A stretch of 64,000 nucleotides of DNA from Streptomyces sp. NBC_01244 (GTDB lineage: Bacteria; Actinomycetota; Actinomycetes; Streptomycetales; Streptomycetaceae): NCBI RefSeq assembly GCF_035987325.1, contig NZ_CP108488.1, positions 9,176,001-9,240,000 of the forward strand, in the 5' to 3' direction. A model generated the notes under the pieces. That model searched no databases. It saw nothing but the letters and a program-made list of their open reading frames with translations, and was not told the origin of the DNA. Shown here one piece after another: positions 1 to 64,000 of the stretch. The position numbers were made by a program, and so were the translations under genes. The first letter of the stretch is position 1; every line of letters starts with the position of its first letter.

Positions 1-18
1 CCGCCCAGTATGGGGCGG
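1..18. terminator. Hairpin at window edge
   Basis: Perfect inverted repeat CCGCCC-N6-GGGCGG. It could end a gene left of the window or the leftward TetR transcript. There is no T-tract, so this is a structural guess. The remaining bases up to 126 show nothing recognisable. Confidence 0.3.
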
Positions 19-126
19 TGACGGCCGATCCGGCGTGGACCGGGGGTCCGGCGTGGCGGCAGACCGAGGTGAGGCCGCAGCCGGCGGCGCTGCTCCGCGG
101 CGCGCTTCGCCCCTCGCGGGGGACGC

Positions 127-777
127 CTACGCCGAGGGCGCGGGCCAGATGACACCGAGCAGGAGCCGCAGTTGGCCGGCGAGCCGGGTGGCGTCGATCG
201 CGTCGCCGGAGGTGAGCGCGAGGCGCGCGAAGTGCTCCGCGCAGGCGACCAGCGCGTGGGCGAGGACCTCGGGGTCCGGTGCGGCTCCTTCGGCGGCCGG
301 CGCGGACTCGATCCACGAGGCGACCCGGCGCCGGAACCGCGCCCGGTCCGTTTCGATGCGGGCGTGGACGGCCGGGGGAGTGCTCGCCGGAGTCAGCAGG
401 ATCAGACGCCAGGTGTCCGGGTCCTCCCGCAGCATGGCGGCCATCCGGTGCACCGCCTCGCAGGCGAAGTCGACCGGGTCACGGGTGCGGCGAGTGTCGG
501 GGACGCTCGCGAGCAGGCGGGTGAAGGCGAGCTCCTGCTGCCGGTCGAGGAGGGTGAGCAGCAGGTCGTCGAGATCGTCGAAGGCCCCGTAGACCACCGA
601 GCGCGCGACCTGCGCCCGCTTGGCGATCGCGTCGATGGAGACCCGGGCGTAGCCGTCGCTCACGATCACGGCGAGGGCCGCGTCGAGGAGTTGCTCGCGG
701 CGTTCGGCGATCGGGACGCGCGGAGCGTAGGGGCGCCGCCTGCGCGGCCTGTCGCTTGGAGACGTCGGTGTCGACAC
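127..777 (-). CDS. TetR/AcrR family transcriptional regulator
   Basis: A 216-aa TetR-type repressor. The N-terminal helix-turn-helix spans about residues 25-70 (AERREQLLDAAL, then VSIDAIAKRAQVARSVVYGAF), and the rest is the all-helical ligand/dimer domain. The start is GTG at 777. A TAAGAT box at 784-789 lies six bases upstream and no ribosome-binding site is visible, so the mRNA is probably leaderless. It diverges from the MpaB-like oxygenase at 876, and two palindromes in the 98-bp gap overlap its own -10 box, suggesting autorepression and control of the oxygenase. The ligand cannot be read from sequence. Confidence 0.9.
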   Translation of the reverse strand: MSTPTSPSDRPRRRRPYAPRVPIAERREQLLDAALAVIVSDGYARVSIDAIAKRAQVARSVVYGAFDDLDDLLLTLLDRQQELAFTRLLASVPDTRRTRDPVDFACEAVHRMAAMLREDPDTWRLILLTPASTPPAVHARIETDRARFRRRVASWIESAPAAEGAAPDPEVLAHALVACAEHFARLALTSGDAIDATRLAGQLRLLLGVIWPAPSA

Positions 778-783
778 CTTGGC

Positions 784-827
784 ATCTTACGACAGTCGTG
801 TCTTAATTTAAGACAGTCCTGTCTTAT
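784..827. promoter_or_regulatory. Tandem TetR operators and leaderless -10 box
   Basis: Two copies of one palindrome: TTACGACA-N4-TGTCTTAA at 787-806 and TTAAGACA-N4-TGTCTTAT at 808-827. Each has one mismatch from TTAAGACA/TGTCTTAA. Their centres are 21 bp apart, two helical turns. The first overlaps the TAAGAT box (784-789, minus strand) that serves the TetR start. Assignment to the adjacent TetR is inferred from position. Confidence 0.75.
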
Positions 828-875
828 TGGGGGAGCGGTACGCACCCGCTGCCGGGAACACGAGGGAGCGGCCTG

Positions 876-1937
876 ATGGCCCGACTGCACGGCAAAGAGG
901 TCGAACCGCACGAGGACTACGGGTTCTTCGGTCCCGGATCGGTCGTCTGGAAGGTGTGGAGCTACCCGACGGCGCCCACGGTGGGATTCCAGCGCTCCGT
1001 GGTCGTGGAGGAGCTAGACCCGCCGCTGGTGGCCGCGGTCCACGGCACCCAGGGCATCTACGACCGCACGCGCACCCGCTACGACCGCACGCTGCGCTAC
1101 TTCGCGATGGTGGCCTTCGCCGGCACGGATCAGGTGTGCAAGGCGGCGGACGTCCTGGTCAAGGTCCACTCGAAGGCCATCGGCCGACTCCCTTACGGCG
1201 AGGGCACCTACGACGCCAACGACCCCGCCTCGCAGCTGTGGATACAGCTCACCGGCTGGCACTCGATCCTCTACGCCTACGAGAAGTACGGGCCCGGCAA
1301 ACTCACCGCCGAGGAGGAGAAGGAGTACTGGGAGTCCTGCGCCCTCGCCGCGGAGTTCCAGACCTGCTCGCCCGACGACGTCCCGCGCGACCGCGCGGGG
1401 ATCCGGGCCTACTTCGAGCACATGCGCCCGCGGCTGGAGGCCAGCCCGATCGCCCGGCAGGCCATGAACCACCTCCTGAACACCGACCTCGTCCTCCCGC
1501 CGACCCCGTGGTGGATGAGGCCCGCGCGGATGGTCGTGGCCAGGACGCACCGGATCGCCACCATCGCCACCATGCCGCGCTGGATGCGGGAGATGGCGCA
1601 GATCCGGCAGTCACGCCTCCTGGACGTCCTCGTCGTACCGGTCATGCGGACGTCCTTCGCGCTCGCCCACCTCAGCCCCCGTGTCGAACTGTTCCTGCTG
1701 GGGATGCTCTCCCCCTCCACGGTCAAGGTGGTGGCGCCCGTCAAGCTCGGCGTGCCTCCCCGCACCAAGGAGGTCCTCACCCCCGAACAGGCCCGCACCC
1801 GCCACGGCTACGTGAAGCCGGCCGAGGCACACGCCGAGTTCCGGGCGCGCCAGGCGGTACGCGTCTTCGGCGACGGGAAGCCTCCGAGCGACCAGGGACT
1901 CATCGAATCCCAGGAGGTGCTGGGCCCGCTGGCCTGA
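876..1937 (+). CDS. MpaB/DUF2236-family oxygenase
   Basis: A 353-aa protein of the oxygenase MpaB/latex-clearing-protein-related family (DUF2236), some members of which are heme-b oxygenases. Family landmarks are the DPPLVAAVHGTQGIYDRTR stretch near residue 50, the RTLRYF segment, VKVHSKAIGRLPYGEGTYDA, and NDPASQLWIQLTGWHSIL. No signal peptide or clear transmembrane segment is seen. The ATG at 876 has a GAGGGAGCGG ribosome-binding site. It is probably repressed by the divergent TetR through the tandem operators upstream. The substrate is unknown; a hydrophobic or aromatic compound is plausible for the family but not shown. Confidence 0.85.
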   Translation: MARLHGKEVEPHEDYGFFGPGSVVWKVWSYPTAPTVGFQRSVVVEELDPPLVAAVHGTQGIYDRTRTRYDRTLRYFAMVAFAGTDQVCKAADVLVKVHSKAIGRLPYGEGTYDANDPASQLWIQLTGWHSILYAYEKYGPGKLTAEEEKEYWESCALAAEFQTCSPDDVPRDRAGIRAYFEHMRPRLEASPIARQAMNHLLNTDLVLPPTPWWMRPARMVVARTHRIATIATMPRWMREMAQIRQSRLLDVLVVPVMRTSFALAHLSPRVELFLLGMLSPSTVKVVAPVKLGVPPRTKEVLTPEQARTRHGYVKPAEAHAEFRARQAVRVFGDGKPPSDQGLIESQEVLGPLA

Positions 1938-1975
1938 CACGGCGGGCCCGGCCGACAAGATCCGAAAGGGACGGT

Positions 1976-2515
1976 CTAGTGCGGGAACCGGCCGCAGAGC
2001 CAGTTGCCCGGTTCCGCCGGGTCGTCGCTCATCCAGAACTGCCGCCACAGCTGGGCGAATTCCTCGCGGCTGAGGTGCCCGTCGCCGTTCAGGTCGAGGA
2101 GTTCGAAGATGCCCGTCATGTCGACGGGCCGCCCGTTCCAGGTCTCGACGAGCCGGTGGTGCTCCTCCGGCGAGATGCGGCCGTCGCCGTTGGAGTCCAC
2201 GGCCGCGAACACGGTGTCGGCGGTCGCGGTGACCTCCGCGACCATCGCGGGCAGCCTGTCGACGAGGGAGAGCAGCTCACCCATGTCGACCGCGCCGTCC
2301 CCGTTCGCGTCCCCCGCTTCGAGCAGCGCCGCCCACCAGCCCATCAGCAGCGCCTCCACGCGTACGCGCAGCTCCGTCCCGGGACCCACTCCCGGGAGCC
2401 GGCTCCAGCGGTCGACGAGGGCCGCGAAGTCCGCCTCGCGCAGATAGCCGTCACCGTCCGCGTCGAACGCGGCGAACATCCCCCTGAGCTTTTGCTCCTG
2501 AAACGCGCTGGCCAT
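1976..2515 (-). CDS. EF-hand calcium-binding protein
   Basis: A 179-aa soluble protein with four EF-hand loops: DADGDGYLREAD near residue 16, DANGDGAVDMGE near 71, DSNGDGRISPEE near 110 and DLNGDGHLSREE near 143. All carry the Asp/Asn-Gly-Glu ligand pattern. Spacing and length match bacterial calerythrin/sarcoplasmic-type calcium buffers or sensors. The start at 2515 is preferred over an upstream ATG (2548) because GGGAGG sits 7-8 bases before it. It is monocistronic and convergent with the oxygenase gene. Confidence 0.9.
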   Translation of the reverse strand: MASAFQEQKLRGMFAAFDADGDGYLREADFAALVDRWSRLPGVGPGTELRVRVEALLMGWWAALLEAGDANGDGAVDMGELLSLVDRLPAMVAEVTATADTVFAAVDSNGDGRISPEEHHRLVETWNGRPVDMTGIFELLDLNGDGHLSREEFAQLWRQFWMSDDPAEPGNWLCGRFPH

Positions 2516-2597
2516 GACGGGCCTCCCTCGTGGCGGACAGCGCGCCACTCTAGGTGGGGGCGCGTCCCCGCCTCCACGGGCACATGTGGGCGAGGGG

Positions 2598-3512
2598 TCA
2601 CCCCTCGGTGGCGCCCGGCCTGCTCGTCGAGGGGAGGGGGACGCCCAGCCCGTCGGCCAGGGCGGTCAGGGTCGTTCCCAGGGGGAGGGCGATCCGGGTG
2701 GCGGCGTCGCGGTCGCCGCGGGTCGGGTCCCGGTTGACGATCAGTACGGGCTTCCCGGCCCGGGCCGCCTGGCGGACGAACCGGAGCCCGGACATCACCG
2801 TCAGCGAGGACCCGAGGACCAGCAATGAGGTCGCCGCGTCGACCAGGTCGCGGCAGTGCCCGACGCGCTCCGGCGGGACGTTCTCGCCGAAGAACACCAC
2901 ATCCGGTTTGAGGACGCCGCCGCAGATCGCGCAAGGCACCGGGCGGAAGTCCGCGACCTGGTCGTCGGTGAGGTCGGCGTCACCGTCCGGGTTCAGCGCG
3001 GCGGGCGTCGGTGCGAAGCCCGCGTTCGCCTCCTCCAGCCGCCGGGCGAGTTCCCGGCGGGTGCTGAGGGCTCCGCAGGAGAGGCAGACCACCCGGCCCA
3101 GGCTTCCGTGGAGTTCCACCACCCCCTCGCTGCCGGCGGCCTGGTGCAGTCCGTCGACGTTCTGGGTGATCACACCCGAGAGCATCCCGTACCGCCCGAA
3201 CGCCGCGACGGCACGGTGTCCGGCGTTGGGCGCGGCCTGCCCGAACGTGCGCCAGCCCAGGTGGCCGCGTGCCCAGTACCGGCGCCGGGCCCGAGCGCTG
3301 GAGGTGAACTCCTGGTACGTCATGGGCGTGTGCCGGCGCAGGCTGCCGCGCTCACCCCGGTAGTCGGGGATGCCCGACTCCGTGGACATCCCGGCGCCGC
3401 TGAGCACCAGCACCCCGCCGGCCCGCAGCGCGTCGGCGACCGGCCCCGGGTCCGTGGTGCCGGGCGGCAGGTCCGGGGTCGGGGTCCAGCTCAGAGTGGG
3501 ACGCGTACGCAT
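2598..3512 (-). CDS. Sir2-family NAD-dependent protein deacylase
   Basis: A 304-aa sirtuin that removes acyl groups from lysines using NAD+. Visible motifs are the Rossmann GAGMSTESGIPDYRG, the TQNVDGLH loop, the catalytic His in VELHGS, and a zinc site of two pairs (CLSC and CAIC). The NRDPT segment near the C-terminus completes the NAD pocket. The ATG at 3512 follows a TACGCT box by six bases with no ribosome-binding site, so a leaderless transcript is likely. No acetyltransferase partner is adjacent. Confidence 0.92.
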   Translation of the reverse strand: MRTRPTLSWTPTPDLPPGTTDPGPVADALRAGGVLVLSGAGMSTESGIPDYRGERGSLRRHTPMTYQEFTSSARARRRYWARGHLGWRTFGQAAPNAGHRAVAAFGRYGMLSGVITQNVDGLHQAAGSEGVVELHGSLGRVVCLSCGALSTRRELARRLEEANAGFAPTPAALNPDGDADLTDDQVADFRPVPCAICGGVLKPDVVFFGENVPPERVGHCRDLVDAATSLLVLGSSLTVMSGLRFVRQAARAGKPVLIVNRDPTRGDRDAATRIALPLGTTLTALADGLGVPLPSTSRPGATEG

Positions 3513-3581
3513 GCCGCCAGCGTACGGAAGCTCCGGGACATCGGCACGGGCCCCGTCCCGGCTCCGCCGGCGGACCCGGTC

Positions 3582-4352
3582 TCAGACGGCGGGGGCTCCG
3601 TGGTGGGCGGCGGCGGAGCGCCTTCCGCGCCGGTCGGCCAGGAGAAGGAGGGTGGTCCCGGTGGCGACCCAGGCGGTGAGGACGAGGGCGGGGACGCCGG
3701 TGCCCGCGCCGTGGAAGAAGGCAGGGGCGCGCAGGAGGCTGCCGGACGCGCCCGGGGGGAGGAGCTGGCCGAGGGTGCTCCAGCCGGCGGGGAGCCAATG
3801 GGGGCCGGTGGCGAGACCGGAGAGGGGGTTGCCCAGGAGCATCATCAGCGCGGTGCCGAGGGCGAAGCCGGCCATGCCGAGGAGGGCCTGGAGGTCGAGG
3901 AGGGTGGTCGACACGGCGGCCATGCTGAGAGCCACTCCGAGTGCGGTGATCCCGTAGGTGCCGTCGATCGAGTGCGTGGCGAACTGGAGGACCGCGGTGA
4001 CCGCGGCCCCCGTCACGACGGAGAACAGCAGGGCACCCGCCAGGCGGGTCCGCAGACCGCGGTGACCGGGGAAGAGGCCGCCGAGAACAAGGGTGGGGAA
4101 GATTCCGCCGAAGATCATGGGCAGGAGCGCGGCGGTCAGCCCGGAACCCCGGGGGTCGTCCTCGGTGAACGGCACCGGATCGTGGACGGCCGCTTCTGTC
4201 AGGTGCTGTACGGCGATCCTGTCGCCCAGTGCGGTGATCGCGCCGGTGGCGGAGGGACCGCCGGCGGCTTCAGGCCCGGGCTGCCGCGGCGGCGGTGATC
4301 CAGTTCCTGAACTCGACGGCGTAGTGCCGCGGGTGGTGTTCCAGAACGACAT
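3582..4352 (-). pseudogene. N-terminally truncated multi-pass membrane permease
   Basis: From about residue 35 this reads like the C-terminal half of Streptomyces ABC-2/DUF3533-type membrane proteins: an extracytoplasmic DDPRG turn, then five or six hydrophobic helices with the MMLLGNPLSG and GQLLPPGASGSLLR landmarks. The first 34 residues are low-complexity and unlike the family, whose members begin with a membrane helix and an outer domain. Homology seems to start near 4250, so the 5' half is missing. A TetR C-terminal remnant lies nearby in the divergent orientation, consistent with a deletion through a former divergent promoter. Confidence 0.6.
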
Positions 4353-4443
4353 TCGGGCACGCCGTGGGCACGTAGACCGTCAGGTGTGCGGTGAATCCGT
4401 CGGCGGTGTCGCCGAACTGCGTCAGCGCGCGCCCGACGATCGT
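4270..4443 (-). other. Unidentified C-terminal protein fragment
   Basis: The minus-strand frame ending at 4270 reads as plausible folded protein for about 55 residues (for example FGDTADGFTAHLTVYVPT, then HYAVEFRNWI) before its stop. Upstream in frame it dissolves into Arg/Gly-rich sequence without a credible start. It overlaps the nonsense 5' part of the truncated permease reading frame. I do not recognise the family. It may be the scar of an insertion or rearrangement. Confidence 0.3.
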
Positions 4444-4505
4444 TCCCCGAGCTCCTGCGCGCCCGCGGAGCCGGAGCCGGAGCCCTGGACCGCGGGGCGC
4501 GGACC

Positions 4506-4751
4506 ATGGTCGCGATCCACCGCCTCCTCCTCGAAGCGGCGGCTCCCTACGTCCATCAGATCCGCCGGGCCGACCCGGAGGCGGCCCTGGATGTCGCCGC
4601 CCGCGCCGTCCTGGGTGCCTGCTTCCACAACTCCGTACGCCCCGACTCCGCCACCGGCGAAGCCGCGCAGCGCCAATACGCCGACGAACTCGGCGACATG
4701 GCCATCGCCTACCTGCTCACCCCGGGCCGGAGCCGCACCGCGGGCACCTGA
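4506..4751 (+). pseudogene. C-terminal remnant of a TetR regulator
   Basis: An 81-aa frame resembling the last helices of a TetR repressor (LDVAARAVLGACFHNSV, then DELGDMAIAYLLTP). The DNA-binding N-terminal domain is absent and no ribosome-binding site precedes the first ATG. It would once have diverged from the permease at 3582, and both genes have lost their 5' ends. Not expected to function. Confidence 0.5.
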
Positions 4752-4942
4752 GCCAGGGCCGCGCGAACGGGGGGATCGCGTGCCACTGGGGCCGGGCCGG
4801 CTCGCACCCCTCTGACGCGGAAATCTGCCTTCTCAGAGGTCACTTGACTCGAAGTCACCCACTCGGGGGCCTTGCCGTGAGGGCGATAACATTGTTGTTT
4901 CCTCAACACGCAGTTTCCACACGAGCGCAGCGGGGGGTTGCC

Positions 4943-5995
4943 ATGGACGCCATGCAGATCACGATCCTGGACGACGGCAAGGAAACGGTCGTAGCCGCGC
5001 AAAGGGGCCCGGCAGGCCGGATCCTCCTGAACCCGGAGGCCGCAGAGCGGGCCCTCGGCTGGGTCCGCAAGCCGCACGGCTGGTGCCGGGGCGACCTGCG
5101 CGTCCCCTCGTCCGCCGCCGCCCGGGCCGAACACGAGGGCCTGCTCGACCCGGTGGCGTTCGCCGGGCTCCTCGACCGCCCGGTCGCGACCGACACCGGG
5201 GTCATCGCCCTCGGAGTCTCCACGGAGGAACGCTCGCACGCCCTCGCCGGGGCCACCGCCCCGGACTTCACCCTCCCCGACGTCGACGGCGTGCCGCACT
5301 CGCTGAGCGACCTGCGCGGCCGCAAGGTCGCCCTGGTCTTCTGGGGCTCCTGGTGCGGCTGCCGCTACGACCTCCCCGAATGGGAGCGCCGTCACACCGC
5401 TCTCGCCGAGCACGGCTTCAGCGTCCTCAGCGTCGCGGTGGACCGCCGCGCCGCCGACGCCGCGCCGTGGATCGCCGAGGCCGCGGTCACCCACCCCGCA
5501 CTCATCGACACGGACGGAGCCGTGTCCGACCTCTACGACGTCCTGAACGTCCCGACCGTCCTGTGGATCGACGAAGAGGGGAAGGTGGCCCGCCCCCACG
5601 ACACCCGGTTCGCGACCGACCTGTTCCGCGAACTGTCGGGTCTGGACTCCGGCGCGGCGCTGGCCGCACTGGACCGCTGGGTCCTCACCGGAGAGAGCGG
5701 ACTGTCCGGCGAGGACGTCACCCGGCACACCCGCCGCGCCACGGCCACCCAGCAGTCGGCCCGTACCGAAGCGGCCCTGGCCCTGTGGCTCCACCGGGCC
5801 GGCCGCGCGGCAGAAGCCGAACGGCACTTCGCGCGGGCCGAACAGCTCGCACCGGAGGACCTCACCATCTGGCGCGGAACCATGCCCTTGCGCGGCGTGG
5901 ACCCGATGGGCGACACGTACTTCGCCAAGCGCTCCGCACTCACCGAAGCCGGCATCCCGATCTACCGCCCCCTCGGCGACCGGCAGCAGGCATGA
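4943..5995 (+). CDS. Thioredoxin-fold (TlpA/redoxin-like) protein
   Basis: A 350-aa protein with an AhpC/TSA-TlpA domain at about residues 100-240: APDFTLPDVDG, then FWGSWCGCRYDLPEW and the cis-proline NVPTVLWIDEEG. The active site reads Cys-Gly-Cys (CxC) rather than the usual CxxC. A short N-terminal domain with its own Cys (HGWCRGD) precedes it, and a TPR-like helical tail follows (HRAGRAAEAERHFARAEQL). No signal peptide, so cytoplasmic. The ATG at 4943 has a G-rich ribosome-binding site. Its stop overlaps the start of the next TetR gene (ATGA), so they are translationally coupled. Confidence 0.8.
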   Translation: MDAMQITILDDGKETVVAAQRGPAGRILLNPEAAERALGWVRKPHGWCRGDLRVPSSAAARAEHEGLLDPVAFAGLLDRPVATDTGVIALGVSTEERSHALAGATAPDFTLPDVDGVPHSLSDLRGRKVALVFWGSWCGCRYDLPEWERRHTALAEHGFSVLSVAVDRRAADAAPWIAEAAVTHPALIDTDGAVSDLYDVLNVPTVLWIDEEGKVARPHDTRFATDLFRELSGLDSGAALAALDRWVLTGESGLSGEDVTRHTRRATATQQSARTEAALALWLHRAGRAAEAERHFARAEQLAPEDLTIWRGTMPLRGVDPMGDTYFAKRSALTEAGIPIYRPLGDRQQA

Positions 5996-6615
5996 GCGGC
6001 GACCTCTACACCCGCACCCAGGCCCAAGGCCGGGAAGCGCTCCGCGCCGCCCTCCTCGACCTGGCCGCCCGGCTCCTCGCCGCGGAGGGCCCGTCCGCCC
6101 TGACCATGCGCCGCATCGCCACCGCGGCCGGCTGCTCCACCACCGTCCTCTACCGTCACTTCGGCGCGAAGGACGGGATCGCCGAGGCCCTGTACCGGGA
6201 AGGCTTCGCCCGCCTGCGCCGCAGCCTGGAGGCCGTCCCCCCGGCCGCCGACCCACCCACCCACCTGGCCGACCTGGGCCGCGCCTACCGCGCGAACGCG
6301 CTGACCGAACGCAACCTCTACCAGGTCATGTTCGCCGGCCTCATCCCCGGTTTCACCCCCACCCCCGAGGCCCGCGCGGTCGCCGCCGCAAGCCTGGAAG
6401 TCCTCCGCGAAGCCGTACGGGCCTGCGCGGCGGCCGGTGTCCTGCGCCCGGCCGTGGACGTCGACGAGGTCACGGACGTCATCTGGGCGGCCGCGCACGG
6501 CTCGATCACCCTCGAACTCGCGGGCCACTTCACGGCCCAGACGGCAGAGCGCCGCTACCAAACCCTCACCAGAGCCGCCGTAGCCGCATTCCTGAAGGCG
6601 CCCGGGCGGCCCTGA
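5992..6615 (+). CDS. TetR/AcrR family transcriptional regulator
   Basis: A 207-aa repressor. The HTH is at about residues 20-60 (SALTMRRIATAAGCSTTVLYRHF), followed by a TetR C-terminal domain with the FAGLIPGFTPTPEA region. The ATG overlaps the stop of the thioredoxin-fold gene by 4 nt, so both are made from one transcript. The regulator probably controls that operon in response to whatever the redox protein handles. This is inference; no operator palindrome was recognised upstream of 4943. Confidence 0.9.
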   Translation: MSGDLYTRTQAQGREALRAALLDLAARLLAAEGPSALTMRRIATAAGCSTTVLYRHFGAKDGIAEALYREGFARLRRSLEAVPPAADPPTHLADLGRAYRANALTERNLYQVMFAGLIPGFTPTPEARAVAAASLEVLREAVRACAAAGVLRPAVDVDEVTDVIWAAAHGSITLELAGHFTAQTAERRYQTLTRAAVAAFLKAPGRP

Positions 6616-6717
6616 GCGAGCGTCATGCGCGGCTTCGCCGGGGATCCGCCCGTGCCCGCGTCCCGGGCTCCCCCGCACGCGTACCGTGGCGGTACGACCC
6701 ACAGGGAGGAAGAGCCG

Positions 6718-7023
6718 ATGAGCGCGCAGCCCGACCACGTCAGCGCCACACCGTACGTCCCCGCTCCGGGAGCCCCGGCCGAACTCCTCGATCGGCTCCG
6801 CGCCGACCACCGTGCCCCGCAGTGGGTGCCGGCCTTCGAGGAGGAGTGGAGCGCCGCGCTGGAGGAGTCCCGCCGCACGTTCTCGCTCGCCGCGCTGTAC
6901 GAGACCGTCCAGGCCTGGCAGGCCCGTCTCGCCGCCGCGCCGGCGGTCGACGCGTTCGTCGCCTCCGGCTGCGACGACAGTGCCTTCGTGGACATGGCCG
7001 AGCTGCGGAGCAGCCGCCGGTGA
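6718..7023 (+). CDS. Putative antitoxin (DUF6247-like)
   Basis: A 101-aa acidic protein resembling the DUF6247 group (LLDRLRADH, FEEEWSAALEES, then FSLAALYETVQAWQARL). The start at 6718 is fixed by AGGGAGGA at 6702-6709. Its stop overlaps the GTG of the next gene (GTGA), the coupling expected when antitoxin precedes toxin. No DNA-binding motif is obvious. The antitoxin role is inferred from pairing with a RelE/ParE-like partner. Confidence 0.6.
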   Translation: MSAQPDHVSATPYVPAPGAPAELLDRLRADHRAPQWVPAFEEEWSAALEESRRTFSLAALYETVQAWQARLAAAPAVDAFVASGCDDSAFVDMAELRSSRR

Positions 7024-7280
7024 CCGGAGAGCCGTACGCGATCCGCTTCTCCACGCCCGCCGCCAAGGCTCTCGCCTCCCTGCCCGAGCACGCCGAAGAC
7101 ATGGTCTGGGACATCCTGGACGCCGCGGCGGCCGATCCCTGGGGGTTCCACCAGTGGAACCCCGGCGACCCCGACGGCCAGGACGTACGGCTGGCATGCG
7201 TCGGCCTGCTGTCGCTCACCTACTGGATCAACAGGCCCCTGCACCGCCTGTCCGTCCTGAACGTCCTCTGGCTCGGCTGA
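7020..7280 (+). CDS. RelE/ParE-like putative toxin
   Basis: An 86-aa protein starting at GTG 7020. The pattern matches the small RelE/ParE fold: an initial beta strand (YAIRFSTPAAKAL), helices with LPEHAEDMVWDIL, then strands ending RLSVLNVLWLG. Its length and position directly behind a slightly larger acidic gene fit a type II toxin. The classical catalytic residues of RelE or YoeB are not clearly present, so ribonuclease activity is uncertain. Confidence 0.55.
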   Translation: MTGEPYAIRFSTPAAKALASLPEHAEDMVWDILDAAAADPWGFHQWNPGDPDGQDVRLACVGLLSLTYWINRPLHRLSVLNVLWLG

Positions 7281-7301
7281 CGGCCGGCGCGCAGGTGCTC
7301 C

Positions 7302-8336
7302 TCAGACCGCAGGAGGGTTGAGGCGGGCGAAGCCCTCCTGCCGGTGGTACGGGAAGTAGGGGTAGGGGGCCGTGCGGCTGCTGGCCGCGTCGAGCTTCGC
7401 CATCTGCTCCGGGGCGAGCGTCCAGCCCACCGCGCCGAGGTTCTGGCGCAGTTGCTCCTCGTTGCGGGCGCCGATGATGACGGAGGACACGGTCGGCCGC
7501 TGGAGCAGCCACCGAAGGGCGATCTGGGGGACGGCCCTGCCGGTCTCCCCGGCGATCTCGTCCAGGGCGTCGATCACGCGGTAGAGGTACTCGTCCTCGA
7601 CCGGCGGGCCGTAGTCGGCGGTGTCGTGCAGCCGGCTGCCGGCGGGCAGCGGCTGACCCCGGCGGATCTTGCCGGTCAGCCGGCCCCAGCCGAGCGGACT
7701 CCAGACGATCGCGCCCAGCCCCTGGTCGAGTCCGAGGGGCAGGAGCTCCCATTCGTAGTCGCGGCCGACGAGGGAGTAGTGGACCTGATGGGCGACGTAG
7801 CACGGGCGGCCGTGCAGGTCGGCCGCGGCGAGGGACTTCATCGCCTGCCATCCGGAGAAGTTGGAGATCCCGGTGTAGCGGATCTTCCCCGCCCGGACCA
7901 GGGCGTCCAGCGCGGACAGCACCTCCTCGACGGGAGTGCCCGCGTCGAAGGCGTGCAGCTGGAAGAGGTCGATGTGGTCGGTGTCCAGGCGGCGCAGCGC
8001 GTCGTCCACGGAGGTGATCAGGCGGGACCGGGAGGTCCCCGCCCCGCCCGGGCCGTCGCCCATGGGCAGACCGGCCTTGGTGGAGATGAGGACTTGGTCC
8101 CGGCGCCCCTTGAGAGCGGCTCCCAGGACTTCCTCGGAGGCACCCGCGGAGTAGACGTCGGCGGTGTCGAACATCGTGACCCCGGCGTCGATGCAGATGT
8201 CCACCAGGCGGCGCGCCTGCTGCACGCCGGTGTCGCCCCAGGCGCCGAAGAGCGGTCCCTGCCCGCCGAAGGTGCCCGCTCCGAAGCTCAGTTCCGGGAC
8301 CAGAAGCCCGGACGCACCCAGCCGCCTGTACTCCAT
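7302..8336 (-). CDS. Aldo/keto reductase
   Basis: A 344-aa NAD(P)H-dependent oxidoreductase with the AKR barrel. Visible are MFDTADVYSAG (catalytic Asp and Tyr), the Lys in ISTKAG, QLHAFD (catalytic His) and the coenzyme tail IIGARNEEQL. It belongs to the Kv-beta/YajO-like group. The ATG at 8336 with a GAGGAGAGG ribosome-binding site is preferred to an in-frame ATG 30 bases upstream. It diverges from a TetR gene, and two matching palindromes lie in the shared intergenic region. Confidence 0.92.
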   Translation of the reverse strand: MEYRRLGASGLLVPELSFGAGTFGGQGPLFGAWGDTGVQQARRLVDICIDAGVTMFDTADVYSAGASEEVLGAALKGRRDQVLISTKAGLPMGDGPGGAGTSRSRLITSVDDALRRLDTDHIDLFQLHAFDAGTPVEEVLSALDALVRAGKIRYTGISNFSGWQAMKSLAAADLHGRPCYVAHQVHYSLVGRDYEWELLPLGLDQGLGAIVWSPLGWGRLTGKIRRGQPLPAGSRLHDTADYGPPVEDEYLYRVIDALDEIAGETGRAVPQIALRWLLQRPTVSSVIIGARNEEQLRQNLGAVGWTLAPEQMAKLDAASSRTAPYPYFPYHRQEGFARLNPPAV

Positions 8337-8367
8337 GACGCATCCTCTCCTCAACCCCGGCTCCATC

Positions 8368-8442
8368 TAATGGGGCCGTGGTTCCGTTAAGATGGCCCGA
8401 GCGTAACAAGTCCCGAGAGTTAATGGAACTGGAGTCCCGTTA
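8368..8442. promoter_or_regulatory. Two TetR-type operators
   Basis: Two related 22-bp palindromes: left arm TAATGGGGCC / right arm GGTTCCGTTA at 8368-8389, and TAATGGAACT / AGTCCCGTTA at 8421-8442. Both have a 2-bp centre and fit arms TAAYGGRRCY and RGYYCCRTTA. Centres are 53 bp apart, about five helical turns. The right site includes the A of the TetR start codon; the left lies just upstream of the aldo/keto reductase ribosome-binding site. Probably bound by the TetR at 8442. Confidence 0.75.
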
Positions 8443-9125
8443 TGGAGTTCGCCGAAGCCGGGCCGGACAGCGTGACCGAACCAGGGTCAGGGTCGGGGTC
8501 AGGGCCCGGGCCGGCGTCGGGGCCGGGGCCGGGGAGCGCGCGGCCCGGAGGGCGTACGGCGAGGGTGCGCGAGGCAGTGCTCCGGGCAGCCGAGGACGTC
8601 CTGGCCGAGCGGGGTTTCGCCCACCTGGACCTCGCCGACGTCGCGCGGCGCGCGGACGTCGGGAAGACGACCGTCTACCGCCGGTGGGGCACCGGCGCCG
8701 GCCTCATGGCCGACCTGCTGCTGGACATGGCGCAGCAGTCCCTTCCCCGGGCGCGGACGGGCTCGCTCCTCGGAGACCTGACGGCCAACGCCCGGCTGGT
8801 GTGCCGCACCCTGGCCGACCCCCGCCAGGGGGCCCTGTTCAAGGCGGTGATCGCGGCTGCCACCAGCGACCCCGAGGCGGCGCAAGCGCTGCACGGCTTC
8901 TACGCGGTGCGCGTCGAGGAGTGGGCGCCGTGCGTCCGGGAGGCCGTGGAGCGCGGCGACGTTCCCGAGGGCACCGACCCGCACGAGGTGATCCGCGCGG
9001 TGTCCGCCCCCCTCTACTACCGCCTCCTGACCACGGCCCTCCCGCTCGACGACGCCGCGGCCGACCGCTGCGCGACCGCGGCGGCGGCGGCCGCCCGCGC
9101 GGGGGCGTACGTACGGGAGCAGTAG
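8442..9125 (+). CDS. TetR/AcrR family transcriptional regulator
   Basis: A 227-aa repressor. A Gly/Ser/Pro low-complexity N-terminal extension (about residues 10-45) precedes the HTH (AHLDLADVARRADVGKTTVYRRW). The C-terminal domain is of the TetR_C_11-like type. The ATG at 8442 follows GGAG by seven bases and is embedded in its own putative operator. It diverges from the aldo/keto reductase, its likely target. The extension is unusual for the family and might be translated only in part if an internal start is used. Confidence 0.88.
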   Translation: MEFAEAGPDSVTEPGSGSGSGPGPASGPGPGSARPGGRTARVREAVLRAAEDVLAERGFAHLDLADVARRADVGKTTVYRRWGTGAGLMADLLLDMAQQSLPRARTGSLLGDLTANARLVCRTLADPRQGALFKAVIAAATSDPEAAQALHGFYAVRVEEWAPCVREAVERGDVPEGTDPHEVIRAVSAPLYYRLLTTALPLDDAAADRCATAAAAAARAGAYVREQ

Positions 9126-9365
9126 TGGCTCAGGGGCGAGGGTGCTGGCGAAGGCGGGCGCCACGGCCCGGGGCGGGTTATGGGTAGATTGCCGGATGCC
9201 GGGAAAGTTCTCGACATCGGCGCACCGCCGCATAGAGTCGCAGCTCAGGAAGCCGGTTCCGCAGCTGTGGGGATGAACCGGGGCCGCCGGGTCCGGCCTC
9301 CTCGAAGGGCGCCCGGTCACAATGAAGTGCTGGGCGGTGCGGTGGCCGAGAACGGAGAGGGTCTG

Positions 9366-10097
9366 ATGAGCGGGGCCGACGAGGGACGGCAGTGGCCGGA
9401 CGAGGTCAGTGTCGACAACGCGAGGACGACGCTCCTCCAGCTCCTCGCACGAGCGGGGGTCCCTGCCGGTGACGCGCTCGAACTGACCGGTCTGCTGGAG
9501 GCGGGCACGCTCGCGCTCGCGCACGGGGAACTGAGCGGCCGGGACCGGAGCGCGCCGGGGGACAAGGGCGAGCCGTACGAGTCGGGATGGCTCGACGGCG
9601 CCGGGGACCTCCTGGCGGAGCTGGGCGCCGTCACCGAGCGGAGCCTGCTCCGGGTGGTGAGCCCGGAGGGGGAGCAGGAAGCGGCCGGACAGCGCCCGCG
9701 GGCCAGGCGCATGGAGGTCGAGCGGGCCCAAGTGGCGCTCACACCCCTGTACCTGTCGTTCGCCGAGGTCTCGGAGCTGGATCCGGAGGCGACCGAGGAG
9801 GTGCTCACCGCCGTCCTCGCCACGATGAGCACACGACAGCGGGCCCGGTACGCGGGGCGGCTGACGGAGTTCACCGAGACCCACCGGGCCCGGCTGGTGC
9901 GGCTGTTCGCGAGGTTCGGAGCGGGCAGCGCCATCACGGTGCACGGCCGCTTCTCGCTCGTCCACTCCGCCACGAGCATCGCCGTACTGGAGCGGCTCCT
10001 CGCCGAGCCGCAGGAACTGCGGGAGGAGTGGGACGCGGCGGAGCTGCCGCCCGCGTGGCTGGACGGGCTGACGACTGCCTGGGACGCCTCGGCCTGA
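9366..10097 (+). CDS. Hypothetical protein
   Basis: A 243-aa mainly helical, soluble, acidic protein that I do not recognise. The start at 9366 is chosen because GGAGAGGG lies just upstream; the open frame extends to 9180 but that part has no ribosome-binding site. The best-defined stretch is GAGSAITVHGRFSLVHSATS near the C-terminus, after a helix-rich middle. No signal peptide or metal motif. It stands alone between a TetR gene and the DUF2264 gene. Confidence 0.65.
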   Translation: MSGADEGRQWPDEVSVDNARTTLLQLLARAGVPAGDALELTGLLEAGTLALAHGELSGRDRSAPGDKGEPYESGWLDGAGDLLAELGAVTERSLLRVVSPEGEQEAAGQRPRARRMEVERAQVALTPLYLSFAEVSELDPEATEEVLTAVLATMSTRQRARYAGRLTEFTETHRARLVRLFARFGAGSAITVHGRFSLVHSATSIAVLERLLAEPQELREEWDAAELPPAWLDGLTTAWDASA

Positions 10098-10132
10098 ACG
10101 CCCGCCCCCGCTCGATCGTTTCGCCCCGCTCC

Positions 10133-10193
10133 GACCCGCTCCCTCGACCTGCTCTCCTGACCCGCTCTCTCGACCTGCTCCCTTGACCCGCTG
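10133..10193. repeat. 13-bp imperfect tandem repeat
   Basis: Four full copies and a partial copy of a 13-bp unit alternating GACCCGCTCCCTC and GACCTGCTCTCCT. It lies between the hypothetical gene and the promoter of the DUF2264 gene. No open frame crosses it convincingly. Function unknown; slipped-strand expansion is the simplest origin. Confidence 0.8.
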
Positions 10194-10217
10194 GGGCCAT
10201 TCGATCAAGATCCCCGC

Positions 10218-12140
10218 ATGACCCTTCCCGGACTGCCCCGCGAAGACCGCGTGTTGAGCCCGTACACCGGCTACACGCGCGCGCACTGGGAGGCGGTGGC
10301 CGACGGGCTGCTGCGCGCCGCCTGGCGGTGGGCCACACCGCAGGGGGCCCTGCTCGACCTGCCGGGACCGCCGTCCGCCTCGGGGGTGCGCTCCGACGGG
10401 CTCGAAGGGTACGCGCGCACCTTCCTCGCCGCGGCGTTCCGCGTGTCCGGGGCCGGGGGAGAGGACCCGTACGGCTGGCTGGATCGGTACGCGGACGGCC
10501 TGGCGGCGGGAACCCGGACGCCGGGCCGTGACGACGCGGAGTCCTGGCCGGTCATCCGCGACCTCCACGCGGGGGGCCAGCCGATGGTCGAGTCGGCCTC
10601 GGTGGCCCTCGGACTCCGGCTGACCCGGCCGTGGCTGTGGGACCGCCTCGACAGTGCCGTGCAGGACCGGACCGAGGACTGGTTGCGCGGCGCCCTGCGC
10701 CATGTGCCCGCCCCCAACAACTGGTACCTCTTCCCGTACACCGTGGCCGGGTTCCTGGAATCCGTGGGCCGCGGCGACGCCGAGACGGCCAGGGCCCGCA
10801 GCCGCGCCCTCGACCTCCTGGAGGGCTGGTACGCGGGCCAGGGCTGGTACGCCGACGGGGAAGGCCGCGCCTTCGACCACTACAACGGCTGGGCGCTGCA
10901 CCTGTATCCGGTGCTCGACGGCCACCTGGACGCCTCGCCGGACCGGTCAGGCCGCGCGGACCGGCCGGCCCCGCACGGTGACCGCCTGCGGGCCCACCTG
11001 GACGGCTTCTCCCTCCTCTTCGGCGCGGACGGGGCGCCGATGCACTTCGGGCGTTCCCTCACCTACCGCTTCGCCGCCGCGTCCGCCGTCGGCCTCGGAG
11101 CCGTCACCGGCCACACCCCGCTCACCCCCGGCACCTCGCGCCGCCTGATCAGCGGATCACTGCGCTACTTCCTCGACCGGGGCGCCGTCGGCGCCGACGG
11201 CCTGCTGGGCCTCGGATGGCACGGCCCGCACGGGGCGACCCTGCAGAACTATTCCGGGCCGGCCTCGCCGTACTGGGCCTCCAAGGCCTTCGTCTGCCTG
11301 CTCGCCCCGGCGGCGCACCCGTTGTGGACGGCGACGGAGGAGCCCGCGCCCAGCGAGGGACCCGACCAGGTGCTCGCTCTGCCGGCGCCCGGACTGCTGA
11401 TCCAGACCACCCGCGCCGACGGGATCGTACGGCTGCACAACCACGGAAGCGATCACGTCGGGCCGGACCAGCCGGAAGCGGCCCGCGACGAGGACCCGCT
11501 CTACTCCCGCCAGGCCTACTCCACCCGCAGCGGCCCCACCGCGGGCGCCAACACCCCGGACAACCACCTCGCCGTGGCCGTGGCAGGCGCCCGCAGTGTC
11601 CGGCGGCGCATCCACCCGCTGGGCACCGGACAGGGGAACGGCTGGGGCTGGGCCGCGTCCTGGCACCGGCCGGTCTTCCCGGGAGGCGCGCCCACGGTCC
11701 CCGGCCTGCGCGTGGAGAGCGTGACCTTCGTCCGCGGCCGGCACGAACTGCGCGTGCACCGGGTGCAGGGAGCCCCGTACGGAGCCCGCGTGGAACAGAC
11801 CGGCTGGGCCACCGGGCCCGAGGAGCCGCTGCGCTCGGAGCTCCACCCGGTGCACGGCTGGGAGGTGCGGGAGGAGGCGAGGGCGCCGGCCGGTACCGCC
11901 TTCACCCGGTGGGCGAGCGTGCCCCGCCTGACGGCCGGGGCCGAGCACACGGGCCTGTACGCGGCGCTGGTCGAGCTCACCGGCACCGGCGAGCCGGATC
12001 CGCCGCCGATCGCCGGGGCGCTCACCCGGGTGACGGCGGACGAAGGATCCATCGAGGTGCGTTGGGCGGACGACGGATCCCTGACCCGCATCGCCTTCGA
12101 GCCCCTCCGTGTGGAACACCTGCCACCGGCCACCGGGTAG
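10218..12140 (+). CDS. DUF2264 domain-containing protein
   Basis: A 640-aa protein. Residues 1-360 match DUF2264, an (alpha/alpha)-barrel-like family, with landmarks YTGYTRAHWEAVADGLL, GLEGYARTFLAAAF, APNNWYLFPYTVAGFLE and FDHYNGWALHLYPVL. The remainder is beta-rich. DUF2264 is often discussed with polysaccharide-active proteins but its chemistry is not established. No signal peptide. The ATG is preceded by CAAGAT (10206-10211) and six bases with no ribosome-binding site, so it is probably leaderless. Convergent with the amidase gene. Confidence 0.85.
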   Translation: MTLPGLPREDRVLSPYTGYTRAHWEAVADGLLRAAWRWATPQGALLDLPGPPSASGVRSDGLEGYARTFLAAAFRVSGAGGEDPYGWLDRYADGLAAGTRTPGRDDAESWPVIRDLHAGGQPMVESASVALGLRLTRPWLWDRLDSAVQDRTEDWLRGALRHVPAPNNWYLFPYTVAGFLESVGRGDAETARARSRALDLLEGWYAGQGWYADGEGRAFDHYNGWALHLYPVLDGHLDASPDRSGRADRPAPHGDRLRAHLDGFSLLFGADGAPMHFGRSLTYRFAAASAVGLGAVTGHTPLTPGTSRRLISGSLRYFLDRGAVGADGLLGLGWHGPHGATLQNYSGPASPYWASKAFVCLLAPAAHPLWTATEEPAPSEGPDQVLALPAPGLLIQTTRADGIVRLHNHGSDHVGPDQPEAARDEDPLYSRQAYSTRSGPTAGANTPDNHLAVAVAGARSVRRRIHPLGTGQGNGWGWAASWHRPVFPGGAPTVPGLRVESVTFVRGRHELRVHRVQGAPYGARVEQTGWATGPEEPLRSELHPVHGWEVREEARAPAGTAFTRWASVPRLTAGAEHTGLYAALVELTGTGEPDPPPIAGALTRVTADEGSIEVRWADDGSLTRIAFEPLRVEHLPPATG

Positions 12141-12150
12141 CCGCCGCCGA

Positions 12151-12169
12151 CCGGCACCTTTCCTGCCGG
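12151..12169. terminator. Convergent-gene hairpin
   Basis: A 6-bp stem (CCGGCA/TGCCGG) with a pyrimidine loop between the convergent DUF2264 and amidase genes. Short and without a long T-run; a modest bidirectional terminator candidate. Confidence 0.4.
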
Positions 12170-12174
12170 CCGCG

Positions 12175-13590
12175 TCAATGGTCCTGAATGCGACGGAACG
12201 GCCGGTCGGCCTCCAGCTCGAACGCGATCTCCAGCAGTTTGCGCTCACCACCGGGACGGGCGGCGAACATGACGCCGACGGGCAGCCCGTCCGGGGTCGG
12301 GCTCGCGGCGGGCACCGAGATCGACGGAGTACCGACGACGTTGTCGACCGGCGTGAAGGCCACGTACGCGAGGATCCGCTCGATCAGCTTCGCGTAGGGA
12401 ACCGTCGGGCTGAGGTGGCCGATCGGCGGCGTGGTGTGGGCGAGCACCGGCGACATCACGAGGTCGAGCCCGCGGAAGGACGCGGCGTAGGCCTCCCGCG
12501 TGCGCTTCAGCCGCCGCAGGACGCCGGGAGTGCGCCGCCAGTTCCGCAGGTACTCCTCGCGCAGGCCCTGGCTGAGCCCGTCCATGCGATGCCGGTCGAA
12601 GTCCGCTCCGAGGGTCCGGCCCGTCACGCCGAGGAGGAAGGACAGCATCCCCCAGTACGTGAGGAAGTCGTCGGTGAAACTCGGATCCATACCCAACTCC
12701 ACCGGCTCCACGGTGTGTCCGAGCCGTCCGAGCCTCTCCACGGTCTCCGTGACCGCCGCCCGGGTGGAGGCGTCGGAGTGCACACCGTTCGGCGAGTCCA
12801 GCACGAACCCGATGCGCAGCCGGCGCGCGGAGGGGCCTTCGACCAGGCCGATGGGCGGCAGTCCGGGGCTCCGCCGGTGGGTTTCCGCAGCGGCGAGGAA
12901 CGCGGCGGCGTCCCGCACGGACCGGCTCACGACTCCGTCGGAGATGATGTCGAGCGGCAGTTGGCGGCCGAGGGCACTGGGCACGACGCGGCCACGGGAC
13001 GGCTTGAGGCCGACGAGTCCGCAGCAGGCCGCGGGTATGCGGATCGAGCCACCGCCGTCATTGGCGTGCGCGATCGGCACGGCGCCGGCGGCGACCAGCG
13101 CCGCGCTGCCGCCCGACGAACCGCCCGCCGAGTAGCCCGTGTGCCAGGGGTTGCGCACCGGCTCCGCGCCGTCGTACTCGGTGGTCGGGCTGAACCCGAA
13201 TTCGGGCAGCCGGGTCTTGCCCAGCACCGTGACGCCGCTGCTCAGGAACTGCCGGGTGAACGGCGCGTGCCGCCGGGCGGCTCGCGGCCGGAAGGAGGCG
13301 CTGCCGTGGCCCGTGGGCAGTCCCTGGAAGTCGGTGTTGTCCTTGACGAAGGTCGGCACCCCGGCGAAGGCGCCGCCCGCCCCGGTGGCGTGCGCCGGGC
13401 CCTCGACGTGCACCTGGACCGCGCCGAGCCGTGCGTCGACCGCCCGCACCCGCTCCACGGCGTCCCGGGCGGCCTCCGCGGGGGAGACCTCGCCCCGCCG
13501 GATCGCCGCGGCGAGACCGACGGCGTCGTGCTCTCCCAACGCGTCGTCCCGGAACGCGTGCACGAGGGTCCGTTCGTCGAAAGTCGTCAC
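12175..13590 (-). CDS. Amidase (amidase signature family)
   Basis: A 471-aa enzyme that hydrolyses carboxamides with a Ser-cisSer-Lys triad. The catalytic Lys is in VPTFVKDN, the Gly/Ser signature is [18 protein letters not shown], and the nucleophile is in [10 protein letters not shown]. Length is normal for the family. No signal peptide. It starts at GTG 13590 with GAGG upstream. A near-perfect CCTACCGGTAGG palindrome sits about 45 bp upstream, so a TetR-type repressor probably controls it, though no regulator gene is adjacent. The substrate is unknown. Confidence 0.9.
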
Positions 13591-13632
13591 CGCTGCCTCA
13601 GCCTCCGCCGTGTGGATGGTCGCCCGCCATCA

Positions 13633-13650
13633 TTGCCTACCGGTAGGTAA
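13633..13650. promoter_or_regulatory. TetR-like palindrome upstream of amidase
   Basis: A 12-bp perfect palindrome CCTACCGGTAGG (13636-13647) inside TT-N-...-N-AA flanks, the shape typical of TetR operators. It lies 43-60 bp upstream of the amidase GTG. The rest of the gap to 13893 holds no convincing gene. Confidence 0.6.
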
Positions 13651-13893
13651 CACGCGAGGATTTCGGCGGTCATTCGTTGCCGCCCCTCCCTCGGTAGGGG
13701 CTCTGGACGGCTTGCTCAGAAGCCGGGCAGGAGACCATCCCGCCGGCCGCCGCCGCCGGACCGGCGTCGGACCGGCGTCGGACGGAGCGGCAGGAAGGTG
13801 CTCGTCGGCCGTTTCCTCGTACCCCGGGCTGAGCGGCCGGGGCTGGAGGAAGGAGCGGCCGCATTGGATCCGTGCGACGGTCACCGGAACCAG

Positions 13894-14150
13894 CTAGAGG
13901 GCCAGCAGACCGAGCCGGATGGCCAGTTCCGTGCCGGTCGGCGTGGGGATCGAGGCGGCGAAGACCCAGATGTGGATCCGGCCGAAGAAGGAGGGGATCG
14001 TCCGGTCCCGGCCCATCGCGAACAGGGTGCGCGTCGCCTGGAGGAGGAAGGTGCCGTCCGTCGAGGTGACGGCGTCCGGGCCGAGCAGCACGTTCGCGGC
14101 GACGGTCAGGGTCAGCCGTGTGGCGGCGTGTACGCGGGCCCGCAGCCCGC
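13894..14150 (-). pseudogene. Amino-acid permease (APC family) remnant
   Basis: The minus-strand frame carries a recognisable piece of an APC-superfamily permease: LTLTVAANVLLGPDAV, then QATRTLFAMGRDRTIPSFFG, corresponding to the middle of a normal roughly 450-500-aa protein. Upstream of about 14150 the frame is unrelated Arg/Pro-rich sequence, and downstream it ends after one more helix. Its position next to agmatine deiminase suggests a lost agmatine or polyamine transporter (inference). Confidence 0.6.
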
Positions 14151-14296
14151 CACCGCCATGACCACCGAGTCGAACGTACTCAGGGACCCGGTCCGTAGTC
14201 CGCCCCCGGGGTTGCTCCGCCTGCTGTTCATCCCTGCGCCTCTCCTCGGCTGTGCCGGCCAACGGTTGTGCCGGACAACGGTTGTGATGTCGGGTG

Positions 14297-14331
14297 CCCG
14301 GCCCGGCACTGGCCGGCGGTGCCGGGCCGGG
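14297..14331 (-). terminator. Terminator of the agmatine deiminase gene
   Basis: A perfect 13-bp GC stem (arms 14297-14309 and 14319-14331) with a 9-nt loop, 20 bp beyond the deiminase stop. Just beyond it, two copies of a 16-bp unit (TGTGCCGGMCAACGGT) lie near 14250-14285. No T-tract. Confidence 0.6.
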
Positions 14332-14350
14332 GCTCCCCTCCCGCGCGGGG

Positions 14351-15379
14351 CTAGACCAGCGGGGGCACGACGGGCTGCGACTGGGTGGCGCAGTGGATTC
14401 CGCCGCCACCGGAGGCGATGTTGTCGATGTCGAGCTGGACGATGTTCCGGCTGGGATAGGCGGACTGCAGGATGGTGTAGGCCAGGCCGTCGGCATAGCC
14501 GTCACCGAACTGCGGGGCGATGACGGCGCCGTTCACCGTGTAGTAGTTGGTGTAGCTCGACAGGAAGTCATTGCCTTGCCCGCGGATGGCGCTGCGATCC
14601 GGACCGGGGAGTTCGGTGATGGCCAGCGCCCGCCCCTGCGCGTCGGTGGCGCTGCGCAGGATCCGCGCGGTCTCCTCGTAGACGGCGATCCACTTGCCGT
14701 CGGCGCCGCGGCCGGGCTTGTCCAGGATGACCTTGCCGGGCGCCGTGAAGCGGGCGAGGCAGTCGATGTGGCAGTCGGTGATGTCCTGGCCGGCCAGTCC
14801 CGGGACCCAGATCACCTTGTCGATGCCGAGCGCCGCCCTCATCGCCTGCTCGACCTGGTCCTGGGACTGGCCCGGATTGCGGTTGCCGTTGACCAGCGAG
14901 CTCACCGTGGCCAGCAGGGTGCCCTGGCCGTCGGTCTCCAGCGAACCGCCCTCGCCCACGAACGACGCCTGGATCCGGTTGACACCGTACTGACCGAGGA
15001 GCGTCTCGGCGGCCGCGGCGTCATGGGTGAAGGGCTGGGCGTACGGTGCGGCGGTCTTCCCCCAGCCGTTGAAGTTGGTGTCCACCCCGGCGATCGCGCC
15101 GGGGCCCACGACGAAAGTGGGGCCGAAGTCCCTGATCCACAGGTCGTCGTTGGCTATCTCGATGACGTCGATGCCGTAGTAGGCACCGCTCCCGCACAGG
15201 TACCGGGCATCCGCGGCCTGACTGGGGCGGGCGAGCATGACAACCGGCTCGTAGCGCGAGATCGCGTACGCCACCTTGGCGATGTCCCTGCGCACCGCGC
15301 CGAGGCTGTTGCCCCACACGGAGGAAAGCGCCGGCCAGGCCATGAAGGTACGGACGTGCCGGTCCTCCTCCGCGGGCAT
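14351..15379 (-). CDS. Agmatine deiminase family protein
   Basis: A 342-aa guanidino-modifying enzyme of the agmatine deiminase/peptidyl-arginine deiminase fold, which hydrolyses agmatine to N-carbamoylputrescine and ammonia. Catalytic landmarks are DLWIRDFGPTFV (Asp), GEGGSLETDGQGT, DCHIDCLARF (His and Asp) and the nucleophilic Cys in GGGGIHCATQ. The start given is the first in-frame ATG of the uninterrupted frame. The ancestral start is 15517, where a Tat signal peptide begins but is cut by an amber codon at 15476-15478. The protein is therefore either made without export, made by readthrough, or not made. Cytoplasmic AguA usually pairs with carbamoylputrescine amidase; none is adjacent. 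Confidence 0.85.
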   Translation of the reverse strand: MPAEEDRHVRTFMAWPALSSVWGNSLGAVRRDIAKVAYAISRYEPVVMLARPSQAADARYLCGSGAYYGIDVIEIANDDLWIRDFGPTFVVGPGAIAGVDTNFNGWGKTAAPYAQPFTHDAAAAETLLGQYGVNRIQASFVGEGGSLETDGQGTLLATVSSLVNGNRNPGQSQDQVEQAMRAALGIDKVIWVPGLAGQDITDCHIDCLARFTAPGKVILDKPGRGADGKWIAVYEETARILRSATDAQGRALAITELPGPDRSAIRGQGNDFLSSYTNYYTVNGAVIAPQFGDGYADGLAYTILQSAYPSRNIVQLDIDNIASGGGGIHCATQSQPVVPPLV

Positions 15380-15517
15380 CCGCAGTGCGGTGGAGCCGCC
15401 GACGGCCGTGGCCGCCCGGGCGACCGACGGCAGGGCGGAACCGAAGGCCGCGAGCGGCAGGGCCGCCGCGCCGAACTAGAGCAGCCTGCGTCGGGACGTG
15501 GCTGGGGTGTTGTTCAT
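15380..15517 (-). other. Tat signal peptide interrupted by an amber codon
   Basis: In frame with the deiminase, ATG 15517 (AGGGA ribosome-binding site) opens MNNTPATSRRRLL, then TAG at 15476-15478, then FGAAALPLAAFGSALPS and an Ala-rich cleavage region leading into the mature protein. Twin arginine followed by a hydrophobic stretch is a Tat signal. CAG (Gln) to TAG is the simplest single-base origin of the stop. Confidence 0.8.
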
Positions 15518-15567
15518 GGGACTCCCTGGTGAACAAGTGACAGGTGATGCGTCCCACATCCTGGACT

Positions 15568-15585
15568 TAACTGAAAATTCAGTCA
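15568..15585. promoter_or_regulatory. Palindromic operator, copy 1
   Basis: TAACTGAAAATTCAGTCA, differing at three positions from the site at 17339-17356. It lies 51 bp upstream of the ancestral agmatine deiminase start. Likely the binding site of one regulator shared with the NCS1 permease; no regulator gene is adjacent. Confidence 0.75.
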
Positions 15586-15801
15586 ATGGATGGGCTGCTC
15601 ATACTTGGCGACTTCCTTGGCGAGCTTGGCGATGTCGGCCTGGATCTTGGACAGCGTGCCGCCCCGGATCGTGGAGCTCGAGGGCCAGGCAATCCAGGTC
15701 CGCTTGTGCGAGGTCTCCTCCCCGGGTACGCGCCAGGACGCGGCCATGGCGGGCTGGATGCCGTCGAGAGCCGGCCCCAGCGCCAGCGCGGCGCGGGTTG
15801 T
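15583..15801 (-). pseudogene. N-terminal fragment of a second agmatine deiminase
   Basis: The 72-codon frame reads as the end of a signal peptide (ALALGPALDGIQPAMAA) followed by an agmatine deiminase N-terminus (WRVPGEETSHKRTWIAWPSS, then IQADIAKLAKEVAKYE), then a stop inside the operator. It aligns by eye with the RTFMAWPALSS and DIAKVAYAISRYE segment of the intact gene. Its first codon follows the permease TGA in the same frame, with no start codon or ribosome-binding site. Both ends are truncated, so it is non-functional. Confidence 0.75.
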
Positions 15802-17253
15802 TCAGTGGAGCGGTGCCAGCAGCCCCTCCTCTCGGACCATCCGGCGTTCGGCGTCCAGGTCGAGGCTTCGGGCGAAGAGCCGGTAGAGGGCGCCGGACAC
15901 CGGCAGGCCGATGAAGATCGAGTAGTCGACGCCACCGAGGTTCTCCGCCACGGGCCCGACGTACAGGCCGGTGATGACCATGAACGGAGCCATGCAGGCC
16001 AGGCCGATGGCGTAGGAGAGGTTTCCTCGCCAGCCCCATCGGCCGTATATGCCGCGTGGGTTGAAGATCTCCTTGACGACGTACTGGCCGCGGCGGACGA
16101 AGAAGAAGTCGACCAGGTTGATGGCCGTCCACGGGATGAAGAGGTACGTCAGCACCACCACCACGTTGGCGAAGAACCAGTTGAACTGATCTATGCCGAC
16201 GAGGACGGAGACCGTCCCGACTGCCACCATCATGATCCCGATCGTCGCGACCCGGATGGCCCGCGTCGGCTTGACCGGCCGGAACGAGTCCATGATCGAG
16301 ATCATGGTGAGGCTGCCGCCGTACTGGTTGATCGCCATGATGGAGAGCAGCCCGACCAGCAGGACGACCACGGCGACCGTGCCGAACCCGCTGAACAACC
16401 GGTCCGCCGCCAGCTTCAGGGCGGTCACCGGGTCGGCGCCCTCGGGGGCACCGGCCGAGACCACGGCGCCGAGGACGAACACCCAGATCCCGGAGATCGC
16501 ACTGGGCAGGTAGGTCCACCAGAAGGTGCTGCGCACGGGGACGTCGGGTCTGAGGTAGCGCGAGTAGTCCGAGACGTACGGTGCCCAGCCGAGCTGGAAA
16601 CCCGCGACGAAGACGAACACGAGCATGAACGGGGCGAGGTCGAACGGGCCGGCGTCCCAGACGCCGTCCGGCAGCCCCCCGCCGAACAGGGCCGCCCCGG
16701 TGATCGCCGCGGTGATCACGACGAAGGGCCAGGTGAGCCATTTGTTCAGACGGTGGATCCATTCGTATCCGAACAGGGCGATCACGGCCGCCACCACGGC
16801 GGCCATCGCGTAGCCGAGCCCGTTGGGAATCCCGGTGAGCATGTTCAGGGCCTGGCCGGACAGCAGGGCGTCGGACGTGTTGAAGGCCACGTAGTTGACC
16901 AAGGCGAACACCCACACGGTGAACGCGGCACCCAGGTACCCGAACTGGGGCCGGGACTGCACCAGTTGGGGCAGACCCAACTGAGGCCCCTGGGCCGAGT
17001 GGAACGCCATGAAGAACGTGCCGAAGAGCGAGCCGAGGACGGTGGCGATCACCGTCCAGACGAGCGAAGCCCCCATGGAGAGCGTCACGACGCCGGTCGC
17101 CAGACCGGTGAGGTTGAGGCTGCCCACGAACCAGATGGCCCCGACGCTCGAAGGTTTGCCGTGCCGTTCGGATAGGGGCACCCAGTCGATCGAGTGCTGT
17201 TCGATGCCCGCAGGGGATGCGGAGGCGTGCATGGGTGAGTCAACTGGGGCCAT
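15802..17253 (-). CDS. NCS1-family nucleobase/cytosine permease
   Basis: A 483-aa polytopic membrane protein with about 12 hydrophobic helices. It matches the nucleobase:cation symporter-1 (purine/cytosine permease) family: SSVGAIWFVGSLNLTGLATG at helix 1, GPQLGLPQLVQSR in the first re-entrant region, and APYVSDYSRYLRP after helix 6. The start at 17253 has AGGAG upstream. Transcription probably starts near the palindrome at 17339. The shared operator with agmatine deiminase suggests co-use of a nitrogen source. The substrate could be a purine, pyrimidine, hydantoin or allantoin. Confidence 0.9.
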   Translation of the reverse strand: MAPVDSPMHASASPAGIEQHSIDWVPLSERHGKPSSVGAIWFVGSLNLTGLATGVVTLSMGASLVWTVIATVLGSLFGTFFMAFHSAQGPQLGLPQLVQSRPQFGYLGAAFTVWVFALVNYVAFNTSDALLSGQALNMLTGIPNGLGYAMAAVVAAVIALFGYEWIHRLNKWLTWPFVVITAAITGAALFGGGLPDGVWDAGPFDLAPFMLVFVFVAGFQLGWAPYVSDYSRYLRPDVPVRSTFWWTYLPSAISGIWVFVLGAVVSAGAPEGADPVTALKLAADRLFSGFGTVAVVVLLVGLLSIMAINQYGGSLTMISIMDSFRPVKPTRAIRVATIGIMMVAVGTVSVLVGIDQFNWFFANVVVVLTYLFIPWTAINLVDFFFVRRGQYVVKEIFNPRGIYGRWGWRGNLSYAIGLACMAPFMVITGLYVGPVAENLGGVDYSIFIGLPVSGALYRLFARSLDLDAERRMVREEGLLAPLH

Positions 17254-17338
17254 GTGGGCTCCTGTACGCGGGGGCTTGCATGAATCCGTCGGCGGGCCTG
17301 ACGTTCCGGGGGCGATCGGGTGCGCTCACAGTAGAGAC

Positions 17339-17356
17339 TGACGGAAATTTCAGTCA
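17339..17356. promoter_or_regulatory. Palindromic operator, copy 2
   Basis: TGACGGAAATTTCAGTCA, a palindrome with one mismatched pair, 86 bp upstream of the NCS1 permease start and matching 15 of 18 positions of the site at 15568. Same repressor inferred. Confidence 0.75.
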
Positions 17357-17802
17357 ATGCTTGGAGCAGGCTGATCTGGCGCCCACTTCGACGAGGGCCG
17401 GTGGGGCTGATGCCGGACGTCGAGGGCACTGCGGTGGCGCGACAGACGGCAGAGGTCCTGGCCCGCAGCGGTAAGGCAGCCGTGGCCCGCTGCCGCTGCC
17501 CGAGGGCGGGGCGGGGCGGGCGTCGGCGCCCCGGCAGGTGTGCCGCGCGACGTCATTTATGCTTCAAGGCGGCCGCGGGGTGGTGGCTCGTCGCTGTCCG
17601 CGGCACCCAGAGGGCGGTCGGTCCGGCCGTCGGGGAGGGATTCCTGTGTCCGGGGCCTCGGTCCGAACAGGGACCGCATGACGCTGATCATGAAGATCAC
17701 GACGATCATGGGGAATCGAGCGACCGCCGACCCGCGTCTCAGTGGGGTGGGGCGCCCGGCCCACGCGCCCGCGAACAGAAGACCCCCAGGGAGAAGTGAG
17801 GT
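17357..17802. other. Intergenic region without a convincing gene
   Basis: About 450 bp between the permease operator and the kinase gene. A 44-codon frame from ATG 17678 to 17812 overlaps the kinase start and could be a leader peptide. It has no clear ribosome-binding site and its codon use degrades after twelve codons, so I do not call it a gene. Confidence 0.4.
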
Positions 17803-18465
17803 ATGTCAGTGATCTGCGTCGGAGGCATGATCGGAATCGGCAAGACGAGCGTCGCCGAGCTGCTCGCCAAGGAGCTGGGCAGCGAAGTCTTCTACGAGAG
17901 CGTGGAAGACAATCCGATCCTCCCGCTCTTCTACACGGCGAGCCCCGAGGAGATCCAGGCGAAGCGCTACCCCTTCCTCCTGCAGCTCTACTTCCTCCAG
18001 ACGCGGTTCGCCGCGATCAAGGAGGCCTACAAGCAGGGCGACAACGTCCTGGACCGGTCCATCTACGAGGACTGGTACTTCGCCAAGGTCAATCACGACC
18101 TCGGCCGGATCAGCTCCCTCGAGATGCGCGTGTACGAGGGACTGCTCGGCGAGATGATGCGCGAGATCGACGGCCTCCCGTACCGCAAGGCACCCGACCT
18201 CATGGTCTACCTCAAGGCGGACTTCGAGACGGTCCTGCACCGCATCGGCCTGCGCGGTCGCGATTTCGAGCAGGACGAGAGCCTCGTCGACTACTACCGG
18301 ACGCTGTGGTCCGGCTATGACGACTGGGTGCACAAGCACTACTCGGCCAGCGAGGTCCTCGTCATCGACATGAACCACACGGACGTGGTGCACAGCCCCG
18401 AGGACGCGGCCCGCGTGGTGCGCGAGGTCAAGGAAGCCTTGGTGACGGGCCGGCTCCGAGCCTGA
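17803..18465 (+). CDS. Deoxynucleoside kinase family protein
   Basis: A 220-aa P-loop kinase of the deoxyadenosine/deoxycytidine kinase family, which phosphorylates deoxynucleosides with ATP for salvage. The P-loop is GMIGIGKTS near residue 8, ESVEDNPI follows, the DRS motif is in VLDRSIYEDWYF, and the lid is GLRGRDFEQ with its arginines. The ATG at 17803 follows GGGAGAAGTGAGG. No signal or membrane segment. Expressed alone. Substrate preference cannot be read reliably from the motifs. Confidence 0.88.
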   Translation: MSVICVGGMIGIGKTSVAELLAKELGSEVFYESVEDNPILPLFYTASPEEIQAKRYPFLLQLYFLQTRFAAIKEAYKQGDNVLDRSIYEDWYFAKVNHDLGRISSLEMRVYEGLLGEMMREIDGLPYRKAPDLMVYLKADFETVLHRIGLRGRDFEQDESLVDYYRTLWSGYDDWVHKHYSASEVLVIDMNHTDVVHSPEDAARVVREVKEALVTGRLRA

Positions 18466-18587
18466 CGGCGAGACGCCGGCGCGGGTGTGCGCACTCTTCC
18501 GGGTGCGCGGGGGCCGCAGGTTCTCCGCCCCCGGAAGGCCCGCCACGGAGCTCGCGCGCTCCGCGCGGCGGGCTTACGGTCGTCGTC

Positions 18588-19610
18588 ATGGATACGACGG
18601 GCATACTCGACGAAGCGCTTCAGCGATTGCACGGTTCGGGCCCCGAGCGGCTCGGGCGGCTGACCAACCACGCGCCGATGGCCGTCGAGGCCCTTTCCGT
18701 TCGCGGGCAGGCAGGCACGGTGCACCGCTGGCTCGATCTGTACTCCCGCAAACTGGAGGAGTTCCCGTCGCGCGTCGAGCCGGTCACGGCCACCAACTGG
18801 CGTGCCGCACTCGGTGACCCGCGCCGCGCCGCCGACTGGATCGACCACTTCGAGCGCGAGATCACCGACCGGCCCTGGCGCGATGTGCTGGCGCAGTGGT
18901 GGCCCCGTCTTCTCCCCGGCATGTACGGCGGCTCGACGCACCCGCTGATCCGGGTGGGCCACGCCGTGCGCACGCTCCTGGCCGGCGAAGGCACGGCACC
19001 ACGCCTGGCCGAACTCGCCCACGGCCTCGGCTACTGGGCCGCCCGCCACCACCCCATCGCAGACCTCGCCCCACTGCCCGGCGCCGGCGGCGGCGGTGCG
19101 GACGCCGCCCTCGACGCGGTACCACCCCTCACCGAACGGCACGGCACCTTCCCCGACCGCCTCGCCCGCGTTACGAGCCTGCCGGTGTGGGCGGCCGCGA
19201 CCGGGATCGCGGACCCCGACGAGGCGCGCCTGCGCCTCGTCGAGCTGGTGCGGGCGGCGACCCACCGCTACGCCACCCACGGCCACGGCGAGGAAATCCT
19301 GCTGGTCCACGCCGCCACGGCCCCCAACGCCGTCCTGCGCGCCCTCCCCGCCCTCCCGCCCACGCTGTGGGCACCCAGCCTGCGAGCGGCCTGGACGGCC
19401 TCCGCGGCCGTCACCGCGATGTACGCCCCCGACACCCCGATCGCCTTCACCCCGCCGGGTACCTTCACCGCGGACGAGGTCTTCGAACGGGCCCGGGCGC
19501 ACGGAGACGAACACGTCATCAAACTGACCGACACGGCACTCGACGTCGGCGACGAGGCGGCCCTCGCGGCAGCGCTGCGCTCCGTGGAGCTGAACGAACC
19601 GCTGCGCTAG
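18588..19610 (+). CDS. Questin oxidase family protein
   Basis: A 340-aa protein matching the questin-oxidase-like family (DUF4243), named for a fungal Baeyer-Villiger-type ring-cleaving enzyme. Landmarks are LTNHAPMAVEAL, DWIDHFEREITDRPWRDVLA, GGSTHPLIRVGHAVR and ATHRYATHGHGE; the conserved histidines are kept. Bacterial members are uncharacterised. ATG 18588 follows a TACGGT box (18575-18580) by seven bases, without a ribosome-binding site, so it is probably leaderless. Confidence 0.85.
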   Translation: MDTTGILDEALQRLHGSGPERLGRLTNHAPMAVEALSVRGQAGTVHRWLDLYSRKLEEFPSRVEPVTATNWRAALGDPRRAADWIDHFEREITDRPWRDVLAQWWPRLLPGMYGGSTHPLIRVGHAVRTLLAGEGTAPRLAELAHGLGYWAARHHPIADLAPLPGAGGGGADAALDAVPPLTERHGTFPDRLARVTSLPVWAAATGIADPDEARLRLVELVRAATHRYATHGHGEEILLVHAATAPNAVLRALPALPPTLWAPSLRAAWTASAAVTAMYAPDTPIAFTPPGTFTADEVFERARAHGDEHVIKLTDTALDVGDEAALAAALRSVELNEPLR

Positions 19611-19630
19611 AGCCTGTCGTCACACTCCCT

Positions 19631-19660
19631 AGCGGAACCGAGCGGAACCGTGCGGAACCG
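19631..19660. repeat. 10-bp tandem repeat, three copies
   Basis: AGCGGAACCG, AGCGGAACCG, TGCGGAACCG directly behind the questin-oxidase-like gene. Short direct repeats of unknown meaning; no hairpin potential. Confidence 0.8.
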
Positions 19661-19795
19661 AGCTGGTGCGAGATGATCCGACGCGCGTCATCCTCGTGCG
19701 GGAGCAGCGACGGCGGAGCCCCGACCGGGGCGGATGTCCCCGGGCGCCGGGCAGACGCGGCGTACGGACCGCGTGAGCGCACGTACACTCGGCCT

Positions 19796-19951
19796 ATGAG
19801 CCGCACACGACGCGTCACGGGGGAGTGCCTGCAGCAGGCCGCCCCCGGCGTGCGTGCGGCCTCCGCGGGCCGGACGGGCATCAGTCTCCGGACCGCCGCC
19901 GACGGCAAGGCCCCCACGGTCGGCCGCGGCGTCCTGCACGGCCACGGCTAG
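19796..19951 (+). CDS. Possible small leaderless protein (51 aa)
   Basis: The frame from ATG 19796 gives a 51-aa basic peptide (MSRTRRVTGECLQQAAPGVR and on). Nearly all third codon positions are G or C, as in real genes here. A TACACT box lies at 19784-19789, six bases before the ATG, the geometry shared by leaderless genes in this window. No family recognised. The 220 bp from here to the murE-like gene show no other gene. Confidence 0.4.
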   Translation: MSRTRRVTGECLQQAAPGVRAASAGRTGISLRTAADGKAPTVGRGVLHGHG

Positions 19952-20175
19952 CGCCTTCCCACCGCGCCCGGGCCCTGTCCCTCACGCCGCACCATCCTCA
20001 GCGACGGGCCCTGCCCCGGCAGCCCGGCCCGACCAACGCGTCGGGCCCGGCCCCGTCGCCTCCAGGGCGACGCATCGCCCTCCCCGTCCCCATCACCGCA
20101 GTCCCGACGCTCCGTCGGCTCTGCCGCCAGGCTAGGGCCGTGCGCCGGGCCGTAGTCGCCTCCGAAGGGACCACC

Positions 20176-21672
20176 GTGAAGTTGAGCGGGTTGCTGACCG
20201 GCCACGAACACCACGTCATCCAGGGCGACACAGAGTCGACGGGGATCACGGCGGGCACCACCTTCGACGTCGACCGGGTGGTGCCGGGCTCACTCTTCAT
20301 CGCGGTACCCGGCCACCGCGGCGGCGGCCCCGAATCCATCGGTGCGGCGCTCGCCCGCGGGGCGGTGGGCGTGCTCGTCGACGAGGCGGGAGCGGCCGCC
20401 GTGCCCCCCGGGCGAGAGCTGCTGCCGGCGGTGTGCCTCGTACGGGTCACCGACACCCGCAAAGCGGCCGCCGTGGTCTCCTCCCGCTACTTCGGTGAGC
20501 CGGGCCGGCACATGGACATGGTCGCGGTCACCGGGACCAACGGGAAGACCTCCATCTCCTACATGGTCGAGTCGCTCCTCAAGATCTCCGAGGGCGCCTC
20601 CGTGGGCGTGATCGGGACGGCGGGCAGCCGGATCGGCGACGAGGTGATCCCGATGCCTCCCTCGGTGCTGACCACACCGGAATCGCCCGACCTGCAGTAC
20701 CTCCTGGGCCGCATGCGGGACCAGGGCACCGGCAGCGTGGTGCTGGAGGCCACCTCGATGGCCCTGCAGACGTACCGGATGGACCGGACGTTCGTCGACG
20801 TCGGCGTCTTCACCAACCTGACCCAGGACCACCTGGACGACCACGGCACGATGGCCCACTACACGGACGCCAAGATGCGGCTGTTCCAGGGACTGTGCCG
20901 GCACGCGGTGGTCAACGTGGACGATGCCGTGGGAGCAAGGGTCCGCGCGATGATGCCCGGCGCGGTGACGACGTACGGCCTCGACGCGGAGGCCGACTTC
21001 CGGGCCACGGACCTGATCGCGGACGCTTCGGGCACGCGGTTCACGCTGCACCACGCCGGCAGTGAGTACAAGGCCGCGATGCCGGTCCCGGGCCGGTTCT
21101 CCGTGTCCAACGCGCTGGCGGCCCTGGCCGCCTGCCGGGTACTGGGGCACGACCTGGACGGACTGGTCGCCGCGCTCGCCCAGATGCCGCCCGTACCGGG
21201 CCGGTTCGAGCGCTTCGTCACCCCCGCCGGCACCTCGGTGATCGTGGACTACGCGCACTCGCCCGACTCCCTCGACAAGGTCCTCACCGCCATCAGGGGC
21301 TTCGCCCGTGGCCGCGTCATCACGGTCTTCGGCTGCGGCGGTGACCGCGACACCACCAAGCGCGCCGAGATGGGCCGCATCGCCGGCACCCACTCCGACC
21401 TGTGCGTCCTGACCTCGGACAACCCCCGCACCGAGGACCCCGAAGCGATCCTGGACCAGATCGCCCCCGGCATCGAGAGCACCGGCACACCGTACGAGCG
21501 CTCCGCCGACCGGCGCCAAGCCATCGCCTTCGCGCTGTCCGCCGCCCGGCCCGAAGACATCGTCCTGATCGCGGGAAAGGGCAGCGAACCGCACCAGATC
21601 GTGGGCGAGACCCTGCTCCCCTTCAGCGACATGGCGACCGTGCGCGACCTCGCCTCCCGCCTGCTCCCCTGA
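20176..21672 (+). CDS. murE: MurE-family UDP-MurNAc-tripeptide ligase, stand-alone paralogue
   Basis: A 498-aa Mur ligase of full length. It has the N-terminal UDP-binding domain, ATP P-loop TGTNGKTS, the carbamylated-lysine region HYTDAKMRLF, and the DNPR signature (TSDNPRTEDPEA) characteristic of enzymes adding meso- or LL-diaminopimelate to UDP-MurNAc-L-Ala-D-Glu. GTG 20176 has an AAGGGA site. It stands outside any dcw cell-wall cluster, with no MurF, MraY or FtsI neighbour, so it is probably a second copy. A specialised role (stress, sporulation, resistance to a Mur inhibitor) is inference. Confidence 0.9.
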   Translation: MKLSGLLTGHEHHVIQGDTESTGITAGTTFDVDRVVPGSLFIAVPGHRGGGPESIGAALARGAVGVLVDEAGAAAVPPGRELLPAVCLVRVTDTRKAAAVVSSRYFGEPGRHMDMVAVTGTNGKTSISYMVESLLKISEGASVGVIGTAGSRIGDEVIPMPPSVLTTPESPDLQYLLGRMRDQGTGSVVLEATSMALQTYRMDRTFVDVGVFTNLTQDHLDDHGTMAHYTDAKMRLFQGLCRHAVVNVDDAVGARVRAMMPGAVTTYGLDAEADFRATDLIADASGTRFTLHHAGSEYKAAMPVPGRFSVSNALAALAACRVLGHDLDGLVAALAQMPPVPGRFERFVTPAGTSVIVDYAHSPDSLDKVLTAIRGFARGRVITVFGCGGDRDTTKRAEMGRIAGTHSDLCVLTSDNPRTEDPEAILDQIAPGIESTGTPYERSADRRQAIAFALSAARPEDIVLIAGKGSEPHQIVGETLLPFSDMATVRDLASRLLP

Positions 21673-21691
21673 AGCCGCTCCCGGAGGATCC

Positions 21692-21711
21692 GGCAGGGCC
21701 CTTCCCCTGCC
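21692..21711. terminator. Bidirectional hairpin after murE paralogue
   Basis: A 7-bp stem GGCAGGG/CCCTGCC with a 6-nt loop between the convergent murE-like gene and the small membrane protein gene. Confidence 0.5.
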
Positions 21712-21715
21712 CTTC

Positions 21716-22237
21716 CTAGTCAGGGATCCCCGGCATGCCCCATCGGGCGCTCCTGTCCTCGACACCGGCCCTCGGACATGCCTTCCGCCACGTGGCGAGC
21801 ACCGGGGGGCGGCCAGGACGCCCGAAGAAGAGCCGCTTCCTTCGCAAGCGCAAGCGCCGACGTAGACGTAGACGCAGACGCAGTTTCGCCGAGCCGTCGA
21901 CGTTGTCGTAGATGACGAGGACCCGGGCCACTTGGTCGGGGTCGTGTTCCGTGATCCGTCCTCCGGCGTGCAGGAGGCGGAGCCTCGCACGACCGTCGGC
22001 CCCGCCGGGGACGATCCGCGCCTCGACCACGCGTCGCCCGTCCCACGCCCAGTACGCGAACTCCACGAGCAGGTAAACCACAGCCGCGCCGGCCACCCAC
22101 CTGACAGCGGGTTCTCCCCACAGCGCCAGGCCGGACAAGCCGAGACAGCCGGCCGACACGGCCATGCGCCGCAGCCGTGGAACAGTCCGTGTGCTCTTGT
22201 CCGACGCGTCCCAGAGCAGATCCTCGCCGGCCGTCAT
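21716..22237 (-). CDS. Small membrane protein with an Arg/Leu repeat
   Basis: A 173-aa protein with two hydrophobic helices (about residues 25-65) then a soluble tail. Near residue 118 the tail contains an (Leu-Arg)n tract encoded by short DNA repeats (21844-21883) that looks inserted into the conserved-looking VIYDNVDGSAK...TWRKACPRAGVE framework. ATG 22237 follows CATGAT by six bases, so it is probably leaderless. Function unknown; the repeat may have damaged the tail. Confidence 0.6.
   Translation of the reverse strand: MTAGEDLLWDASDKSTRTVPRLRRMAVSAGCLGLSGLALWGEPAVRWVAGAAVVYLLVEFAYWAWDGRRVVEARIVPGGADGRARLRLLHAGGRITEHDPDQVARVLVIYDNVDGSAKLRLRLRLRRRLRLRRKRLFFGRPGRPPVLATWRKACPRAGVEDRSARWGMPGIPD
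21861..21883. repeat. Hexanucleotide microsatellite in coding sequence
   Basis: Two CGTAGA units followed by two CGCAGA-type units, with a GCAAGC duplication just before (21844-21855). It is in frame, so length changes by one unit add or remove an Arg-Leu dipeptide of the membrane protein. Confidence 0.8.
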
Positions 22238-22266
22238 CTCGCCATCATGGGGCCCCGGTCATCCTC

Positions 22267-22296
22267 GTGAGAAGCCCCGACGTGAGAAGCCCCGAC
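22267..22296. repeat. Exact 15-bp tandem duplication
   Basis: GTGAGAAGCCCCGAC occurs twice head to tail, upstream of the small membrane protein and far upstream of the chitinase. No further copies were noticed. Confidence 0.85.
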
Positions 22297-22442
22297 CGGG
22301 GTTTCCGGGCGAGGCCTCGGCGCGCGGGACGGCGGCGAACCGGCCTGACGGTCGGCGCGGGACGGTCGTACTCCCGCCGTGAGCAGGCAGGTTCGGCGGT
22401 GCGACGACACCCGCGGATCGCAGCCTCGCCGGATCTCTTCGC

Positions 22443-22491
22443 CGGACCAGACCACATCCCGCCTATTGGTCCAGACCTATTGACCGGCCGG
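22443..22491. promoter_or_regulatory. Chitinase promoter with DasR-type site
   Basis: ATTGGTCCAGACCTAT at 22465-22480 matches 12 of 16 bases of the DasR consensus ACTGGTCTAGACCACT. A second related element, GGACCAGACCAC, lies 20 bp upstream. Streptomyces chitinase promoters carry such repeats and respond to N-acetylglucosamine through DasR (established). Use here is inferred. The rest of 22238-22600 shows no gene. Confidence 0.75.
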
Positions 22492-22600
22492 GCCGTTCCT
22501 CCTACGATCCGGTCCGGCACAGCCCCACCTGTCCCCACCTCACCCACCAGCCGGGCGTCACGCCCCCACGCGTCGGTCATGCCCATGGCGCTCGGCGGGA

Positions 22601-24292
22601 ATGGAGCGCACCATGTTCCGTCGGAGATCACGTACTCCGCGCCTGACGGCCGGCGCAGACCCTACTGTGAACCGGGCCGGCCGCGCCCAGCACGGACCGA
22701 CCGTCCTGAACCGCTCCCTCGCCGGGGTGAGCGCCGCCGCCGTCATCGGTGCAGGCCTCGCCGTGGCCGGCACCGTCAGCGCCGGAGCCGTCGCGGCCGG
22801 GGCCGAGACGGTCACCAACCTGGTGGTCAACCCCGGCTTCGAGAATGGGCTCTCCTCGTGGACCTGTTCCGGAAGCTCCGGTGTGGCCGTCGGCAGTCCG
22901 GTCCGTGCCGGCGCCTCCGCACTCAAGGCCACGCCGAGCGGCCAGGACAACGCCCAGTGCGTCCAGACCGTCAGCGTGCAGCCCAACTCCCAGTACACGC
23001 TCAGTGCTTACGTCCAGGGCAGCTACGTCTACCTGGGCGCCACCGGCACCGGGATCACCGGTACCCCGTCCACCTGGACGCCGAACAGCCCCTCGTACGG
23101 TCAACTCAGCGTCGGCTTCACCACGGGGCCGAGCACCACCTCGGTCACCGTCTACCTGCACGGCTGGTACGGGCAGCCCGCCTACTACGCGGACGATGTG
23201 TCGCTCACCGGCCCCGGTGGCAGCAGCCCCACACCGACCACCGCGCCGCCGACGACCGCGCCCCCGACCACCACGCCCCCGCCGACCACCACGCCCCCGC
23301 CGACCACCGCACCCCCGACGACCGCCCCGCCCGGCGAGACCTGCCCCACCAAGCCCAAGCCGTCGGGCAAGGTCCTGCAGGGCTACTGGGAGAACTGGGA
23401 CGGCGCCGCGAACGGCGTCCACCCCGGCATGGGCTGGGTACCCATCACGGACAGCCGGATCGCCGCGCACGGCTACAACGTCATCAACGCCGCCTTCCCG
23501 GTGATCCTCTCGGACGGCACCGTCCTGTGGCATGACGGCATGGACGCCGGCGTCAAGGTCGCGACCCCCGCCGAGATGTGCCAGGCCAAGGCGGCCGGAG
23601 CGACGATCCTGATGTCGATAGGCGGCGCCACCGCGGGCATCGACCTGAGCTCCAGCACCGTCGCCGACAAGTTCGTGGCGACCGTCGTCCCGATCCTGAA
23701 GAAGCACAACTTCGACGGGATCGACATCGACATCGAGACCGGCCTGACCGGTAGCGGCAACATCAACACGCTGTCCGCCTCCCAGGCCAACCTGATGCGC
23801 ATCATCGACGGCGTACTGGCCCAGATGCCCGCGGGCTTCGGCCTGACGATGGCCCCCGAAACCGCGTACGTCACCGGAGGAAGCGTCACCTACGGGTCGA
23901 TCTGGGGCTCCTACCTGCCGATCATCAAGAAGTACGCGGACAACGGCCGGCTGTGGTGGCTGAACATGCAGTACTACAACGGCAGCATGTACGGCTGCTC
24001 CGGGGACTCCTACCAGGCCGGCACCGTCCAGGGCTTCACCGCCCAGACCACCTGCCTGAACAACGGCCTGACCATCCAGGGCACCACCATCAAGGTGCCG
24101 TACGACAAGCAGGTGCCCGGCCTGCCGGCCCAGCCCGGCGCGGGCGGCGGCTACATGACGCCGAGCCTGGTCAGCCAGTCGTGGAACGCCTTCGGCGGTT
24201 CGCTGAAGGGTCTCATGACGTGGTCGGTCAACTGGGACGGCTCGAAGGGCTGGAGCTTCGGTGACAACGTCAAGTCCCTCCAAGGCCGTTGA
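22601..24292 (+). CDS. Secreted chitinase, GH18, with carbohydrate-binding module
   Basis: A 563-aa exported endochitinase. A signal peptide (about residues 1-65, long and basic, then an Ala-rich core) leads into a beta-sandwich carbohydrate-binding domain (NLVVNPGFENGLSSWTC to YYADDVSLTG). A Thr/Pro linker of PPTTTPPP repeats follows, then a GH18 barrel with GYWENWDG, MSIGGATAG and the catalytic FDGIDIDIE. The architecture equals Streptomyces ChiC/ChiD-like enzymes that degrade chitin outside the cell. An ATG at 22613, preceded by GGAG, is an equally good start. Likely under DasR control. Confidence 0.93.
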   Translation: MERTMFRRRSRTPRLTAGADPTVNRAGRAQHGPTVLNRSLAGVSAAAVIGAGLAVAGTVSAGAVAAGAETVTNLVVNPGFENGLSSWTCSGSSGVAVGSPVRAGASALKATPSGQDNAQCVQTVSVQPNSQYTLSAYVQGSYVYLGATGTGITGTPSTWTPNSPSYGQLSVGFTTGPSTTSVTVYLHGWYGQPAYYADDVSLTGPGGSSPTPTTAPPTTAPPTTTPPPTTTPPPTTAPPTTAPPGETCPTKPKPSGKVLQGYWENWDGAANGVHPGMGWVPITDSRIAAHGYNVINAAFPVILSDGTVLWHDGMDAGVKVATPAEMCQAKAAGATILMSIGGATAGIDLSSSTVADKFVATVVPILKKHNFDGIDIDIETGLTGSGNINTLSASQANLMRIIDGVLAQMPAGFGLTMAPETAYVTGGSVTYGSIWGSYLPIIKKYADNGRLWWLNMQYYNGSMYGCSGDSYQAGTVQGFTAQTTCLNNGLTIQGTTIKVPYDKQVPGLPAQPGAGGGYMTPSLVSQSWNAFGGSLKGLMTWSVNWDGSKGWSFGDNVKSLQGR

Positions 24293-24334
24293 TCACACGC
24301 CCTGACCTTCACAGGGGGATGCGGGAATGACCGG

Positions 24335-24376
24335 GCAGGGCCCCGGGGGAGCGCTCGGCGCCCCCCGGGGCCCTGC
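24335..24376. terminator. Strong terminator hairpin
   Basis: A perfect 15-bp GC stem (24335-24349 with 24362-24376), 12-nt loop, followed by TGTT on the plus strand. It separates the convergent chitinase and amidohydrolase genes. Confidence 0.75.
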
Positions 24377-24435
24377 TGTTCGGCAAGGGCCGAGCGGCAT
24401 GCCGGCCGGAACGGACGCGGGAGCGGTGCCCGGGT

Positions 24436-25899
24436 TCAGGAGGCGGAGCGCAGGCGGGTGGCCGCGGACTCCGCTTCCCGTACGACGCGGTCGGTGTCGA
24501 CGTCGACGAGGCGGCCGTCGAGTTTGAGGGGACGGCCGTCCACGAAGACCGCGCGGACGTTCTCCGGGCGGCCGTTGAAGACGATCTGGTTGATCCAGTC
24601 GAAGCGCGGCGCGAAGTTGAGGGCGGCGGGGTTGATCACGATGACGTCGGCGCGTTTGCCGGGGTTCAGGGATCCCACCGTGTCGGCCAAACCGATCGCC
24701 TCGGCGCCGCCGAGCGTGGCGAGGCGCAGGACGTCGTGGACCTGGGGGAACACCGAGGTCTCCAGCGAGCGGGCGCGCTGGAGACCGATGGCCGCCTTCA
24801 TGAGGGCGAAGAAGTCCGAGGAGTCGTTGGTCCCGCCGTCCTGGCCGAGCCCGGCCTTGACGCCGCGTCGGCCGAGGTCCGGCAGCCGCATGATCCCCGA
24901 AGCGAGGCGCATGTTGCTGAGCGGACAGTGTGCGACCCGTACGTCGTGCGCGGCGACCGCGGCGATCTCTTCGTCGGTGAGGTGGATCGCGTGGTTCATG
25001 AGCAGCCGCGGACCCAGCGCGCCGATGTCCGTGAGGGTGCCGATCGGGTCGTCCGCGCGCTGCTCGGAGTGTTCGAGGACATGGCTGTTGAGCATGACCC
25101 CGAGATCGCCGGCGATCTCCCAGTGCAGCCGGTTGAGGCCCCTGATGGCCCGTGCCGCGTGGGTGGCGACCTGCGCCGAGGCGAGGGGGAGCGGGTCGAT
25201 GAGCTCCTTCTTCGTCCGGGTGATCAGCGAGGCGTCCCGCTCGGCTTGGAACATCGCGTAGGTGAAGCGCACGCCCGTGCCGGCCAGGGCCCGCACGTAC
25301 TGGACCGTCGTGTCGTACGGGAGCGCGTCCACCCAGTCCACGAGCGTGGTCACACCGGACTGCACGGAGTCGAGGGCGCCGAGCCGGACGAAGCGGTACA
25401 TGTCCGCGGGCGTGATCCGGGAGAACGTCGCCCGGTTGCAGTCGGCCAGCCATCCGAAGAGGTCGCGGTCCGCGCAGCCGCCCCGCATCGAGGACTGCCA
25501 CAGGTGGGTGTGCACGTCGACGAACCCCGGCATCACCAGCTGACCGGCGGTATCGATCACCTGCGTGCCGGGCGGTGTGGGCAACCGCTTCCCCACGGCC
25601 GCGATGACACCGTCCCGCATGAGGACGTCCGCGTCCTCGACGGTCCCCAGGGGCCCCTCGCCGAGAGCCGGGTCCATGGTGAGCACGAGTGCGGCGTTCC
25701 TGAGCACGACGGCCCGGCCCGGGGGTGTTCCCCCTTGCGGCCGGCTCCTCCCTGCGCCCAGGGCGAGCGGAGCGGTCGCGGCCAGGGCGAGGCCGCCGAG
25801 GAGTCGGCGCCGGCTGGGCGCCGCTGCCTGCGGCGAAGGCGCACGTACTTCCGGTAAGGAGGTTGAGGCGGGTTCGGGACACTCGCTGATCGGGTTCAT
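24436..25899 (-). CDS. Tat-exported amidohydrolase
   Basis: A 487-aa metal-dependent hydrolase of the amidohydrolase superfamily (chlorohydrolase/guanine-deaminase-like branch). A Tat signal (SRRRLLGGLALAATAPLALG) is near residue 29. The barrel shows the metal ligands FVDVHTHLWQSS, LNSHVLEHSE, the His in MNHAIHLTDEE and the Asp in GLGQDGGTND. The LNPGKRADVIVI tail is typical of the branch. The start at 25899 has GGAGG upstream. Export of this family is uncommon, so it probably acts on an environmental heterocycle or amidine (inference). Confidence 0.88.
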   Translation of the reverse strand: MNPISECPEPASTSLPEVRAPSPQAAAPSRRRLLGGLALAATAPLALGAGRSRPQGGTPPGRAVVLRNAALVLTMDPALGEGPLGTVEDADVLMRDGVIAAVGKRLPTPPGTQVIDTAGQLVMPGFVDVHTHLWQSSMRGGCADRDLFGWLADCNRATFSRITPADMYRFVRLGALDSVQSGVTTLVDWVDALPYDTTVQYVRALAGTGVRFTYAMFQAERDASLITRTKKELIDPLPLASAQVATHAARAIRGLNRLHWEIAGDLGVMLNSHVLEHSEQRADDPIGTLTDIGALGPRLLMNHAIHLTDEEIAAVAAHDVRVAHCPLSNMRLASGIMRLPDLGRRGVKAGLGQDGGTNDSSDFFALMKAAIGLQRARSLETSVFPQVHDVLRLATLGGAEAIGLADTVGSLNPGKRADVIVINPAALNFAPRFDWINQIVFNGRPENVRAVFVDGRPLKLDGRLVDVDTDRVVREAESAATRLRSAS

Positions 25900-26050
25900 G
25901 GCGTGTGGCCTCCCAACGAAACGAGGGCGGGATCGGCCTTGCCCGTACTGACGGATGGTCAGGTGAGCGGGGCAGGCTACCTGAATCGTCCATCGGGCCG
26001 ACGTCTTTCCGATAGAGGCGCGTCAACATTCTGTAGAAGTCGCATCCGCG

Positions 26051-26076
26051 CCCTCACCCTCGCCCATGGGTGAGGG
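26051..26076. other. 9-bp hairpin in divergent intergenic region
   Basis: CCCTCACCC-N8-GGGTGAGGG, a perfect stem between the amidohydrolase and DUF2975 genes. It could be an operator or a leader hairpin of either transcript. Confidence 0.5.
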
Positions 26077-26095
26077 TCGTCGGCGACTTGTCGAT

Positions 26096-26138
26096 TATCG
26101 ATATGGTCCGCTAGTGTCCGGCATATCGAAAATCGATA
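26096..26138. promoter_or_regulatory. TATCGA palindromes upstream of DUF2975 operon
   Basis: TATCGATA at 26096-26103 and TATCGA-N3-TCGATA at 26124-26138. Both lie immediately upstream of the GTG start at 26150, the second touching the ribosome-binding site. Candidate operators for the Cro-type protein encoded two genes downstream. Confidence 0.6.
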
Positions 26139-26149
26139 GGGGGAACGCG

Positions 26150-26734
26150 GTGAACACGCGATTCACGAAGATCCTGGCCACACTCACCTTTGGGCTGGCG
26201 ATGCTCTGGGGGCTCACCTTCATCGGCACGGCCGTCTCGCACCTGACCGACGACGGGGCGGTCTGCGTACAAACCGGCTTCTGGGCCAACGCCACACTGG
26301 AGGGCGGCCTGCCGGTCGGCGAGGGTGTGGACGCCTCCAGCAGCGCCGCGCGGCTCTGTCAGAACAGCCCCTCCGCGGCGCAGCGCGCCGCCGACCTCGG
26401 GAGCCGACTGCCCTGGACGCTGTTCGCCTCCATCGCTCTGCTGCTCTTCTCCCGACTGCTGGATGCCGTCGTGTCCCAAGGGCCGTTCACCGACAAGGTG
26501 GCGCGACGGCTCACCGTTCTCGGCTGGTTCGTCACGGTGGGCACACCGCTGGCAGGCCTCGTCGTAGGCTGGTCGGAGTCCTGGCTCGTCGACAGCATGG
26601 TGCCCATGGGGGGCTCCGGCCTGTCGGTCTCCGATCCGCAGGTGCTCATCCTCCCCGGCATCGCCGCCGTCATCTTGGGGAAGATCATGCGCGAGGGCGT
26701 GCGTATGCGAGAGGACCTCGAAGGGACCATCTGA
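26150..26734 (+). CDS. DUF2975 membrane protein
   Basis: A 194-aa protein with four transmembrane helices and a large outer loop after helix 1, matching DUF2975 (B. subtilis YoaS-like). Landmarks are TLFASIALLLFSRLLDAV and LILPGIAAVILGKIMREGVRM. GTG 26150 is preferred over an upstream ATG (26066) because AGGGGGAA precedes it. The stop overlaps the next start (TGATG). This pairing with a small HTH protein is widespread in Gram-positives; its role is not established. Confidence 0.85.
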   Translation: MNTRFTKILATLTFGLAMLWGLTFIGTAVSHLTDDGAVCVQTGFWANATLEGGLPVGEGVDASSSAARLCQNSPSAAQRAADLGSRLPWTLFASIALLLFSRLLDAVVSQGPFTDKVARRLTVLGWFVTVGTPLAGLVVGWSESWLVDSMVPMGGSGLSVSDPQVLILPGIAAVILGKIMREGVRMREDLEGTI

Positions 26735-26967
26735 TGCCCGAAGAGGAAATCCACGCGATCCGGATCCACCTCGACCGGGTCCTCGCCGAGCGGGGCATGA
26801 CGCTCACCGAACTGTCCGCGCTAGTGGGCATCACCGTCGTCAACCTGTCCGTGCTCAAGAACGGGCGCGCCAAGGCCATCCGCTTCTCCACCCTGTCCAG
26901 GATCTGCGACGTCCTCCAGTGCCAGCCGGGAGACCTGATCACCCACGACCCCGACGAGCAGGCCTAG
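26734..26967 (+). CDS. Cro/CI-type small transcriptional regulator (YozG-like)
   Basis: A 77-aa protein that is essentially one helix-turn-helix domain of the HTH_26/YozG type (GMTLTELSALVGITVVNLSV, then FSTLSRICDVLQCQPGDLI). Translationally coupled to the DUF2975 gene. It probably represses its own operon through the TATCGA palindromes (inference). Confidence 0.88.
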   Translation: MPEEEIHAIRIHLDRVLAERGMTLTELSALVGITVVNLSVLKNGRAKAIRFSTLSRICDVLQCQPGDLITHDPDEQA

Positions 26968-26969
26968 CC

Positions 26970-27003
26970 TGGCTGCTTCCCGGGAGGTCCCGGGAAGCAG
27001 CCA
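26970..27003 (+). terminator. Terminator of DUF2975 operon
   Basis: A perfect 15-bp stem (26970-26984 with 26989-27003) and a 4-nt loop, three bases after the stop of the HTH gene. Confidence 0.8.
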
Positions 27004-27082
27004 CGCCCGGCGTGGACCCGGCTGACGGAGGCGTTGATGGCGGAGAGTGCCTACCGTCTGCCGCCGGCCCGACGGTTCGGGG

Positions 27083-27514
27083 TCACGTCAGGTGCCGGCC
27101 GAAGAACCGGACCCCGTCCTCCACCTCGAACCACGGGGTGCCGACGTGCCCGCCCGGATTGGCGTGCAGCGTCTTCTCCTTGCTGCCGAAGGAGTCGAAC
27201 AGGTCCAGGGCCCGCTGGCGGGGATTCCCCTCGTCGTCCCACTGCAGCAGCAACAGCAGCGGAGCGGTGACCTGCCGGGCCTCCTCGCGCCGGGCGCGAG
27301 GCACGAAACCCCCGGCGAAGAAACCGGCGGCCGCGATGCGCGGCTCGACCACCGCAAGTCGGATACCGACGGCGGTCCACCCCGAGTACCCGACCGGGCC
27401 GCCGATCTCGGGCAGCGCAAGGAGGGCGTCCAGAGTGGTTCGCGCTCGAGAACGCCATGGTCGAGACGCTGTTCGGAAGTGAAGTGCACGGTCGTGCCTT
27501 TCGGGAGTGCTCAC
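27083..27514 (-). pseudogene. Alpha/beta hydrolase, N-terminally truncated
   Basis: From about residue 27 the frame matches the C-terminal half of a dienelactone-hydrolase-like alpha/beta hydrolase: a strand and nucleophile-elbow region (GGPVGYSGWTAVGIRL), AAAGFFAGGF, an acidic LLLQWDDEG and the His in HANPGGHVG. The first 26 residues are unrelated. The lid and oxyanion half are absent, and the elbow lacks a clean GxSxG. Likely a remnant. The 218 bp between this and the GNAT gene hold no recognisable gene. Confidence 0.6.
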
Positions 27515-27732
27515 AGTGGCGCTCCCGGACGACCTATCGCCCGACCGTGACCCCGGAGGGAAGCACCCATGTCGATACTGCGTTCACGGGTACCACCTCC
27601 TCGTTCTCTCGCACGGCCTCCGGGAGGCTGGCAGCGGTCGACCTGGCCCACCAACGCCTATTTGCAGCGGCATCGCGGCAGGTTCCCCGAGGCCGGACGA
27701 GCCCGGCCGGCGCCCCTTCCTTGTGAACGCCC

Positions 27733-28191
27733 CTACGGCAGCTTGTGGAGGAAGTGATGGTGCCGCCCGATGCCCGGGACGGTGTACTGGTCGCCCACGG
27801 GTGTGAAGCCGTGGTGTTCGTAGAAGCCGGCGGCGGCGAGCCGGCCGCTGCACCAGACGAGCCGGCCGCCGTGTGCGGCGCACGCGTCGAGGCCCGCGCG
27901 CAGTACGGCCTTGCCGAAGCCCTGCCCGCGTACGGACGGGTCGCTGGCGAGCTTGCGCAGCCTCCACACTCCCTCGGTCGCGAAGGGGGCCAGGGCAGGG
28001 GTGTCGGGCAGGGGCTCGCTGCTGAAGGTGGCGCAGGCTCCGAGCTCGCCGCTGTCGGCACGGGCCGCGAGATGGAAGGTGTCCGGGAGCAGGTCGACCT
28101 CGGTGAGCGCGCTCGCGCGGGGCTGCCCCGGCCGTAGGACCCGCCGGCGAAGGTCCAGGATCTCTTCGACCGGGACGAAGGTGACGAACAC
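27733..28191 (-). CDS. GNAT-family N-acetyltransferase
   Basis: A 152-aa acetyl-CoA-dependent acetyltransferase. Motif A is the acetyl-CoA pyrophosphate loop VRGQGFGKAVLRAGL, preceded by WRLRKLASDP, and motif B is AAAGFYEHHGFTPVG. GTG 28191 with GAGGGA upstream is preferred. The open frame continues another 140 codons upstream into an unrelated fragment, so a longer annotated protein would be an artefactual fusion. The substrate is unknown. Confidence 0.8.
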   Translation of the reverse strand: MFVTFVPVEEILDLRRRVLRPGQPRASALTEVDLLPDTFHLAARADSGELGACATFSSEPLPDTPALAPFATEGVWRLRKLASDPSVRGQGFGKAVLRAGLDACAAHGGRLVWCSGRLAAAGFYEHHGFTPVGDQYTVPGIGRHHHFLHKLP

Positions 28192-28371
28192 GCTGTTCCC
28201 TCTCGTGACATGGCTGCGGAGCTCCAGCCCACCGCCGGGCTGGGGCGATATCCCACGACCTTTGCCGGGAAGGCGGCCGGGAGACCGCCGACGCGCCGGA
28301 CCCGGCGTGCGCGGACACTGAGCGGCCGCATCACCGCTTGCGCGCCCTCCATGAGAAGGGCCGGGGCGAGA

Positions 28372-28746
28372 GTCCGTGGCCTTGTGGGCGGTGTTTCCCG
28401 CGCGGGCGTTCTGGGCCATCCGCCGCATGACCTGTGAGAGTGCGCTGGAGGCATTGGCAACACGCGCCGCGACCTCTGCGAGCGGTGCCGGCCCTTCGAG
28501 GATGACGACTTCGCCGGCGCGGTGGACCTCGCGGGCCAGGGTGACGAAGCGGCCCGTCTTCTCGTCGAGGTCGGAAAGGTCGGGCTGGTCGGAACGCAGC
28601 GCGTCGAGGACGGCGTCCATGGCGAGGTCGCGGTCGTGGAGAGCGCCGAGGTAACCGGCGTACGCGTCGCGGCGATTCTGGCGCTTCCACTGGGCGTGCT
28701 GAGACCAAGCCTGAGCACGGCCGTTGACGATCGCGGCCCCGACGCC
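28372..28746 (-). pseudogene. Remnant of an unknown membrane-anchored protein
   Basis: The coherent frame reads AIVNGRAQAWSQHAQWKRQN, then DAYAGYLGALHDRDLAMDAV and a helical stretch ending SQVMRRMAQNARAGN. This looks like the cytoplasmic helical part of a Streptomyces protein whose N-terminal membrane helix is missing. Downstream it runs in frame into nonsense and then the GNAT gene. No start codon with a ribosome-binding site. Confidence 0.45.
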
Positions 28747-28817
28747 CCGCGCCGCCGGTGTCCGCGTTTCGGGCCCTGGTGTGAGCGGAGTGTCGCCCGG
28801 GCAGGTAGTTTGCTCGG

Positions 28818-29258
28818 GTGAGTCTCCTTGATGATGTGGCAGAGCGTGACGGCTGGCAGTGCTGGGTCTGTGACGAACCGGTCGACCCCGACGAGTCGGT
28901 GAACGACCCTCGGGGGCCCAGTGTCGACAGCCGGACCGCCGACCGGAAGGCCAAGGTCACCGAGCGGCTCGCGCACCGCGGGTGCAACACCCGCAAGGGC
29001 GCGGTCAAGGTGGTCATCGCCTGGCCGGAGCGCCTGTACGTGGTCGAGCCCGCGCCGCTGATCACCGTTGCGGAGCGGCTGGAGCGCAAGGGCGGCCGCG
29101 AGATGGTGGGCCGCTGCCCGACCAAGAAGGACGCCCAGGAGACGGCCGACTGGCTGGTGGACCGTTTCTCCCGGCTCGTGCCGGGCCTCCCGGTGACCGC
29201 CGACATCCAGGCCGGTGGCGGCCAGTTCCTCGTCATCCTGTCCACCGGCCGCCGCTGA
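28818..29258 (+). CDS. HNH-like zinc protein
   Basis: A 146-aa protein starting at GTG 28818, with a TAGTTT box six bases upstream and no ribosome-binding site (leaderless). CWVCDEP and HRGCNTRKG give the CxxC...HxxCN frame of HNH nucleases. The central Asp-His pair normally between them is replaced by PSVDSRTADRKAK. The zinc fold is likely kept while nuclease activity is doubtful. The C-terminal half (GREMVGRCPTKKDAQETADW to ILSTGRR) is a separate small domain. Confidence 0.7.
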   Translation: MSLLDDVAERDGWQCWVCDEPVDPDESVNDPRGPSVDSRTADRKAKVTERLAHRGCNTRKGAVKVVIAWPERLYVVEPAPLITVAERLERKGGREMVGRCPTKKDAQETADWLVDRFSRLVPGLPVTADIQAGGGQFLVILSTGRR

Positions 29259-29398
29259 CCGGCGACCACCCGGCGCACACTGGCGTCGAGGTGGTCGCTT
29301 GGCGAAGAGGCCGGCGGCGGAGTCCAGAGCCCTGGTGGGACCGTGCTCCGCAACCGCGGGAGGGTCGACGGACGTCCCCTGGTGCGGGGGTGGTGCGG

Positions 29399-29989
29399 AT
29401 GGAGGAGACAGGCCTGCGGGTGCCGCGCGTCGCGGTGGCCTTGCCCGCGTTCGCCGCGGTTCTCGTGTACGGCTGGGCGCATTGGGCGCTCACGGCACCC
29501 CATGGACCGTCCATGACGGTCACGGTGTCGGTCGGCGCGCTGCTCATCGCCGCCCTCGCGGGGGCCTACTTCCTGCTCGTCGACGGCAACGGCGCCTTCT
29601 TCGGAGCCATCGCCCTGGCTCTGGGGCTGTTGCTGACCTCGACCGCCGTTGATCAGGCGACGGCGCGCGCCGAGACGGCCACCTGCACCGTGGCCGAAGT
29701 GCGCACCAAGGTGCAGGATTCGTTCGGGGAAGGCGGTCCCGGGCCGAAGACCGTCTACCAGCACGTACTGCGCTGCCCCGGCGGCTACCCCTCGGAACTG
29801 AAGGACGACCGAGCCGCCGCCCCCGTCGGCGGTGAGGTCAAGGTCGCCTACGACCCCGAACGCCGGGTCTCCCCGGCGCTGGAGGGCGAGAGCTCGCTGT
29901 GGAGCGCCGTCCTGCTCGCCGTGTTCCTCCTCGCCGCCGCCACCTTGCTGGCCACGTCCGGTCCCGCCCGCGAGGAGCGGCGTACCTGA
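29399..29989 (+). CDS. Membrane protein of unknown function
   Basis: A 196-aa protein with three hydrophobic helices in the first 85 residues. An outer domain with a Cys pair (ATCTVAEVRTK and HVLRCPGGYP) follows, then a final helix (WSAVLLAVFLLAAATLLA). The layout resembles DUF3592-type proteins. GTG 29393 in a G-rich context is an alternative start. No linked genes point to a function. Confidence 0.65.
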   Translation: MEETGLRVPRVAVALPAFAAVLVYGWAHWALTAPHGPSMTVTVSVGALLIAALAGAYFLLVDGNGAFFGAIALALGLLLTSTAVDQATARAETATCTVAEVRTKVQDSFGEGGPGPKTVYQHVLRCPGGYPSELKDDRAAAPVGGEVKVAYDPERRVSPALEGESSLWSAVLLAVFLLAAATLLATSGPAREERRT

Positions 29990-30156
29990 ACCCCGCCGGG
30001 CAGGACAGGCCCTGCACTGACCGTGGCGACTTCGGAGGGCGTGGTCACGGGGGCTCCCACGAGGGGAGCCGGATGGCGGGGAAGAGGGGGAGGTGTGCGT
30101 AAGGTCGGCACGGCCGCCGGCGCGATGGCCGTGGTGGTGACCTGTTGGAGGAACAC

Positions 30157-30990
30157 GTGGGAAATGCCGAGCCCCAGCGGCGGTCGCACTCTGGTGCCGG
30201 AGGTCCTGGCGCAGCGGGAGTGGACGGTCTGCGTGAGCGGGGGTTTGCCCGCTACGGTGCCGAGCAGCTCGGCATCGTCCCGGACGGCTCCGCGGCGAGG
30301 GACTTGGCCCGGCTCCGGGAGGGCTTCGCTGTTCTGCCGCCCGATCCGTACGCTCCGGGAACGAACCGGTTCCGCCGCTACTCCCACGCCGTGTACCTGC
30401 CGTGGAAGGACGAACTGTCCTGGATTCCCGGAACCCCCGACCCCGTCCACGGTACGGTCACCAATTTCTCCCAGGGCGAAGACGACCCTGAGCACCCGCG
30501 AAAGCTCCGCGTGCTCCCCGACATCCCCGAGGCGCTGCGCGACAACGCCCTGCTGCTGCGGCTCCTGCGCTGGGACATCGCGCAGGTCCTGTCCCTGCGG
30601 GACCTGAGGAGACGGCCGCTGTGGGCTGGGGTCCACCTGATCAGGCTCGGCGTCGACAGCCCAGGTCAGGAGGCCGTCTCTACCCCCGACTGCCTGCACC
30701 AGGACGGAGGTTCGGCCAGCACGTTCACGTTTGCCCACCTGATCAGCCGTACCAACGTCACAGGCGGGCAGAATGTCATCGCCACGCCGGGCAGTGCGGG
30801 CCTGCGGCCCGAGGACCCGTGGGCGGACGTCCACAGCAGTTTCACCCTCACCGATCCCCTGGACGGCTATGCCGTCCACGACCACAGGGTCAGCCACTAC
30901 GTCGGCCCGGTTCGCGCGGGCTCCGAGCCGGGGCCGGGGGAGCGCTCCATCCTCATCGTCGGCCTCGCCCCGTACGTCCCCCAGCTGTGA
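30157..30990 (+). CDS. 2-oxoglutarate/Fe(II) dioxygenase family protein
   Basis: A 277-aa enzyme of the 2OG-Fe dioxygenase family (PF10014-like, including bacterial amino-acid hydroxylases such as isoleucine dioxygenase). The iron triad is visible as His and Asp in CLHQDGGSAS and His in VHDHRVSHYVG; LISRTNVTGGQN and FTLTDPLDGY are family landmarks. GTG 30157 is preferred because GGAGGA lies five bases upstream. Substrate is probably a free amino acid (inference). Confidence 0.85.
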   Translation: MGNAEPQRRSHSGAGGPGAAGVDGLRERGFARYGAEQLGIVPDGSAARDLARLREGFAVLPPDPYAPGTNRFRRYSHAVYLPWKDELSWIPGTPDPVHGTVTNFSQGEDDPEHPRKLRVLPDIPEALRDNALLLRLLRWDIAQVLSLRDLRRRPLWAGVHLIRLGVDSPGQEAVSTPDCLHQDGGSASTFTFAHLISRTNVTGGQNVIATPGSAGLRPEDPWADVHSSFTLTDPLDGYAVHDHRVSHYVGPVRAGSEPGPGERSILIVGLAPYVPQL

Positions 30991-31057
30991 CACCGGGACA
31001 GAGGGCTGCCGAAGAACCGCGCCACCAACGCCCCGTAGGAGACCCCATTCGCCATCG

Positions 31058-32194
31058 TCAGCCGCGGGTCCAGCGGAAGTCGACCTCCGGGTAGCGCGGG
31101 GACGGGCTGTTGAGCAGGGGGGCCGGCCGGCCCTTCAGGAACTGGTCGAGGCACAGGCGGGTGTAGGTCCGGATCAGCTCCGTCGAGCGGGCAGGATCCA
31201 GGGTCCCGAGCAGTTCGGCGTAGAGGTCGGCCGGCCAGGACTCCGCCAGTCCGCCGGGAACGGCGAAGTGCGGCAGATCGGTGTAGGTGAGGTGCCCCGT
31301 GTCGCGCGCCCGCAGCTGGCGGCCCCATCCGCGCTGGTGCTCGCGCCAGCGCCCCCAGGTTTCGTGGTCCTCCAGCGCGGTGAGCAGCAGGTACGGTCGA
31401 TCCAGCCCGAGGTCGGCCACCGGCGAGCCGAACAGGGCGCCGTCGAGATTCACCCCGACGGCGAAGCGGTCGTCCACCCGGAGGAGTTCGGCGGCGGCGG
31501 CTCCGCCCATGGAATGCCCGACGACGCCGATCCGGCCGGGGTCCGCGCAGGGAGACCGCCGCCGACGGGTCAAGGTCGTGGCGACGAACCGCAGGTCACC
31601 GACGCGCGTCTCTATCTCGAGGCGTTCCTGGCGGTCCCAGTCGTCCGACTCCTCGGGCAGCACGCTGTGGACGGCCCGACCGTCGGGAAACTCCACCACC
31701 GCCGCGTCGTAGGTGTGGTCGATGCCCGCGACCAGGTACCCGTACGATGCGAGCTCTTCGGCCAGCGCGGTGCAATTGCTGCGGCCGCCCTTGCGCCCGT
31801 GCCCGAGCAGCACCAGCGGCAGCGGGCCCGGCACGGCCGGCGCGCCGGTCCGGGCGTGCGGACGTACGGCCCCCAGGGTGCCTGCCTTGAGGGGCAGACC
31901 CGCCTCGAGGGCGGAGGCGACCCGGCTCGTGGTGTACGGGGCCCGGCGGCAGCCGGCGGTGGTGAGCGCGGGGTACCAGAGCTGCACCATGAGTTCGCGC
32001 GCCCTGCGGTCCGGCGCGAGGGGGTCGTCACGATCGTGGTCGACCAGGTGTAGGTCGATGGTGCCCACCGGCCGCCGGGAGGTGGGAGCGGGGAGATCGA
32101 TGACCTGCCCGGCGGCCCGCGCGGGCACGGAGGGCAGGGTGACCGCCCCCGCGCTCAATCCGGCGAGAACCAGGAGGGACCGGCGCGAGACCAT
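31058..32194 (-). CDS. Secreted alpha/beta hydrolase (PAF-acetylhydrolase-like)
   Basis: A 378-aa hydrolase with a Tat-like signal peptide (SRRSLLVLAGLSAGAVTLPS). The nucleophile elbow is VVGHSMGGAAA, the oxyanion strand LVLLGHGRKGGRSN, an acid follows in LLLTALEDHE, and the His is in DTGHLTYTDLPH. Matches the platelet-activating-factor acetylhydrolase/PET-hydrolase-like branch. ATG 32194 with GGAG upstream is chosen over an upstream in-frame ATG. Ester or lipid hydrolysis outside the cell is inferred. Confidence 0.88.
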   Translation of the reverse strand: MVSRRSLLVLAGLSAGAVTLPSVPARAAGQVIDLPAPTSRRPVGTIDLHLVDHDRDDPLAPDRRARELMVQLWYPALTTAGCRRAPYTTSRVASALEAGLPLKAGTLGAVRPHARTGAPAVPGPLPLVLLGHGRKGGRSNCTALAEELASYGYLVAGIDHTYDAAVVEFPDGRAVHSVLPEESDDWDRQERLEIETRVGDLRFVATTLTRRRRSPCADPGRIGVVGHSMGGAAAAELLRVDDRFAVGVNLDGALFGSPVADLGLDRPYLLLTALEDHETWGRWREHQRGWGRQLRARDTGHLTYTDLPHFAVPGGLAESWPADLYAELLGTLDPARSTELIRTYTRLCLDQFLKGRPAPLLNSPSPRYPEVDFRWTRG

Positions 32195-32285
32195 CAACCA
32201 CTCCAAGACGACTACGTGCAGCGGGACGTGACGAGTGCTCACCCTAGAAGGTCTGGACCAATCTGCCTAGATGTGGGGGCGCCGG

Positions 32286-33257
32286 TTACGCGTGGTCGAG
32301 GTGGGTGCGCTGGGCCGGGGTCAGATCCAGCTCGACGGCGTCCATGGCCTCGTCGAGCTGGGCGACGGTCGAGGCGCCGACGACGGGCAGGACGGGGAGG
32401 TCGCCACCGAGCAGCCAGGCGAGGACGACCTGGTTGGCGGTCGCGCCGGTCTCGGCCGCCACGTCCCGCAGCGCGGCCAACTGGGCCGCTGCGCCCGGAT
32501 GGTCGAAGGTGCTCGGGAGCGGCTTGGCGGGGTCCGTGTACGCGCCGGCCAGCAGCGAGGTGTAGGCGAGCAGCGTGACGCCGGGTTCGCTGCGCACGTA
32601 GTCGAGCAGTTCCGGCGTCGCGTGCTCGCAGGAACCGAAGGTCGCGCCGGGCCGGGGCCGGAGGTAGGTGTACTGCTGCTGTACGCAGCCGTATCCGGCC
32701 ACCCCCTGCTCGCGGGCCAGCGCACGGGCCCGGTCGATGCGCCAGGTGACCTGGTTGCTGACGCCCAGGACATCGACGGTGCCGTCGGCGACGAGTCCGC
32801 CGAACGCCGTGACCGTCTCGGCCAGCGCCGGCCGGCGGTCCTCCATGTGCGCGTACAGGACGTCGAGCCGGTCGGTGCCGAGCCGCTTGAGGCTGCCTTG
32901 GACGCCGGCCTGGACGGCTGCCGCCGACAGGCCCTCCGCGGTGCCCGGCCACTCACCGGGGCCGGTCGGCCGGGCGCCGACCTTGCTGGCCAGTACGACC
33001 TCGTCCCGGTTGCCACGTGCGGCGAGCCAGCGTCCGATCACCAGCTCGCTCTCGTCGCCGTTCGCGCCGTCGAGCCAGAAGGAGTAGCAGTTGGCGGTGT
33101 CGATGAAGGTGCCGCCGCGTTCGGTGAACCGGTCCAGCAGGTCGATGGCGCGCTGCTCGTCGACGCGGGTGCCGAACGGCAGGGTGCCAAGGCAGAGCGC
33201 GCTCACCGTGGGGCCGGGGGTGCCGTCCGTGCGCAGGCCAAGGGTACGAAAACGCAT
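32286..33257 (-). CDS. Aldo/keto reductase (MerR-controlled)
   Basis: A 323-aa AKR barrel oxidoreductase: FIDTANCYSFW (Asp, Tyr), LASKVGARP (Lys), LYAHMED (His) and PVVGASTVAQLDEA at the NADP end. ATG 33257 has GAGGAAC upstream. Its promoter has TTGACC and an overlong 19-bp spacer filled by a perfect palindrome, the classical layout for MerR activation, and the divergent gene is a MerR regulator. It probably detoxifies a carbonyl or electrophile (inference). Confidence 0.9.
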   Translation of the reverse strand: MRFRTLGLRTDGTPGPTVSALCLGTLPFGTRVDEQRAIDLLDRFTERGGTFIDTANCYSFWLDGANGDESELVIGRWLAARGNRDEVVLASKVGARPTGPGEWPGTAEGLSAAAVQAGVQGSLKRLGTDRLDVLYAHMEDRRPALAETVTAFGGLVADGTVDVLGVSNQVTWRIDRARALAREQGVAGYGCVQQQYTYLRPRPGATFGSCEHATPELLDYVRSEPGVTLLAYTSLLAGAYTDPAKPLPSTFDHPGAAAQLAALRDVAAETGATANQVVLAWLLGGDLPVLPVVGASTVAQLDEAMDAVELDLTPAQRTHLDHA

Positions 33258-33335
33258 GGGAGTTCCTCTGCGGAAGGGGGGGTGGGTGCCGGGCCGTCGG
33301 CGTGGGATGCCGGGAGCCGCTGAAGGAACGGTGCC

Positions 33336-33355
33336 ACCTGGAGCGCGGTCCAGGT
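33336..33355 (-). promoter_or_regulatory. MerR-type operator in a stretched promoter
   Basis: ACCTGGA-N6-TCCAGGT, perfect 7-bp arms. On the minus strand it starts inside a TTGACC -35 box (33353-33358); a 19-bp spacer leads to a weak -10 (CACCGT). The spacer length is diagnostic of MerR-family activation. Confidence 0.8.
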
Positions 33356-33399
33356 CAAACCGCTCGGCGGCTCGTTGCAGCCGATGGCATGATCCCCGC

Positions 33400-33777
33400 A
33401 TGAGCGCACCCACGACCGAGTACCTGACCCCGGCCGAGACGGTGGAACGGTCAGGCTTCAGCCTGGACACCCTGCGGTATTACGAACGCATCGGCCTGCT
33501 GGGCACCGTCCACCGCTCGCACACCGGCCACCGCCGCTTCACCCAGCACGACCTTCAGTGGCTGGCCGTGCTGCGCAGCCTGCGTGACACCGGTATGCCG
33601 ATCGCCGAGATGCGGCGGTTCGCCGCTCTCGTCCGCGACGGTGACGGGACCTTCGCCGAGCGCCTGGCCTTGCTGGAACAGCACGACGCGCAGGTGGAGG
33701 ACCGCATCGTCCACCTGCGGGGGCAGCAGGCTCACGTCCGCGAGAAGATCGCCTTCTACCGCCGGGCATTGAACTGA
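33400..33777 (+). CDS. MerR family transcriptional regulator
   Basis: A 125-aa regulator. The winged HTH reads YLTPAETVERSGFSLDTLRYYERIGLL, with HTGHRRFTQHDLQWL next and an antiparallel coiled coil (about residues 80-120). It lacks the Cys residues of metal- or redox-sensing MerR proteins, so it probably senses an organic ligand through the coil. ATG 33400 follows CATGAT by six bases, suggesting leaderless expression. It controls the divergent aldo/keto reductase. Confidence 0.92.
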   Translation: MSAPTTEYLTPAETVERSGFSLDTLRYYERIGLLGTVHRSHTGHRRFTQHDLQWLAVLRSLRDTGMPIAEMRRFAALVRDGDGTFAERLALLEQHDAQVEDRIVHLRGQQAHVREKIAFYRRALN

Positions 33778-33832
33778 ATCATCCTCGTCAGGTCGCGTAC
33801 TGCGGCGAAGGCGAGGGTGCAGAAGAACGGGA

Positions 33833-34513
33833 TCAGGCCGACTGGTGTTCGGCGCAGTCCACGCGCAGTTCCGGGTCGCCGATCGGTGCGTCCAGCAGGG
33901 CGCAGTGGTGCGGGCGCCGCGCATCGTCGTGCTCGTCGCGCCCGAAGAAGCGGCAGGTCGTGCAGGTCCGGGCGACGGACAGGACCCCGGTGTCGGCGAG
34001 GTGGCCGACCAGGTCCAGGATCAGGCGCAGTGCGCGGCCCTTGTCCTCGGTCGGCAGGGTCGCCAGATGGGTGGTGACGGGGTCCGGCCAGTGGGCGAGA
34101 GCGTCGGCAGCGGCGAGGCCTGCCTCGGTCGGTGCCATCACATGGCCGCGCTTGTCGCCCGCGATGGGCTGCTTTTCGACGAAGCCCTTGCGGCGCAGGG
34201 CCGCCAACGCCTCGCTGATGGTGGCGGCGGACAGGTCGAACTCGGCCGCGAGCGTGCCGACCCGGCGCCGCTCGGGAGGCTCGACCCCCAGACGTAGCAG
34301 GAGTTGGACCTGGATGGGGCTGAGCCCGTGAGCGGTGGCCTGGGTCCAGATCAGCGTACGGAGGGCGTGGCCCGCGCGTTCGAGTGCCGAGGCGAGGCGC
34401 CGGTCCAGGCCGGACGGGTCTTCGGGGTCCCCCGGCAGCTCCTGCGCTGCCAGGTCGAGCGGCAGTCGCGGCGACGCCGGGGGGTGGGTGTCGGTGGGGT
34501 CGGCGGTCGGCAC
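33833..34513 (-). CDS. MarR-type regulator with four-Cys C-terminal tail
   Basis: A 226-aa protein: an N-terminal disordered segment, a MarR winged HTH (GLSPIQVQLLLRLG, then VGTLAAEFDLSAATISEALA and a basic wing with KQPIAGDKRGHV), and an unusual tail with Cys184, Cys187, Cys204 and Cys220 (CTTCRFFGRD, HHCALLD, VDCAEH). The tail looks like a zinc or iron-sulfur site and would make it a redox- or metal-responsive MarR. Divergent from an AhpD-like gene, with repeated operator-like sites between. Confidence 0.85.
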   Translation of the reverse strand: MPTADPTDTHPPASPRLPLDLAAQELPGDPEDPSGLDRRLASALERAGHALRTLIWTQATAHGLSPIQVQLLLRLGVEPPERRRVGTLAAEFDLSAATISEALAALRRKGFVEKQPIAGDKRGHVMAPTEAGLAAADALAHWPDPVTTHLATLPTEDKGRALRLILDLVGHLADTGVLSVARTCTTCRFFGRDEHDDARRPHHCALLDAPIGDPELRVDCAEHQSA

Positions 34514-34531
34514 GGGATGGAGCCTCCTGAC

Positions 34532-34616
34532 AGTTCCTTCGGACTCCTGACGATACCCCTTGTGCGGCGCGTGAGGGCAGGGCTATGTTTCAGGAGTTCG
34601 TAGGACTCCTAACGAT
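34532..34616. promoter_or_regulatory. Repeated operator elements, MarR/AhpD-like pair
   Basis: Two direct copies of AGTTC-N4/5-GGACTCCT-R-ACGAT at 34532-34554 and 34595-34616. The second also forms AGGAGT-N7-ACTCCT. They sit in the divergent promoter region about six helical turns apart. Likely MarR binding sites. Confidence 0.65.
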
Positions 34617-34651
34617 CTGCGATCTCATCCGAACCGGAACTGGAGACACCC

Positions 34652-35200
34652 ATGCCTTCTCGTCTGAGCACCGTCGACCCCGCCAACGCCGAGCCCGCGG
34701 CAAAAGACCTGCTGGCCAAGGTGGAGCGCGCTCTGGGCGCGACGCCGAACATGATGCGGGCGATGGCCACCTCGCCGGCCGTCCTGGACGGATACCTGTC
34801 CTTCAGCGGTTCGCTGTCCAAGGGGCTGCTGCCCGGCTCGCTCAGGGAGCAGATCGCACTCGTCTCGGCGGCCGAGAACTCGTGCGAGTACTGCTACGCG
34901 GCCCACCACGTGCTCGGCGCCCGCGCGGGCGTCTCCGCCGAGGACCTCGCTGCGGGCGGCCACGCCCAGGCGTCGGACCCCAAGGCCGCGGCCGCCCTGC
35001 TCTTCGCCCGAGCCGTCCTGCGCACCCGGGGCTTCGTCGCCGACGCCGACATCGAGGCCGTGCGTGCCGCGGGCTACGGCGACGGGGAAATAGGGGAGAT
35101 CATCGGCGCCGTGGCTCTGAACATCTTCACGAACTACTTCAACTCCGTGGCCCGCACCGAAGTCGACTTCCCGGCCGTCGACCTGCCGGTCGCAGCCTGA
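34652..35200 (+). CDS. Carboxymuconolactone decarboxylase/AhpD-like peroxidase
   Basis: A 182-aa all-helical protein of the CMD/AhpD family. The redox motif is NSCEYCYAAHHVLG (CxxC with the downstream His), which in AhpD reduces peroxides or alkylhydroperoxidase partners. GDGEIGEIIGAVALNIFTNY is the family core. ATG 34652 has GGAGAC upstream. The divergent Cys-rich MarR suggests induction by oxidative or electrophilic stress (inference). Confidence 0.9.
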   Translation: MPSRLSTVDPANAEPAAKDLLAKVERALGATPNMMRAMATSPAVLDGYLSFSGSLSKGLLPGSLREQIALVSAAENSCEYCYAAHHVLGARAGVSAEDLAAGGHAQASDPKAAAALLFARAVLRTRGFVADADIEAVRAAGYGDGEIGEIIGAVALNIFTNYFNSVARTEVDFPAVDLPVAA

Positions 35201-35202
35201 GT

Positions 35203-35249
35203 CGCGCTTCCGGACCGGGCGGGCCCTGCCTGCCCGGTCCGGAAGCGCG
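35203..35249 (+). terminator. Strong terminator after AhpD-like gene
   Basis: An 18-bp perfect GC stem (35203-35220 with 35232-35249) with an 11-nt loop, starting two bases after the stop. Confidence 0.8.
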
Positions 35250-35318
35250 CCGGGGTCTGCAGGGAGGGCTGTGGACGCGACTTTGGCGCGCGCCCGGATT
35301 TCGCTCGGATCTCGCTGT

Positions 35319-35660
35319 TCAGCTCTTGCGGGTCAACGGCTGCCCCACGAAGCTCACCCCTGCCAGGCCATGGGCCATGAGGTTGCGAATGTTGGCGTGA
35401 TCAGCGTCGTCCGGCGTCGCCAGCACGCTGCGGTAGTGCTCACCGAAAGCCAGCAGCGCCTCTTGGTCGCTCAGCTCTTCCAGCAGGGCGAGTCCCAGCG
35501 TCTTGCAGGAACCCTCGTTCTCACCTGCGGCATTTTCCAGGTCCCCGTTGCGGAACGCCTGCGGCTGATAGGCGTAGTGCGCGGCGACGAAGGCCAAGGT
35601 GTCGGCGAACTCGTGCTCACCTGACGCAAGGCTTGCCCGCAGCGAGTTCAGATCAGTCAT
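35319..35660 (-). CDS. HopJ-type effector family protein
   Basis: A 113-aa protein matching the HopJ family: FADTLAFVAAHYAYQPQAF, NGDLENAAGENEGSCKTLGL and HANIRNLMAHGLAGVSF. Named from a Pseudomonas syringae type III effector, but most members are plain cytoplasmic proteins of proteobacteria. It is uncommon in actinomycetes and no type III secretion genes are present. The start at 35660 is preferred; the open frame runs on upstream without a family match. Horizontal acquisition is inferred. Confidence 0.85.
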   Translation of the reverse strand: MTDLNSLRASLASGEHEFADTLAFVAAHYAYQPQAFRNGDLENAAGENEGSCKTLGLALLEELSDQEALLAFGEHYRSVLATPDDADHANIRNLMAHGLAGVSFVGQPLTRKS

Positions 35661-35887
35661 GGTGGTTCCCCTGGGTTGAACGGACGATCCGATTGCCGTC
35701 CGTGACCGGACGACATTACCCCCGGCTGCCCAGTCGGTGAGAATCGCGCCACGCGTCCGAGCGAGCGGCGTCCCAGCGGTCGCCCTCACGGAAACTGGGA
35801 CAACCGGAAGACTTTCATCCGTGTGTCCGGGTTTGGCACCATGATCACGTCCTGAATTCGCAGGACGCCGATCCTGGGGGGATCCCG

Positions 35888-36436
35888 ATGTCCCGCATGC
35901 ACCTGCTCGCCGCGCCCGTACTGGCGGCCGGCCTGGCATTCGTCGCCGCGCCGAGCGCGAGCGCTGCCACCACCGCCACCATCAGCAAGGCCGAGTACGA
36001 CCTGATCAAGATCGGCACCACCACGGCCAAGATGCACAGCATCGCCGACAGCGGCGCCTGCAAGCTCAAGAGCCGTGACGACTCCGGCGGCATTGCCTAC
36101 CGGCACTACGAGTGCAAGGGCAACAAGCCCTACAGCAGCGCTACGTTCGACTTCGTGAACGGCAAGCTGGAGATCAAGGGCCAGGTCCTCCTCGACGGCC
36201 TGGAGTCCAACGGCAAGATGACCAAGACCAAGTACGGCAAGATCAAGGTCGGCAGCACGATCAGCCAGATGCACGAGATCGCCGGCAAGGGCACCTGCGT
36301 GCGCGTCGTCCAGTCCCAGTCCCGTACCGACAACATGGCGATCTACGACTGCGAGCAGGCCAGCACCTTCGGCGTCGCGAGCTTCTTCTTCGACAACGGC
36401 AAGGTCACCTCGCGTAACCAGGCGGGCCTTCGCTGA
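35888..36436 (+). CDS. Secreted BLIP-like protein
   Basis: A 182-aa secreted protein: signal peptide to about residue 27 (ending SASAAT), then two tandem roughly 75-aa repeats (YDLIKIGTTTAKMHSIADSG and YGKIKVGSTISQMHEIAGKG), each with one Cys pair and ending in a strand plus NGK turn. This is the two-repeat architecture of the beta-lactamase inhibitory protein family of Streptomyces. ATG 35888 has a G-rich ribosome-binding site. Whether it inhibits a beta-lactamase is not visible, and no beta-lactam cluster is near. Confidence 0.75.
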   Translation: MSRMHLLAAPVLAAGLAFVAAPSASAATTATISKAEYDLIKIGTTTAKMHSIADSGACKLKSRDDSGGIAYRHYECKGNKPYSSATFDFVNGKLEIKGQVLLDGLESNGKMTKTKYGKIKVGSTISQMHEIAGKGTCVRVVQSQSRTDNMAIYDCEQASTFGVASFFFDNGKVTSRNQAGLR

Positions 36437-36454
36437 AGCAGTGATGTGAGATGA

Positions 36455-36498
36455 CGTGAGGGGGTGGTGGCGCCACGGCGCGCCAGCACCCCCTCACG
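36455..36498 (+). terminator. Terminator of BLIP-like gene
   Basis: A 12-bp stem (36455-36466 with 36487-36498) continuing after one mismatch into six more pairs around a 6-nt loop, between convergent genes. Confidence 0.8.
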
Positions 36499-36558
36499 CG
36501 TGCCCGCCGCCCGGACCCGCGCAGCCACGAAGCCCAGGTCAGCCACAAACTGAAGTCT

Positions 36559-37578
36559 CTACGCAGCCCGGAACGGATCGCGCACCAGCGAGAGCACCTG
36601 CGAGGCGTGGTGGAAGTCCTCGCGGGTGTGGACCTGGGAGAGGAGAACGGTTCTGACGCCGAGGGACAGATACCGCCCGAGGTAGTCGGCGACCCTGCCG
36701 TAGCTGCCGACCAACAATGGGGCGGAGGCCTTTCCGCTGCGGTAGAGGCCGGTCCAGTAGACGTCGTCGTACAGATCGCCGTCCGTGGCCAGATGCGCCA
36801 TGCGTCGGCTCCAGTCGGACTCCGACCCGCGCTTGAGGACCGTCTCGATGTGCGCCGCCCGGTCCACGGGATAGGCGGCACGCGCCGCCCGCCAGGCCTC
36901 GTCGTCGGTGGTGCGCGCCAACAGGCCGAGGCGCACGCCGAGTTCCAGCCCCTTGTCTCGCCACTGCAGGAACTCCGGGGCGAAGCTCGTGACCGGCTCC
37001 GGGTGCGTGACGGACACGTCGCCCACCCGCAGCGCCACCGCGCGCCCCGCCTCGGAGGAGCCGGCCACGAACACCCGCGGCAACCGCTCCTCGGCGAGCC
37101 GGGAGTGCAGGTGCAGTTGCCGATAGCGGTAGTGGGCGCCCTCGTGGTCCAGGGGTTCGTCCGTGCGCAGCAGCCGGGCGACGACGTCCATGTACTCCGC
37201 CGCACGTTCGTAGCGCGCGTCATGCGGGGTCGCGTCGCAGACCTGGGCCAGCTCGCCTCCGGACGAGCCGATGATCAGGTTGACGTCGAGCCGCCGCCCG
37301 TACAGCTCCGAGAGGCTGTGGATCGCCTTGGCCGCGCTGAACGGGGGCGCCGCATAAGGCTGCAGCGCGACCAGCGGGGCGAGCCGCTCGGTGTGCTGCA
37401 GCATCACCGCGGCCATGACCCACGGGTCGTAATTGCGGTGGTCGTAGAAGGTGAGCAGCCCGTCGAAGCCGCTCGCCTCGGCATGCCGGGACAGCGCCCC
37501 GAGCTCCGCGAGGGTGCTGCGGCCGCCGCTCGGATGCGGCTGGTACGCCGTTCCGTACACGCTGAAGTCGTACGTCAT
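36559..37578 (-). CDS. Luciferase-like (LLM) flavin/F420 oxidoreductase
   Basis: A 339-aa TIM-barrel oxidoreductase of the bacterial luciferase/F420-dependent family, with GFDGLLTFYDHR, LAPLVALQPYAAPPFSAAK, RRLDVNLIIGSSGGEL, RVFVAGSSEAGRAVA and a C-terminal LGVRTVLLSQVHTRED. Last gene of the five-gene minus-strand operon; its ATG overlaps the MFS stop (ATGA). Within the cluster it is the best candidate for oxidising the carrier-bound or released product. Flavin versus F420 cannot be settled by eye. Confidence 0.88.
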   Translation of the reverse strand: MTYDFSVYGTAYQPHPSGGRSTLAELGALSRHAEASGFDGLLTFYDHRNYDPWVMAAVMLQHTERLAPLVALQPYAAPPFSAAKAIHSLSELYGRRLDVNLIIGSSGGELAQVCDATPHDARYERAAEYMDVVARLLRTDEPLDHEGAHYRYRQLHLHSRLAEERLPRVFVAGSSEAGRAVALRVGDVSVTHPEPVTSFAPEFLQWRDKGLELGVRLGLLARTTDDEAWRAARAAYPVDRAAHIETVLKRGSESDWSRRMAHLATDGDLYDDVYWTGLYRSGKASAPLLVGSYGRVADYLGRYLSLGVRTVLLSQVHTREDFHHASQVLSLVRDPFRAA

Positions 37579-38825
37579 GGAGCGGCCTCCCGGCGCTGGA
37601 GTGTGCGGATCGCGGGGACGCAGAGCAGGGTCACGCAGCTCGCGGTGCAGATGAGGACGCCGATGAAGAGCGTCTCGCGGGCGCCGATCATCAGGGCCAG
37701 CGGACCTGCCAGGGCGCGCCCGACGGGATTGGTCATGATGGAGCCGGCGACGTCGTAGGCGTACACCCGGTTCAGGGCCTCGGGGCGCACCTGGGTCTGG
37801 ACCGTGGTCGTCCACTGGACCCCCCAGAAGGTCCAGCAGGCGCCCGCCACGCCGAAGCAGCAACTGATCGCCCACACCGGCAAGTCGGCCACCAGAGCAA
37901 GCGGATGCAGCGCGAAGCCGAACATCGCCACGGAGCCTGCGGCGAGCGGGCGCAGTGGACGCAGCCGCATCGCGATCAGGCCGCCGACCACCGTGCCCGC
38001 GCCGAGCACGGCTTGGACGGTGCCGAAGCCTGACGATCCGTACTCGTCCACCAGGACCGTGGCGGTGAGCGGTCGGGCCGGTCCCCACACGAGGAGTCCG
38101 TTCACGGCCCACACGAGGATGACCGCCCAGAGCCAGCGTCTGGACCGGAACTCGTACCACCCCTCCTGCAGGTTCTGCCACATTCCGGCGGCCTTGGTGC
38201 TCACCGGCGGCGCACCGATCCGCAGCAGTTGAAGGAAGACCATGCTGACCGCGAACGTCGCCGCGTTCACACCGAAGACGACGGCCGCACCGAACGCCGC
38301 GACCAGAACGGCCCCGAGCGCCGGACCGAGCAGGGAGCCGACGGCCTCCGCGATGCGCAGCGCGCCGTTGCCGCGCTGTACGTCCCTGGCGACGAGCGGC
38401 ACGATGCTGGACACGCCCGGCTGGAACATCGCCGTCGCCGAACCGCTGATCACGGCCAGGACCAGGATCGGCCCGAGCCCCGGGTCGCCCGCGGCGAACA
38501 GGGCGGCGAGCAGGAGATGGACCGCGAGCCGTACCGCGTCGGCGCCGATCATCATGCGGCGTGCGGTGAAGCGGTCCGCGAGCACCCCTCCGAAGATGAC
38601 GAACAGGGCCTCGGGCGCGATGAAGGCCGCCATCACATAGCCGACGCCGGCCACGCCGTGTCCGAGCCCGAGCACCGCGACGGCGAGCGCCACCGGGAGC
38701 ATCTCGTCGCCGAGCCGTGAGGTGGCGCGTGCGACGAAATACTTGATGAACTCGCGCGTCCACAAAGGCTGTTGGGCGACCCTGGTCGGCTCCTTGGCGA
38801 GGGCCTCCTCGGGTTCCGTGCTCAC
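37575..38825 (-). CDS. MFS transporter, probable product exporter
   Basis: A 416-aa protein with about 12 hydrophobic helices, matching MFS_3/enterobactin-exporter-like transporters (EnfS/MefA type). Landmarks are SRLGDEMLPVALAVAV, the GGVLADRFTARRMMIGAD loop and FQPGVSSIVPLVA. GTG 38825 overlaps the nucleotidyltransferase stop, and its own stop overlaps the LLM start. Its place inside the carrier-protein operon suggests export of the end product. Confidence 0.88.
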   Translation of the reverse strand: MSTEPEEALAKEPTRVAQQPLWTREFIKYFVARATSRLGDEMLPVALAVAVLGLGHGVAGVGYVMAAFIAPEALFVIFGGVLADRFTARRMMIGADAVRLAVHLLLAALFAAGDPGLGPILVLAVISGSATAMFQPGVSSIVPLVARDVQRGNGALRIAEAVGSLLGPALGAVLVAAFGAAVVFGVNAATFAVSMVFLQLLRIGAPPVSTKAAGMWQNLQEGWYEFRSRRWLWAVILVWAVNGLLVWGPARPLTATVLVDEYGSSGFGTVQAVLGAGTVVGGLIAMRLRPLRPLAAGSVAMFGFALHPLALVADLPVWAISCCFGVAGACWTFWGVQWTTTVQTQVRPEALNRVYAYDVAGSIMTNPVGRALAGPLALMIGARETLFIGVLICTASCVTLLCVPAIRTLQRREAAP

Positions 38826-39976
38826 TGATGCGGGATGGTCGAGGACCCCACGACCTGCCCACGGCGGTCGGGGTCGAACAACCGGTCCAGGAACGCGGTG
38901 GTCCAGCGTCCGGCCTTGCCGTCGAGTTCCCCGTACTCGTCGAGGTATCCCAGGTCGTCCGGACGCAGGGACTCGGCGAGGGACTCGGGGACCGCGTCCG
39001 GGTACAGCCGACGTGCGAACGCGAGCGCGAAGTACACCTCGCGTTCGGCGCCCGACCGCGAGGCGAGCGCGGTGAATTCCTTCGCCGCCCCGCTGTCCAT
39101 GAGCCGCACCGACTCCGCCACGTCGAGGAACCGCTGCAGCGTGATGTCCTTGCCGCGCTCGATGCTCAGGTGACTGGTCGCCTCCTTGTACAGATGCAGG
39201 CACACGTCCAGGAGGTGATCGGCCGGCGCGAGCGCGCGGGCGTCGGTGCCGCACATGCGCAAGGGCACGGAGCGGTCGAGGAGCGTACGGGTGTCGGCAG
39301 CGCCCCGGGACTTGCGCTGAAACAGGTTCAGGCACAGGTCGACTTCGAAGAAGTCGACGTCCGGGTCGGAGGTCGGCTTCTTGAAGGGCAGCTTGTTGTT
39401 CAGGTGCATCGACCAGAACGCGCGGGTGGAGCGGGCGTACGGGGTGATGACGGCGCCGTTGGCCGAATGCAGCCCCTGCGCGTAACCGAGTTCGGACAGG
39501 ACCCCGCTCACCTCGGGGAAGGACTCCTCCTCGATCAGAAGGTCCAGGTCCGCCATGCGCCGCGTGCCCGCGTCGTCGTACACCGTGTGACACAGGACGG
39601 GGCCCTTGCGCACGGCGTGACGGATGCCCGCCCTGCCGAGGTCGTGGAAGATCCGTCGGAACTCGCCGAACAGGGCGCGGTTGCGACGGGAGTTGGCTTC
39701 GTACGCCGCGACGTAGATCCAGGGGTAGGGGATCAGTACACCGTCCTCCTGCGGCTGCCACACCCGCGAATACTGCAGGTTGCGGCCGATCAGCGGGACG
39801 ACGTGGTGACGCAGGGCCTGGTCGAGGAAGTAGGACCAGTCCAATTCCCGTTGCCCGGTGAGGATGTGGCGTGCCAGGGCGTCCGCCTCGTCGGACCAGC
39901 GCGGGGTGGCCAGGGTGTGCAGGAGCCGGGCTTCCGGGCGCAGCGCTTCCAGCCCGGTGGGTGCTGTCGAGGTCAT
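38822..39976 (-). CDS. Nucleotidyltransferase family protein (NTP_transf_5-like)
   Basis: A 384-aa protein resembling the uncharacterised nucleotidyltransferase family found in RiPP and NRPS clusters. The core is GIRHAVRKGPVLCHTVYDDA followed by RRMADLDLLI (metal-binding Asp pair) and later VDFFEVDLCL (third acidic residue); a helical C-terminal half follows. It overlaps both operon neighbours by 4 nt. It may adenylylate or otherwise nucleotidylate an intermediate; none is proven for this family. Confidence 0.78.
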   Translation of the reverse strand: MTSTAPTGLEALRPEARLLHTLATPRWSDEADALARHILTGQRELDWSYFLDQALRHHVVPLIGRNLQYSRVWQPQEDGVLIPYPWIYVAAYEANSRRNRALFGEFRRIFHDLGRAGIRHAVRKGPVLCHTVYDDAGTRRMADLDLLIEEESFPEVSGVLSELGYAQGLHSANGAVITPYARSTRAFWSMHLNNKLPFKKPTSDPDVDFFEVDLCLNLFQRKSRGAADTRTLLDRSVPLRMCGTDARALAPADHLLDVCLHLYKEATSHLSIERGKDITLQRFLDVAESVRLMDSGAAKEFTALASRSGAEREVYFALAFARRLYPDAVPESLAESLRPDDLGYLDEYGELDGKAGRWTTAFLDRLFDPDRRGQVVGSSTIPHQ

Positions 39977-40875
39977 GTGGCCGCTCCGATGCCGAGGCGG
40001 GTGCGCAGAGAGGCGGGCCACTGGCCCGGCTTGGGGCCGTGGCGGTGGACCAGGGCCAGCGCGAGACGTTCGTATCCGAAGGCCGCGCAGGCGGTGTGCC
40101 GCGGTGTGCCGGCTGCGTCGGTGATGCGGAACAGGTCGCCGAAATGGTCCTTGTGGTAGTTGAACGAGGCCACGGCCTGGCGCTGTCCGGGAGCGACCTC
40201 CAAGGAAAGCTCCCATTTCAGCTCCTGCTGGCGCTGGGTGGCGCTCATCATCCGGTGGACGGTACCGAAGAACGGGTCGTTCGCGAGTTCCCGCTCGGGC
40301 GTCAGGCCGAGGCCGGTCAGCCAGTCGCCGGCTCGCTCCAGCCATCCGTCGCGCCACACCACGCAGTCCTCGGCGGCGCCGATTCGGACGAACTCGCGCA
40401 TCCGGAAGGAGCGGAAGCGCCCTGGTTCATTGCTGCCCTCCTGCCGGAAACAGGTGGCCTCCACGCTGTGCTCGCAGGCGGAGGTCACCGCGGAGTCCTG
40501 GTAGAGCGGGTAGAGGCAGTAGCAGCCGGCCGGCAGGAGGACCAGGTCGGAGACCTCGAGCAGGCGGTGCCAGCTGCTGCCGGGCCCGGACGAGGTGACC
40601 CGGTCGGTCCACTCCTCGGAGGTTCCGTCGAAGCGGTGGACGGTACCGAGCAGGTTGGGGAACGTCTCCACGTATCCCGACTGCTCGATGACCGAGCGGG
40701 CGATGACCGGCGGGGTCCGCAGTGACCGGGCGTCGTCGAGTCCGCCGAGTGCGGTGAGCGAGGCCCGAAGGCCGTCGACGATCCGCTCGAAGTGGCCGGA
40801 GTAGAGCAGGACGCCGTCGGCTGCGGTGGTGGTGAGGAGGTCGGGTGGGGTCACGGTGCGGTCGGGTGAGGTCAC
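39973..40875 (-). CDS. Amino acid:[carrier protein] ligase, class II aaRS-like
   Basis: A 300-aa catalytic core resembling atypical seryl-tRNA synthetases without a tRNA-binding domain. It shows class II motif 2 (ATCFRQEG, then RFRSFRMREFVRIG) and motif 3 (CAAFGYERLALAL). Cys and Glu residues are placed as in the zinc site of the family (GCYCLYP, SVEATC, HTACAAF). Established relatives activate a small amino acid and load it onto the phosphopantetheine of a separate carrier protein. That partner is the directly upstream gene, overlapping by GTGA. The amino acid cannot be read here; Gly or Ala are family precedents. Confidence 0.88.
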   Translation of the reverse strand: MTSPDRTVTPPDLLTTTAADGVLLYSGHFERIVDGLRASLTALGGLDDARSLRTPPVIARSVIEQSGYVETFPNLLGTVHRFDGTSEEWTDRVTSSGPGSSWHRLLEVSDLVLLPAGCYCLYPLYQDSAVTSACEHSVEATCFRQEGSNEPGRFRSFRMREFVRIGAAEDCVVWRDGWLERAGDWLTGLGLTPERELANDPFFGTVHRMMSATQRQQELKWELSLEVAPGQRQAVASFNYHKDHFGDLFRITDAAGTPRHTACAAFGYERLALALVHRHGPKPGQWPASLRTRLGIGAAT

Positions 40876-41186
40876 AGCACCTCACCGCTTTCGCGTTGCA
40901 GGTCCAGGACGGTCCGGGTGAGGCTGTCGATGCTCGCGAAGACTTCCATGGTCAGCTTGCCGTCGGGGAACTCGACGGCGAAGGTCTCTTCGAGAGCCAC
41001 CAACACCCTGACGCTGGCAAGAGAGTTCATGCCCGCGTGCCAGAGATTGTCGTGTGTGGCCAGCTCCTGGACCGTGTCGCCCAGACCTGAGGCGATCTTC
41101 AGGATTCCTCTGACTTGCTCGGCCAAGGCCTGCTCGGGCAGGGCTTGTTCTGCCGGCATTTGTTCTGCCGGGACTTGCTCTTCCAA
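40872..41186 (-). CDS. Amino-acyl carrier protein
   Basis: A 104-aa carrier protein starting at TTG 41186, six bases after GGGAG. The first 24 residues are a repetitive acidic stretch (EQVPA, EQMPA, EQALP, EQALA). The carrier fold follows with the phosphopantetheine serine at about residue 55 in LWHAGMNSLASV, where Asn replaces the usual Asp. EETFAVEFPDGKLTMEVFAS is typical of carriers paired with amino acid:CP ligases. First gene of the operon, overlapping the ligase by 4 nt. Confidence 0.85.
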   Translation of the reverse strand: MEEQVPAEQMPAEQALPEQALAEQVRGILKIASGLGDTVQELATHDNLWHAGMNSLASVRVLVALEETFAVEFPDGKLTMEVFASIDSLTRTVLDLQRESGEVL

Positions 41187-41656
41187 AGCTGTCTCCCGTC
41201 GGGGATGAGCGCAGGACGAAGGGAGCGGATACGCGACCGGGCGTACCGCTGCCGTGAACAGGAACGAGATGAAAGGTGCAGGTGAATCGGTCCGCGGGCG
41301 CAGCACTGGGCCGACGGACCTGCCCCCTGGTCGCTACCGACTGCCGTGACGAGGCTTCGCACATCGGCCCGTGTGGTTGCACGTCCACACTGATCCGCCG
41401 ACGGGTTGCGGACCGGGCCGGGCCTCGACGAGACAGGGTCGGGGACTGACGGGGCGTTACGGTTGCAGACCGGTGAGCACGGTGTCAACCACCTTGATCA
41501 CAGTGACTCATTACGGCCGACGTGGCCACATACTCGTGGATCAAGGCCTGTTGACATGCAGGGATCACGCCTGGAAACGTTCGATCCACCTCGCCTCGCC
41601 TCGCCCCGCCGGCGCCGTGCAGACGTCTCCCCACCGATCCCGTCAGGGGGCCCGCC
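41187..41656. promoter_or_regulatory. Divergent control region of the biosynthetic locus
   Basis: About 470 bp between the carrier-protein operon and the condensation gene, with no convincing gene. It holds near-inverted copies of a CCTTGATCAC element (about 41490-41545), and TTGACA at 41551-41556 facing the condensation gene, a possible -35 box. Bidirectional promoters are expected here. Confidence 0.5.
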
Positions 41657-42991
41657 ATGGCGCAGTTCTTCCCGCTGTCCGAGGAACAGACCAGCCTGCT
41701 CTTTCTCGACCGGCTCTTCGGACCCGGCATCTTCCACAACAACAACTACACGCTGCGGCTCGACGCCGAGACCTTCCCGAAGGTGTCGTACGACGACGTG
41801 CGCGCTGCGGTCACGGACCTCCTCGAGTCCCAGGAGGCCCTGCGCACCGGGCTGGTCGCCGGCTCCCCCTTCGTGCAGGAACTCGGGCCGCCCGAAGCAC
41901 ACTTGACATCGCGGACCGTCTACGACGAAGCACCGTCGGCGTACACGGATCGCCGCGCCGGAGAGCTGCACAACGCGGAGCTGCATCCGCGCGAGGTGCC
42001 CGCCCGGGCCCGTTTCGAGTACGCCGAGGACCCGGCGGGGCAGCACAAGGCCCTGCTGATCGCGACCGACCATCTGGTCTCCGACGGCATTTCCTCCGGT
42101 CTCGTGCGTTCCCGGCTGCACGCGTATCTGCAGGCCCGCCAGAACGGCGAGAAGCCGCCCGCGTCGGAGCCTGCGGGCTATGCGGCACTGTGCCGCGACC
42201 GGCATCCGGGCACCGAGGCGCAGGCACGGGAAGTAGCACACTGGAACCGGAAGTTGGGGAATGTCGAACCGCTGCGCGGCCTGGCCGCGACGCCCCGGGG
42301 TGATCTGCAGCGCACCCAGGTCGACCGCGGCACCGCCGGGCCCGCGCGGTACGACGAGGTGAACCTGCTGACCGGCCGGTACGAGGCGTCACCGTTCGCT
42401 GTTGTCGCCACCCTGGTCGGCTGCGCCCTGTGGCGCCGCACCGGGCGGCGCAGGTTCCTGCTGCACACGCCCATGTCGACGCGCCGGGACGAGAGCGCAC
42501 AGGCGGCCGTCGGCTATTTCGTCAACGACCGGCCGGTGCTCTGCGAGGTCGACCCGGACCAGCCGCTCGCCGACGCCTTCCGGGCCATGATGGCGGCCGC
42601 CTGGAACGCAGGCCGGCACTCGACGCTCTCGGTGCCGCGGCTCGCAGCCGAAGTCCCCGCGTACGGCGCTTCGTTGCTGGAGCCCGGCATCGACTACGTA
42701 CAGCTGCACGTGTGGATGTCGCAGGTGCCGTCCAACCGGTACCGGGGGCCCGTCGACTGGCGAGAGGAGATCGTGCACGGGCCGTTCAGGCCGGCGCGGG
42801 ACCTGCGGGTGACGACCCTGCGCTACCGCTTCTGCCCGCAGGAGACCTTCGACCGGACGTTCTTCGCAGGGCCCGCAGACGGCATCCACGAGGCGACGGC
42901 GGTGAGCGACGACGTACTGACACTGTTGCGGGCCGCGGCCGGCACCGAGGTGAGCACCATCGGTGCGCTGGCGCAGACCTTGCGGAGCTGA
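41657..42991 (+). CDS. Free-standing condensation domain protein
   Basis: A 444-aa NRPS-type condensation domain without attached modules. It starts FPLSEEQTSLLFLDRLFG, has the catalytic motif in IATDHLVSDGISS (xHxxxDG, second His kept, first His replaced by Asp), and contains LLHTPMSTRRDESAQAAVGYFVND near the middle. Such enzymes join an acyl or aminoacyl thioester on a carrier to an amine or alcohol. The likely donor is the amino-acyl carrier protein divergently encoded. ATG 41657 has AGGGGG upstream. Confidence 0.9.
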   Translation: MAQFFPLSEEQTSLLFLDRLFGPGIFHNNNYTLRLDAETFPKVSYDDVRAAVTDLLESQEALRTGLVAGSPFVQELGPPEAHLTSRTVYDEAPSAYTDRRAGELHNAELHPREVPARARFEYAEDPAGQHKALLIATDHLVSDGISSGLVRSRLHAYLQARQNGEKPPASEPAGYAALCRDRHPGTEAQAREVAHWNRKLGNVEPLRGLAATPRGDLQRTQVDRGTAGPARYDEVNLLTGRYEASPFAVVATLVGCALWRRTGRRRFLLHTPMSTRRDESAQAAVGYFVNDRPVLCEVDPDQPLADAFRAMMAAAWNAGRHSTLSVPRLAAEVPAYGASLLEPGIDYVQLHVWMSQVPSNRYRGPVDWREEIVHGPFRPARDLRVTTLRYRFCPQETFDRTFFAGPADGIHEATAVSDDVLTLLRAAAGTEVSTIGALAQTLRS

Positions 42992-43109
42992 AGGGGGAGA
43001 TCGCAGGGGGCTGAGGCGTCCGCGGGCTTCGCGGCTCCCCTCGCCCTCGGCGGTGTGACGGGAGCCGCGCGTCCAACGGGTGAGACCTCACGCGGCGGGC
43101 GGCCCCGAC

Positions 43110-44432
43110 ATGGCAACATCCGGTGCGCGAACCGTTCCCCCCGACACCCGCACCGGAGCGCCCGCCGTGACGATCGTCGAAATCCCCGGGTCCAAGTCCC
43201 TCACCGCCAGAGCCCTGTTCCTGGCCGCGGCGGCCGAGGGCACCTCGACCCTGCTGCGACCGCTGCGCTCGGACGACACCGAGGGCTTCGCCGAAGGCCT
43301 TGCCGCCCTCGGCTACCGCGTCGAGCACACGCCGGGCCGCTGGCTCGTCGAGGGATGTCCGGCCGGCCCGCCGCGGGAGGAGGCCGACGTCTACTGCCGC
43401 GACGGCGCCACCACCGCCCGGTTCCTGCCCACACTGGTCGCGGCCGGGCACGGCAGCTACCGGTTCGACGCCTCCGCCCAGATGCGCCGCCGTCCCGTGG
43501 CCCCGTTGACCCGTGCGCTGCGCGCGCTGGGCGTCGACGTCCGGCATGCGCGGGCCGACGGGCACCATCCGCTGAGCATCGTCGCCGACGGCGTCAAGGG
43601 CGGTGAACTCGCCCTGGACGCGGGGGAGTCGTCGCAGTACCTGACCGCACTGCTGATGCTCGGACCGCTCACCCGCGAGGGGCTGCGCATCACCGTCACC
43701 CGCCTGGTCTCGGCTCCGTACATCGAGATCACGCTGGCCATGATGGCTGCCTTCGGGGCGACGGTGGAACGCAGGCCGGAGCCCGACGGAGAGGTCTTCG
43801 ACGTGCGGCCCGGCGGCTACCGGGCCACCGAGTACGCGATCGAACCCGATGCCTCCACCGCGAGCTACTTCTTCGCCGCCGCGGCGCTCACGGGCCGGGA
43901 GGTCACGGTCCCCGGCCTGGGCCGAGGCGCGCTCCAGGGCGATCTGCGGTTCGTCGAGGTTCTCCGGCGGATGGGGGCGGAGGTACGCGTCGGGGATGCC
44001 GGCACGACGGTGGCAGGCACCGGGAAGCTGTGCGGGATCACGGTCAACATGCGGGACATCTCCGACACCATGCCCACGCTGGCGGCGCTCGCCCCCTTCG
44101 CCGGAGGGCCGGTCCGGATCGAGGACGTGGGCAACACCCGGGTCAAGGAGTGCGACCGGCTGGAGGCCTGCGCCGAGAACCTGCGGGCGATGGGTGTCGA
44201 GGTCGCGACCGGGCCCGACTGGATCGAGATCACCCCGGGCGCTGTGAGGCCGGTCGAGATCGCCACCCACCACGACCATCGCATCGCGATGTCCTTCGCC
44301 GTCGCCTCGCTGCGCGTGCCGGGCATCACCTTCGACGACCCCGGGTGCGTGCGGAAGACGTTCCCCGGCTTCCACGAGGCGTTCGCGGCCCTGCGCGCGC
44401 AGTGGCAGGCGACGGATGGCGACGTCGGCTGA
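43110..44432 (+). CDS. aroA: EPSP synthase paralogue with altered PEP loop
   Basis: A 440-aa 3-phosphoshikimate 1-carboxyvinyltransferase. Residues that hold shikimate-3-phosphate are present: Lys29, Ser30, Arg34, Ser174-Ser175-Gln176, Tyr204, Asp319, Asn342, Lys346, Arg350, Arg391, Lys416 (by alignment with E. coli AroA from memory). The PEP/glyphosate loop, LGNAGT in most enzymes, reads CRDGAT (residues 96-101), so Asn94 becomes Asp and Gly96 becomes Ala in E. coli numbering. A GTG at 43167 with GGAG upstream is an alternative start. Its place in a biosynthetic locus suggests a second copy for supply or self-protection. Confidence 0.85.
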   Translation: MATSGARTVPPDTRTGAPAVTIVEIPGSKSLTARALFLAAAAEGTSTLLRPLRSDDTEGFAEGLAALGYRVEHTPGRWLVEGCPAGPPREEADVYCRDGATTARFLPTLVAAGHGSYRFDASAQMRRRPVAPLTRALRALGVDVRHARADGHHPLSIVADGVKGGELALDAGESSQYLTALLMLGPLTREGLRITVTRLVSAPYIEITLAMMAAFGATVERRPEPDGEVFDVRPGGYRATEYAIEPDASTASYFFAAAALTGREVTVPGLGRGALQGDLRFVEVLRRMGAEVRVGDAGTTVAGTGKLCGITVNMRDISDTMPTLAALAPFAGGPVRIEDVGNTRVKECDRLEACAENLRAMGVEVATGPDWIEITPGAVRPVEIATHHDHRIAMSFAVASLRVPGITFDDPGCVRKTFPGFHEAFAALRAQWQATDGDVG

Positions 44433-44479
44433 GGATCACCGCGCCGGCTGAGGATCACCGCGTCGGCTGAGGATCAGGA
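44426..44479. repeat. 19-bp tandem repeat spanning two stop codons
   Basis: Three copies, starting at 44426, 44445 and 44464, of a unit beginning CGGCTGAGGATCACCGCG. The first copy carries the AroA stop (TGA) and the third the Nudix stop (on the other strand). Each unit offers stops to both genes. Confidence 0.85.
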
Positions 44480-45085
44480 CGTCAACTCCCCTTCGTAACA
44501 CCGGATCAAGGTCCGTACGGCATACGTCGCCATGCGCCGGGGCGGGTCTCCGAGCAGCTCGGACAGCGGCAGCCAGACCGCGGCCACGCCCTCGTCGTTG
44601 AGCGCGATCTCCGGCTCGGCCGGCAGGTCCAGCAGGTAGGTGTGCCAGCGATGGGCGTCCGCGCCGCGGCGGCAGGAGTCGCCGGGGATCGGGTCGTCGC
44701 CGAGGTGGCGAAGGGTCCCCCCGGTGATACCGGTTTCCTCCCGGAGCTCGCGCAGCGCGGCCCGGTGCGGGTCCTCGCCGGGGGCGACGTGGCCGGCCGG
44801 CACGGTCAGCGCGAAGGGGTAGGCGGTCCGGTCGAAGAGGAGGAACCGGGGGCCGGGGACCCGTACGAAGACGCCGGACGTCTCGTGCCAGTACTCCCCG
44901 TCGGGCTCGACCCACCAGTGTGCCTCGGGGTCGACGACCAGGGCGCGTTCGGCCCGGTGCCCGCAGGCGCGGCAGACACAGCTGCGGCGCCCCGCGTGCT
45001 CTTCCCAGTGGACCGCTTCCGCACGACAGGTCAGGCAGTACTCGTGCCGCAAACCGTCGTCCAGTGGCCGGAAGTTCAGTTTCAT
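44474..45085 (-). CDS. Nudix hydrolase with N-terminal zinc ribbon
   Basis: A 203-aa protein. Residues about 15-45 form a zinc ribbon (YCLTC and SCVCRACGH). The Nudix box is complete (GHVAPGEDPHRAALRELREE, then TGI), so it should cleave a nucleoside diphosphate-X bond. ATG 45085 has GGAGCGG upstream. Convergent with AroA and inside the biosynthetic locus, it may remove a nucleotide or pyrophosphate group from an intermediate, or be housekeeping. Confidence 0.88.
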   Translation of the reverse strand: MKLNFRPLDDGLRHEYCLTCRAEAVHWEEHAGRRSCVCRACGHRAERALVVDPEAHWWVEPDGEYWHETSGVFVRVPGPRFLLFDRTAYPFALTVPAGHVAPGEDPHRAALRELREETGITGGTLRHLGDDPIPGDSCRRGADAHRWHTYLLDLPAEPEIALNDEGVAAVWLPLSELLGDPPRRMATYAVRTLIRCYEGELTS

Positions 45086-45400
45086 CACCGCTCCGATTGT
45101 TTTCCCGGCCCGGCTTCCCCCGGTGGCCGGGGCCAGTGGGGCGCCGGACAGTGTGCCATGGAATTCGCCCCGCACCCCGCCGCGTCCTGGGAATTGGTTT
45201 TCCCAATTTGCCCAAAACTCCCGCATGGGGTGACCCCCTCATGACCCCCCATAGTCCCGCACCTGGGCCGATCCGATTGCGGATCCAACGATTCCGATTC
45301 ATCTCATTCTCCGAGACGCAAGAAAGCGGCTATTTACAAGCCACCTGGTACGGACCTAGAGTCCGATGAGGCGCCGGCGGGGCGTCCGAGTTCAGAATCA

Positions 45401-45423
45401 CAGATTCCTCGTTGAGGAATCTG
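45401..45423. promoter_or_regulatory. Perfect 10-bp hairpin upstream of kinase gene
   Basis: CAGATTCCTC-GTT-GAGGAATCTG, unusually AT-rich for this window, about 90 bp upstream of the kinase start. The 425-bp gap 45086-45511 holds no gene. It also contains CGGAC-N5-GTCCG near 45352 and ATTGG-N5-CCAAT at 45193-45207. Operator or leader hairpin. Confidence 0.6.
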
Positions 45424-45511
45424 AACCTTGGTTCTCGCCTTCCCTCACGAGAGCCGCACAGCGAACCGGTCAGCTTTTTCAGAGACGGAACAGTTCACTA
45501 GGGCGGTGGAA

Positions 45512-46180
45512 GTGCGCGCACAGAAATACCCTGCGGGCGAAAGATCCAGAACCGGGCGGCTCGTGGCCGTGGTGGGTCTGGACGGGGCCGGCAAGTCGAC
45601 CCAGGTGCGAATGCTCGGGGAATGGCTCCGCTCCGTGGGCGTTCCGGGCCAGGCTCATCAGAGCGTCACCATGGCGCCCGTACGCAAGGCCCTGACCTCC
45701 ATGGCTCAACAGGAGGGACTCAAGGACCACTTGGAGCTCATCGGCGGCGACACCATGCGTCTCGTCTCCGCCTGTTCCAAATTGGCCCGGGTCGCCGCGC
45801 TCGAGGAGACCCTCATGACGTCCCCCGACGTCGTGGTCGTCGACCGCTACACCTACTGCCAGTACGCCCTGGCCAAGGCGCAGGGCACCGGCAGCGTCGA
45901 CTTCCTGCGCCGGCTCTTCGAGGGAGCGCCCGAGCCGGACCTCACGATCTTCCTCGACGTCTCCCCGGCCGAGGCCGTGCGCCGCATCGACGTGCGCGGA
46001 ATCGATGAGGAGAGCCCGGAGTTCCTCGAGGCCTTCAGGGCGGCTTATGTCGACCTTCCCGAGTTCGCCGGATTCGTCCCGGTCCCAGGTGATGGCGATT
46101 TCGAGGCAGTGCAGCTTGCAATGAGGCAGGCCATTGTCGTCGCATTCCCTGAGATTTTCGTCGCCGCTTCGACCGCCTGA
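45512..46180 (+). CDS. Thymidylate-kinase-like P-loop enzyme
   Basis: A 222-aa nucleoside-monophosphate-kinase-like protein. The P-loop is VVGLDGAGKSTQVRML, the DR motif is VVVDRYTYCQYALAKAQG and the Walker-type strand is PDLTIFLDVSP. GTG 45512 is preferred on spacing from AGGGCGG; GTG 45506 is also in frame. Similarity to Tmk is clear at the P-loop but the middle region is divergent, so the substrate may not be dTMP. In this cluster it could phosphorylate an intermediate. Confidence 0.8.
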   Translation: MRAQKYPAGERSRTGRLVAVVGLDGAGKSTQVRMLGEWLRSVGVPGQAHQSVTMAPVRKALTSMAQQEGLKDHLELIGGDTMRLVSACSKLARVAALEETLMTSPDVVVVDRYTYCQYALAKAQGTGSVDFLRRLFEGAPEPDLTIFLDVSPAEAVRRIDVRGIDEESPEFLEAFRAAYVDLPEFAGFVPVPGDGDFEAVQLAMRQAIVVAFPEIFVAASTA

Positions 46181-46447
46181 GCGTGCGGCGTCGGCTTCTT
46201 CTGTCCTTTCTGCACGCGCTTTACGGTCCGTGTCCAGCTGCCCGCATATCCGTGCGGGCCGGCCGGCGCGCACGCGCCGTGCACTCATTCCCGTACCTCT
46301 TGAGCAGATTTCCCCTGCGCATTTCCCGGTGAGCAATCGGACATACGCGCAGCAGGGTGCGCTTTCCCGTGCACACTCCCCGTGTGCTCCTCCGGCACGC
46401 CTCCGTCCCGGAGCGGCCGCCTTCTCTCAGCCCAAGGAGAATCCACC

Positions 46448-47200
46448 ATGCCCAGCTTCCGCAGCGCTTCCATCGAGGACGGGATGTTCAGCCGGACCGA
46501 CACCTGCCACATGCACGTCGACGCGGGCGGCTTCGCCGCGGCGGCGGCGCTGGCCGAGATGATGGACGTCAAGCACGGGCTCGCCTGCAAGGCGGTACCC
46601 GTCGTCGCCCTCACGAGCGGCCCGCAGCGGGACGACTCCCCGGACGCCTACGCCGAGCACCACCCCGCCCACGACGAGGACCCCGACGCCGACTCCTTCG
46701 CGTCCGCCTATCTGGGCGACACCTCCACCCTCGGCAAGGCGCGCTCGGTCCTGGAGTCGATCTACGCGACGCACCCGACGGCGGTCGTCGAACTCGAGCA
46801 AGTCGTCTTCGACGTGAACTGGGCGGGCGAGGTCAGCGCGGTCGAGGAGGAGGCGCCCGCGGCGCGGATCGAGCTCGCCGGCGCACGGCAGATCACCCCG
46901 CACGTGCCCTACGAGTACCACCACGGATTCAACCTCGACCGCAGCGGTCCCCTGCCGGACCTGGCCGAGCTGACCCGCCAACTGGCTGACAGCGGCGTGC
47001 CGTTCGGAAGCATCTACGTCTTCGATCGCGGTGACCAGGTCGCCTACCGCACCAACTGCTTCCTGGCCACCGCCGACCACGACCAGTTGCTGAAGGAACG
47101 CCAGACCACCATCGACGTCGTGTCCCACCTCATCGGCCAGGACGTGCTCGTGAAGACGGTCCTCGAGCGGGTCGTCGGAATCTGGCAGCCGAAGAAGTAG
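46448..47200 (+). CDS. Unrecognised protein of the biosynthetic locus
   Basis: A 250-aa soluble acidic protein without signal or membrane segments, preceded by a strong AAGGAG site. I do not recognise the family. Visible features are an N-terminal FSRTDTCHMHVDAGGFAAAA, a His/Asp-rich loop at about residues 60-85, and a C-terminal FGSIYVFDRGDQVAYRTNCF followed by a long helix. It sits between the kinase and the PEP-binding barrel, so it is probably a pathway component. Confidence 0.75.
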   Translation: MPSFRSASIEDGMFSRTDTCHMHVDAGGFAAAAALAEMMDVKHGLACKAVPVVALTSGPQRDDSPDAYAEHHPAHDEDPDADSFASAYLGDTSTLGKARSVLESIYATHPTAVVELEQVVFDVNWAGEVSAVEEEAPAARIELAGARQITPHVPYEYHHGFNLDRSGPLPDLAELTRQLADSGVPFGSIYVFDRGDQVAYRTNCFLATADHDQLLKERQTTIDVVSHLIGQDVLVKTVLERVVGIWQPKK

Positions 47201-47206
47201 CCGCAG

Positions 47207-47241
47207 CGGTGGTGGCGGCGCACGTCGAGCCGCCACCACCG
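47207..47241 (+). terminator. Intercistronic 13-bp hairpin
   Basis: A perfect stem (47207-47219 with 47229-47241), 9-nt loop, between the unrecognised gene and the PEP-barrel gene. It may end transcription partly or stabilise the upstream mRNA. Confidence 0.6.
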
Positions 47242-47279
47242 GAACACTCTCCATGAAGCCAAAGGAGTTGAGGACTCAG

Positions 47280-48563
47280 ATGCGGGAACCGGTCCAGGAC
47301 TGGTCCGACGCGTACTTCGCGCATCCGCAGGACATCCATGGCCGGACCGTCCGGGTCGAGGTCGACGCACCGCTGTACGAGATCGCCCACCTGTGGCGGC
47401 ACGGCGCAAGCGCCCTGGAGTTCCGGGGATCCGTGGCCGCCGCCCACGCCCGGACCCTGTGGGAGGAGATCGGGCCCTGGGGCGCCGACGGGGCCGCCTC
47501 CCCGGGCATCGCGACCGCTGACGGGCGGCCCGTGCTGGTGAACGCCTGCACGGAGGCGGGGTTTCGTCGCGCCGCCGCGGCCGGGGCGGCGGGCGTCGGG
47601 CTGGTGCGCGGCGAGTTCCTCTTCGCGCTGGCGGTCGCCACGCTGTTCGAGGAGAAGTTCGACGACGGCAGCACGGTCCTCGAATCCCTGAGCTCGGAAG
47701 GCGATTTCGCCACGCTCACCAGACTGCTGCACACCCCCGAACTGTGCACCCTGCTCGGCCGGCCCATCGCCGCGGCGCTCGACGCCGCGGGCTCGGCGTT
47801 CCCGGCCGGTGCCCCCGTCTTCGTACGGCTCTTCGACTTCGGTGATGCCTACACCTCGCAGGGCGGCCCGCGCGGCACCGCGCTCCTGCTCGAAAAGCTC
47901 CCCGAAGCACTCGATTTCCTCGCCCGGATCCTGTGGGAGGTGCAGAGCAGGCACACCGTCCGCTTCGTTCTCGCACCGCCGATGGTCTCGTCCTACGCCG
48001 AACTGACCTCAGTGCTAAGCCGACTGGCACGCATCGGCCTGTCACCCGCATCGGGCGACTCCGCGGCCACCGGTCAGCCGGGCTTCGGCTGGGAGGTCGA
48101 GACACCGGCCGCCGCGCTGTGCACCGGACTGTGGGCGGACCATCTCCTGCGCGAACACCGTCTCACCCCGGCGGTCTGCGGCATCGGCACCAACGACCTC
48201 ACCCAGTTCACGCTCGCCCGCGGGCGCCGGACCACGCCGTCAGCGCCCGGCCGGCCCGAGGCCCACCCGGCGGTCCTCGCCCTGCTCGCCAGGCTGGCCG
48301 CCGACTGCCAGGACCGTGGCATCACCGCGGTCCTGTCGGGTGCGGCCGCCGAGGACAGCGGCTATCGGAACTTCGGGGACTCCCTCGGCCTGCTCGCCTC
48401 CTGCACCCCGTACGCACTCTTCGAGGACGCCGGGGCCGAGTCGGCCGCCATCCTCGAACAGGCCGTCTCCGTCGACGCCCTGCCCGGCGTGGGCGGACTG
48501 CCCGAGGTCATCGTGTGGCGCCGCGTGACGGCACACACCTGCACGGGGGACCGGCATGGGTGA
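47280..48563 (+). CDS. PEP-binding TIM-barrel protein, enzyme I/PEP synthase C-terminal-like, Cys missing
   Basis: A 427-aa protein resembling only the PEP-binding barrel of PTS enzyme I, PEP synthase and pyruvate phosphate dikinase. Conserved are GVGLVRGEFLF (Arg110), FVRLFDFGD (Arg183), the metal Glu in WEVETPAAAL, GIGTNDLTQFTLARGR (Asn305, Asp306, Arg316). The catalytic Cys of the CGE motif is Ser353 (AVLSGAAAED). The phosphohistidine and ATP-grasp domains are absent, so it cannot run the normal phosphotransfer cycle. ATG 47280 is favoured by a nearby GAGGA; 47253 is possible. A new PEP- or enolpyruvate-handling role is inferred. Confidence 0.75.
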   Translation: MREPVQDWSDAYFAHPQDIHGRTVRVEVDAPLYEIAHLWRHGASALEFRGSVAAAHARTLWEEIGPWGADGAASPGIATADGRPVLVNACTEAGFRRAAAAGAAGVGLVRGEFLFALAVATLFEEKFDDGSTVLESLSSEGDFATLTRLLHTPELCTLLGRPIAAALDAAGSAFPAGAPVFVRLFDFGDAYTSQGGPRGTALLLEKLPEALDFLARILWEVQSRHTVRFVLAPPMVSSYAELTSVLSRLARIGLSPASGDSAATGQPGFGWEVETPAAALCTGLWADHLLREHRLTPAVCGIGTNDLTQFTLARGRRTTPSAPGRPEAHPAVLALLARLAADCQDRGITAVLSGAAAEDSGYRNFGDSLGLLASCTPYALFEDAGAESAAILEQAVSVDALPGVGGLPEVIVWRRVTAHTCTGDRHG

Positions 48564-49464
48564 CGGGCCCGGCTTCCTTACCCTCGCGCCCGGCGTCCTC
48601 GCCGTCCGCTGCCCGAAACCGCACAGCCACACGGGAATGGTCAGCATGGTGGTGGCGGACGGCGGCCGGCTCGCCGTCATCGACACCGGCATGCGCGAAC
48701 ACGCCCTGGCCGCACTGCTCCCGGCGCTCGGAGCCCTCGGCGCCCGCCCGCAGGACATCGCGATCCTGTGCGCGACGCACGGCCACGCGGACCACGTCGG
48801 AGGGTGCGGCCCGCTGCGCGAACTGACCTCTGCCGCCGCCTGCTTCTCCCCTCTGGACGCCGAACTCGCGGGCGCCGTACCGGACCTGCCGGCCCGGGCC
48901 GGCCAGGTGATCGACCTCGGCAGCCTCCGCTTCGAGGTCCTGCCCACACCCGGCCACACCCCCGGCAGCAGCTGCTTCTACGAACGCTCGCTGCGTCTGC
49001 TGATCGCCGGGGACGCCGTGCAGAGCAGGGGTTCGGCCGGCCGGCTGCCGGTCTACTACGACTCGGGCCGCGACTACCGTGCGAGTCTGCGCGAACTGCT
49101 GCGCATCCCGGTCGAGACCCTGCTCACCGGACACCCCCTGCGCGGGCCCGGACTCGAAGGATGCATCCACCGCGGAACCGACACATGCCGGGAGTTGCTG
49201 ACCATGAGCCTCGGGTACGCGCAGTCCGTGGAGCGCGCGGTCGCCACGGGAGTACGCGTCCTCACGGACGACCCCGCCGAACCCCTGCACTTCCCCACGC
49301 TGCGTAGGTTCGTACTCGACGAACTGTCTCGCGAACCCCTTTACGCGGAAGCGGAGTTGACGTCCGCCGAACTGGAGGAGGACGAAGACGTCACAGCCAC
49401 GCTGCTCAGCGAGACGAGAGACCTCGGGATCCTGCTGGAGGCCGCCCCTTCCGTACGGCGGTAG
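48556..49464 (+). CDS. Metallo-beta-lactamase-fold hydrolase
   Basis: A 302-aa MBL-fold protein with the metal motif ATHGHADHVGG, a further His in LPTPGHTPGSSCF, Asp in IAGDAV and a C-terminal His in LLTGHPLRGPG. This resembles the glyoxalase II-like branch more than true beta-lactamases. The start overlaps the upstream barrel gene by 8 nt, so they are co-translated. Thioester or lactone hydrolysis, for example release from a carrier, is a reasonable guess. Confidence 0.88.
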   Translation: MGDGPGFLTLAPGVLAVRCPKPHSHTGMVSMVVADGGRLAVIDTGMREHALAALLPALGALGARPQDIAILCATHGHADHVGGCGPLRELTSAAACFSPLDAELAGAVPDLPARAGQVIDLGSLRFEVLPTPGHTPGSSCFYERSLRLLIAGDAVQSRGSAGRLPVYYDSGRDYRASLRELLRIPVETLLTGHPLRGPGLEGCIHRGTDTCRELLTMSLGYAQSVERAVATGVRVLTDDPAEPLHFPTLRRFVLDELSREPLYAEAELTSAELEEDEDVTATLLSETRDLGILLEAAPSVRR

Positions 49465-49503
49465 GCCACGTGCCGGCTCCGATGGTGCGCTCCAGATCCG
49501 AAT

Positions 49504-49519
49504 CCGCGTACGGACGCGG
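49504..49519. terminator. Hairpin between MBL gene and mce operon
   Basis: CCGCGT-N4-ACGCGG, a 6-bp perfect stem in the 93-bp gap between convergent transcripts. Confidence 0.4.
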
Positions 49520-49557
49520 TGGGCAGGCCGGTCTTCATGGTGGTACCCGTGCGGAGC

Positions 49558-50247
49558 TCAGCGGCCGAAGGTGTCGATCCCCTCCACGAGCCAGTGTCCG
49601 TCGCGGTCCACCAGGTCGAGGGCGAGCATCGCGCCCGCGTACACGCCTTGGTTCTGGGGGCTCTGCTTCTCGGTCCCGGCCGTGCTCACGCTGCTCTGGT
49701 CGGCGTAGACGAGGACCCGCGCCCGGTCGCCGTCGATCCGCTCGACCGCGCTGTCCGTGACGGCAGTGGTGATCACCGTCTTCTGCTTCTCGGCCTGGGC
49801 GAGGATGTCGCCGAAGAGCGCCCGGTGCTGGGTGACGGCCTTGCCCGTGAGCAGGGTCTTCGTCGCGCTCTCGAAGGCGGCGGGCTTCGCGTGGTCGTAG
49901 GAGAAGAAGGAGGCGACGGCCTTGGCGGTCTGTCCCTTGATCTCGCTGGTACGGGCGAGGTCGGTGAGCGCGGTGTTTGCGCGCACGGGATCGCTCCGCA
50001 GTGCGGAGGCCCGGCTGTGGGCGAATCCGGCGAAGGCACCGAGCAGGACGGTGAGCGTACAGAGGATCAGGAGGGGGGTGAGGTACTTCTTTCCGCCCCC
50101 GTCCGTGCCGTCCACCCCGGCCCCCCCGGCCGACTCCGGAGCCTCCTGCCGCTGCGCGTCGTCGGTCGCGCGCGCCGCGGGGACCGGCTGGTTGCCGACG
50201 GCCTGGCGGCGGCGCTGGCGGTTGATGAGGTGGCGGGTCGTCGACAT
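49558..50247 (-). CDS. Mce-associated membrane protein (Mas), fourth
   Basis: A 229-aa protein: a basic, disordered N-terminus, one membrane helix (YLTPLLILCTLTVLLGAFAG) and an outer NTF2-like domain. It is the usual shape of the Mas proteins encoded behind actinobacterial mce genes, thought to stabilise the lipid-import complex. Last gene of the operon, separated from the previous one by 49 nt with its own GAGAGG site. Confidence 0.85.
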   Translation of the reverse strand: MSTTRHLINRQRRRQAVGNQPVPAARATDDAQRQEAPESAGGAGVDGTDGGGKKYLTPLLILCTLTVLLGAFAGFAHSRASALRSDPVRANTALTDLARTSEIKGQTAKAVASFFSYDHAKPAAFESATKTLLTGKAVTQHRALFGDILAQAEKQKTVITTAVTDSAVERIDGDRARVLVYADQSSVSTAGTEKQSPQNQGVYAGAMLALDLVDRDGHWLVEGIDTFGR

Positions 50248-50296
50248 CGTGCGTGTCCTCTCGGGTCCGGGCGGCTTGCGCGGTACGGCGGGCCGG

Positions 50297-50863
50297 TCAG
50301 CCGGACGCCGTACCGCCCACGGGGGCCTGGCCCAGCGCGCTGAGCTTCCAGTGGCCCCCGGTGCGGGTCAGTTCACCGAGCATGCGGCTGTCCTTGTCGC
50401 TGCTCTTGTCGTCGGCCGCCTTGACCGTGATGCGCAGGGCGACCAGCACCCGGGCCCGCCCTGCCCGCTCGTCCAGCTCGGTCACGGCGCCCGACAGCAC
50501 CCGGGCCGTCGTCACGGTCTTCGCCGCCTTGACCTGACGCGTGAACTCCGCTCGTCCCTGCACGAGCTGGTCGTGCAGGTCGCCGGTCGTGGACGACTCC
50601 CACAGGTCGAGGCCCTGGTCCACCTTGGCGTGGTCCAGGGTGTTGAGGTTCTGCACGGCCTGTTCCGCCGCCGTGAGCACCTGGTCGCGCTGGGCGGCGT
50701 ACGCGGCGGACTCGTCATGGCTTGCCCCGTACCAGTCCTGGGCCGCCCACGCGGCGAAGCCGCCCGTGAGGAGGGTGAGCCCGAGGGCGGCGGCCAGGAT
50801 CGGCCGGGTGCCCGTGCGGGCTCGGACCGTGCGTGTCATGAGGCGCTCTTCTCTCCCGCTCAT
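50297..50863 (-). CDS. Mce-associated protein (Mas), third
   Basis: A 188-aa protein with one N-terminal helix (LAAALGLTLLTGGFAAWAA) and an outer domain with the Mas pattern (LNTLDHAKVDQGLDLWESS, then LRITVKAADD). The start at 50863 lies three bases after the previous stop; 50839 is an alternative. Related in sequence to the first Mas protein (LNTLDAS), so the group arose by duplication. Confidence 0.82.
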   Translation of the reverse strand: MSGREERLMTRTVRARTGTRPILAAALGLTLLTGGFAAWAAQDWYGASHDESAAYAAQRDQVLTAAEQAVQNLNTLDHAKVDQGLDLWESSTTGDLHDQLVQGRAEFTRQVKAAKTVTTARVLSGAVTELDERAGRARVLVALRITVKAADDKSSDKDSRMLGELTRTGGHWKLSALGQAPVGGTASG

Positions 50864-50866
50864 CTC

Positions 50867-51511
50867 TCAGCGGGCCTTGATGTCGACGATCTGCCACCGG
50901 TCGCCGTGGAACTGCGCGGTGACGGTGAGCTGGGCCGCGGCCGAGGTGGTGGCCCCCTCGTCCCGCCGTGAGGTCTGGTCGAGGAGGACCAGGAGCCGAG
51001 CGGTGTTCCCGTCCAGCTCGATCACCCCGGTGCGGACGGCCTGCGTGCTGAGGGTGATCTTCTGCGTCTCCAGGTTCGCGCGGAGCTGGGCGAACAGGTC
51101 GCCGTACTGCCTGGCCGCCCGCCCCGCGAGGACCGAACGAGCCGACCGCTCGGTGGCGTCGGCGCCGGCGGGGGTGTAGGAGAAGATCCTGGCCAGGCCG
51201 TCACCGACTTCGCCGCTCACCCGCTCGGTGGCCGCGGTGTCGGTGAGGGCACGGTTCTGGGCGGAGGAGGTGGAGCGCAGGTGATGCGCGCCGTAGAAGA
51301 AGGCACTTCCGCCCAGGAGCAGGACGGCGACGGCCGCCGCGAAGGCCGCCGTCTGCCACCGGCCGCCGAAGCGGGAGCGCAAGGGGGAGTCGGAGTCGGA
51401 GCCGGGGCCGGAGCCGCGGAGATCTGCGTCGATGCGGTCGTCGGAGCCACCGCCGTCCTCGCCCGGGGCCTGCGCGCGTCTGTCCGTCGTCTTCCGCAGC
51501 AGTCGTGTCAC
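50867..51511 (-). CDS. Mce-associated protein (Mas), second
   Basis: A 214-aa protein: a charged N-terminus, a helix (TAAFAAAVAVLLLGGSAFF), then a Mas-type outer domain (LARIFSYTPAGADATERSAR, ending VTAQFHGDRWQIVDIKAR). GTG 51511 overlaps the preceding stop (GTGA); longer frames upstream are not used. Confidence 0.85.
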   Translation of the reverse strand: MTRLLRKTTDRRAQAPGEDGGGSDDRIDADLRGSGPGSDSDSPLRSRFGGRWQTAAFAAAVAVLLLGGSAFFYGAHHLRSTSSAQNRALTDTAATERVSGEVGDGLARIFSYTPAGADATERSARSVLAGRAARQYGDLFAQLRANLETQKITLSTQAVRTGVIELDGNTARLLVLLDQTSRRDEGATTSAAAQLTVTAQFHGDRWQIVDIKAR

Positions 51512-52050
51512 TTCGCCTCGCTCCCCCCGGTATCGGTAGCGGTACCGGCGGCGTCCGCGCTCGCCACCGGAACGGCGCTCAGCGCTTTGACCTTCCACGT
51601 GGCGTCGCCCGTACGCTCCAGGACGGCTTCGAGCCGCTTGCGGTCACTCGTCGTCTTCGAGGTGCCCTGGGGCGTGACGTCGACGCGCACGGTCGCGATG
51701 AGCTTCGCCGTACCCGCCCGGGGGTCCAGCGCGGTGACGGCGGCCTCGGTGACGGCGGCGCGAGCCGAGGCGCCCACCGCCGGCCGGGTGGCGCCCAGTT
51801 CGGTGTGCAACGGCCCGGTGGAAGCGTTCTGCCACGCCTTGATCCCGGCCTCCGCGTGTTCACGCGTGGACGCGTCCAGAGTGTTGAGCACCGCGATGCG
51901 ATCGCGGCCCTGGGCGAGGACGGCGTCCCGCTCCCGGCTGAAGGCGAGACCGTCGTCGGTACGGGCCTGCGCGTACGTCCAGGCGCCCGTCCCGCAGAAG
52001 GCGAGCGCCACGGCCAGTCCGGCGCCGGCGAGGACGCGTGCGCGCCTCAC
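51508..52050 (-). CDS. Mce-associated protein (Mas), first
   Basis: A 180-aa protein with a membrane anchor (VLAGAGLAVALAFCGTGAW) and an outer domain containing VLNTLDASTREHAEAGIKAW. GTG 52050 overlaps the sixth Mce gene by 4 nt. Four consecutive Mas genes end this operon. Confidence 0.85.
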   Translation of the reverse strand: MRRARVLAGAGLAVALAFCGTGAWTYAQARTDDGLAFSRERDAVLAQGRDRIAVLNTLDASTREHAEAGIKAWQNASTGPLHTELGATRPAVGASARAAVTEAAVTALDPRAGTAKLIATVRVDVTPQGTSKTTSDRKRLEAVLERTGDATWKVKALSAVPVASADAAGTATDTGGSEAK

Positions 52051-53342
52051 CGGACGCTCCCGGCACCGAGGCCGAGCAGCCCGGCCATGTCGGTGGGCCC
52101 GCCGTCCTGGCCCGGCAGTGCCAGCGCGCCGGGCAGTGCGAGCGTGCCGGGCAGGGCCGGCGCGCCGGGCGCGGTGGCGGAGCCGGCGCTGCCCGAGGGG
52201 AGCGAACCGGGTTGGGCCGGGGTGGGGACGGGGCCGCCCTTCGGGGCGTTCGCGGAGCCGCGCACGTTCGTCCCGGACGAGGCCGGACTGGTGCAGGAGG
52301 CCCCGGTGTTGAGGGCGGGTGCGGTGCCGAGGTCGAGGCCGTTGCGGTAGCGCGTGCCGCCGTAGCCGGAGGTGCAGGGCAGGGGCTTGAAGAAGGTGAC
52401 GGCCATGCCGAGGTTCATCCGTCCTCCGTCGACGGTGGTGGCGCCCGCGGAGACGGCCGCGGGGAACTTCACGAGGAGCTCCTCCATGCCGCGCTGCCGG
52501 GTGACGGCGATTTCCGAGGTGGTGAGCAGGTTGGCGAGGACCACGCCGAGGCTGGGGTCGAGGTCGCGCAGGAGGCCGCTGATCTGGGTGGCCGCGCCCG
52601 GGGTGACGGCGAGCAGGCGGCGTACGTCGCCGTCGGATCCCTTGAGGGTGATGGCGAGTTCGCGCGCGCCGGTGGCGAAGTCGCGGATGGCCCGGCCCTC
52701 CTCGGCCTGGGTGCGCAGGACGACCTCTCCGTCGGATATGAGGCGGGTGGTCGCGGGCAAGTTGCGGTCGGCGGCCTGCACGAACGCGCTGCCGCCGTCG
52801 ATCAGGGCCTGGAGATCGTCGCCGTGCCCCTCGAACGCCTTGCCCAGTTCGTCGACGACCGTGCGCAGCGAGTCGAGCGGAACGGACCGGGTGAGGTCGT
52901 TCATGCTGGACAGGAGGTCGGTGACGGGTGCGGGCACCTCGGTGTCGGCCTGGTCGATGCGGGCTCCCTCCGCGAGGTAGGGGCCCTGGTCGCCGTCGGG
53001 CCGCAGATCGATGTACTGCTCGCCGACGGCGGAGAGCCCGGCGACGACGGCCTTCGCGTCGGCGGGGACGCGGGCGGCCGACTTCTTGATGCGCAGCCGG
53101 GCCACGACTCCGTCGGCGGTGAGGTCGATGGCGCCGACGCGTCCGACGGAGACGCCCCGGTAGGTGACGTCCGAGTGGGGGAACAGGCCACCGGTGCGGG
53201 CGAGGTGGACGTTGACGGTGTAGTAGTCGGCGACGCCGACGTAGCGGCCGAGGTCGGCGTAGTGGATGCCGAGGTAGCCGAGGACGAGGGCGGCGATGAC
53301 GAGGAACGCGAGGTTCTTCAGCCGTACGGCGAGGGTGATCAC
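52047..53342 (-). CDS. Mce family protein, sixth (MceF position)
   Basis: A 431-aa substrate-binding component of an Mce lipid/sterol transporter. One N-terminal helix (LAFLVIAALVLGYLGI), the MCE beta-barrel domain (LFPHSDVTYRGVSVGRVGAI), a long helical segment, and a Pro/Gly/Leu-rich C-terminal tail. Mce proteins form a hexameric tunnel across the cell envelope. GTG 53342 overlaps the preceding gene by 4 nt. Confidence 0.9.
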   Translation of the reverse strand: MITLAVRLKNLAFLVIAALVLGYLGIHYADLGRYVGVADYYTVNVHLARTGGLFPHSDVTYRGVSVGRVGAIDLTADGVVARLRIKKSAARVPADAKAVVAGLSAVGEQYIDLRPDGDQGPYLAEGARIDQADTEVPAPVTDLLSSMNDLTRSVPLDSLRTVVDELGKAFEGHGDDLQALIDGGSAFVQAADRNLPATTRLISDGEVVLRTQAEEGRAIRDFATGARELAITLKGSDGDVRRLLAVTPGAATQISGLLRDLDPSLGVVLANLLTTSEIAVTRQRGMEELLVKFPAAVSAGATTVDGGRMNLGMAVTFFKPLPCTSGYGGTRYRNGLDLGTAPALNTGASCTSPASSGTNVRGSANAPKGGPVPTPAQPGSLPSGSAGSATAPGAPALPGTLALPGALALPGQDGGPTDMAGLLGLGAGSVR

Positions 53343-54616
53343 CGGGTCTTCCCTCCGTCCTTCGCTCCGGCGGCGGTGCCCGGTGCGCTCGGGGAGGATG
53401 CCGGTCCGGCCGGGCCGACGCTCTGGACGGGCGGCAGCGGCAGCGGGGACGGAGGTTTCGTGGCCCTGCTGCCGGACGCGCCCTCGCTGCCGGACGCACC
53501 CCCGCCGGCGGTGGCGCCGGGCTCGGTCGCGGGGGTGGGCGTCGGGCCGGGCGTGGTCTGGGGGACGAGCGGCGGGATGACCTGGGTGCCGGGTTCGGCG
53601 GCGATGTAGAGGTAGGTGTTGAGGTAGTCGCCCTTGATGCCCCGCATCACCTCGTCGGTGAAGGGGTACGTCAGCAGCGCCTGGAGCGAGTCGGGCAGGT
53701 CGGCGCCGGCGTCGGCGAGTGCCTTCAGGGTCGGCGCGAGGGCCTTGAGGTCGGCGACCATGTCGTCCTTGCCGGCATTGATGGTGGAGACGGCGACACC
53801 GGACAGGGTGTCGAGGGCTCGCAGCATGGTCAGGAGCGAACCCCGTTGGTTCTCCAGGGTCTTGAGGCCGGGGGAGAGGTTGGTGATGACGGTGCCCACG
53901 TCCTTCTTCCGCTCGGCGAGCGTGATGGAGAGCCGGTTGACCCCGTCGAGCGCCTGCGTGATGTCGCCCCGGTGCGCGTCGAGGTTGGTCACGAGGGTGT
54001 TGACCCGCTCCAGCATGGAGCGGACCTCGGGCTCGCGTCCGCCGAGCGCGGAGTTCAGCTCCTTGGTGATGGTCTTCAGCTGGTTGACCCCGCCGCCGTT
54101 GAGCAGCAGGGACAGGGCGCCGAAGACCTCCTCGACCTCGGTGTTGCGGCTGGTGCGGGCGAGCGGGATCGTGCTGCCGTCGGTGAGGCGCGCGCCGCCC
54201 GCGTCCTTGGCGGGTGCGGTGAGTTCGATGAACTTCTCGCCGAGCAGGCTCGACTGCTGCAGGCGGGCGCTCGCATCGGAAGGCAGCCTGATGTCGCCGT
54301 TGATCTTCATGGTGACGCGCGCCGTCCAGTCTCCGGTTCCGAGGCGGATCTCGGTGACGCGGCCGACGGCGACGTCGTTGACCTTGACCGCGGACTGCGG
54401 GACGAGGCTGAGGACGTCCGCGAGTTCGGCGGTGATCGTGTACGGGTGGGAGCCGAGGTCGGCGCCGCCGGGCAGCGGCAGGTCCTCGATGCCGTCGAAG
54501 CGGGGCAGGTCCTTGGGGAGCATGGTCACGGAGAGGACCACGGCCACCCCGAGGGCGACGGCCCCGCCGATCCCGGCCCCGGCGGCCTTGCGGGTGAAGG
54601 GTACGCGGCGCTTCAC
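53339..54616 (-). CDS. Mce family protein, fifth
   Basis: A 425-aa Mce protein: N-terminal helix, MCE domain (VPQSAVKVNDVAVGRVTEI), helical domain with LERVNTLVTNLDAHRGDI, and a Pro/Thr/Ser-rich C-terminal tail. GTG 54616; 4-nt overlaps on both sides. No lipobox, unlike the fourth protein. Confidence 0.9.
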   Translation of the reverse strand: MKRRVPFTRKAAGAGIGGAVALGVAVVLSVTMLPKDLPRFDGIEDLPLPGGADLGSHPYTITAELADVLSLVPQSAVKVNDVAVGRVTEIRLGTGDWTARVTMKINGDIRLPSDASARLQQSSLLGEKFIELTAPAKDAGGARLTDGSTIPLARTSRNTEVEEVFGALSLLLNGGGVNQLKTITKELNSALGGREPEVRSMLERVNTLVTNLDAHRGDITQALDGVNRLSITLAERKKDVGTVITNLSPGLKTLENQRGSLLTMLRALDTLSGVAVSTINAGKDDMVADLKALAPTLKALADAGADLPDSLQALLTYPFTDEVMRGIKGDYLNTYLYIAAEPGTQVIPPLVPQTTPGPTPTPATEPGATAGGGASGSEGASGSRATKPPSPLPLPPVQSVGPAGPASSPSAPGTAAGAKDGGKTR

Positions 54617-55641
54617 CGGTCCCCCTTCCCACGGGTGGCCGACGAGCCGCCGGCCACGGGCAGCGGGAGCAGCGGTCCGCCCATGCTGATCTCGTTGAGG
54701 TTGGCCCGGCCGTCGAGGGTGCGGGTGTTCTCGTTGTACGCACCCACCACGTTGCCCGCCGCGAGCGGGGCCGCGTCGAGAGCCTCGGCGAGGGAGGCCC
54801 GCTGATCGACGAGGGCCTGGGTGAGGGGGACGAGCCGGTCGACGTTCTGCTTCAGTTCGCCCCGGTTGTCCTGGATGAAGGTCTTCACCTGGGCGAGGGC
54901 CTTGCCGAGTTCGGTGAGGGCGCCCGCGAGGTCGTCCTTGTTGTCGGCGAAGAAGGTCACCACGTCGTCGAGGCGCTCCTGGGCGGTGCGGACGTCGCCG
55001 TCCTTGTCCTTGAGCATGGTGGTGAACGTCTGGAGCTGGCTGAGGGTGGTGAACAGGTCGTCGCTGCTGCCGTCGAGGGTCTTGGCCGCCTTGCCGAACT
55101 CCTGGATGGACGTCCCGATCGCGTCGCCGTTGTCCTTGAGGTTCTTGGCGCCGGTTTCGAGCAGGCCGGACAGGGCGCCGGTCTTGTTGGCCCCGTCGGG
55201 GCCGAGGGCCTTGCCGAGTTCGGTGATCGAGGCGTACAGCTGGTCGATCTCGACGGGGGTGCGGTTGCGGGACGCCGCGAGTTGGGCACCGTTGGCGAGG
55301 GCGGGGCCCGAACTGTACGCCGGGGTGAGCTGGACGTACCGGTCCGCGACGATGCTGGGGGCGACGATGACGGCCCGTGCGTCGGCCGCGACGCGTACGC
55401 CCTCGTCGACGTGGAGACGGACGCGTACCCGGGTGCCTTCGGGCTGCACGGACTCGACTTCGCCGACGCGCACCCCGAGGATCCTCAGGTCGGATCCGGC
55501 GTAGACGCCGACGGCGCGGTCGAAGTAGGCGGTGACACGGGTGCCGTCGGACTCGAGGAAGCGTACGGCGACGAGGCCGCAGGCCGTGAGCACTACGATG
55601 GCGAGCCCGATGACGAGGGGCCTTCTGGGTGTGGTCATCAT
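54613..55641 (-). CDS. Mce family protein, fourth, possible lipoprotein
   Basis: A 342-aa Mce protein. The N-terminal helix contains a lipobox-like LTACG (IGLAIVVLTACGLVAV), so it may be lipid-anchored, a feature commonly found in the fifth protein (MceE/LprK) of mycobacterial operons. The MCE domain reads YAGSDLRILGVRVGEVESV. ATG 55641 overlaps the previous gene (ATGA). Confidence 0.88.
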   Translation of the reverse strand: MMTTPRRPLVIGLAIVVLTACGLVAVRFLESDGTRVTAYFDRAVGVYAGSDLRILGVRVGEVESVQPEGTRVRVRLHVDEGVRVAADARAVIVAPSIVADRYVQLTPAYSSGPALANGAQLAASRNRTPVEIDQLYASITELGKALGPDGANKTGALSGLLETGAKNLKDNGDAIGTSIQEFGKAAKTLDGSSDDLFTTLSQLQTFTTMLKDKDGDVRTAQERLDDVVTFFADNKDDLAGALTELGKALAQVKTFIQDNRGELKQNVDRLVPLTQALVDQRASLAEALDAAPLAAGNVVGAYNENTRTLDGRANLNEISMGGPLLPLPVAGGSSATRGKGDR

Positions 55642-56684
55642 GCACCGCTCCCCTTCGCCGGCGCCTTCTGCTGCGGCGGCCGGCATCCGGTCTTGGGCTG
55701 TGACGCCTCCGGCAGGTAGTTCCGGGGTACGACTCCGCACAGGTAGCTGTCGAACCAGTGACCGCTGCCCAGGGTGTTGCCGACGAGCCGGTAGTACGGG
55801 CCGACGAGGGCGAGGGTCTTGTCGAGCTGGCCGCTGTTCTTCTCCAGGACCTTGGTGACCCGGCTGAGGGCCTTGAGAGTCGGGCCGAGCCGGCGGTCGT
55901 TGTCGTCGACGATGCCGCTGAGCTGGGTTCCGAGGTCCCGGCTGCCCGTGAGCAGCGCGTGGATGGCGTCGCGCCGGTCCTTCAGCTCGCCGAGCAGTGA
56001 GCCGCCGTCCTCGATGAGGGTCTCGAAACTGGATTTCTTGCCCTCCAGCGTCTTGGTGAACGTCCGGCTCCCCTGGAGGAGCTGGGACAGCTGGGCGTCA
56101 CGGCTGGAGACGGACTTGGACAGTTCCGACAGGCCGGTGGCGGCGCTGCGCACGTTCGGCGGCGAGTCCTTGAAGGTGTCGGAGATCGTTTCGAAGCTTT
56201 CGGCGAGCTTCTTGGTGTCGATGGCGTCGACCGTGCCGCTCAGGTCCTGGAACGCCTGTGTCACGTCGTACGGGGACGTGGTGCGCGCCAGCGGGATGCG
56301 GCTGCCGGGGTCCTGCCGGCCGGCGCCCAGCGGGTCGAGAGCCAGGTACTTGTCGCCGAGCAGGGTCTTGATGGCGATGGCGGCGGTGGAACGGTCGCCG
56401 ACCCAGGCGTCACCGACCTCGAACGTCACCTTCACCTTGGGCCCGTCGAGGGCGACCCCCGTGACCGAGCCGACCTTGACCCCGGCGATGCGCACCTCGT
56501 CGCCGGTGCCGAGGCCTGCGGCTTCGGTGAAGTCGGCGCTGTAGGCGGTGCCCCCGCCGGCGAACGGCAGGCGGTCCACGTTGTAGGCGAGGACGGCGAT
56601 CAGGGCGAGCGCGACGAGTCCGACGACGGCCACGGCGACGGGGTTGCGGGCCTTGACGGGGGTCCACCTTGGCGGGCGGCTCAT
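55638..56684 (-). CDS. Mce family protein, third
   Basis: A 348-aa Mce protein: helix (VAVAVVGLVALALIAVLAY), MCE domain (LGTGDEVRIAGVKVGSVTGV), a helical tunnel segment, and a short Cys-containing C-terminus (YLCGVVPRNY, GCRPP). ATG 56684 overlaps the second Mce gene by 4 nt. Confidence 0.9.
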   Translation of the reverse strand: MSRPPRWTPVKARNPVAVAVVGLVALALIAVLAYNVDRLPFAGGGTAYSADFTEAAGLGTGDEVRIAGVKVGSVTGVALDGPKVKVTFEVGDAWVGDRSTAAIAIKTLLGDKYLALDPLGAGRQDPGSRIPLARTTSPYDVTQAFQDLSGTVDAIDTKKLAESFETISDTFKDSPPNVRSAATGLSELSKSVSSRDAQLSQLLQGSRTFTKTLEGKKSSFETLIEDGGSLLGELKDRRDAIHALLTGSRDLGTQLSGIVDDNDRRLGPTLKALSRVTKVLEKNSGQLDKTLALVGPYYRLVGNTLGSGHWFDSYLCGVVPRNYLPEASQPKTGCRPPQQKAPAKGSGA

Positions 56685-57736
56685 CCTCGGCACCTCGATT
56701 CGGTGACGACGATGCCGGTCGGCGGCGTGGAGCCGTCGGAAGTGCTCACACCGCTCACGCGGGCCTCACAGAGGTAGAGGTTGAACCACGATCCGTACGA
56801 GGACAGCCGTGCCAGGGCGGTCATCTTGGCCGGAGTCCTGTTGAGGAAGTCCTCGATCTGCGGAGCGTGGTCGCCGAGGGTGTTCGAGAGGCGGCCCAGT
56901 TCGCCGATGCTCTGCTTCAGGGGGGCGCGCCCGTCCTCGAGGAGTCCCGCGGTCACGGTGGTCAGGTCGCCCATCGCCTGGACGGCCTTGCCCAGGGGTT
57001 TGCGGTCGTCGTTGAAGCCCGTGACGAGTTTCTGGAGGGTGACGACTAGGTCGCCGAAGGCGGCCTCGCGGGTGTTGAGCGTGTCCAGGACGACGTTCAG
57101 GTTGGTGACGACCTGACCGATCACCTGGTCCTTGGCGGCGACGGTCTGCGTGAGCGAACCGACGTGCCGGATCAGGCTGTCGACCGTGCCGCCCTCGCCT
57201 TGGAGGACCTGGACGAGCGATCCGGCGAGGTCGTTGACGTCGCTCGGCGACAGGCCCTCGAAGAGCGGTTTGAACCCGTTGAAGAGCAGCGTCATGTCGA
57301 GCGCGGGTTTCGTGCGGTCCAGCGGGATGGTGGAGCCGGGCCGCAGGATGCCGTCCACGTCACCACTGCCCCGGTCCAGGGCCACGTAGCGCTGCCCGAC
57401 CATGTTGAGATACTTCACCGAGGCGGTCACCGAGCCGGGGAGCGTGCGGTCGTCGCGGATGCTGAAGCTGACCTGGGCGGTGCGCCGGTCGACGACCCGG
57501 ACGTCGGTCACCTCCCCGACCTTCACGCCCGATATCCGCACGCTGTCCCCGTCGATGAGCCCGGTGACGTCGGTGAACAGCGCCTTGTACGAGCGCGTGC
57601 CGGAGCCCACGCCGGTGTTGGCGATGCTGAGCGCGAGCACGGTCGTGGCGAGGGCGGTGACCAGGACGAAGATCAAGGACTTGACCAGCGGGCCGGTCAG
57701 GGGGCGCCGTCGGGTGTGCGCGAGGTCGTTCGTCAT
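56681..57736 (-). CDS. Mce family protein, second
   Basis: A 351-aa Mce protein: helix (LIFVLVTALATTVLALSIA), MCE domain (GLIDGDSVRISGVKVGEVTD), helical segment and Cys-containing C-terminus (YLCEARVSG, ESRCRG). 4-nt overlaps at both ends. Confidence 0.9.
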   Translation of the reverse strand: MTNDLAHTRRRPLTGPLVKSLIFVLVTALATTVLALSIANTGVGSGTRSYKALFTDVTGLIDGDSVRISGVKVGEVTDVRVVDRRTAQVSFSIRDDRTLPGSVTASVKYLNMVGQRYVALDRGSGDVDGILRPGSTIPLDRTKPALDMTLLFNGFKPLFEGLSPSDVNDLAGSLVQVLQGEGGTVDSLIRHVGSLTQTVAAKDQVIGQVVTNLNVVLDTLNTREAAFGDLVVTLQKLVTGFNDDRKPLGKAVQAMGDLTTVTAGLLEDGRAPLKQSIGELGRLSNTLGDHAPQIEDFLNRTPAKMTALARLSSYGSWFNLYLCEARVSGVSTSDGSTPPTGIVVTESRCRG

Positions 57737-58986
57737 TTGAGGATCACCTCCGTGCCGCGGTATGCGGGTCCGGCCAGCAGGCTGCTCCAGTCGGGCAGGT
57801 CGCCGGGCTGCTTCTCGGCCGCGGGCGCGAGGAGCTCGTTCAGGAACTCGTTCTCCTGCGGGGAGTTGGCGGGCCCGAGGTTCTGCTCGGCCGCCGCCGA
57901 GGCCCGCGCGGCGGGTGCCACCGGGACACCGAGGTAGGGCACGGGGTAACAGTGCGGACCGCCGCCCGAGGTGTACGAGGGGGTGTCGCGGCCGGGTACG
58001 TACGCGCCGCGTGAGGGCACGGTGACGACGTTGACGTGCAGGCCGGGCCGGTCGGTCCCCTTGCCGAGCGCCTTGTCCATGGCGGGCACGAACTCGGCGA
58101 GGGTGCGCAAGGTGCAGGGGAAGGACGAGGAGTACTCGGCGAGCAGCTCCAGGGTCGGCCTGCCGGTGGCGCTGAGCCGGATGATGTTGTTCTTGTTCTG
58201 GCGCAGGAAGGCCGTCACGTCCTGGGCGGTGCGGGTGGTGGCCCCGAGGGTGCCGGCCAGGTCGTTCTCCTTCTCGGCGAGCGTGCCGCTGGTGGTGGTG
58301 AAGTCGGTGAGCGCGGTGACGATGTCCGGGGCCACGTCCGCGTACAGGTTGCTCACCTTCACGAGTTCCCGGAGGTCCCGGTTGAGCGTGGGCAGTTCGG
58401 GGTTGAACTTCTGGAGGTGGGAGTCCAGCTGGGCGAGCGTGGCGCCGAGCTTGTCGCCGCGTCCTTCGAGGGCCCGGGAGACGGCGGACAGGGTGGCGGA
58501 GAGCTTCTGCGGCTGGACGGCGGTGAGCATCGGCAGGACGTTGTCCAGGACCTGCTGGAGTTCCACGGCGTTGCTGGACCGGTCCTCGGGGATGACGGCC
58601 CCGGCGCCGATGGGCTTCGGCGAGGGCGTCTGCGGCGGGACGAGCGCCACGAACCGTTCGCCGAACAGGGTCGTCGGCAGCATCTGGGCGCGCACGTCGG
58701 AGGGGACGTCGGCGAGGGTGGCCGGATTCATCGCGAGGGTGAGGCGCGCTCCCGAGTCGGTGGCGGCGATGGAGCGGACCTCGCCGATGACGACACCGCG
58801 CAGTTTGACCTCGGCGCCCGGGTGCATCTCGTTGCCGACGCTGCCCGTCTCGACGGTGATCGGGGTGCTGGCGGTGAACTGTTTGTCGTAGACGGCGATC
58901 GCCAGCCAGATCAGGAGCGCGGGTACCAGCAGGAAGACGACTCCGGCGAGCCGGCGACGCAGGGTCTCACCACGTGGGCTGCTCAT
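57733..58986 (-). CDS. Mce family protein, first (MceA position)
   Basis: A 417-aa Mce protein: helix (VVFLLVPALLIWLAIAVY), MCE domain (MHPGAEVKLRGVVIGEVRSI), long helical domain, and a C-terminal region with SSSFPCTLRTLAEFVPAMDK and GGPHCYPVPYLG. It starts one base after the YrbE1B-like stop. Confidence 0.9.
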   Translation of the reverse strand: MSSPRGETLRRRLAGVVFLLVPALLIWLAIAVYDKQFTASTPITVETGSVGNEMHPGAEVKLRGVVIGEVRSIAATDSGARLTLAMNPATLADVPSDVRAQMLPTTLFGERFVALVPPQTPSPKPIGAGAVIPEDRSSNAVELQQVLDNVLPMLTAVQPQKLSATLSAVSRALEGRGDKLGATLAQLDSHLQKFNPELPTLNRDLRELVKVSNLYADVAPDIVTALTDFTTTSGTLAEKENDLAGTLGATTRTAQDVTAFLRQNKNNIIRLSATGRPTLELLAEYSSSFPCTLRTLAEFVPAMDKALGKGTDRPGLHVNVVTVPSRGAYVPGRDTPSYTSGGGPHCYPVPYLGVPVAPAARASAAAEQNLGPANSPQENEFLNELLAPAAEKQPGDLPDWSSLLAGPAYRGTEVILK

Positions 58987-58987
58987 C

Positions 58988-59794
58988 TCACCCCGCCACC
59001 TTCACGGTCGTGGTCGCGCCCCACAGGGCCAGCGACAGGAAGAAGTCGGTGACGCTGATGATCACGATGGCATTGCGCACGGACCGGCCCACCGCGACGC
59101 CGACTCCGGCCGGGCCGCCGGAGGCACGGAAGCCGTAGTAGCAGTGCGCGAGGATCACCATGACGCTGAAGATCAGCACCTTGAGGACCGACAGCAGGAC
59201 GTCGGTGGGGGAGAGGAACAGGTTGAAGTAGTGGTCGTACGTCCCCTCGGACTGACCGTTGAACAGGACGGTCACGTAGCGGGAGGCGACGTAGGAGGAG
59301 AGGAGGCCGATCGCGTAGAGCGGGATGATCGCGACGACGCCCGCGATGATGCGGGTGGTGACCAGGTACGGGATCGAGCGGATGCCCATGCCTTCGAGGG
59401 CGTCGACCTCCTCGTTGATCCGCATCGCGCCGAGCTGGGCGGTGAAGCCGGCGCCGACGGTCGCGGAGAGGGCGAGCCCGGCGACCAGGGGCGCGATCTC
59501 GCGGGTGTTGAAGTACGCGGAGACGAACCCGGTGAACGCGGCGGTGCCGATCTGGTCGAGGGCCGCGTACCCCTGGAGGCCGACGACGGTGCCGGTGAAC
59601 AGGGTCATCGCGATCATCACACCGATGGTGCCGCCGATCACACCGAGGCCGCCGGAACCGAAGGCAACCTCGGCGAGCAGCCGTTGGACCTCCTTGAGGT
59701 AGCGGCGCAGCGTGCGCGGGATCCAGGCCAGCGCCTTGACGTAGAACAGGAACTGGTCGCCGGACCGGTCGAGCCAGACGAACGGGGAGGCCAT
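58988..59794 (-). CDS. YrbE1B/MlaE-like ABC permease
   Basis: A 268-aa integral membrane permease of the MlaE/YrbE family, with five or six helices. The family core is AQLGAMRINEEVDALEGMGI followed by RSIPYLVTTR. Pairs with the YrbE1A-like protein to form the membrane part of the Mce ABC importer. GGAGG precedes ATG 59794. Confidence 0.92.
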   Translation of the reverse strand: MASPFVWLDRSGDQFLFYVKALAWIPRTLRRYLKEVQRLLAEVAFGSGGLGVIGGTIGVMIAMTLFTGTVVGLQGYAALDQIGTAAFTGFVSAYFNTREIAPLVAGLALSATVGAGFTAQLGAMRINEEVDALEGMGIRSIPYLVTTRIIAGVVAIIPLYAIGLLSSYVASRYVTVLFNGQSEGTYDHYFNLFLSPTDVLLSVLKVLIFSVMVILAHCYYGFRASGGPAGVGVAVGRSVRNAIVIISVTDFFLSLALWGATTTVKVAG

Positions 59795-59799
59795 CGGCC

Positions 59800-60564
59800 T
59801 CAGCCTCCCTTCGGCGGGACGATGTGGAGGTAGATGGCCGTCAGCACCATGTTCACGAAGAACAGCAGCATGAACGTGATGACGACGGACTGGTTGACGG
59901 CGTCGCCGACCCCCTTGGGGCCGCCGCGCGGGTTGAGGCCGCGGTAGGCGGCGACGATGCCCGCGATGAACCCGAAGATCAGGGCCTTGAACTCGCTGAT
60001 GTAGAGGTCGGGCAGCTGGGCGAGCGCGGAGAAGCTGGACAGGTAGGCGCCCGGGGTGCCGCCCTGGAGGATGACGTTGAAGAAGTAGCCGCCGAGCGTG
60101 CCCACGACGGACACCAGGCCGTTGAGGAGCACGGCCACGCCCATCGTCGCCAGCACCCGCGGCACGACCAGGCGCTGGACGGGGGAGACGCCCATGACCT
60201 CCATCGCGTCGAGCTCCTCGCGGATCTTGCGGGAGCCGAGGTCGGCGCAGATGGCGGAGCCGCCGGCGCCGGCGATGAGCAGGGCCACGATGAGCGGGCT
60301 CGCCTGTTGGATGACGGCGAGGACGCTGGCGCCTCCGGTGAACGACTGCGCGCCCAGCTGCTGGGTGAGCGAACCGACCTGGAGGGCGATCACCGCGCCG
60401 AACGGGATGGAGACGAGTGCGGCGGGCAGGATCGTGATGCTGGCGATGAACCAGAACTGCTCGACGAACTCCCGGAACTGGAAGGGGCGTCGGAAGATGG
60501 ACCGGCCCACCTCTGCCGCGAGGGCGAAGAGCCGGCCGGTCTGCCGCAGCGCGCCCGTGATCAC
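59800..60564 (-). CDS. YrbE1A/MlaE-like ABC permease
   Basis: A 254-aa MlaE-family permease with the signature ADLGSRKIREELDAMEVMGV followed by SPVQRLVVPR, and several long helices. GTG 60564 overlaps the ATPase stop (GTGA). It contacts the ATPase through the cytoplasmic EExxAxxxxG-type loop (established for the family). Confidence 0.92.
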   Translation of the reverse strand: MITGALRQTGRLFALAAEVGRSIFRRPFQFREFVEQFWFIASITILPAALVSIPFGAVIALQVGSLTQQLGAQSFTGGASVLAVIQQASPLIVALLIAGAGGSAICADLGSRKIREELDAMEVMGVSPVQRLVVPRVLATMGVAVLLNGLVSVVGTLGGYFFNVILQGGTPGAYLSSFSALAQLPDLYISEFKALIFGFIAGIVAAYRGLNPRGGPKGVGDAVNQSVVITFMLLFFVNMVLTAIYLHIVPPKGG

Positions 60565-61571
60565 GAGCCGCTCCCGGTGCCCGGAAGGCGCAGGGTCGGC
60601 GCCTGAGCCCCGGGCGCGTACGTGTCCTCGATGGCGGCGCGGGCGGCGGGCGGCAGTGTGTCGAGCAGGGCGAGTACGCGCTCGCGGCGCCTGAGGACCG
60701 CCTGGCGCCGCGGCAGTCCGGGCGAGGGCTCCAATTGCGGGACGATGACCCGGGGCGTGGTGGGTGCGAGGCCGGGCACGGCGGCCTCGGCGGCGAGCGT
60801 GGCCTCGTCCTTCTCCTCGGACATCCCGATGGGGCCTTCGCGCCGTCCCGCGAGGAACTGCGCCACGACGGGCTCGTCGCTGGTGAGCAGCACTTCGCGC
60901 GGGCCGAAGGTGACGAGCTTGCGCCGGAAGAGCATGCCCATGTTGTCGGGGACGGTCGCGGCGATGTCGAGGTTGTGGGTGACGATGAGCATCGTCGCGT
61001 CGATCTGTGCGTTCAGGTCGATCAGCAACTGCGAGAGGTTGGCGGTGCGGACGGGGTCGAGGCCGGAGTCCGGCTCGTCGCACAGCACGATCTGCGGGTC
61101 GAGCACGAGCGCGCGGGCCAGTCCCGCCCGCTTGCGCATACCGCCGCTGATCTCGCCGGGGAGCTTGCCCTCGGACCCGAGGAGTCCGACGACGTCGATG
61201 CGCTCCATGACGATCCGGCGGATCTCCGACTCCTTCTTCCGCGTGTGCTCGCGCAGCGGGAAGGCGATGTTGTCGAAGAGGGACATGGACCCGAAGAGAG
61301 CGCCGTCCTGGAACATGAGACCGAAGAGTTTGCGGGCCTCGTAAATGTCGCGCTCGGGGCTGTTCACCATGTCGACTCCGGCCACGAGGACGTGTCCCCG
61401 CTCCGGCTTCAACAGACCGATGAGCGACTTGAGGAACACTGTCTTCCCGGTGCCGGAAGGACCGAGCATGACGCTCACTTCCCCCGCGGGCAACGTCAGG
61501 GTCACGTCCTGCCAGATGTTCTGCTTACCGAAGGACATGGTCAGACCCTCAACAGCTATTTCGATTCCCAT
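60561..61571 (-). CDS. Mce-system ABC ATPase (MceG/MlaF-like)
   Basis: A 336-aa ATPase: Walker A MLGPSGTGKTVFLKS, Q-loop MFQDGALFGS, signature EISGGMRKRAGLARAL, Walker B QIVLCDEPDSGLD, H-loop IVTHNL. After about residue 250 it has the roughly 90-aa C-terminal extension typical of MceG. First gene of the operon, GGAGGTGGT upstream. In mycobacteria MceG is usually encoded elsewhere; Streptomyces-type operons include it. Confidence 0.93.
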   Translation of the reverse strand: MGIEIAVEGLTMSFGKQNIWQDVTLTLPAGEVSVMLGPSGTGKTVFLKSLIGLLKPERGHVLVAGVDMVNSPERDIYEARKLFGLMFQDGALFGSMSLFDNIAFPLREHTRKKESEIRRIVMERIDVVGLLGSEGKLPGEISGGMRKRAGLARALVLDPQIVLCDEPDSGLDPVRTANLSQLLIDLNAQIDATMLIVTHNLDIAATVPDNMGMLFRRKLVTFGPREVLLTSDEPVVAQFLAGRREGPIGMSEEKDEATLAAEAAVPGLAPTTPRVIVPQLEPSPGLPRRQAVLRRRERVLALLDTLPPAARAAIEDTYAPGAQAPTLRLPGTGSGS

Positions 61572-61713
61572 ACCACCTCCAGCAGGAGTGTGCCGCGAGT
61601 GCGTCTCGGGCCGCACGTTAAGTCGTTCACGATCACCGGGACAATAGGTGTGACACCGATTCGGCCCGGCGCCCCGGAATTTGTCACCGCGTGGACAAAT
61701 CCGGGTGCGTCAT

Positions 61714-61773
61714 TTGTGTCCGGAGAGACACAACGGGGCCCCGTGGGTCCGTAAGCCGGACTCGCGGGGCCCC
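61714..61773. other. Two adjacent hairpins upstream of mce operon
   Basis: TTGTGTC-N6-GACACAA (61714-61733) is followed directly by a 16-bp stem including two G-U pairs (61735-61750 with 61758-61773, loop GTAAGCC). They lie in the 740-bp gap between the divergent mce operon and a secreted-protein gene. No transcript is known to end here, so operator, leader structure or small-RNA terminator are all open. Confidence 0.6.
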
Positions 61774-62947
<1,174 letters not shown>

Positions 62948-62954
62948 GGCGTGC

Positions 62955-62975
62955 GGGAGTGTCGCCGACACTCCC
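62955..62975 (+). terminator. Terminator of secreted-protein gene
   Basis: GGGAGTGTC-GCC-GACACTCCC, a 9-bp perfect stem with a 3-nt loop, seven bases after the stop. Confidence 0.7.
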
Positions 62976-63040
62976 CGGGTCCGTGCGCCCGACCGGTGAG
63001 ACCGGCCGGGCGTTCGCCGACCCCGGCGCAGACCCCCGGC

Positions 63041-63118
63041 GCGGACCAGGCACGCGGACCAGGCACGCAGACCAGGCACGCAGACCAGGCACGCAGACCA
63101 GACATGCAGACCGGCCAA
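63041..63118. repeat. 13-bp tandem repeat, five to six copies
   Basis: Two copies of GCGGACCAGGCAC, two of GCAGACCAGGCAC, one GCAGACCAGACAT and a partial GCAGACCGGCCAA. It lies between the two secreted-protein genes. Not coding and without spacers, so not a CRISPR. Confidence 0.9.
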
Positions 63119-63174
63119 GGCCGTCGGCCATGCCGGTCGTCGGTGTCCCGGACGATCCCTGAGCGGAGCAAGCG

Positions 63175-64000
63175 ATGAGAGGCCACCGTCCCGCCCTGCG
63201 GACACCCCGAGTCCGCACGCGTGGTGCGGCGATCGCCGCATTCGTGGCGCTCGCCCCCTTGATCCCATCAGCGGCTGCCGCGGTGGGGGCGCAGGAGATC
63301 ACCGTAAAACTGCCCTACGACTGCGCCCTGCCCCCGGGACCGCAACGCGTCGCGGTGCGGGTCGCGGCCACCTTCCCCGACCGGGTTGCGGCCGGCGAGG
63401 CGATCCGCCCCACCGGGGTCACCACGACGGTCGAGCTCCCGGCCGGGGCCGTCTCCGACCTGACGGCTCTCAAGGCCACCACGGTGGTGCCCGAGACCGG
63501 GCTGGCCCTCGATGTCGCCCAGCGCGGGGCGAAGGCCCAGGCCCTCTGGCGCGGCACCGGCCCGGCCCGGCCCGTCGCCGTTCCCGCCGAAGGCTCACTG
63601 ACGCTCCGTACCACCGGTGACGCCCCGGCCGTGACGGCGGTCGTCAACGGCGACCTCACCCTCACGGCCACGGACCTGGGCGTCGACCTCGCCCTCGGTA
63701 CGGCCGACGGCGCGCCCGCCACTCCCGCGTCCCTCTCCCTCACCTGCACCCTCGCGAAGGACGCCGACGGCCACGGCCTGCTCGCCACGGTGCCGGTCGG
63801 TCCGTCCGCGACCCCGGCCCCGAGCGGGTCGCCCTCCCCGTCCGACTCCGCGGCCCCGGGGTCCGGACGGCCGACGGCCCCCGCGTCCCCGACGGCCCCC
63901 GGTACCCCGAAGGGCCCGACGACACCCGCAACTCCCACGGAACGGGCGAAGGGGCGAACGGGCCACGCGCCGAAGGTCGGGGACGCCCGCGCCGGCTCGT
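63175..64000 (+). CDS. Secreted DUF6801-like protein, cut by window end
   Basis: The frame from ATG 63175 stays open to the window edge (275 codons). A signal peptide (residues about 1-35, ending PSAAAA) is followed by the QEITVKLPYDCALPPGPQRV and GEAIRPTGVTTTVELP segments typical of DUF6801 proteins of Streptomyces, one Cys pair, then a Pro/Thr/Ala/Ser-rich stretch from about residue 205 that suggests a wall-spanning linker. The C-terminus (LPXTG-type anchor or membrane helix) is outside the window. Confidence 0.75.
   Translation, partial: MRGHRPALRTPRVRTRGAAIAAFVALAPLIPSAAAAVGAQEITVKLPYDCALPPGPQRVAVRVAATFPDRVAAGEAIRPTGVTTTVELPAGAVSDLTALKATTVVPETGLALDVAQRGAKAQALWRGTGPARPVAVPAEGSLTLRTTGDAPAVTAVVNGDLTLTATDLGVDLALGTADGAPATPASLSLTCTLAKDADGHGLLATVPVGPSATPAPSGSPSPSDSAAPGSGRPTAPASPTAPGTPKGPTTPATPTERAKGRTGHAPKVGDARAGS

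What the first reader, a model, noticed from the sequence alone, without database searches (positions are those of the whole stretch)
36559..49464. Compact undescribed biosynthetic locus built on a carrier-bound amino acid and PEP-related enzymes
Seen: 12 genes combining an amino acid:carrier-protein ligase, its carrier, a free condensation domain, an LLM oxidoreductase, an NTP_transf_5-like protein, an MFS exporter, an EPSP synthase paralogue, a PEP-binding barrel, a Nudix hydrolase, a Tmk-like kinase, an MBL hydrolase and an unknown protein. Known: aaRS-like ligases load amino acids on carriers, and condensation domains use such donors. Inference: a small aminoacylated or nucleotide-linked metabolite is made and exported. 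I know no characterised cluster with this gene set.
Basis: partly seen in the sequence, partly recalled or inferred. Interest (0 to 1): 0.9.

Follow-up and report, generated by a model that had tools for sequence, protein, structure and literature searches.

The report
Two-part PEP and aminoacyl gene cluster
A Streptomyces-like locus joins a very rare five-gene set built around phosphoenolpyruvate, including a close relative of a glyphosate-tolerance enzyme, to an amino-acid-loading operon, and may make an unknown small molecule.

Summary
All twelve genes exist and read as described. The locus is two cassettes. The plus-strand set (Tmk-like kinase, unknown protein, PEP-binding barrel, EPSP synthase, MBL hydrolase) recurs in only one other genome found, Saccharothrix sp. 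NRRL B-16314. There it stands alone, with no ligase, carrier or C-domain gene seen within about 9 kb upstream and 6.6 kb downstream. Single genes of the left operon (carrier, aa:CP ligase, NTP_transf_5, MFS, LLM; four 4-bp overlaps) have relatives elsewhere, without the plus-strand set. The EPSP synthase is a Class IV enzyme, related to the S. sviceus enzyme (PDB 7m0o), with motifs intact and no accelerated branch. It therefore probably still makes EPSP. The PEP barrel keeps PEP-site motifs but has Ser where the catalytic Cys stands, and lacks a phosphohistidine domain. Relatives of the NTP_transf_5 protein often sit in carrier-protein clusters, some of them phosphonate clusters; no PEP mutase signature was seen in the host. 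Best reading, moderate to low confidence: a natural-product locus whose PEP cassette makes a PEP-site metabolite, EPSP synthase being the protective copy, and whose left operon adds an amino acid and exports. Not shown: product, joint function, resistance role.

The parts
36559..37578 (-). LLM (luciferase-like) flavin monooxygenase, alkanesulfonate-monooxygenase-like
   Evidence: PF00296 132 bits; TIGR03565 122 bits, far below its cut-off 518
37575..38825 (-). MFS exporter
   Evidence: PF07690 93.8 bits, PF05977 62.8 bits
38822..39976 (-). NTP_transf_5 nucleotidyltransferase-like protein, acidic motif present
   Evidence: PF14907 135.5 bits; ADLD stretch; relatives in carrier-protein and phosphonate clusters
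39973..40875 (-). Amino acid:carrier-protein ligase (class II aaRS-like)
   Evidence: Bll0957/3mey E=8.3e-65; NF005479 298 bits, cut-off 357
40872..41186 (-). Carrier protein, phosphopantetheine serine in GMNS
   Evidence: PF00550; NF005480 76.5 bits over cut-off 72; motif
41187..41656 (.). 470-base divergent intergenic region between the two transcription units
41657..42991 (+). Free-standing condensation domain, DHLVSDG motif
   Evidence: PF00668 68.4 bits; motif
43110..44432 (+). Class IV EPSP synthase; substrate and PEP motifs intact
   Evidence: TIGR01356 397.5 over 287.25; 7m0o E=4.6e-200; motifs
44474..45088 (-). Nudix hydrolase with two CxxC motifs (open frame to 45226)
   Evidence: PF00293 62.4 bits; Nudix box and CxxC; not found in the Saccharothrix locus
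45506..46180 (+). Tmk-like P-loop kinase, conserved module gene
   Evidence: PF02223 70.5 bits; below dTMP kinase cut-off (60.8 vs 83.25); 65% to Saccharothrix
46448..47200 (+). Unknown His-rich protein, conserved module gene
47253..48563 (+). Free-standing PEP-binding barrel (PpsA/PPDK/EI type) with Ser at the catalytic Cys position
48556..49464 (+). MBL-fold metallohydrolase, HGHADH motif
   Evidence: PF00753 93.3 bits; B3/glyoxalase II-like chains; motif

Best explanation
The locus is a natural-product cluster of two cassettes. The plus-strand cassette (kinase, unknown protein, PEP barrel, MBL hydrolase) turns PEP or its enolate into a small PEP-site metabolite. The barrel binds PEP but, lacking the proton-donating Cys and the phosphohistidine domain, uses the enolate for bond formation instead of making pyruvate (inferred). 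The Class IV EPSP synthase still makes EPSP (strongly implied) and serves as the tolerant copy that protects the producer (inferred). In the left operon the ligase loads a small amino acid on the carrier (reported for homologues), the C-domain passes it to the metabolite, LLM and NTP_transf_5 tailor it, and MFS exports it (inferred).
For: The five-gene set is conserved as a run in a second genus. A lone EPSP synthase accompanies it in both genomes, whereas the two other same-group EPSP synthases of this genome sit with chorismate synthase and other shikimate genes. It scores 668.8 bits against the S. sviceus enzyme 7m0o and shares its CRDGATTARFLP segment; DGT-28, described as glyphosate tolerant and Class IV, I take to be that enzyme. 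Its end branch (0.033) is no longer than that of the free copy in G074 (0.054), so no sign of a new acceptor. PEP-site motifs are kept, with Cys replaced by Ser in both barrels. CP and NTP_transf_5 relatives recur in carrier-protein clusters. The ligase resembles Bll0957. The left genes overlap by 4 bases; the C-domain gene is divergent from that operon and 118 bases before EPSP. In sister genome G074 the matching sequence starts at window 49539, 75 bases after the MBL stop.
Against: Class IV EPSP synthases occur in more than 100 of 392 Streptomyces, and none of 15 contexts examined shows the module, so the enzyme alone is no resistance marker. The Saccharothrix copy keeps Gly where Class IV has Ala. 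The left operon and the module have not been found together elsewhere. The window EPSP gene is the closest relative of a free copy in G074 (93%), so its place here could be recent or accidental. Product and reactions are unknown; the barrel model has pLDDT 52.
Confidence: 0.33

Rival explanations
1. The EPSP synthase is a biosynthetic enzyme: it makes EPSP (perhaps with the Tmk-like kinase acting on shikimate or an analogue), and the PEP barrel takes the enolpyruvyl group onward to a new bond, as EPSP is proposed to donate an enolpyruvyl group to arsenate in bisenarsan biosynthesis.
For: Kinase, EPSP synthase and a PEP-binding barrel sit in one run in Saccharothrix. A review proposes that BsnM (EPSP synthase) transfers the group from EPSP to arsenate (passages). 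PEP-site motifs are kept in both proteins.
Against: No phosphoglycerate-mutase-like or phosphonopyruvate-decarboxylase-like gene is in the locus. Intact motifs and a short branch argue against a new acceptor. No test that the kinase uses shikimate.
Confidence: 0.3
2. Two independent gene sets happen to lie side by side: an aminoacyl-carrier operon with its C-domain, and a separate PEP module with its own product or a metabolic role.
For: The module stands alone in Saccharothrix. No module gene was seen in 13 ligase loci. A Nudix gene on the other strand separates EPSP from the other module genes, and 417 bases separate Nudix and the kinase.
Against: C-domain and EPSP are 118 bases apart on one strand, and the C-domain gene is divergent from the ligase operon. 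Only one other module-bearing genome is known, so absence of linkage is weak evidence.
Confidence: 0.27
3. A carbon-phosphorus or carbon-arsenic compound is made: the barrel replaces PEP mutase and the NTP_transf_5/Nudix pair adds and removes a nucleotide handle.
For: NTP_transf_5 and CP relatives lie in clusters with PEP-mutase-family genes in 4 of 9 loci, with the EDKxxxxxNS signature seen in 2 of 2 checked. The barrel shares the PEP/pyruvate-type fold of EI, pyruvate kinase and CLYBL.
Against: None of three PEP_mutase-family loci of the host genome checked has the signature. The Saccharothrix module is on another contig than that strain's PEP mutase, and NTP_transf_5 and Nudix were not found beside it. 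The FR-900098 analogy for a nucleotide handle is recalled only.
Confidence: 0.07

Closest known systems
Class IV EPSP synthase (S. sviceus, PDB 7m0o; DGT-28)
   Same: 668.8 bits over residues 24-429; same CRDGATTARFLP segment; substrate and PEP motifs kept
   Different: Here beside a kinase, unknown protein, PEP barrel and MBL gene; free-standing relatives lie in two other conserved contexts in 12 of 15 loci examined
Amino acid:carrier-protein ligase and carrier (Bradyrhizobium Bll0957)
   Same: Ligase E=8e-65; carrier over its NCBIfam cut-off
   Different: No acyl-CoA dehydrogenase gene, which sits between ligase and carrier in two Streptomyces relatives; adjoined instead by NTP_transf_5, MFS, LLM and a C-domain
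PEP-utilising enzymes (PpsA, PPDK, EI), C-terminal barrel
   Different: No phosphohistidine or ATP-grasp domain found; catalytic Cys is Ser in both copies
Bisenarsan (bsn) cluster
   Same: An EPSP synthase in a specialised-metabolite locus with enolpyruvyl chemistry proposed
   Different: No phosphoglycerate-mutase-like BsnN, decarboxylase BsnJ or PKS in the locus
Phosphonate clusters with NTP_transf_5, carrier protein and FomB-type kinase (loci L074-L076)
   Same: NTP_transf_5 41-44% and carrier protein 36-47%
   Different: No PEP mutase, decarboxylase or FomA/FomB among the 12 genes

Membership tests
Class IV EPSP synthase | High similarity to the S. sviceus enzyme and grouping with Streptomyces Class IV loci | tested here: met
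   668.8 bits to 7m0o; in a clade of 32 rows, support 91/97
Class IV EPSP synthase | Uses shikimate 3-phosphate and tolerates glyphosate | not testable with these tools
   Motifs intact; kinetics need the bench
UMP enolpyruvyl transferase (NikO/PolA) | Divergent acceptor site, radical SAM partner | tested here: not met
   Shikimate-phosphate motifs SSQ and SAPY kept; no radical SAM gene in the locus. NikO features recalled
Amino acid:carrier-protein ligase | Class II aaRS core without tRNA-binding domain, similar to Bll0957 | tested here: met
   E=8.3e-65 over residues 14-296 of 300
Amino acid:carrier-protein ligase | NCBIfam equivalog cut-off NF005479 | tested here: not met
   298 bits against 357
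Amino acid:carrier-protein ligase | Zinc-binding Cys-Glu-Cys | tested here: met
   Cys118, Glu of FRMREFV and Cys263 align with the same residues in Bll0957; their role as zinc ligands is recalled
PEP-utilising phosphotransferase (PpsA/PPDK/EI) | PEP-binding barrel with its Arg, Glu, Asn-Asp residues | tested here: met
   Motifs at 119, 192, 283, 314-315; residue roles recalled
PEP-utilising phosphotransferase (PpsA/PPDK/EI) | Phosphohistidine domain and catalytic Cys | tested here: not met
   Only PF02896 found; Ser362 at the Cys position by profile alignment to 8a8e
dTMP kinase | NCBIfam equivalog cut-off TIGR00041 | tested here: not met
   60.8 bits against 83.25; a second Tmk-like match in this genome at C1:5363887
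PepM phosphonate cluster | PEP mutase with EDKxxxxxNS in the locus or genome | tested here: not met
   None in the locus; not in L083, L089, L094 of the host genome; a fourth, sub-cut-off match was not checked. Signature recalled
Bisenarsan-type arsenic cluster | EPSP synthase plus phosphoglycerate-mutase-like BsnN | tested here: not met
   No such domain among the genes of 36559-49464; whole genome not searched for it
NRPS condensation domain | Active-site His in xHxxxDG | tested here: met
   DHLVSDG at residue 138

The most novel reading that the evidence does not exclude
The cluster makes a natural inhibitor of EPSP synthase, a biological counterpart of glyphosate, by PEP-enolate chemistry on a repurposed PEP barrel, protects its host with a Class IV EPSP synthase, and attaches an amino acid from an aaRS-like ligase for uptake or delivery.
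Probability: 0.15. Interest if true: 0.9.

Novelty: new variant of a known kind. Interest (0 to 1): 0.58.

Why it matters
If the protective reading is right, the cluster would point to a natural EPSP synthase inhibitor. I recall none, and saw none in the listings or the passages. It would also suggest one reason why tolerant EPSP synthases exist in Streptomyces. Even otherwise, a free-standing PEP barrel without Cys and phosphohistidine domain, next to an uncharacterised protein found in two genera, is a new enzyme set for PEP chemistry that can be tested with five genes.

Tried and rejected
Rejected: nikkomycin/polyoxin-type enolpyruvyl transferase (shikimate-phosphate motifs kept, no radical SAM gene). 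Rejected as stated: classical phosphonate cluster (no PEP mutase signature seen). Considered: independent recruitment of two EPSP lineages to the module. The tree sets the Saccharothrix copy apart, but the AU test does not reject one clade with the window and G074 (p 0.22) nor with all Class IV (p 0.33), so I do not claim it. Rows left out of the trees: L005, L006, L160, L165 (no match long enough) and L158 (very long branch). Considered: direction of the EPSP move between G000 and G074; G074's neighbourhood is scattered in G000, so undecided.
Full report
The window lies in a 10.0 Mb genome of three contigs, at C1:9176001-9240000, near one end of the 9.5 Mb contig. All twelve genes are present. 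Five minus-strand genes (carrier, ligase, NTP_transf_5, MFS, LLM) each overlap the next by four bases; a divergent condensation-domain gene and an EPSP synthase gene follow, 118 bases apart. Then comes a minus-strand Nudix gene, and then a Tmk-like kinase, an unknown protein, a PEP-binding barrel and an MBL hydrolase.

The unknown protein was the best probe. A scan of 84,980 species genomes returned one relative, in Saccharothrix sp. NRRL B-16314. There the kinase (65%), unknown protein (62%), barrel (52%), EPSP synthase (61%) and MBL (47%) lie in one run of five genes. No relative of the ligase, carrier, C-domain, NTP_transf_5, LLM, MFS or Nudix proteins was found in that 20.7 kb locus at E up to 1e-5. 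A profile search found the unknown protein in 1 of 392 Streptomyces (the host itself) and 1 of 296 genomes of a phylum sample, again the host. The barrel gave, besides the host, 4 of 245 genomes with weak partial matches (19-21 bits). The scan needs an exact short pattern, so rarity is an estimate.

The EPSP synthase is the most informative gene. It passes the AroA equivalog cut-off (397.5 over 287.25). Its closest solved structure is 7m0o (668.8 bits), the S. sviceus enzyme (passages of PMC8983318). The DGT-28 enzyme is described as a glyphosate-tolerance enzyme of a new Class IV in passages of PMC12554703, citing Griffin et al. 2021, whose listed title names a glyphosate-tolerant S. sviceus enzyme. 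I did not read that paper, and equating DGT-28 with 7m0o rests on that title and recall. Substrate motifs are intact. The segment DGATTARFLP is shared with 7m0o and with 29 of 29 Class IV loci checked; the Saccharothrix copy has Gly at the first Ala of that segment. In a survey, 172 of 392 Streptomyces have a match at E up to 1e-90, a count that mixes Class IV with more distant relatives; more than 100 listed genomes are at about 70% identity or more. Of 15 contexts fetched (the two most distant at 68% and 62%), 12 fall into two conserved neighbourhoods (near dxr and an M50 peptidase, or near a GH3 gene), and none of 15 shows a module gene beside EPSP; two show a weak MFS match. The window copy is the sister of a free copy in the close relative G074 (93% DNA; end branches 0.033 and 0.054), so there is no sign of a changed acceptor. 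This genome has two further enzymes of the broader group (51-54%). They sit with chorismate synthase and dehydroquinase in one case, and with DAHP synthase, dehydroquinate synthase and chorismate synthase in the other. The module has EPSP synthase alone, in both genomes. That pattern suits a protective copy, or a pathway that draws on EPSP, better than chorismate supply.

The left operon is a recognisable aminoacyl-carrier set. The ligase aligns over nearly its whole length with Bll0957. The carrier passes its family cut-off. aa:CP ligases load amino acids on carriers (passages of PMC9437257). Ligase relatives occur in 69 of 245 other genomes, the best at 41-47%, and in 60 plasmid records at under 60%. 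In 13 ligase loci examined I saw no relative of NTP_transf_5, LLM, kinase, unknown protein, barrel, EPSP, MBL or Nudix; three had weak C-domain matches (25-28%), one of these also a weak MFS match, and two had a nearby carrier with an acyl-CoA dehydrogenase between. In G128 a distant NTP_transf_5 match (23%) lies about 2.2 kb from a ligase relative, the only such pair seen.

NTP_transf_5 relatives occur in 8 of 245 other genomes, 7 of them at 36% or more. Nine loci were examined. Four hold a PEP-mutase-family gene and a carrier protein related to ours. The mutase signature was present in both of the two checked. Three of the four form one conserved phosphonate cluster; its annotated member L074 has decarboxylase subunits, an amino acid kinase and a FomB kinase at 545.9 bits. 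An adenylating enzyme is next to NTP_transf_5 in L074, L080 and L081 by HMM and in L075 and L076 by family clustering; in L078 an LLM gene is adjacent, and in L079 radical SAM genes. In the window the neighbour is the aaRS-like ligase. NTP_transf_5 proteins thus often sit beside an amino-acid-activating enzyme; their reaction is unknown. Of the host's four PEP_mutase-family matches, the three checked carry no mutase signature; Saccharothrix has one, on another contig than the module.

Boundary: in G074 DNA of 92-94% identity begins at window 49539 and runs to 64000, while the 37 kb of G074 to its left matches nothing in the window at E up to 1e-20. The right edge of the island is thus just behind the MBL gene; the left edge was not found.

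Verdict: real and unusual, best described as two cassettes side by side. That the PEP cassette is a unit is shown by its conservation across two genera. That the EPSP enzyme still makes EPSP is strongly implied. A protective role, joint function with the aminoacyl operon, and the product are inferred.

Noticed in passing
L074-L076 (G113:C388, G127:C19, G020:C21): A conserved phosphonate cluster in three Streptomyces; L074 has PEP mutase, split phosphonopyruvate decarboxylase, PALP and OCD enzymes, adenylating enzyme, carrier protein, amino acid kinase and FomB-type kinase. I did not match it to a known product.
   Followed up: partly
L077 (G104:C1:8101000-8120900): A different PEP mutase locus with a sulfolactate-dehydrogenase-like enzyme, NTP_transf_5, a CobQ-like protein, a carrier protein and a PLP decarboxylase.
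   Followed up: no
G000 whole genome: Eight EPSP_synthase-family matches in one genome, including two in chorismate-supply sets (one on the 300 kb contig) and one on the 187 kb contig beside a sugar epimerase.
   Followed up: partly
window 35888-36436: BLIP (beta-lactamase inhibitor) domain protein with a signal-peptide-like start, just outside the left operon.
   Followed up: no
window 49539-64000: Block matching sister genome G074 at 92-94% DNA identity; its start at 49539 marks an island edge.
   Followed up: yes
L097 (G679:C14:16000-35900): Saccharothrix sp. NRRL B-16314 carries a PEP mutase locus; two neighbouring genes are 52-59% identical to genes of the L075/L076 phosphonate cluster.
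   Followed up: no
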